Below are positions 1-26,966 of a stretch of DNA of 26,966 nt, piece by piece (the stretch's first letter is position 1; every line of letters begins with the position of its first letter). The notes below the pieces were generated by a model that did not search any database, was not told where the DNA came from, and worked only from the letters and a program-made list of their open reading frames with translations. Source of the stretch: Streptomyces albus subsp. albus (lineage in GTDB: Bacteria > Actinomycetota > Actinomycetes > Streptomycetales > Streptomycetaceae); assembly GCF_000719865.1 (NCBI RefSeq), contig NZ_JOID01000044.1, positions 1 through 26,966 of the forward strand, in the 5' to 3' direction. The position numbers and the translations under genes are program-made.

Positions 1-300
1 GGGTACCACATCGCTGCGCGATGTGCAAGCGCAGCGGTTCGCTTCGCTCACCGCGCCCTCGCTTCGCGAGGGCGGTCCCCTCCGCTGCGCTTCGGGGACC
101 GGTGGGGCCGGGCGCAGCGCGCCCGGCTGGCCGCGCATCGCGCGGCCGTGGCTGGCGGGGGTGTCCGGTGCAGTTAATTGGGCCTCCAGTAAGAGAGTTG
201 GGAGTGCTTCGCACTCCTGGGCGGGTCCGCTGCGCTCCCCCGCCTGACGGTCCTTCCGGCTGCGCCTCCAGAACCGTTGGGGCCCGCTGACGCGGGCCGG
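1..300. other. Telomere of a linear Streptomyces replicon (palindrome cluster)
   Basis: The stretch is a run of perfect inverted repeats with tiny loops. Stems are at 7-13/19-25 (loop CTGCG), 54-62/66-74 (loop TTC), 73-80/94-101, 107-115/119-127 (loop AGC), 129-136/140-147 (loop ATC) and 201-207/211-217 (loop TTC), with another near 282-299. The opening GGGTACCACATCGCTGCGCG matches, from memory, the archetypal Streptomyces telomere starting in the right half of palindrome I, so about ten outermost bases (CCCGCGGAGC) appear missing. In the family these foldback hairpins at the 3' overhang are the site of end patching by Tap/Tpg terminal proteins. No gene is credible here. Confidence 0.93.
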
Positions 301-439
301 GCTGGCTACAAGGGGTGGGGGTCTCTCGTTCGTGCCGGGTTCTGGTGCGTGCGTGCCTCGCATTGATGCAGCATGTAGTGTTGGCGAAAATGTGGGACCC
401 TCTCAACTGCCCAGAAATCTTCCCTCAATTCCGAGAGGA

Positions 440-1155
440 ATGACCGTGGATGGCGGTCAATACGAACCTAAGCGCGTGCCTGCGGTCGAGGCTGGCGCCC
501 TGGCGGCCGCTCTGGAAGCCAGCGTGGCCGCCAGGGCGCGGAGCGAGGTGGTCGAGCTGGACGGGGTGGCGCCGTCCTCTCTGGGCGCGCAGTTCGCGGA
601 CGGCTGGGACGAAGGCGTTGCGGCGGTGAGCGAGGCTCTGGTGGGCATCGTGGACCGGGACGGGGTCGGCGTGGAGGGCTGGTCGGCCGAGACTGCTGAG
701 TTGGCCACGCATATCGCGGATTGCGCGCTGGGGGACGGAGTACCAGACGGTGGGCACCAACGCCGGTTGCGGCTGTTCGCCCTTCTCCAGGCCCAGGGCG
801 ACGTCAGCCGACGTGAACGGGCTGCTCTGGTGCGGCTGGAGGCGTTCGTCCGGGAGGCCGTGCTGTCGCGTCGGACCCGAGCACCACGGTGCGGTGGCGG
901 GTGCTGGAGGCGCTGGACGAAGCCGGCGGTCTGGGCACTGCGCGGATGGTGGAGATGTCCGGTAGTGACGTCATCCCCTGCACACGCGAGGCCGGGCACT
1001 ACGACCCGGACGACCTGCTGGGGTTCAAGCGCAGGAAGTCGGACGGGATGCCCGGCGGGGCGTATCTCGCAGGCGGGTCGCTCTGGGGCGACGCCAGAGC
1101 GGCCTGCACGCAGCACGCGGGTCTGAAAACTACAAGAATTAGGCGTCGGAAATGA
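440..1155 (+). pseudogene. Telomere-adjacent hypothetical gene, frameshifted
   Basis: The reading frame from ATG 440 (GAGAGGA just upstream, tight spacing; frame open back to GTG 332) encodes a plausible acidic helical protein up to about residue 143 (base ~868). The sense then jumps to frame 1, giving DPSTTVRWRVLEALDEAGG and a segment rich in GHYDPDDLLGFKRRK, ending at TGA 1153-1155. One indel near 865-871 explains it. The second part could hold a small winged-helix-like segment, but I recognise no domain. Its stop codon directly abuts the helicase ATG at 1156, so the two were probably translationally coupled. From memory, a hypothetical gene sits in the same place ahead of the helicase at S. 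coelicolor telomeres. Function unknown. Confidence 0.6.
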
Positions 1156-3822
1156 ATGGAAATGGCGGCAATCTTGCTCAAAGAACACCAGATCGACCAG
1201 AAATCAGCGTTCCGTAAATGGGTAGGATTCCCTGCTAGATCATCTGTGCCCGCGGAGGGGGCACGTGCCATGGGGGTGTCTGCGACTGGGTCCGGGAAGA
1301 CGATCACGGCCGCCGCCAGCGCCCTGGAGTGCTTCCCAGACGGGCGGATCCTCGTCATGGTGCCCACCTTGGATCTGATCGTGCAGAGCGCGCAGTCCTG
1401 GCGCCGGGTCGGGCACCGCGCGCCCATGGTCGCGGTCTGCTCGGTGGACAAGGACGAGGTCCTGGAGCAGCTCGGAGTGCGTACCACGACCAACCCGATC
1501 CAGCTCGCGCTGTGGGCGGGGTCCGGGCCGGTGGTCGTGTTCGCCACGTACGCCTCTCTGGTGGACCGCGAGGACCCGGAGGACCCGTCGGGCCAGCGGA
1601 CGGTGCGCGGGCCGCTGGAGGCCTCACTGGCGGGCGGGGAGCGGCTGTACGGCCAGCGGATGGCCCCGTTCGACCTGGCGATTCTGGACGAGGGGCACAT
1701 GACGGCCGGGGACATGGGCCGGCCGTGGGCGGCGATCCACGACAACCAGCGGATCCCCATCGACTTCCGGCTCTACCTGACCGCCACCCCGCGGATCCTG
1801 GCCGCGCCCAGCCCGCAGCGCGGTAGGGACGGACGGGAGCTGGTGATCGCGTCGATGGAGGACGACAGCTTCACCTACGGCACGAGGATTTTCGACCTCG
1901 GGCTGGCGGAGGCGGTGGAACGCTCGATCCTCGCTGGCTTCGAGATCGACGTGCTGGAGATCCGGGATCCCGACCCGGTCCTGGGACTGTCGGAGGACGC
2001 GCTGCGCGGCCGGCGCCTGGCGCTGCTCCAGGCCGCGCTGCTGGAGCACGCGGCGCAGATGAACCTGCACACCGTCATGACCTTCCACCAGAGGGTCGAG
2101 GAAGCCCGGGCGTTCGCCGAGCAGATGCCGGTGGCGGCCGCCGAGCTGTACGCCACCCAAGCGTCCGATGCTGCCCTGACCGACGCGGAGGAACTGCCCG
2201 CCTCCTCCATCGACGCCGAGCTGTACGAGCTCGAGGACGGCCGCCACGTGCCCCCGGACCGGGTCTGGGCCGACTGGCTGTGCGGCGACCACCCCATCGC
2301 CCACCGGCGCGAGGTGATCCACCGGTTCGCAGACGGCATCAACGCCGAGAACCGGCGCGTACACCGGGCGTTCCTCGCCTCGGTACGGGCCCTCGGGGTC
2401 GGCGTCGACATCACCGGACTGCGCGGCGTGGAGGCCGTGTGCATCGTCGGCTCACGCAGCTCACAGGTCGACATCGTCCAGAACATCGGGCGGGCACTGC
2501 GCCCGAATCCGGACGGCACGGTGAAGACGGCGCGGATCATCATCCCGATCTTCCTGCAGCCCGGGGAGGACCCGAAGGACATGGTCGCCTCGGCCAGCTA
2601 CCAGCCCTTGGTCGACATCCTCCAAGCACTGCGCTCGCACTCGGAGCGCATGGTCGACCAGCTCGCTTCCCGCGCCCTGACCCGCGGCACCGAACGCCGG
2701 CGCCTCCACGTCCGCCCCACCCCCGCGGCGGGAGCCGACGGCGGGGGCGATGAGGAGGCGAGCGAGGCGCAGCAGGAAGTCGACCGGGCCACCTCCATCG
2801 TGATCAACTTCGCCCACCCCCGCGACGCCGCCGACATCGCAGCCCTGACCCGCTGCCGCGTGATCCGCCCCCAGTCCCTGGTCTGGCTCGAGGGCTACCA
2901 GGCCCTCCTGCGCTGGCGAGCGGAGAACGACATCACCGGCCTGCACGCCGTCCCCTACGACACCGAGGCCCAGGCCGGCGTGACGAAGGACTTCCCCTTG
3001 GGGCGGTGGGTGCACCAGCAGCGCAAGGCGCTGCGCGCCGGAGAACTCGACCCCCACCGCAAAGAACTCCTCGACGAGGCCGGGATGGTCTGGGAACCCG
3101 GCGAGGAAGCCTGGGAGAACAAACTCGCCGCGCTCCGGTCCTTCCGGCGGGCCACCGGGCACCTCGCACCACGCCAGGACGCCCTCTGGGACGACCCCGC
3201 CGGCGGCGGAACCGTAGCCGTCGGCCAGCTGGTCGCGAACCTGCGCCGCAAAGACGGCCTCGGCAAAGACCCCGAGCGGGCCGCCATACGCGCACAGCAG
3301 CTCTCCACCATCGACCCCGACTGGAACTGCCCCTGGCCCCTGGCCTGGCAACGCCACCACCGCCACCTCGCCGACCTCGTCGACGCCGACGGACCCGGCG
3401 TCCTCGCCGAGATCCGGCCCGGAGTCATGGTCGACGGAGACGACCTGGGCAGATGGCTCACACGGATGCGGGAGGCGAGGACGTGGGCCCAGCTTTCCAG
3501 CGAGCAGCAGGAGCGGTTGTCCAAGCTCGGCGTACAGCCCGCCAAGGCACCGTCTCCCGCCCCGGCGGCCGGGCGGGCGGGGAAAGGCCCAAGCAAGGCG
3601 CAGCAGGCATTCCAGCGCGGACTTGCCGCCCTCACCCAGTGGATTCAGCGTGAAGGCGTCCAAAAAGCAGTACCGCGCGGTCACGTCGAGCGCGTCGTCA
3701 TCGACGGCCAGGAACACCACCACAAACTCGGCGTATGGCTAACGAACACCAAAACCCGCCGCGACAAACTCACCCCCGAGCAACTCGACGCCCTACGTGA
3801 GCTCGGCATCGAGTGGGCATGA
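1156..3822 (+). CDS. ttrA: Telomere-linked DEAD/DEAH-type helicase, TtrA-like
   Basis: This is an 888-residue superfamily 2 helicase-like protein. Walker A ATGSGKT is at residues 43-49, DEGH at 178-181, LTATPR at 208-213, and motif VI-like QNIGRALRPN begins near 442. The C-terminal third (about 580-880) has W-rich repeats like helicase-associated domains (for example GRWVHQQRKALRAGELD). TtrA-type helicases sit next to telomeres of Streptomyces chromosomes and linear plasmids and have been linked to conjugal transfer of SLP2; position, direction and size fit. The start at 1156 abuts the previous stop; the motif LLKEHQ before Walker A is typical of an N-terminal Q-like motif, so the protein looks complete. 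It converges with the minus-strand gene ending at 3844, with 21 bases between and no terminator. Confidence 0.88.
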   Translation: MEMAAILLKEHQIDQKSAFRKWVGFPARSSVPAEGARAMGVSATGSGKTITAAASALECFPDGRILVMVPTLDLIVQSAQSWRRVGHRAPMVAVCSVDKDEVLEQLGVRTTTNPIQLALWAGSGPVVVFATYASLVDREDPEDPSGQRTVRGPLEASLAGGERLYGQRMAPFDLAILDEGHMTAGDMGRPWAAIHDNQRIPIDFRLYLTATPRILAAPSPQRGRDGRELVIASMEDDSFTYGTRIFDLGLAEAVERSILAGFEIDVLEIRDPDPVLGLSEDALRGRRLALLQAALLEHAAQMNLHTVMTFHQRVEEARAFAEQMPVAAAELYATQASDAALTDAEELPASSIDAELYELEDGRHVPPDRVWADWLCGDHPIAHRREVIHRFADGINAENRRVHRAFLASVRALGVGVDITGLRGVEAVCIVGSRSSQVDIVQNIGRALRPNPDGTVKTARIIIPIFLQPGEDPKDMVASASYQPLVDILQALRSHSERMVDQLASRALTRGTERRRLHVRPTPAAGADGGGDEEASEAQQEVDRATSIVINFAHPRDAADIAALTRCRVIRPQSLVWLEGYQALLRWRAENDITGLHAVPYDTEAQAGVTKDFPLGRWVHQQRKALRAGELDPHRKELLDEAGMVWEPGEEAWENKLAALRSFRRATGHLAPRQDALWDDPAGGGTVAVGQLVANLRRKDGLGKDPERAAIRAQQLSTIDPDWNCPWPLAWQRHHRHLADLVDADGPGVLAEIRPGVMVDGDDLGRWLTRMREARTWAQLSSEQQERLSKLGVQPAKAPSPAPAAGRAGKGPSKAQQAFQRGLAALTQWIQREGVQKAVPRGHVERVVIDGQEHHHKLGVWLTNTKTRRDKLTPEQLDALRELGIEWA

Positions 3823-3843
3823 CCGCCGTGGACGGTGTGTCGT

Positions 3844-4407
3844 TCAGCGGACCGTGTTCTCGGTGCGGATCATCCGGCGCAGGCTGGTGCGGGCAGCAGT
3901 CAGGTCGTCTTCGAGGGCGGTGATGCGGGCGCGGAGCGTGGCGTTCTGCGAGGCGGCTTCCTCTAGCCGACGAGTGAGGTCCTGGTTCAGGGCGTTCAGC
4001 TGGTCTGCTCTGGTTGCTGTGTCGGGGGCGTGGAGGGCGTCGAGTTGCTGGCCGAGTTGGTGGCGCAGGGCTGCCTGGAGCCGGTCGCGTTCGTCGCGGA
4101 GTTCTTTGATTTCTTGCCGGGCAATTTCGAGTTCGGTGCGCAGGCTGAGGTGGGAGGGCGGGCTTGCCGTGGCAGGTGGCGGGGTGCTGTGGGCTTGGCG
4201 TGTTTGGGCTGCCTCGATGTGCTCGCGTACGCCGGGGGCGTAGGTGAGCCAGGTGGAGACGTGGGCGGCGCGGGCGACTGCGGCGAAGGTGAGCGGCTTT
4301 CCCTGTTTCTCGAGTGTGGCGAGGGCGGTGAGGACTCGGGCTCGTTTGTCGAGGCTGTGACGGTGTCTGGCTTCGGCGAGGGGGGCGGGGTTACCGCGGG
4401 GGTTCAT
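3844..4407 (-). CDS. DUF6262 / TnpC-like transposition accessory protein
   Basis: This 187-residue basic protein has an N-terminal segment (RARVLTALATLEKQGKPLTF followed by AAVARAAHVS) that looks like a small HTH, and then a long heptad-rich coiled coil (about residues 85-180). That architecture is what DUF6262/TnpC-like proteins of Tn554-type elements show; TnpC of Tn554 modulates transposition frequency and orientation. Its ATG (4407-4405) overlaps the TGA of the upstream recombinase (4406-4404) as ATGA, so it is translationally coupled as third gene of the trio. The frame is intact. It happens to share frame with the 5' part of the broken recombinase, so naive ORF calling fuses them into a false 1022-residue protein. 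Confidence 0.82.
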   Translation of the reverse strand: MNPRGNPAPLAEARHRHSLDKRARVLTALATLEKQGKPLTFAAVARAAHVSTWLTYAPGVREHIEAAQTRQAHSTPPPATASPPSHLSLRTELEIARQEIKELRDERDRLQAALRHQLGQQLDALHAPDTATRADQLNALNQDLTRRLEEAASQNATLRARITALEDDLTAARTSLRRMIRTENTVR

Positions 4408-6897
4408 TGCGGGTCTTTCGGCTGGGTGGTGGTGAGGGGCAGGAGTGTGTGGTTGTGGCCTGCTCGTGCTTTGCGCAGCACGGTGCTGGCTTCTTCGATC
4501 TGGGCGCGTCCGGAGGCGGGGAGGGACACCAGGTGTGTGTTCATGCGGTCGATGACGCGCTGGTAGGCGGTGATTTGTGCGGTGAGGGCGGTGGTGACGA
4601 ACTCGGCTGCGCCCATGGCGAGTGCGGTTTCGCGGTCTGCTCGTAGTTCGTTGATGTGGTGCTCGATGGCGGGCAGGTAGGAGGGGTCGGGGCGGTAGAA
4701 GCCGCAGTCGGCGCATTGGAAGCGGATGGGGCAGGCCTGGCCGCCGGCTTTGACGTTCGACGGCTCGGTGCAGCCGCCGTAGGGGACGGCGACGGTGCGC
4801 ATCTCGTAGGCCGTGCTCGAGCTGGGGCTGGGGTGGCCGTGCTGGTCGAGGACGTGTGCTGAGTTTGGCCACGGCGTCGCTTTTCCGTTTGAGGGAGACG
4901 GTGTAGTAGCGCTGGGTCATGGCGATGGATTTGTGGTCCATCAGCTCGCGCAGCACGTCGACGGGGGTGCCGGCGTCTGCGTGGCGCTGGGCGTAGGAGT
5001 GGCGGAAGGCGTAGGGGTAGATCAGGGACCGGTCGAAGAGCAGGCGTTGTCCCCTTGAGTCGATGCCCTCGGCGTGGAGCGGGGGCAGGGCGTCTGCCCA
5101 GAGCCTGAGGGCGTCGCTGAGGTAGGTGCTGGAGATGTAGGGGGCGTCGCTCAGGGCGGTGAGGGAGGGAAAGAGGTATCGGTCCCCCTTGGCGGGAAGA
5201 TGCAGCTGGTCGCGGCAGGCTTGCCAGGTTCGGATGGCGTCGGCGGTGGAGGTTGTGATCGGCAGACGCCTGCGGTGGCGTTTCCTCTTGTGGTTGTCCC
5301 AGATCAGGGTGGGCTGGCCGTTGTGGATCTCCAGGCAGTCACGGGCCAGGGAGACGATCTCGAGCGGGCGGCGCCCGGTGTCTCGCAGGATGATGTACAT
5401 CGTGCGGTACAGCAGTTGCCGGGCGTCGGGAGCGATATCGCGGCAGCCGTAGGTGTTTCCGGTGCCCAGGGTGTCGAGGTGGGCGTCCAGTTGCCGGATG
5501 ACGGGTTCGGGGATGGCCTTGCCGATGAAGTCCTCATTGGGTTCCTCCACGGAGATGACGTGCTCGACGGGCACGCGGGTGAAGGTGCCGACCAGGTCGT
5601 CGAGGGTGCCGCAGCGGCGGCCGTAGGCGATGAGCTGGAAGAAGGCCCCCAGCAGGCTGCGTCGGAAGGAGGAGGAGTAGGGGGTGCCGTCTCGTTTTCG
5701 TGCGGCACGGAAAGCGTCGACGGCCAAGGTGGCATCGGCGAACGTCAGGGCGGCGGGATCGTCACCGGCGTCGGCGCGCTGGGCGAGTGCCGTGGAGGCG
5801 ATGGTCGTCGCGTGGAAAGTACGCTTGAAGTCTTCCGTGGTGGGTCGGGCGGTGGTCACCCAATGACGTAGCGCCTGGCGCAGCCAGGGCTGGCGCACTG
5901 CGCGGAGATCGACGCGGCCGGGCAGCTGCCGGCGCTTGCCGGAGGCGCTGTGGCGCAGCCCGAGGACGCGCAGATCGATGACGTCCTGGTCGATGAGGGC
6001 GATCCCGGAGAACTCGCTGTATCCGGCGCGGACGGCTGACTGCAGGTTCTCCAGCGTGCGGACGGCCGCCTGATGCGGCTTGGTGAGCCGGGCCGTGTTG
6101 GTGGCGTCCAGAAGGGTCTCGGCTGTGGTGAGGTGGCTGATCACGCCGCGGATCCAGTGAGGTTCCAGGGCACGTACCCAGTGGTCCATCTGCTGCACGG
6201 CGTACAGCACTTCCCAGCGCAGCAGCTCGGGCAGCGGGGCGAGATGGAACTGGTGCGCCAGCAGATACAGCGGCTGCCCCAGCGCCCACTGGGCGGCAGG
6301 GACGGGGGCGGTGCTGGAGCGGCAGTCTGCCCTCCAGGCACGCCAGTGATAGTTGCACAGTCCGCGGGAGTTCGTGGATGCGCCGGCACAGTCGTCGACC
6401 GTGCAGACGGGTACGTCGGTGAAGGGGGTAGCGCGCTCACGGAGCCAGCGTTCGAACGTGCCCCTCGCCTTGTGGTATTTGCGGGAGTTGTGGTGAGCCG
6501 CGCACAGGCCTCCCGCCACCTGGGGTCGTACGCACCGCACGCTGTCCCGGGTGAGCGTGCACGGACCGACGACCGTCAACGGCAGGGATCTGGAACGGGC
6601 AGGGGTGAAAGTGGCGGCGAACTCTTCCCGCGGCAGACCGCTCTTTCTGCTCTGGTCCGAGCAGTAGGTACAGAACGTCTCCTGAGCGCGCACGATCATC
6701 TCGCAGCGGCGGGTGCGGCACCGGGAGGACGAGGTGCGCGGGTTGTCCAGGTCTCCGCTGAACAACCATCTGGCGCTGTCCCACTCCCCCGGCCGCCACG
6801 CGGGATCGATGTGGTCACGCAGCCACGTCTCCCACGACGTCTTCGCGGCCTTCGCCGGTGCGGAACGTGCGACGGCAGGCGCACCGGCCGTGCTCAC
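4404..6897 (-). pseudogene. TnpB-like large tyrosine recombinase, frameshifted near its 3' end
   Basis: Chosen start is GTG 6897 with a strong GGGAGGG five bases upstream and a GTGA overlap with the previous gene's stop; ATG 6912 in the same frame is possible. The N-terminal part has several Cys/His pairs (CTYC, CAAHH, CNYHW) suggesting zinc knuckles. The catalytic core is visible: RDTGRRPLEI (first Arg), AFRHSYAQRH (His-x-x-Arg) and MTQRYYTVS (nucleophilic Tyr). Just after this, near 4846-4858, the frame breaks. The true tail lies in another frame at about 4404-4850 and carries FQCADCGFYRPDPSYLPA, a conserved end of these recombinases. A net +1 (or -2) indel is enough. Full length would be about 830 residues. 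The active-site domain is upstream of the break, so partial activity cannot be excluded. Confidence 0.82.
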
Positions 6898-8053
6898 TGG
6901 CCCTCCCGCCATGCCTGGGCCCGGTCGACAGCCGCCCGGGTCTCGGACTCATCGACGTGGCGGTAGCGGTCCATGGACAGCGGTGAGGCATGACCCAGCA
7001 GCTTTTGCACCACGTCCCGGTCCACTCCCCCACGCAGCCAGTGGGTGGCCGCGGAGTGGCGCAGCATGTGCGGCCGCGCCGGATGCCCGGCACGGCGGGC
7101 CAGACGATCGAAGACGTTCTTGGCGTTCGGGTAGGTCACGGCCCTGCCCAGCGGGGGCCGGAAGAGGTTCACGAACACCATGTCTGTCCCGGCCGCGGCG
7201 GCCACCGGGGTTCGTTCGTGCTGGTAGTCGGTGTAGAAGGCGACGATGTCGGGGGTGACGGGGAGACAGCGGGAGTGTCTGGACTTGGCCAGGGTCCGGT
7301 TCGGGTTGTCGGTGCGGCGCCGCACATGAAGATGAGGACCCTCCACCGGGCAGCCAAGGGAGCGTGACGAGGCCAGGAAGTGCAGATCCTCCTGGCGCAA
7401 GCCCAGGGCCTCCCCGATCCGTAGACCGGTCGCGGCGAGCAGCGCGATGAGAAAACGGTCCCGCGCCCGGGGCGTATCCGCGATCATGCGGCGGATCTGC
7501 TGCGGGGACAGGCCCTCGTAGCCGGGCTCGCTGACCTGGAAACGGAAAGCCGACACCTGGACCTTGCGCCACTGGCCACGCTCGCCTGCGTCGTAACCGG
7601 CCGGCAAGAACCGCAGGAACTTCGGCTCCGGCAAAAGACCGGCCGTCTGCGCGGGGACCCAGCCATGGAGCGCGCCGAAGCGCAGGAAGTCCGTGACCGC
7701 CGTCATCACCGCGTTCGCCGTACCCTGCGAACGGTAGCGGGGCGCAGCCGTGGTCGGGGAGCGGCGGCCGCGGGCCGGCAGCGGTGTGCTGACCAGCCAC
7801 TGCTGCAGCCCGGACAGCGCCAGGAAACTCGGACGCGACCACTCGATACGGCGCTGCGTGCAGTAGTTCAGATAGAGGGCGAGACGGCCCGCGTAGATCC
7901 GTTCCGTGTTCGGCGAGCGGCCCTTGCTACGCAATCCGGCTAAAACGCACACGCCTCGGCATGCAGGGCGTAGGTCCGTGCCTCGGCCACCACCCACCGC
8001 TCCACACCGGGCGCTGGGGAGATCGCACGCTCAGCTACATAGCTCTGCTCCAC
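6894..8053 (-). pseudogene. TnpA-like tyrosine recombinase, N-terminal frameshift
   Basis: Most of the gene is intact from 7997 down: a SAM-like core-binding domain (GRSPNTERIYAGRLALYLNY), then a catalytic domain with ATGLRIGEAL (Arg), MLRHSAATHWLRGG (His-x-x-Arg), LLGHAS (His) and MDRYRHV (Tyr). The annotated-looking start at 7997 gives an implausible N-terminus. In the neighbouring frame upstream a family-like N-terminus reads WVVAEARTYALHAEACAF and stops at a TAG beside a T4 run (A4 on the plus strand, 7942-7945). One extra T would join it to LAGLRSKGRS. GTG 8053 is a possible start. It is first of the Tn554-like trio, and the IS256 element sits about 75 bases upstream, where its promoter would be. 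Confidence 0.72.
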
Positions 8054-8129
8054 CCACCAAACAGACCAAACCCCCCAGGGGGCCGGTGCCTGTTCCAGAC
8101 AGCGACCACACGACCAGGTGGGAACGGGC

Positions 8130-8150
8130 CTGTCAAACGAGCGGTGTAAC
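8130..8150 (+). repeat. IS256 terminal inverted repeat, left
   Basis: CTGTCAAACGAGCGGTGTAAC; aligned to the reverse complement of 9480-9500 it matches at 17 of 21 positions. It lies 15 bases beyond the transposase stop. Confidence 0.75.
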
Positions 8151-8164
8151 CAAGGTGGTTGGGG

Positions 8165-9456
8165 TTACTGGCGGGCTGCGGAGAGTCGGCCGTCGAAGGT
8201 GATGTCGAATGCGTTCAGGGCGGTTTTCCAGCGCATGGTCCAGCGGGCTTGGCCCTTGCCGGTGGGATCCAGGCTCATGATGGCCATGTAGACGCACTTC
8301 AGGGCGGCGGTCTCGTTCGGGAAGTGCCCCCGGGCCTTGACCGCCCGGCGGATCCTGGCGTTCACGGACTCGATCGCGTTGGTGGTGCAGACGATGCGGC
8401 GGATCTCGGTGTCGAAGCGGAGGAAGGGGGTGAACTCTTCCCACGCGTGCTCCCAGAGCCGGACGATCGCGGGGTACTTCCTGCCCCAGGCGTCGGCGAA
8501 CTCGGCGAACCGCTCGAGTGCGGCCTCTTTGGTCGGTGCGGTGTAGACGGGCTTGAGGACGCGGGCGATTTTGTCCCAGTCCTGGCGGGCGGCATAGCGG
8601 AAGGAGTTCCGCAGGAGGTGGACCACGCAGGTCTGCACGATCGTGCGGGGCCAGACGGTCTCGACCGCGTCGGGCAGGCCCTTGAGGCCGTCACAGACGA
8701 GCATGAGGACGTCATTCACACCGCGGTTCTTGATCTCGGTGAGGATGTGCAGCCAGTGCTTGGCGCCCTCGCTGCCGTCGCCTGCCCACAGGCCCAGGAT
8801 GTCCCGTCGGCCTTCCGCTGTGACGGCCAGGGCCATGTAGATCGGCCGGTTGGCCACGGCGCCGTCGCGGATCTTCACGTGGATTCGTCGATGAAGACGA
8901 CCGGGTAGACAGCGTCGAGGGGCCGGTTCTGCCACTCCGCCATGCCGTCGAGGACCTTGTCGGTGATGGTGGAGATGGTCTGCTTGGAGACCTCGGCCCC
9001 GTAGACCTCGGCGAGGTGGGCCTGGACCTCGCCGGTGGTCAGGCCCTTCGCGGACAGGGAGATCACCATCTCGTCGACGCCGGACAGGCGCTTCCGCCGC
9101 TTGCGCACGATCTTCGGCTCGAAGGTGCTGCCGCGGCCGCGGGGCACGGATATCTCCACCGGTCCGACGTCGGTGAGTACGGTCTTGCCGCGGGTGCCGT
9201 TGCGGGAGTTGCCTCCGTTCTTGCCGGCCGGATCGTGCTTGTCGTAGCCGAGGTGGTCGGTGATCTCGCCCTCGAGTGCCGACTCCAGCAGGCGCTTGGT
9301 CAGCTGCTGCAGCAGACCGCCCTCGCCCGTTAGCTGCAGGCCCTCGGCCTGGGCCCGGCCCACCAGTTCGTCGATGAGCTGGTCGTCCACCGCCCTGGAC
9401 GGCTGCGGCTCGGGCGTCTCGACGGACTGGGTCTCGGTCACGTTCTCACTGGTCAT
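8165..9456 (-). pseudogene. IS256-family DDE transposase, frameshifted at the first catalytic Asp
   Basis: The 5' part (9456 to about 8880) encodes the conserved N-terminal region (EGEITDHLGYDKHDPAGKNG, ISVPRGRGSTFEPKIV) and reaches VVFIDE, where the family reads FIDAIHVK. The frame then shifts by one base near 8885-8892. The 3' part (to 8165) carries HVKIRDGAVANRPIY, the second Asp region MLVCDGLKGLPDAVE, and the C-terminal Glu region TTNAIESVNARIRRAVKARG. All catalytic residues exist but lie in two frames, so no full transposase is made unless a frameshift occurs. IS256 members do not normally use programmed frameshifting, so I call it inactivated. Intact length would be about 430 residues, normal for the family. 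Confidence 0.9.
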
Positions 9457-9479
9457 CGATGCATCTTCCTTGATCAGGA

Positions 9480-9500
9480 GTTACACCGAACGTCTTACAG
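9480..9500 (-). repeat. IS256 terminal inverted repeat, right
   Basis: Read on the minus strand this is CTGTAAGACGTTCGGTGTAAC, the partner of 8130-8150. It lies 24 bases upstream of the transposase start and may include the outward end of its promoter. Confidence 0.75.
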
Positions 9501-9731
9501 TCCCCGCCCGCGGCTCGGAAACCAACAGAAGGCAGGGTCGATGAGCGACTGGCCACCTCACGGTGCCCGTACCTTGAAGCGGCGGACGATGTCTTGACCG
9601 AACGGGTCACCACGACCTTGTGGGCTTGTGAAACCGGCTGCGGTGAACCTGTGGTCATGGCCTGGGCAGAGGTTTCGCGCTGGGCTACTGGGACCGCCCG
9701 CCTCCCGGCAGGTGGGCACAGGCTGACCTCT
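9501..9731. other. Short gap between IS256 and the sigma-factor block, with an open remnant frame
   Basis: On the plus strand an open frame runs in from the IS end (about 9519) to 9812 with a non-random composition (LTERVTTTLWACETGCGEP), but it has no credible start of its own and overlaps the minus-strand gene at 9732. It may be the tail of a gene cut by the insertion. No counterpart is visible on the other side of the element. Confidence 0.25.
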
Positions 9732-10724
9732 TTACACTTCGGCATGAACCACGGACTCGGACCCCTCGGCCGCGATCACCAGGACTCCTTCCTCTTCGTC
9801 AGACGGCAGTGAGGCACGGCGCACACGGGACTCCCACTGTGTCGGCCACAAGGTCGTGTGGTCCCACAGGATTCCTTCGAGAAGGACGCCGTCAAGTTTG
9901 GCGTTGGTGAGATCTGCTCCGACGAAGTCGTTGCTGGCCTGTTCGACTTCCGCGGCAACTCGGGCCAAAGCATCGGCCTCCTCACAGCCGTGGGTCAGAT
10001 CGTCGATGAGGTCTTGGGCGACCGCGTCGACACCGAACAGATAGGCGCGTCCGATCCTTTCGAGGCCGGTGACCGGGGGAGCCAGTTCTTGATCGAGAAA
10101 TTCTCGGATGCCGTGAAGTTCGTTGGCGAGACGCTCGGCCGGGTCGGCGAGGGCGAACTCCACGGCCTCGAGGTAGCCCAGACCGGTCAGCGCGGCCTGG
10201 GGCCGGTGAGGTTCGGGCAGCCGGGACATTCCCTCAAGGTGCTCCCGAAGCTGTTGCACCGCGGCCTCGGCACGGCCCAGCGGTTGTGTGCTGTCGCCCA
10301 GGAGGCCGTATAGGTCCTGGACAATGCGGACAGCGGTACGCATGGCCTGGGAAAGGTCAAAAGGCCAGTAGTTGTGTACCAGGCGTAGGGTCTCTTCGCG
10401 GTATTTCACGCGGATCGCCGCCGGGCGGCGGGCCAGTGGCCCTCGCGCCGCCAACCGCGCCTGGAGCGCGGAATGGCGTTGCGCCTGAGCAGCGCTGGTG
10501 TCACGGGACAGACGGTGGCTGACAGCGCTCCCCGTGCAGCGGTGGGTCGCTGCAAGGAGGCGGTCCAACGCAAGGTCTGGGGTGAGCAGCTCAGGCGGCC
10601 CGCCATGGGCGTTGAGGCGGTCGGCTACGGCGACGCCCAGTTTCCTGTGGACGGTTGTCAGCAGGGCTTCGATGTCGTCGTGGTCCATGTTCCCTTCCGC
10701 TGCGCGGGGATCGCTGCCCATCAC
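9732..10724 (-). CDS. Uncharacterised protein coupled to an ECF sigma factor, pentapeptide-like C-terminus
   Basis: A 330-residue soluble, mostly helical protein with no signal peptide or membrane segment. The last 90 residues contain NDFVGADLTNAKLDGVLLEG, a short pentapeptide-like run, followed by a W-rich motif (ILWDHTTLWPTQWESRVRRA). Similar tails (GADL repeats, then WP..W) are common on Streptomyces proteins encoded with regulators, but I know no assigned function. The start GTG 10724 or ATG 10721 follows a strong AGGAGG at 10730-10735 and overlaps the sigma-factor stop (GTGA), so the two are one translationally coupled unit. The N-terminal region (LTPDLALDRLLAATHRCTG) is unrecognised. 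It could be a sigma partner or a regulated effector; the sequence does not decide. Confidence 0.75.
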   Translation of the reverse strand: MMGSDPRAAEGNMDHDDIEALLTTVHRKLGVAVADRLNAHGGPPELLTPDLALDRLLAATHRCTGSAVSHRLSRDTSAAQAQRHSALQARLAARGPLARRPAAIRVKYREETLRLVHNYWPFDLSQAMRTAVRIVQDLYGLLGDSTQPLGRAEAAVQQLREHLEGMSRLPEPHRPQAALTGLGYLEAVEFALADPAERLANELHGIREFLDQELAPPVTGLERIGRAYLFGVDAVAQDLIDDLTHGCEEADALARVAAEVEQASNDFVGADLTNAKLDGVLLEGILWDHTTLWPTQWESRVRRASLPSDEEEGVLVIAAEGSESVVHAEV

Positions 10725-11299
10725 GCCTTCCTCCTTTCGTGGGTGAACCGGCCTTCCAGCCGTAGGCCTTGCTTCAGCGCGGCTCTCGCACGGGCAAGGT
10801 TCTGGCGCACGGCTACCTGTGTGGTCCCCATCGCGCGTGCGCTTTCCTCTGTGGTGAAGCCGTCCAGATGCCAGGCCATCGCCGCGCGCTGTTTGGCCGG
10901 CAGTTGGAGCAGTAAGGAGATCACCTGGCGTTCTTCCTCCCCCAGCTCGGCGGCGTGGGCCGGGGTTTGCCAGCGCAGGCTCGGCTGCGGCTCGGGCAGT
11001 TCCGCGCAGGTCTCTTCAAGTTTCACTTGCTGGCTTACCCAGGACCTCCAGGCCACCGTACGCAGCCATGCGCGGGGGTAGGTGATCGTGACGCCCGGAG
11101 CACACATCTGAATGAAAGCGTCCTGCGCGGCGTCCTGAGCCTCCGTCCATGACGCACCGTGCAGAAGCAGGAAGCGGACCAGGCGCGGATACTGCTCGTC
11201 ATGCAGGGCCCCGGCGAGCTCGATGCCCGGTAACGGGGTGACGGCCTTCTCCAAAGGCCCAGCAAGGCGAACGTCAACGGCGTCTTCCACGGTCACCAC
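10721..11299 (-). CDS. ECF-type RNA polymerase sigma factor
   Basis: Region 2 is visible in DEQYPRLVRFLLLHGASWTE and DAAQDAFIQM, with the region 2.4-type YPRAWLRTVAWRSW. Region 4 is LQLPAKQRAAMAWHLDGFTT followed by an HTH (EESARAMGTTQVAVRQNLARARAAL). There is no sigma-1 or sigma-3 region, so it is a minimal ECF sigma. I chose GTG 11299 because GGGAG stands just upstream; ATG 11335 in frame has no ribosome binding site and overlaps the upstream gene by 62 bases rather than 26. An in-frame TTA leucine codon (11233-11231) lies near the N-terminus, so translation should depend on the bldA tRNA. No classical anti-sigma gene is adjacent; candidate partners are the small membrane protein upstream and the 330-residue protein downstream. 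Confidence 0.88.
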   Translation of the reverse strand: MVTVEDAVDVRLAGPLEKAVTPLPGIELAGALHDEQYPRLVRFLLLHGASWTEAQDAAQDAFIQMCAPGVTITYPRAWLRTVAWRSWVSQQVKLEETCAELPEPQPSLRWQTPAHAAELGEEERQVISLLLQLPAKQRAAMAWHLDGFTTEESARAMGTTQVAVRQNLARARAALKQGLRLEGRFTHERRKA

Positions 11300-11516
11300 C
11301 CCAGCTCCCGCCGGCTGGCTCCGACTCGCGTCCATCGCAGTGGGGGGCGAGTATGGCGGCCCGCCCCGTGAGGAAACGTACCCTCTCGGTCTGCGCTGCT
11401 TCGCTGATCCGCACTCTCTCCACAGAGACGGTCAACCGCCGCTGAGCGATCTTCACTATGGCATTGACGACGCTGACGGTCACGGTCACCACCGCTGCGA
11501 TGATCACAGGCTCCAT
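11274..11516 (-). CDS. Small membrane-anchored protein upstream of the sigma factor
   Basis: An 80-residue protein with one N-terminal hydrophobic helix (VIIAAVVTVTVSVVNAIV, about residues 4-21), then a charged helical stretch (AQRRLTVSVERVRISEAAQT). An AAAGGTG ribosome binding site lies about six bases before ATG 11516. Its 3' end overlaps the sigma-factor gene, so the two are likely cotranslated. A short membrane protein next to an ECF sigma recalls an anti-sigma or sensor anchor, but I see no zinc-binding HxxxCxxC anti-sigma motif, so that role is only inference. It resembles in build the membrane protein at 12399-12722. Confidence 0.6.
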   Translation of the reverse strand: MEPVIIAAVVTVTVSVVNAIVKIAQRRLTVSVERVRISEAAQTERVRFLTGRAAILAPHCDGRESEPAGGSWGGDRGRRR

Positions 11517-11871
11517 GCCGCACCTTTCCCTTCCCGCCCGGGCCTCCAGCCCGGGCTCGCGCACCCCGCGCACCCCAACAGTGCTGCTTTGCACGGCAGT
11601 TGTGACATCTGCCTGGTCACGGGCCATGTCCTGCCATAGAAAGCGGCCACGACACAGGGGGTTCAGGCGGACTCCACGACTGCGTCACCATTCCGTGCTC
11701 ATCGCTCAGGCATCCGACGCCGGCTGTGCATGCCCGCGCTACGGATGGCCTGTCGCCCGCATGGCCGCAGCCGGAGGGCACCGGCATCCCGGCACGCGAC
11801 CGGCACACCCCGGCACCGGCCCGGGTAGGGGTCCACGGATGACGCTCGTGCAGGGCGAGCCTCCGGAGTGG
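11517..11871. other. 355-base intergenic region with a self-complementary hairpin
   Basis: No gene is credible on either strand. GCCCGGGC occurs twice (11536-11543 and 11549-11556) around CTCCA, forming a hairpin 20 bases before the small membrane-protein start on the minus strand, where it would sit in that gene's leader. The region probably also holds the promoter of the sigma-factor unit, but I see no clear -35/-10 pair. Confidence 0.4.
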
Positions 11872-12402
11872 TCAAACTGGCGTCTCCCTCAGCTCGGCTC
11901 TCCGAAGTGGCTGGAGCCATGGGCTGGACAGCGCTGTGGGAGCCGCTGCGCGCTTGGCGGGCTGCTCAGCCCGCGCACTGCGGTAGGCAGCCTGCTTGCA
12001 CGTGTCGCTGCAGTACTTGCGCGTACGCCCGCGGGCCTTTTGCACGAAGGGCGGCGCAGTACAGCCGACACGCTGGCACCGATGGACAGGTACCTCTTTG
12101 ACGCCCTCCCGGACCAGGGCCGAGTGCTGCGGACCCGTCCGGCTCATCAGCTCCTCACGCAGTTGGGGACCGAATTCCGAGTCCGGCAGTCTGATCAGCA
12201 GGCTCCTGATGAGCTCTTGCAAGCCCTCTACCGTCCAACCGAACTGGCGGGCCATCTGAACGAGTGGAGCCCCGTGCAGGTAGTCGAGCAGGAGCCGCCG
12301 TTCGGAGTCCCGCAACACCTTGCGCAGGGCCCGCCCGAGGACGTCATCGCCGATCCGGCGGCTGACGGGATCCTTGTCCGGCCAGTACTGTTCTCGCCTC
12401 AC
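11872..12402 (-). CDS. HTH plus CCCC zinc-finger DNA-binding protein
   Basis: A 176-residue protein starting at GTG 12402, preceded by GGAGGAG at good spacing and overlapping the upstream stop as GTGA. The middle (RRLLLDYLHGAPLVQMARQF, then GWTVEGLQELIRSLLIRL) looks like a sigma region-4-like or MarR-like HTH. The C-terminal part carries four cysteines, C-x4-C (CQRVGC) and C-x3-C (CSDTC), in a GRTRKYCSDTCKQAAYRSA context that is common in actinobacterial zinc-ribbon proteins. A DNA- or RNA-binding regulator is the natural reading. It is second in a two-gene unit with the membrane protein before it and lies 355 bases upstream of the sigma-factor unit in the same orientation, so the two units may form one regulon. 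Confidence 0.7.
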   Translation of the reverse strand: MRREQYWPDKDPVSRRIGDDVLGRALRKVLRDSERRLLLDYLHGAPLVQMARQFGWTVEGLQELIRSLLIRLPDSEFGPQLREELMSRTGPQHSALVREGVKEVPVHRCQRVGCTAPPFVQKARGRTRKYCSDTCKQAAYRSARAEQPAKRAAAPTALSSPWLQPLRRAELRETPV

Positions 12403-12722
12403 TGCGCTCCTCCCCCGCCCGGCTCCCCAGCTGCCGTACTGTCCGGCGACGTCGCACCGCCGGAGAGCGCGGGATCGGCCACCGGCCCCTGCGGGCTTGG
12501 CCCCGGTCCCGCACTGAGGCCAGCCTGCCGGACTCCCACTCGCAGCGACTTGAAGAGCCCCAGAAGCGTCCGCCCGCTGCTGTCCAGCATGACCGGCAGA
12601 TCTTCGAGCCGCGCACGGCGGATAGCCAACGCAGCCGGAACGGCGTGGGCGGCAAGCGCGGCGAGACAGACCAGGGCCGGCAACCCCACTACCGCCACAA
12701 CCGCCCACGGGACGTCAGACAT
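12399..12722 (-). CDS. Small single-pass membrane protein, first gene of the HTH/zinc-finger unit
   Basis: A 107-residue protein with an N-terminal hydrophobic segment (PWAVVAVVGLPALVCLAALA, residues 5-24, continuing AAHAVPAALAI) and a basic, then Pro/Gly-rich cytoplasmic tail ending GEPGGGG. I start it at ATG 12722, with AAGGAG eight bases upstream; the frame is open to 12797 but that extension runs through a hairpin. It overlaps the next gene by four bases. The pattern of a small membrane protein coupled to a DNA-binding protein repeats at 11274-11516 plus the sigma factor. No family recognised. Confidence 0.65.
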   Translation of the reverse strand: MSDVPWAVVAVVGLPALVCLAALAAHAVPAALAIRRARLEDLPVMLDSSGRTLLGLFKSLRVGVRQAGLSAGPGPSPQGPVADPALSGGATSPDSTAAGEPGGGGAQ

Positions 12723-12749
12723 CAGCTTCGCTCCTTCGAGACCGAAAAC

Positions 12750-12788
12750 GCCGATGGCCCGACGCGTCTTCGCGTCGGGGCCATCGGC
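12750..12788 (-). promoter_or_regulatory. Long hairpin in the leader of the membrane-protein/HTH unit
   Basis: GCCGATGGCCC-GACGCG (12750-12766) pairs with CGCGTC-GGGGCCATCGGC (12771-12788) across a TCTT loop: 17 pairs with one bulged base. On the minus strand it is followed by CGTTTTCGG and ends 27 bases before the ATG at 12722. It could be an attenuator or the second half of a tandem terminator with 12799-12824. Confidence 0.55.
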
Positions 12789-12798
12789 ATGAGGCATG

Positions 12799-12824
12799 AA
12801 AAAACCCCGCCGGAGAGGGCGGGG
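12799..12824 (-). terminator. Rho-independent terminator (minus strand)
   Basis: On the minus strand GGGGCGGG... reads as stem CCCCGCC/GGCGGGG (12805-12811 with 12818-12824, loop of six) followed by TTTTTT (12804-12799). This is the clearest intrinsic terminator in the window, yet no convincing minus-strand gene lies immediately upstream of it, so it may end a lost gene or a leader transcript. Confidence 0.75.
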
Positions 12825-13812
12825 CCGTCTGGTGCAGGCACATGTGTGCCACCACCAAGGCGAGCATACCCACGTACAGCCCCCGCAAGGCCGGATTCGG
12901 TATCGAGACCACGTTTCCGCAGCTCAGAGACTGGAGAAACAGAAAGGCTCGCCAGCAGGACAAGAGAAACATTTCGTAACAGCGTCTACCGTCGCCGACC
13001 GCGAGAGCCCCTCTCCGTCCTCCACCGGGTATCTCGCCGAGACCCGACTGCGCGGCCCGGCACATGCCGCGGCAGCCAGTGAACGCACCTCCCGCACACA
13101 GCTCTTGGCCACCCTCGTCGCCGCCGTAGACATCGAGCCCGAGCAGGTAGCCGCTGGGCTGAACCACTACCGTCGCCTGCCCGCCGTACGTGCGCCGGGC
13201 CCACGCCGCGCGGACGTGGCACAGTGAACCGCTGCCCTGCCAGGTCACAAGACGAGCCCCATCCCCCCGGCGGAACCGGAATACCGGCGGGCCCCAGCCC
13301 CGAACCCGCCGGCCATGTCCCGGCCCCAAAAGCGGGCGGGTCGCCCAAGCACCGCCGCATACCAACGATCACCGGAAATGCACAGCGCGCAATGCAGACG
13401 ACACGACCTGATCACCACGGCCCTTACCTGGCAAACCTGCAGATCAGACCCCCAGCCCAGGACCAGCACCCACGCTCGCCACGGCTCCTGAGGCACCAGC
13501 ACCGTCTGACCATAGCCACACAGCAAACTGATCAACCCAGACCAGAACATCCGCTCCTGATCACAAACACTGATCCTGGACGGCAGGTCGAACGAACGGG
13601 CGTCGACCACCACCCACCGCACCGGTCACCGGAGAAACAGCACGCTCCACCACCAAGTCGGCATCCACGTGGCAAACACAACCACCACCCGCAGCGGGGC
13701 ATACCGCGCTTCGGCCGACACCATGCCCGCAGGCGACAACCAGCACAAACATCCCTCATCCATGACACTCCCCGAGATAAGCCCGGCCGGGCCCCAGCGC
13801 CGAGGAGTAACA
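12825..13812. other. About 1 kb without a confident gene
   Basis: On the plus strand, the end of the open frame to 13227 has a plausible helical stretch (RTQLLATLVAAVDIEPEQVA, then AGLNHYRR) but its upstream part overlaps the terminator and looks random, so at most it is the tail of a degraded gene. On the minus strand, 13622-13245 is open for 125 codons with a low arginine, high tryptophan composition (DQERMFWSGLISLLCGYGQT) and lower local GC than its surroundings; I cannot assign it. No RNA gene seen. Confidence 0.3.
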
Positions 13813-13833
13813 GCGCCCGCCACGGGCGGGCGC
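13813..13833. terminator. Perfect 9-bp hairpin downstream of the 69-residue membrane protein
   Basis: GCGCCCGCC-ACG-GGCGGGCGC. It lies 40 bases beyond the stop at 13874 on the minus strand. There is only a weak T stretch afterwards, as usual for Streptomyces terminators. Confidence 0.55.
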
Positions 13834-13873
13834 CATGCTCTCGCCTACAGGAGCGGGACAAAGCATCCTCGGT

Positions 13874-14083
13874 TCACAGCACCGCGAGGACGAAGGTCAG
13901 CAGCGCCAGGGACACGGTGGCGCTTCCCGCGAAGGCCACGGCACCGCGCAGCAGAGCGGTGGCGTAGGTGGCTCCGTCGATACGGGCGAGCAGACCGGCC
14001 GCTGCTCCTACGAGCGTGCAGAAGAGACCGACGACGGCCAGAAGCAGGGCCAGGAGAATCAGGTGGATGGATGAGGTGTTCAT
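13874..14083 (-). CDS. 69-residue two-helix membrane protein, divergent from the NACHT gene
   Basis: Starting at ATG 14083 (GGGAAGAAGG upstream), the protein is almost entirely two hydrophobic helices: about residues 6-30 (IHLILLALLLAVVGLFCTLV) and 45-68 (AVAFAGSATVSLALLTFVLA), joined by a short loop with LLARIDGATYATALLRG. No signal-peptidase site stands out, so it should stay in the membrane with both ends on one side. It is transcribed away from the HTH-NACHT-LRR gene with 123 bases between starts, so both may share a control region. No family recognised. A membrane effector, a holin-like partner or an unrelated small protein are all possible. Confidence 0.65.
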   Translation of the reverse strand: MNTSSIHLILLALLLAVVGLFCTLVGAAAGLLARIDGATYATALLRGAVAFAGSATVSLALLTFVLAVL

Positions 14084-14138
14084 GCCTTCTTCCCAGGAGA
14101 ACCGACGACGGGGACTTCGGCGAATTTCGCGGTTTTGG

Positions 14139-14163
14139 TGTTCACCGGGGTTCAGGGCGAACA
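14139..14163. promoter_or_regulatory. Candidate operator between the divergent pair
   Basis: TGTTC (14139-14143) and GAACA (14159-14163) are inverted copies separated by 15 bases, and GTTCA also repeats directly at 14140 and 14150. The site lies between the two starts, 44 bases before the NACHT ATG, where an XRE-type HTH could autoregulate. Short motifs like this arise by chance; low confidence. Confidence 0.25.
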
Positions 14164-14206
14164 AAGATGAACGAAGACGGTCGACTGGGAGACGGAGAAG
14201 CAGGAC

Positions 14207-17122
14207 ATGGGGGACGTGGACGAGGATCCGCTGGCGGAACTCGCGCTACGGCTGCGCACCCTCAGGGCGCAGCGGGGTCTGCAGATGGGTGGGTTGCAGC
14301 AGCGGACCGGGCTGGGGCGGACCACGGTCAGCCAGGCGCTGAACGGCCAAGTGGTGCCCTCCGAGACCACGCTGGTGGCCCTGGCAAAGGCGCTGGGCAC
14401 GGATGTGGAACCATTGCTGGCCTTACGCCACGCCGCCGCCCGCGTACCGCAGGTGCGCCAGGGCTTGCCAAGGAAAGTTACCCGCAGGTCGGCGCGGCCC
14501 AGAGTGCAGCCTTCTTTCGCAGAGCGGTACCTCAGCTACGTGACGGAACGGCATTCCCAGCTGACCGTCGTAGGGCTGGACCTGAGCCGGCCGGAGCGTG
14601 CGCGCTGGCCGCTGGACGCGGCGTACTTGAGCTTGGAACTGGCAGAGCGGCCGGAAGACTGGCCTGCAGGCGGCGAGGAATCGAACCGGCCATCCGTCGT
14701 GGTGAAGCGTGCCGAGCACGCATTGGCCAACTGTCGACGCGTTCTCCTGCGAGGGCTCGCCGGCAGCGGAAAGACAACACTGCTGCAGTGGCTGGCTGTC
14801 GCCACGGCGCGCGATGAACTGCCGGAGGAACTTGCGGACTGGCGGGGGCTCATTCCGTTCATCCTGCCGCTGCGGACGCTGGTGAGGCGTGGCCCCCTTC
14901 CGGAGCCGCACGACTTCCTGTCTGCGGTCAGCACCCCCCTGGCCGCCTCACAGCCTGAAGGCTGGGCCGATGACGTACTCGCCAGAGGCGGCGCACTCGT
15001 CCTGGTCGACGGCATCGACGAGGTTCCTCAAGAGCACCGAGGCGCCACCCGGGACTGGCTCGAGCGGCTCCTGGCGACCTACGGGGACGCACGCTTCGTG
15101 GTCACCACGCGCCCGTCCGCTGTACCAGAAGGCTGGCTGGCCTCATCACGCTTCACCGAACTGTCGGTGCGGCCCATGAGTGCCGCTGACATCGGAGTCT
15201 TCGTCGGCCGGTGGCATACCGCCGCCCGGCACAGTGCAGCGACCGACGCCGAACGGTCACAGCTGGATGATCTCGAAGCAGCGCTCCAGGTCACTGTGCG
15301 TGCTCAGCGTGACCTGGCGCAGTTGTCCAGCACGCCCCTGATGTGCGCGCTCATCTGCGCGCTGCACCGGGACCGCCGCGGCCATCTGCCTCACAGCCGT
15401 ATGGAGTTGTATGAGGCAGCACTGTCGATGCTGCTCGTGCGGCGCGACCTCGAGCGCAGCATCGATGTCCCGGAAGGCATTCAGCTCACCGAACACCAAA
15501 GTGTCCAGCTACTGCAGCGTCTGGCCTACTGGCTCATCCGCAACCGCCAGACGGAGATGGAACGGGCCACCGCGACGGCCCTGGTCGACGACGCGCTGCC
15601 GGCCATGCAGGCCGTGGCCGAGCAAGGCACAGCCGCCCGGATCCTGACGCACCTGGTCGGCCGCAGCGGGCTCCTGCGCCAGCCCACCATGGACACCATC
15701 GACTTCGTCCACCGCACTTTCCAGGACTACCTCGGGGCCAAAGCCGCCATCGAAGCCCACGACTTCCCCCTACTGGTCAACAATGCACACGACGACCAGT
15801 GGGAAGACGTCGTACGCATGGCCGTCGCCCACGCCCGCCCAACCGAGAGCGCTGATCTACTCCGCCGCCTCGTCGAACGCGGTGATACCGAGGGCGAACA
15901 CAGGAGCAGACTCCACCTCCTGGCGGCCGCCAGCCTGCAGTACGCCACCGAAATCGAGCCCGCCACTCGCCGCCTGGTCGAACAGCGTGCACGTGTCCTG
16001 ATGCCTCCCCGTTCCCGGGAAGAGGCGGAGGAACTTGCCGCACTCGGGCCGGGCATCCTGGATCTGCTACCGGGGCCGGAAGGCCTGGAAGCTGATGAAG
16101 TGGGCCCCGTGGTCAAGACTGCTGCTGCCATCGGCGGCGACCATGCATACGCCTTCCTCCGCCGCTTCGCGCAGTCGCTGCCTCCCGACTCGGCACCCTA
16201 CGACCTAGTCGAGGGCTGGGAACACTTCAGCGCTGACGAATACGTCCGCAACATCCTGCTCTCCTTCCATGACCGGAACCGTCTCACTCTGACGGTACAC
16301 ACCCGTGATCAACGCGAAGCACTTCGGCTTCTGAAACCCATCACCAGCATCACCTATCGGAAAGCCTTCACGGCGGACGAAATAATCGAGCACCTCTCAG
16401 CCGGGCACACCCAAGCACTGCGGATCTACGAGGGCCAACGGCTCACAGGATTGAAATTCATCCGCAAACTCTGCGCTCTGAAAGAACTTGCCCTCTCAGA
16501 CTGCACCGAGCTCACGCACATTGAAGACCTTGCAGGGCTCCCGCTGTCAGACTTGAGCCTTATGCACTTGCCGACCGACTTCTCCTTCAACGCACTGAAC
16601 TCTCTGCCCGACCTCACGGATCTTTCTCTCTACACCCGCCTGCCCTGGGAGAGCCTGGTGGGTCTGCCAGCACCGGAGAGCCTCACCTCGCTGCACCTGG
16701 GCGGCTGGATTGGCACACGTCTGGCTGGCATCTCCAAGTGGCAGCAACTGCAAGACCTGGTGATCAATACTGCCCCTGAAAACGGAGAGTGGCAAGAAAT
16801 CGCGACACTCACCCATCTGGAAGAACTATGCATATCGGAGTACGACCTTAATCACGCTGTTCCCATGCTCAGCGTTACCTATCTCCGACTCCTTCCGGAG
16901 TCCGACCCACAACTAGACCTGGTGCCGGAACTCTTCCCCAACCTCGAACGCTTCTTCATCAACTGCCGAGCAGCGCAGTCCGACACCATCGACATCGCCC
17001 CCTTGAGCCGGATCAAGAGACTCCAGATATCCATCAGTTACGCGAACAACGTCACCGGCCTTGAGCTATTCCCTCCGGACACAGTCAAGCTGTACCCGCG
17101 ACCACGAACAACAGACACCTGA
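14207..17122 (+). CDS. HTH-NACHT-LRR protein (bacterial NLR-like STAND NTPase)
   Basis: This 971-residue protein has three parts. Residues 10-72 form an XRE-type HTH (LAELALRLRTLRAQRGL, GRTTVSQALNG). Residues about 160-480 are a NACHT-type STAND NTPase: Walker A GLAGSGKT 183-190, Walker B ALVLVDGIDEVP 263-274 with the doubled acidic residues typical of NACHT, and VVTTRP 298-303 as sensor. After helical domains, residues about 740-965 carry irregular leucine-rich repeats (LKELALSDCTEL, LTDLSLYTRL, LTSLHLGGW). NACHT/bNLR proteins with C-terminal sensors and N-terminal effectors act in anti-phage defence; here the N-terminal module is DNA-binding rather than a nuclease or pore. A single TTA codon (14423-14425, Leu73) sits between HTH and NACHT, implying bldA control. 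The frame is clean throughout. Autorepression or transcriptional signalling are inferences. Confidence 0.9.
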   Translation: MGDVDEDPLAELALRLRTLRAQRGLQMGGLQQRTGLGRTTVSQALNGQVVPSETTLVALAKALGTDVEPLLALRHAAARVPQVRQGLPRKVTRRSARPRVQPSFAERYLSYVTERHSQLTVVGLDLSRPERARWPLDAAYLSLELAERPEDWPAGGEESNRPSVVVKRAEHALANCRRVLLRGLAGSGKTTLLQWLAVATARDELPEELADWRGLIPFILPLRTLVRRGPLPEPHDFLSAVSTPLAASQPEGWADDVLARGGALVLVDGIDEVPQEHRGATRDWLERLLATYGDARFVVTTRPSAVPEGWLASSRFTELSVRPMSAADIGVFVGRWHTAARHSAATDAERSQLDDLEAALQVTVRAQRDLAQLSSTPLMCALICALHRDRRGHLPHSRMELYEAALSMLLVRRDLERSIDVPEGIQLTEHQSVQLLQRLAYWLIRNRQTEMERATATALVDDALPAMQAVAEQGTAARILTHLVGRSGLLRQPTMDTIDFVHRTFQDYLGAKAAIEAHDFPLLVNNAHDDQWEDVVRMAVAHARPTESADLLRRLVERGDTEGEHRSRLHLLAAASLQYATEIEPATRRLVEQRARVLMPPRSREEAEELAALGPGILDLLPGPEGLEADEVGPVVKTAAAIGGDHAYAFLRRFAQSLPPDSAPYDLVEGWEHFSADEYVRNILLSFHDRNRLTLTVHTRDQREALRLLKPITSITYRKAFTADEIIEHLSAGHTQALRIYEGQRLTGLKFIRKLCALKELALSDCTELTHIEDLAGLPLSDLSLMHLPTDFSFNALNSLPDLTDLSLYTRLPWESLVGLPAPESLTSLHLGGWIGTRLAGISKWQQLQDLVINTAPENGEWQEIATLTHLEELCISEYDLNHAVPMLSVTYLRLLPESDPQLDLVPELFPNLERFFINCRAAQSDTIDIAPLSRIKRLQISISYANNVTGLELFPPDTVKLYPRPRTTDT

Positions 17123-17244
17123 TTCGCCTCTCGGGCCGTAATCCTTAAACCGATCAGGCGATGGGATCTTCCTGCCCAACACCCCCGTCAGGCATGATTT
17201 CCGGCATCCAGAACAAACGTCACTCACCATCTCCTCGCCTCTAG

Positions 17245-17585
17245 ATGAAGGGCCTGCGCAGCCACGATGAGCGCCCGGTCGAGCAGCTCGCCTCCCGCGC
17301 ACTCACCAGCGGCAAGCGCAAGGTCGATGTCCATCGCGATGAGGACGGGCGGATCGTCGGGGCCGGCGGAGAGAGCGAGGGCAAGGAGCAAGAGCAGGAC
17401 GACGCCGACGCCGCTGCCGAGTCGGCCCTGCTCCACTTCTCCACGCCCCGGGACGCGGCGACCATCGCAGCGTTCCTGCGGACCCGGGTCCACCGGCCGG
17501 AGTCGCTGGTGTGGCTGCAGGGCTACCAGGCCCTGCAGCGCTGGCGGGCGGAGAACGGGATCACCGGCGTCTGCGCCGTGCGCTG
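17245..17585 (+). pseudogene. Internal fragment of a second TtrA-like helicase
   Basis: The translated segment LRSHDERPVEQLASRALTSG and, after a variable acidic linker, FLRTRVHRPESLVWLQGYQA with LQRWRAENGITG align with residues about 495-600 of the 888-residue helicase at 1156-3822 (LRSHSERMVDQLASRALTRG ... RPQSLVWLEGYQALLRWRAE). The homology starts near 17248 and stops near 17582, with no helicase motifs before or after. The linker differs strongly, so this is not a recent duplicate of the window's own helicase but a piece of a divergent paralogue. It abuts the stop end of the aldo/keto reductase remnant. It cannot be functional. Confidence 0.85.
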
Positions 17586-17598
17586 TTCGGTGTCCGGG

Positions 17599-18504
17599 TC
17601 AGGAGGAGGCGAGTGCACCGGTGATCTCCCGCAACTTCGCGCCGTTCAGGGAGGGTTGGGTGACGGCGTCGGCCGCCTCCTTCCAGTGTGGCGCACCGGA
17701 GGCGGCGAGAAGGACGTGTGTCACTCCTGGGCATGACGCGACGGCGAGGACGCACGCCTGTGCGGGGGTCGGGCCCGGCCGGATGAGGTCGGCGAACTCC
17801 TGGTCGACCATGCCGGAGGTCCCCGCCGTGCAGCGGGGCCGACGCCGTCACCCGCAGGCCCGCGCCGGCGGGGGCCGGGAGCGGGCCCCGGCCGTGGAGG
17901 GCCTGCGCGATCGGCGTCATCATCACCAGGCTGACCGGCAGCTGGACGGCGGCCAGGTGGTGCTGCCCGTCGGCGGCTTCGGCGGCCGGGACGAGCAGTC
18001 CCCCACCGTGAACGCCTCCTCCTCCAGGCCCGCCCATGCGGCAACGCCGTACCCTGCCACATGCCCAGCCGCGACCTCTTGCTCCAGGACGGTGAAGGCG
18101 TCCCGGATCGCGCGGTGCAGGGCGGGGCGGTCGCCGGGGTGGGCGCGCTCGGGGTTGTGCAGCAGGACCAGGTCCAGGCGGTCGCGCCCGAGCTGCTCGC
18201 GGTTGCGGCCGGTCTGCCGGCGCACGTAGTCGGGGGCGAGGCTGTGCCCGGCGGCGGCCTGGTCCTGGTTGAGGACACCGTCGTTCACGGTGTAGGTGCC
18301 GGTGGCCGCGGTGAAGTACCCCGTTCTGGTGGAGACGTTCAGCAACGGGTGGGCGGCCGGGGCCGGGGCCAGCAGGATCTGTGCGCGGCCGGTGGCGTGG
18401 TTGGGGGCGGTGTCGACCCACTGCGCGCCGGAGGCGGCCGCACGGACGGCCGCCTCCGGGATCGCCTGGCACCGGTGGGTACCGGGGGCGAGTTGTGCGG
18501 TCAC
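17599..18504 (-). pseudogene. Aldo/keto reductase-like gene broken by several frameshifts
   Basis: From GTG 18504 (GGGGAG six bases upstream) the frame gives an aldo/keto reductase-type N-terminal half: AAVRAAASGAQWVDTAPNHA, NREQLGRDRLDLVLLHNPER (the beta-strand with LLHNP) and VAAGHVAGYGVAAWAG. Near 17980-18000 the frame shifts to give HLAAVQLPVSLVMMTPIAQA (strand with the conserved QLP) and AGLRVTASAPLHGGDL. Near 17815 it shifts again to the C-terminus PAQACVLAVASCPGVTHVLL, ending at TGA 17601-17599. The TIM-barrel order is right, but the catalytic Asp-Tyr-Lys-His set is not clearly recognisable, suggesting a divergent subfamily. Two indels separate it from an intact ~300-residue enzyme. 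Confidence 0.7.
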
Positions 18505-18786
18505 AGCAGGCTCCCCACCGTCGCGCGCACGGAGAACTGCGGCAGCAGGGCCTCCTGGATCTCGGTTGGATTGACAACCCCGAGCTGCCAAGAGGCCCTG
18601 CCTTCATGCCCGCCGACGTCCTGCGGTCACCCGATCGAGACTCCCGTTCGACGCACACCCGTCGGATCGGAACGACAACAGCTTCCGAGCGCTGATTGCG
18701 GCATCGGCGACAAGCCACTATCGGCGGCTCCGGCGGCCGGAGCGTGGAGAATGACACCGGGCGTCCGGTCCGATATCTCGCCTTCA

Positions 18787-19188
18787 TCACCACTTGTGTG
18801 ATCTGATAGCGAATCGACCAGATCCTCCGTTGACGTTCGTCCGATCATCGGGGGCTACCGTGAATATTTTGCTGCGGTAATTCGTTACACCATACAGCTT
18901 GACGCTGGACGACGATTTTCGATTCCATACGGAGCGGGGGATCGAGAAGGAACACCGAATGTTCCCGCCGGCCCAGTTCGGGTCCTTCACGTTCCACTGG
19001 CACTTCTTGCCACGGCCGTTGGCCTTGGAGTACACGCAGAGGCTGCCGTTGGAGCAGGACCACGCCTGTACCGACTCGGAGTCGGGTGTGGAAGCCGAAG
19101 CTGTCGATACTGGATTTGCCAGCGTGCTGAGGGTAGCTATTGCGACAGCGACCCCCATACTGGAACTGAGTTTGAGCGAATTTCTCAT
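18787..19188 (-). CDS. Secreted peptidase inhibitor I36-like protein
   Basis: The start at ATG 19188 is set by AGGAGGG seven bases upstream; the frame is open farther but without a ribosome binding site. The 133-residue product has a Sec signal peptide (basic MRNSLKL, hydrophobic core VAVAIATLSTLA, cleavage after ASA near residue 33). The mature part has four cysteines in the order WSC-x5-C, KKC, IRC and an aromatic/Gly-rich beta-crystallin-like pattern (SLCVYSKANGRGKKCQW, NWAGGNIRCSF) typical of Streptomyces family I36 inhibitors such as SMI. It probably acts outside the cell on a metallopeptidase, or is one of the many I36-fold proteins of unknown target. Confidence 0.75.
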   Translation of the reverse strand: MRNSLKLSSSMGVAVAIATLSTLANPVSTASASTPDSESVQAWSCSNGSLCVYSKANGRGKKCQWNVKDPNWAGGNIRCSFSIPRSVWNRKSSSSVKLYGVTNYRSKIFTVAPDDRTNVNGGSGRFAIRSHKW

Positions 19189-19606
19189 GTCGCACCCTCC
19201 TGAAGGTAGCGCCTTTCGCCCTGTTGGTGCAGGCACATGCAGTCCCTGAGCGCACGGTGGAACTCTGGAATTTGACGCATTTTAGCAGCTGCAGATGCCG
19301 GCCTGCGTCTCATGTTGGATTGCGCCGAGAGATGAGCCGGCTTCTCAGCTCCGCTCGATTCAGATCATCATCATGGGCGTGAGCGTGCCAGTCACTCATT
19401 TCGGTGCCAGCCGAAACGAACCTTCCTGGCACGACAGCGCGGGCCCCCACGCCATCCCGGGGCCCGCGCGGCCGCTTGAGCCTCGCTGATCATTCGGCCT
19501 GTTCGACCCTATGGGTGACCGACTGTGCGGCTGACAATCATTTCGGGAGTACGGGCCTGTGACCATTTGTCACGGGGCAGCGATGAGAAGCCGACAGGGG
19601 GCAAAG
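19189..19606. other. Intergenic region with an orphan hairpin
   Basis: No gene is supported. A perfect 11-bp stem GCGCGGGCCCC (19437-19447) pairs with GGGGCCCGCGC (19459-19469). It looks like a factor-independent terminator but no gene ends near it on either strand, so it may mark a deleted neighbour. The rest presumably carries the promoters of the I36 gene and the regulator. Confidence 0.45.
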
Positions 19607-20566
19607 ATGCTGCGGGTCCACTTCACTGCGGAAGACCTCCTGCGGGTGACGGTCGCCCGCAGACCGGCACCACTGATGGAGCTCGGGCTGACTCTTGCCG
19701 CGCTCCAGCGCACCGACCTGCCGCCCGTCTTCGCCAGATGGCAGCAGTCCGTGCGACGGGCCCTCCCGCACAACGCCCGTCCCCTGCTGGAGCTGGTGCC
19801 CCCCACTGCACGGGGACCGCTGTTCCTGGACCCGCCTGCCCCAGGGTTCAGCGAGGGCATCGACCAGGTCCGCTCCACCTCACCACGGGAGGCCCGGTCC
19901 CAACTCGCCCTACTGCTCGAGTCCACGGGCCGCCCCGTCACCAGTTGGACCCGGCACCTGGCTGACCAGGACCGGGAGGCCTGGCAGACCCTCGTCACCG
20001 CAATTCACGCCGCCCGCGACTCCCTGCTCACCCCTGTGTGGCCCCGCATACAGGCGGGCTACGACGCCGAGTACGCCTGGCGTACCCAACTCCTGGCTCG
20101 GCACGGCATCCGCGAGACACTGGCCGGCCTGTCACCCGGCTCCCGGTGGAACGGAACCACCCTGGAGATTCCCAGACCCAAAGCGACCGACTGCTTTCTC
20201 GGTGGGAGAAGCCTCGTCCTGATGCCGTCGCCGGTGTGGACCTCCTACCCACTGTTCGCCTCGCGACCAGAAGAGGCCGGCCTCCTCATTTACCCGAGCG
20301 TGACCCCGCTGCCCCTGCTTGAGGCCCCGAACAGCACTGCCCCCCTCGCCACCCTGCTCGGCACGACCCGCGCTGCGATCCTGCAGTTACTCACTACCGA
20401 ACGCACCACCACCGACCTCGCCGTAGAGCTGAGCCTCGCCAACTCCACAGCCTCCGAACACGCCAAGGCCCTGCGCGGCGCCCACCTGATCACCACGCGG
20501 CGCGAAGGCAAAACCATGCGGCACCAATGCACATCACTCGGCCTGGACCTCCTCGCTGGGTGCTGA
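19607..20566 (+). CDS. ArsR-like winged-helix transcriptional regulator (DUF5937-type)
   Basis: I start at ATG 19607, after AGGGGGCAAAG; the frame extends to 19559 without a site. The 319-residue protein begins LRVHFTAEDLLRVTVARRPA, typical of Streptomyces regulators with an N-terminal DUF5937-like region, then a long middle domain (WRTQLLARHGIRETLAGLSP). The C-terminal ~75 residues form a winged helix of ArsR/HTH_20 type: TLLGTTRAAILQLLTTERTT, LSLANSTASEHAKALRGAHL and ITTRREGKTMRHQCT (wing). An in-frame TTA codon (20387-20389) near the HTH suggests bldA dependence. Its target is not evident; no coupled gene follows, and its neighbours are remnants. Confidence 0.82.
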   Translation: MLRVHFTAEDLLRVTVARRPAPLMELGLTLAALQRTDLPPVFARWQQSVRRALPHNARPLLELVPPTARGPLFLDPPAPGFSEGIDQVRSTSPREARSQLALLLESTGRPVTSWTRHLADQDREAWQTLVTAIHAARDSLLTPVWPRIQAGYDAEYAWRTQLLARHGIRETLAGLSPGSRWNGTTLEIPRPKATDCFLGGRSLVLMPSPVWTSYPLFASRPEEAGLLIYPSVTPLPLLEAPNSTAPLATLLGTTRAAILQLLTTERTTTDLAVELSLANSTASEHAKALRGAHLITTRREGKTMRHQCTSLGLDLLAGC

Positions 20567-20705
20567 TTCTCGCCTCGTTGCGCTGGACGTTCTCACGAGG
20601 TGGCTACGGTCGCCCCGGCACGTGCCGACGAGCTCGTGCCCCGGCCCTCCTCTCCGTGGGCCCTGGTGTGACACTCCACTGAGTGCTGTTACCGAGCCGT
20701 GATCG

Positions 20706-21288
20706 TCAGGCAGGTGCGGCGCAGAGTTCGGAGACGATCGTGAACGAGGTCGTCACCATCGGGATCGCCACGGCCGGCGGCATCACCGCGTGCGTGGTCT
20801 GGCCGTGCGCCATGCCGTCGCGAATCTGCCGGCCATAGTCGAGGTACTCCGCCTGCCGTGCCGTCAGGATCCCGTCGGCGGCGCCTTGGTTGATGAGCTG
20901 GTGCAGCGGCTTCTTGCCCGCGTCCGGGATCCGGTCGTGCAGCACGATCCACCGCGATCAGGGAGTGCCTGACCGCCACGGTGGAGAACTCGTAGCAGTA
21001 GTACGACTGGCACAGCAGCTCACGGGCCGTCCGCAGGACGGTCGCTGCGGCTTCGGGTACGCCGGCGAGACGCGGCGCAGGAAGGTGCCCGAGGCGCGGG
21101 AGGAGCGGGCGTCGGGGCCGAGGAGGGCGTAGCCGGCCATGCCGGCCGTCGCGGTGGTAGGCGGGCTTGCCGCGGCGGGTGGGGAGGCGGTCCAGGCTTT
21201 GGCGGACGTAGTCGAGGGTGCTGAGGTCCTGCGGCCACACGAGTTCGGTTTCGCGGGCGAGCTGCTCGGGTTCGATGAGGGCGCTCAT
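20706..21288 (-). pseudogene. Hypothetical gene broken by about three frameshifts
   Basis: Reading from ATG 21288, pieces in different frames join into one protein: SALIEPEQLARETELVWPQD and DYVRQSLDRLPTRRGKPAYH; then AGYALLGPDARSSRASGTFL; then RTARELLCQSYYCYEFSTVA with VRHSLIAVDR; then LHDRIPDAGKKPLHQLINQG, ARQAEYLDYGRQIRDGMAHG and AVAIPMVTTSFTIVSELCAA to the stop at 20706. Breaks fall near 21140, 21060 and 20945. The total would be about 195 residues; the tail resembles HEPN/DUF4145-like helical proteins (DxGRQxRxGMAHG), which is a guess. The ATG overlaps the TGA of the primase remnant (ATGA), so it was the second gene of an operon. Confidence 0.6.
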
Positions 21289-21640
21289 GAGGTCTCTGCC
21301 ACTTCGGCGTTGAGGCCGATGCCCGGGGTAGTACGTGCGCTGGTTGGACAAGATCATCTCTTTGGGGGTGGCGATACCGGCAGTGTCCCGGACGCGGGCG
21401 GCGAAGGCGCGGGAGGAGACCGGGTTGGCCCCTCGAGCCGGTACCAGTCCCGGTAGGCGGTGCAGAGGCTGGTCTGCTCGGCCCGGTGGGCGGGGTCGAG
21501 GGTGCAGCGCCCGGTGTGGTCCTCGGTCTCGGCGTAGGCGGTGGTGGCGACGCGTACGCGCTGCGGGCCGGTGAGGTCGCGGTCGCCGGTGAGGTGGCGG
21601 CGGGCGCCGGTGATGAGCCAGTGCGGGATGCCGGGGCCCG
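21285..21640 (-). pseudogene. C-terminal remnant of a P4/D5-type phage or plasmid primase-helicase
   Basis: The minus strand gives HWLITGARRHLTGDRDLTGP, VRVATTAYAETEDHTGR and TSLCTAYRDWYRLEG, then after a one-base shift near 21430 ANPVSSRAFAARVRDTAGIA, and after another near 21310 PGIGLNAEVAETS with stop TGA 21287-21285. This order (a G-x-W-x-x-x-GA helix, V-x-x-AT-x-x-Y-x-x-E, then a winged-helix segment with AFAARVR) is the usual C-terminus of D5/P4-family primases. The ATPase and primase domains are absent; upstream of ~21640 the DNA is low-complexity. It marks an erased phage or integrative element. Confidence 0.65.
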
Positions 21641-21839
21641 CGTGCCCGGTGACCGCGCGCCCGGGTCCCGGCGACCGTGCCACCGGCACGGTCGGTCTCT
21701 CTCCCGGGTCGGGCCGGCGGCCGCCGACTCCCCGGCCTCCCGTCCTCCCGTCCCCGACTCCCTGCCTCCCCGGCTCCCTGCCTCCCCGAATCCCGGGCGC
21801 AGGCCGGGCGCAGGCCGGGCGATCACGTAGGGTCGGCGG
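21641..21839. repeat. Low-complexity CCTCCC/GGCTCCC-rich spacer before yciO
   Basis: Imperfect short repeats such as CTCCCTGCCTCCCCGG and a double GGGCGCAGGCC (about 21788-21810) fill the spacer. The unit is the reverse complement of the CGGGAGC heptamers found after yciO. No gene or clear promoter is visible. Confidence 0.5.
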
Positions 21840-22460
21840 ATGGCGAAGTATTTCGATGTGCATCCCGACAACCCCCAGCAGCGCACCATCGGCACGGTGG
21901 CCGACAGCATCCGCTCCGGCGCGCTCGTCGCCTACCCGACCGATTCCTGTTTCGCCCTGGGATGCCAGCTGGGCAACCGTGAGGCCATCGGCCGGATGCG
22001 GTCGATCCGCAATCTCGACGACCGTCACCACTTCACCCTGGTATGCCGGGACTTCGCGCAGCTGAGCCAGTTCGTGCGCGTCGACAACGACGTGTTCCGC
22101 GCGATCAAGGCGGCGACACCCGGCAGTTACACCTTCATCCTTCCCGCCACGAAGGAGGTGCCGCGCCTGCTGCTGCACCCGAAGAAGAAGACCGTCGGGG
22201 TCCGCATCCCCGACCACGTCGTCACCCAGGCCCTGGTCGCCGAGCTCGGTGAGCCGCTGCTGTCCACCACCCTCCTCCTGCCCGACGAGGACGAGCCGCT
22301 GACGCAGGGCTGGGAGATCAAGGAACGCCTCGACCATGTGGTCGACGCCGTGGTCGACTCGGGCGACTGCGGTACGGAGCCGACCACGGTCATCGACTTC
22401 TCCGACGGCGAAGCCGAGATCGTACGCCGCGGGGCCGGTGACACCGCGCGCTTCGAGTAG
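21840..22460 (+). CDS. yciO: Sua5/YciO/YrdC-family protein, YciO orthologue
   Basis: A 206-residue protein that I recognise by its match along the whole length to E. coli YciO: YFDVHPDNPQQRTIGTVADS at the start, LVAYPTDSCFALGCQLGN (nucleotide-site loop), DRHHFTLVCRDFAQLSQF, PGSYTFILPATKEVPRLL with the basic KKKTVGVRIP motif, LSTTLLLP, and TTVIDFSDGEAEIVRRGAGD at the end. The fold binds ATP and threonylcarbamoyl-AMP; YrdC and Sua5 make the tRNA t6A precursor, while YciO's physiological role is unclear. It is intact and stands alone between remnants, flanked on both sides by low-complexity repeats, and it is normally a core-genome gene, so its place in this decayed arm is unexpected. Confidence 0.92.
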   Translation: MAKYFDVHPDNPQQRTIGTVADSIRSGALVAYPTDSCFALGCQLGNREAIGRMRSIRNLDDRHHFTLVCRDFAQLSQFVRVDNDVFRAIKAATPGSYTFILPATKEVPRLLLHPKKKTVGVRIPDHVVTQALVAELGEPLLSTTLLLPDEDEPLTQGWEIKERLDHVVDAVVDSGDCGTEPTTVIDFSDGEAEIVRRGAGDTARFE

Positions 22461-22486
22461 TGGTCCGGCGGGGCCGGACGAACGGC

Positions 22487-22619
22487 CGGGAGCCGAGAGC
22501 CGGGAGCCGGGAGCCGAGGGCCGAGAGCCGGGAGCCGGGCGCCGAGGGCCGGGAGCCGGGAGCCGGGAGCCGGGGGCCGAGGGCCGGGAGCCGGGGGCCG
22601 AGGGCCGGGCGCCGAGGGC
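22487..22619 (+). repeat. Heptanucleotide tandem array, 19 copies of CGGGAGC-like units
   Basis: The unit varies among CGGGAGC, CGAGAGC, CGAGGGC, CGGGGGC and CGGGCGC in unbroken 7-base register. Since seven is not a multiple of three and all frames give only RE/PG/SR-type peptides, it is non-coding. It begins 27 bases after the yciO stop. Confidence 0.9.
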
Positions 22620-22732
22620 CGTCCCCGCTGCCGGACGGGTGGGTCAACCCCTGTCGTGGCGGGCCGGGTTGGCGTGGAGGGTGATCCTTGCGTCGCGTAC
22701 CGGCCCCAGCCCCCCGGGAGGGTCTCCCCTTC

Positions 22733-23237
22733 ATGCGCAGACTGCTCGGAACCCCTGCCGCCGGTGTGATCGCGCTGACCGGCCTCGCCGCCCCCGGGCC
22801 CGCCGCGGCGGGCGGCCCGGCCCCGGCCGGCTGCCCCGGCCGGCGGCTCCTTCATCGTCCTCACCTACAACATCGCCGGGCTGCCGCTCGGCCCCGGCGA
22901 CAGCGATCCGGCGGCCAACACGGCGCTGACCGGGCAGCGGCCGGCTCCCTACGATGTCGACGTCCAGGAGCACTTCGACCACCACGCCTCCCTCTACGCC
23001 CACGACGCCCGCCCCCGCCACACCCCCACCGGCGGCGGGGCCGGCTTCGGGGACGGCCTCAACACCCTGTCCGGCCGGCCCTTCCAGGACTTCGAGCGGG
23101 TCCGCTGGACGGGCTGCACCGGCACCGGCTGCCTCACGCCCAAGGGCTTCTCCCTCGCCCGGGTCCCTCTACGGTGCTCCGCCACGGGGGCGGCGGCGCT
23201 TCCGTCTCCCTCCCCCTCGCCGAGGATGGACACCTGA
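22733..23237 (+). pseudogene. Secreted endonuclease/exonuclease/phosphatase-family gene, frameshifted and truncated
   Basis: ATG 22733 opens a Sec signal peptide (MRRLLGTPAAGVIALTGLAA, then APGPAAAGGP). Around 22825-22845 the frame changes to one giving FIVLTYNIAGLPLG (first EEP motif with Asn), NTALTGQRPAPYDVDVQEHF (catalytic Glu strand), HTPTGGGAGFGDGLNTLSG and DFERVRWTGCTGTGCLTPKG. The homology breaks off after KGFSLARV, where the family continues with the HTN and GDxN motifs, and a stop follows at 23235-23237. About half of the domain, with the DNase/phosphatase His, is gone. A following stretch (SVSLPLAEDGHLTSVTLSRG, third frame) may be the tail of another lost gene. Confidence 0.72.
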
Positions 23238-23335
23238 CTTCGGTGACCCTCTCCCGCGGCAGCAAGGACGCCGGCACCGGGATCTTCTCCGCCGCCTTCC
23301 CGAGCGCGCCGCTTCCCGGGCGTGTGGAGCGCGGC

Positions 23336-23372
23336 CGAAAAGCGGCGGGCGCGGACGCGGTGCCGCTTTTCG
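23336..23372. terminator. Bidirectional terminator
   Basis: CGAAAAGCGGC (23336-23346) pairs perfectly with GCCGCTTTTCG (23362-23372). The A4/T4 arms at the base of the stem allow it to work in both directions. It ends the 58-residue gene on the minus strand (stop at 23389). Confidence 0.72.
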
Positions 23373-23388
23373 GGTGCGTCCCGGGCCG

Positions 23389-23565
23389 TCAGCGTCTGCG
23401 GCCGCCCCGGCTCAGGCCGTTCCCGATGCCCGCCACGTGCAGGGCCAGCAGACCCAGTCCGATGAGCATGAGGTTCGTGGACGAGAAAACGTCGTTCGCC
23501 GAGAGTTCCGCCGCGTTGACGACAAACGCGATGAAGAACACAACCGCCGCTGCGATACCCGCCAT
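23389..23565 (-). CDS. 58-residue small membrane protein
   Basis: ATG 23565 follows GGGGAGG at ideal spacing. The protein has two hydrophobic helices (AGIAAAVVFFIAFVVNA and TNLMLIGLGLLALHVAGI) separated by AELSANDVFSS and a basic tail ending RGGRRR, so the C-terminus is probably cytoplasmic. Proteins of this size and layout are common in Streptomyces genomes, but I know no function. It ends in a strong terminator and is a single-gene unit. Good ribosome binding site, intact frame and terminator together make it a real gene. Confidence 0.75.
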   Translation of the reverse strand: MAGIAAAVVFFIAFVVNAAELSANDVFSSTNLMLIGLGLLALHVAGIGNGLSRGGRRR

Positions 23566-23911
23566 GGTGCCTCCCCTGGAGATGTGGTGAACACCGTGTG
23601 CCCCCTGCCTCCCCGCCGGACACAACACACCGGCGCTCCGGACGGGACGGCGCACCCCGCGGGACCGGGGCGGGACGCACGACACCGACGGCACCGGACC
23701 CCCGGCCCGCGCACCCTTTCGCCCGGCTCTGTCTCACATCCGGTGGTGACGGACAGCAACCATAGTGATGGGTAGGCCGTCGACGAGAACCCTCAAGTCC
23801 GCGCACCGTGGCGATCGTTCCTCGGTACCGGTTGATCGGCTCGGCGTCTGCCCGCAAGGTCCGGCGCGACACGCTCCGCGACCTCGGTGCGCTGCCGTCC
23901 CTTTCGGACTC

Positions 23912-23977
23912 AAGGTCAGAGCAGCGGTCACACTCTCGGCAAGCAAGGTCAGAGCAGCGGTCGCACTCTCGGCAAGC
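23912..23977 (+). repeat. 33-bp tandem duplication
   Basis: Two copies starting AAGGTCAGAGCAGCGGTC that differ at one base (A or G at unit position 19). Non-coding; 11-codon length but no ORF context. Confidence 0.9.
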
Positions 23978-24015
23978 AACGCCGCTCACCTCTTGCGCTC
24001 CGTCACCACCGGACG

Positions 24016-24085
24016 GTGGCGGCCACTCCCCCGCCACCGACCCCGTGCCCCGTACGGTGTACGGGCCGGGGCCCCGACGGGGGGT
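24016..24085 (-). repeat. Partial copy of the M23 peptidase gene
   Basis: This piece is nearly the same as 24593-24661: both read TGGCGGCCACTC...CCGTGCCCCGTACGGTGT on the plus strand. On the minus strand it encodes [20 protein letters not shown], matching [20 protein letters not shown] of the M23 domain, and continues GRH where the zinc-binding HTGVDY should follow, but the sequence then departs. It is the stub of a second M23-type gene. Confidence 0.8.
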
Positions 24086-24200
24086 GAGACAGGGCTCTTC
24101 GCCCAACACCCCGCGACACGCCCGGGCCGGCGAAGGGTCCGGGGGAGGGGGGAACACCTCTGGCCCGGGCCGGAAGGAGGCTGACGGCCCCAGCACGCGG

Positions 24201-24249
24201 AAAGAGCCCCGGGAGACGGCCGCAGCGCGCGGGGCGGCCGCCTCCCGGG
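24201..24249 (-). terminator. Terminator of the peptidoglycan hydrolase gene
   Basis: A 16-bp stem with one mismatch (24208-24223 with 24234-24249, arms CCCGGGAGACGGCCGC and GCGGCCGCCTCCCGGG), followed on the minus strand by GGCTCTTTCC. It lies 23 bases past the stop at 24272. Confidence 0.72.
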
Positions 24250-24271
24250 AGATTCCGTGCCCGTCAGCCCG

Positions 24272-26508
<2,237 letters not shown>

Positions 26509-26574
26509 CCGCCCCCGTGCGGTTCCACACCCGCCCCCGTGCCGTTCCACACCCGCCCCCGTGCCGTTCCACAC
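26509..26574 (+). repeat. Three 22-bp tandem repeats next to the adapter
   Basis: CCGCCCCCGTGCCGTTCCAC plus AC, three times, the first copy with one change. It ends two bases before the adapter and is the likely place where assembly failed. Confidence 0.92.
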
Positions 26575-26575
26575 C

Positions 26576-26632
26576 CTGTCTCTTATACACATCTCCGAGC
26601 CCACGAGACGGACTCCTATCTCGTATGCCGTC
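26576..26632 (+). other. Illumina Nextera adapter contamination
   Basis: The order is CTGTCTCTTATACACATCT (Tn5 mosaic end, 26576-26594), CCGAGCCCACGAGAC (read-2 adapter), GGACTCCT (the i7 index known as N705) and ATCTCGTATGCCGTC (start of P7). The match is exact over 57 bases, then ends. This is library sequence, not genome. Confidence 0.99.
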
Positions 26633-26966
26633 CCCCTCTCCCCCACCCCCGTCCTTCATCGCGCCCGCGCGGTATGCCGGCGAACGCCGCCGATCCCCCG
26701 CACCGCGCCACCCGCCCCGAGAAGCGGCCGAGCCGGATCGCGGGAGGGCCGGACCCGGCCCTCCCGCACCCGTCGCGGCGCACCTACGCCGAACACCCCC
26801 CGGCCGCGCCCACGGAACGCGGGAGACCACACCGGCCGACGGCATACCACCACCCTGGACAGCCCCTGGCAGGGGGCGTACACCGAGCCGCCGTACGCGA
26901 GGAAACACCCCCCGGGCCACCACCACCCACCCAACCCCCCGGGCCGCGGGGTGGCCCGGGGGGGTG
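26633..26966. other. Sequence beyond the adapter, linkage unproven
   Basis: GC-rich Streptomyces-like DNA with no credible gene. Since it lies past an adapter, its position relative to the rest of the window is uncertain. Confidence 0.6.

Follow-up and report, generated by a model that had tools for sequence, protein, structure and literature searches.

A predicted membrane-hairpin gene paired with HTH-bearing sensor proteins in Streptomyces: a candidate two-gene switch

A small gene encoding a predicted membrane hairpin was found in divergent linkage with genes for XRE-type HTH sensor proteins in Streptomyces, with an operator-like element lying between the two. The pair was encountered in a window of 26,966 nucleotides (the whole stretch of Streptomyces albus subsp. 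albus DNA analysed here), where the sensor is an NLR-like protein. A preliminary description of this DNA had reported an HTH-NACHT-LRR gene and a divergent two-helix membrane gene; its coordinates, strands and lengths were correct and the domains were confirmed (Table 1).

Table 1. Features of the hairpin/NLR locus in the window
Feature	Position	Strand	Details
XRE HTH-NACHT-LRR (NLR-like) gene	14207..17122	+	971 aa
XRE-type HTH domain	14237..14416	+	residues 11-70; Pfam HTH_31, E 2.9e-11
NACHT NTPase domain	14735..15223	+	residues 177-339; Pfam, E 9.3e-25
Leucine-rich repeat domain	16286..17101	+	about residues 694-965; profile and predicted model
Shared intergenic control region	14084..14206	.	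123 bp between the divergent genes
Conserved operator-like element	14139..14184	.	motif shared across loci
Inverted repeat TGTTCACC/GGCGAACA	within 14139-14163		7/8 pairs, read from sequence
Hairpin gene	13874..14083	-	69 aa, predicted two-helix membrane hairpin
Hairpin layout			helix 1, residues 3-35; turn, 36-39; helix 2, 40-68 (predicted model)

The N-terminal module of the NLR-like protein was an XRE-type HTH, as originally described, with an HTH_31 score of 43.9 bits against a curated cut-off of 27. In the Pfam scan of five HTH-less relatives, the same N-terminal place was occupied by NNH1 in four and by a trypsin-like domain in one. NNH1 itself was not matched in the 971-aa protein at E up to 1, HTH_31 and HTH_3 being found there instead. 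The HTH part of the predicted model was poor (pLDDT 38-62). In the NACHT domain, residues G183, G186, G188, K189, D268, D271 and E272 were invariant in 25/25 aligned sequences, and the Walker motifs are intact. Pfam matches to the LRR were all below threshold; a profile from 25 relatives matched solved LRR proteins over about residues 719-900 (E 4e-26), and the predicted model contained regular strands at about 694-963. NACHT, a C-terminal LRR and the overall NLR fold, three features of bacterial NLRs, were all present. The protein did not fall within the Avs family: its best match in PADLOC was Avs2 at E 0.06, and in NCBIfam Avs2 reached E 0.37 and 8.6 bits, the cut-off being 1000.

For the small frame on the opposite strand, dN/dS ranged from 0.05 to 0.37 against eight close relatives and from 0.44 to 0.59 against six distant ones, where synonymous sites were near saturation. 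A profile search of the protein collection gave 437 proteins with E <= 1e-3 (among 7992 candidates scored). Because of these dN/dS values and this family, the frame is, judging from sequence, a real gene. Among the 120 family members listed, none carried a Pfam domain, and those with a named source came from Streptomyces (two from [Kitasatospora] papulosa), mostly annotated as 'hypothetical protein'. The hairpin itself matched no Pfam family at E up to 1, SLATT included, no PADLOC family, and a single NCBIfam model far under its cut-off. No solved structure was matched by sequence, and a fold search with the predicted hairpin model (mean pLDDT 94.8) returned nothing reliable, 16/16 rows having E above 2. 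In the family alignments, of which A1 omits three of 26 loci (L066, L085 and L089; degenerate or with no short frame found), conserved residues concentrated at the turn, with the pattern LARxDGATxPxALxRA.

We then asked which part of the partner the hairpin gene accompanies. It was divergently adjacent (E <= 1e-16) in 15/17 HTH-bearing NLR loci, the window counted, and in 0/13 loci of HTH-less NLR relatives, these 30 loci being the best of a much longer match list; the co-occurrence of the small protein with HTH-NACHT genes, suggested earlier as a check, was thus borne out. Of the two exceptions, L276 gave no hairpin match and L279 a weak one (E 2e-3). An overlapping earlier set of 30 NLR loci gave 5/5 with HTH and 0/25 without, the gene start being misjudged in one of the 25 (L045). 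With an HTH-AAA-TPR protein as query, the hairpin was present at 9/9 strong-HTH loci (E < 1e-20; query locus included), and the 21 other loci yielded two hairpin matches, one 566 bp off and one weak (E 7e-3); these 30 loci were likewise the best of a much longer match list. As far as gene neighbourhoods can tell, these counts support a linkage that tracks the HTH and not NACHT.

By eye, the hairpin position of L276 and of L279 holds a short stretch containing a single hydrophobic segment. L280 has its HTH and NACHT in different frames. NACHT was also considered as the linked feature and rejected, the HTH-less relatives being without a hairpin in the loci read.

The pairing extended beyond NLRs. 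A divergent XRE HTH lay within 500 bp of the hairpin gene in 70 of 106 loci, which comprise 26 places outside the window and 80 further ones taken down to about E 9e-12; about eight places in the same E range are not among them, being duplicate copies located at other ends of replicons or, in a few cases, largely partial matches. Of the 26 first loci, 20 had an XRE HTH and served to build the HTH profile, and 50 of the 80 further loci also had one. By template comparison, the bodies of the 70 XRE partners were AAA_16-TPR-like (39), NACHT-LRR (16), NB-ARC-TPR (4) or others (3), with eight left without assignment. The preliminary description had presented the pair as a NACHT-LRR system; the pairing holds, but this scope was too narrow, with NACHT-LRR proteins at only 16/106 hairpin loci. 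The idea that an NLR and a small ORF are neighbours by chance, exceedingly improbable in our estimation, was rejected, being refuted by the association counts (15/17 versus 0/13; 70/106; 9/9) and by dN/dS.

The 36 non-XRE hairpin loci, among them two possible false family members (L198 and L199), matched GAF/SpoIIE/GGDEF templates in 17 cases and AAA-TPR in one, and 18 had no match. The whole or part of one other common N-terminal domain (EINQLV..VRSWLDE..VSVR.LH.RLT..) was present in 15/17 of the GAF/SpoIIE/GGDEF partners; it is HTH-like by resemblance alone, and Pfam found no HTH in the two members scanned, L080 and L083. Within this sister class, the template match of L189 was weak, and L182 has a transposase-like gene in between.

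Partner reading frames shorter than 300 aa made up 10/70, at least one of them (L122) cut by a contig end. The partnerless loci included degenerate copies (L066, L089) and a contig end (L086). Three loci (L128, L168, L181) retained an intact hairpin and operator with no HTH gene alongside, and L127 had an intact hairpin and operator beside a short HTH remnant; orphan status was judged beside the gene, and an HTH may lie elsewhere in those genomes. Since intact hairpins with operator persist at these four loci without an adjacent HTH, the initial picture, in which the HTH keeps a membrane killer silent, is not the simplest interpretation. As the pairing recurs with different sensors, the unit looks like an exchangeable alarm switch, i.e. 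a general unit in which HTH, element and hairpin appear constant and the sensor variable.

The control region had been described as 123 bases long with a possible inverted repeat; the gap was exact, and a conserved palindromic element was indeed found between the genes. The TGTTCACC/GGCGAACA repeat was not listed in a repeat finder run and was revealed by comparison of loci. Across 71 XRE-class intergenic regions, a 46-bp element scored a mean of 40.4 bits per sequence, versus 10.0-10.8 in five shuffled sets, and its consensus was an imperfect palindrome (16/23 pairs); the copy in the window was weaker (10/17 pairs). The element was conserved across partners with different sensors, part of this conservation being common descent among related loci, some of which are nearly identical. 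The window's own genome contained a single exact copy of a 25-bp degenerate core pattern, in this very intergenic region, and two further sites with 2 and 3 mismatches (reversed control, 0). In the GAF class, 16 loci shared a different palindromic element (58.6 bits versus 17.1-19.3 in shuffles). No sigma-70-type promoters were found at 13700-14300. We regard the element between the genes as operator-like and as a candidate operator of the HTH.

We propose a two-gene sensor switch: the sensor would act on the HTH, the HTH on the hairpin gene, and the hairpin would serve as the membrane output. We put its chances at about even. At rest, the HTH would sit on the element and hold both genes low. 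When the LRR meets its ligand, an NTP-driven rearrangement or assembly of NACHT would alter DNA binding, and the altered HTH binding would turn up the hairpin gene. The hairpin would then build up in the membrane, its conserved turn probably cytoplasmic, and alter signalling or the permeability of the membrane; as a result, hyphal growth might stop or a compartment be given up. Several observations count against this switch: i) orphan hairpins with operator, and GAF/PAS/SpoIIE/GGDEF sisters that suggest physiological signals rather than invaders, ii) the poor HTH model, the weak palindrome of the window, the 2/17 loci without a normal hairpin and an unswapped LRR in Streptomyces sp. S465 (see below), and iii) the lack of any reliable structural likeness for the hairpin and of a recurrent defence family.

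Hairpin similarity and HTH similarity were correlated even across loci with different sensors (rho 0.33, reached by 0/500 permutations). Because common descent alone can produce this value, the correlation cannot separate contact from common descent. Contact is what would be expected if the hairpin were a membrane tether or negative regulator, its turn docking the HTH protein, activation freeing the HTH and the operator merely balancing the partners. That one hairpin family serves many sensors with at least two N-terminal types, that conserved residues cluster at the turn and that hairpins persist without an adjacent HTH would agree with such a role. Against it, the operator core has a single exact site in its own genome, which would leave a freed HTH with no further obvious target, and orphan hairpins have nothing nearby to tether; we consider tethering rather unlikely.

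Returning to the proposed switch, the nature of its input is suggested by the evolution of the LRR. In six close relatives (L202, L203 and L206-L209), the protein from the HTH through NACHT and the helical region behind it was 90-97% identical to that of the window, while the LRR halves were only 40-66% identical. Synonymous divergence in the same relatives rose from 0.17-0.35 (codons 1-560) to 0.59-0.66 (codons 700-971), and L203 and L209 carried the same LRR (synonymous divergence 0.01) on different cores (0.19). Given this parallel rise at synonymous sites, the LRR of these close relatives is, on this comparison, replaced by recombination, with HTH and NACHT kept. Positive selection on the LRR is not claimed, since synonymous divergence rises as well. 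The large sensor cores were conserved and under purifying selection.

Related units were also found on linear plasmids. Streptomyces sp. S465 has a 23-kb linear plasmid on which helicase, integrases, hairpin (WP_268977319.1) and NACHT protein (WP_268977320.1) follow in the order seen in the window; the NLR protein of this nearest plasmid relative was 92% identical to the window's, and its LRR was not swapped (91% identical). Both the S465 plasmid and the linear plasmid of NBC_00726 had the same 123-bp gap. In Streptomyces sp. Alt1, the hairpin, gap and HTH gene start on a linear plasmid had 82% DNA identity to the window, and the partner body differed from the window's (HTH and weak TPR matches in Pfam). 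By eye, the Alt1 body resembles the AAA-TPR type. LRR swapping and plasmid-borne spread suggest phages or conjugative elements as the source of the LRR ligand.

Two segments of the window, 1176-8125 and 13785-16158, were collinear with an 8.16-Mb single-contig genome at its positions 1489-8436 and 8508-10885, and this genome has a second, inverted hairpin copy near its other end; on these grounds the window very probably begins near a linear chromosome end. In plasmid records with a tblastn hairpin match, the hairpin lay within about 36 kb of the record end in 9/9 cases, and all four of the matching plasmid records examined were linear. Such locations, with two divergent genes on linear plasmids, would fit a toxin-antitoxin-like addiction pair that maintains telomere-linked DNA and linear plasmids, the sensor being accessory. 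Truncated partners often retain the HTH, as in the 10/70 short frames and in NBC_01724, which has the HTH alone, annotated as a 69-aa frame. The survival of hairpin genes without an adjacent HTH and the purifying selection on large, conserved sensor cores speak against addiction, which we judge improbable.

The distribution of the hairpin family was patchy. It was found in 148/392 genomes of the genus Streptomyces, in 63/197 genomes of the order sample (60 of the same genus) and in 5/296 of the phylum sample (4 of the same genus). A tblastn search of 50,697 phage records gave no hairpin match at E <= 0.01. PADLOC (E <= 1e-15) on 145 flanking genes, out of 160 called (15 were dropped) and coming from 24/26 loci, revealed no family in more than one gene and no defence island; the 25 PADLOC families listed, of 94, were type II restriction-modification, DruM, Cas7e and candidate (PDC) models.

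The lack of recurrent defence neighbours, together with the physiological sensors of the sister class, counts against a role in defence. It might indicate a physiological or developmental switch with no immune function, in which a STAND or GAF/PAS protein would respond to a metabolite, to stress or to a mating partner by adjusting the amount of a small membrane protein, in analogy to AfsR and afsS. The GAF/PAS/SpoIIE/GGDEF partners and the near-confinement to one genus are in keeping with this, but patchy presence (148/392), position at chromosome and plasmid ends and replaced LRRs fit better with, and point toward, conflict genes; we hold a purely physiological role to be unlikely, if a serious contender. 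The sensor switch may thus be stated in a broader form, namely as a new alarm-switch class with a fixed HTH, operator and hairpin cassette and plug-in sensors (NLR, AAA-TPR, NB-ARC-TPR, GAF/PAS), whose NLR form would detect invaders via recombining LRRs and spread on linear chromosome and plasmid ends. This broader form we advance tentatively, as less likely than not.

In the usual picture of bacterial NLRs, a single chain holds both receptor and killer; the present receptor has a DNA-binding domain at its output end. As one evident target lies beside the HTH, signalling could be readable by a simple reporter in a laboratory Streptomyces. If the proposal is true, the pair would form a bridge between immune STAND proteins and STAND transcription factors, and it would add a new membrane-hairpin family and receptor repertoires that travel on linear replicon ends.

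No description of a hairpin paired with an HTH sensor was found in open-licence PubMed Central, which leaves most subscription journals outside, and the pair was not described in the available portions of PMC8195603, PMC12169576, PMC13236601, PMC7159879, PMC10907252 and PMC13092281. The 2TM SLATT proteins, predicted pore-forming effectors proposed for conflict systems in PMC7159879, are small two-helix membrane proteins like the hairpin; unlike them, the hairpin had no Pfam SLATT match and is tied to HTH proteins. LypABC, as reported in PMC13236601, is a CARD-NLR-like lysis system under strict repression by CdxB and toxic when overproduced; it differs in that its repressor is a separate protein and its lysis involves peptidase domains. 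For TRADD-N proteins, an ECF-like HTH is listed among conflict effector domains and the authors point to a transcriptional response; the adaptor and HTH type are different, and the available sections mention no hairpin partner (PMC8195603). Bacterial NACHT-LRR proteins were described as 'bona fide bacterial NLRs' in PMC12169576, and share with the present protein the central NACHT, the C-terminal LRR and the NLR-like overall fold; in place of, for instance, the DNase domain of bNACHT25, we found an N-terminal XRE HTH and a dedicated divergent membrane-protein gene.

The closest HTH-less relatives are NNH1- and trypsin-NACHT-LRR proteins of Streptomyces, whose core was alignable from about residue 95 to the end; the 12 NNH1- or trypsin-type sequences in the alignment were 39-42% identical to the 971-aa protein, and their kind of locus, unlike the HTH-bearing form, had no divergent hairpin (0/25; 0/13). 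MalT and AfsR are STAND regulators in which a single protein has a domain for DNA binding, a STAND NTPase and sensors made of repeats, and AfsR controls the small neighbouring gene afsS. The present protein resembles both in joining these three parts in one chain. It differs from them in that an XRE-type HTH is combined with NACHT-LRR, the candidate target is a membrane hairpin, and GAF/PAS proteins occur in related units.

The left end of the window, from 1 to 8125, was found by sequence comparison to be collinear with the end of an 8.16-Mb genome assembled as a single contig (L203). Judged from sequence, the window very probably begins near the end of a linear chromosome. The stretch that follows (8126-13784, about 5.7 kb) is present in the window and absent from the collinear part of L203.

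Features in and around the compared region of the window
Feature	Position	Strand	Remark
ttrA-like helicase carrying HA domains, followed by two tyrosine recombinases	1-8125		helicase directed inward
Mutator-family transposase	8165-9456		within the ~5.7-kb segment without counterpart in the collinear L203 stretch
Sigma-70 region 4 protein	10721-11299		within the same segment
149-aa protein, peptidase inhibitor I36 domain (E 1.3e-11)	18787-19236	minus	

The 23-kb linear plasmid of Streptomyces sp. S465 (L260) carries the same HTH-NACHT-LRR/hairpin cassette, followed downstream by genes with the annotation ABC-three component system.

Between the two divergent genes, the operator-like element (AAAGATGAAC) contains a conserved ATG at 14167-14169. 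Its frame differs from that of the NLR gene in the window, and at locus L068 the partner gene was called as starting from this ATG. One HTH-NACHT locus (L276, G374:C8) has no hairpin; by eye, a very short one-helix frame beside operator-like sequence seems to replace it.

The membrane hairpin also occurs in a sister class of loci (L080, L083, L135, L150 and others), where it is paired with GAF/PAS/SpoIIE/GGDEF proteins. An N-terminal domain without a Pfam name is common to 15 of 17 members, and another conserved operator-like element is shared by 16 loci. At L182, a gene that looks transposase-like by eye separates the hairpin gene from its SpoIIE-type partner.
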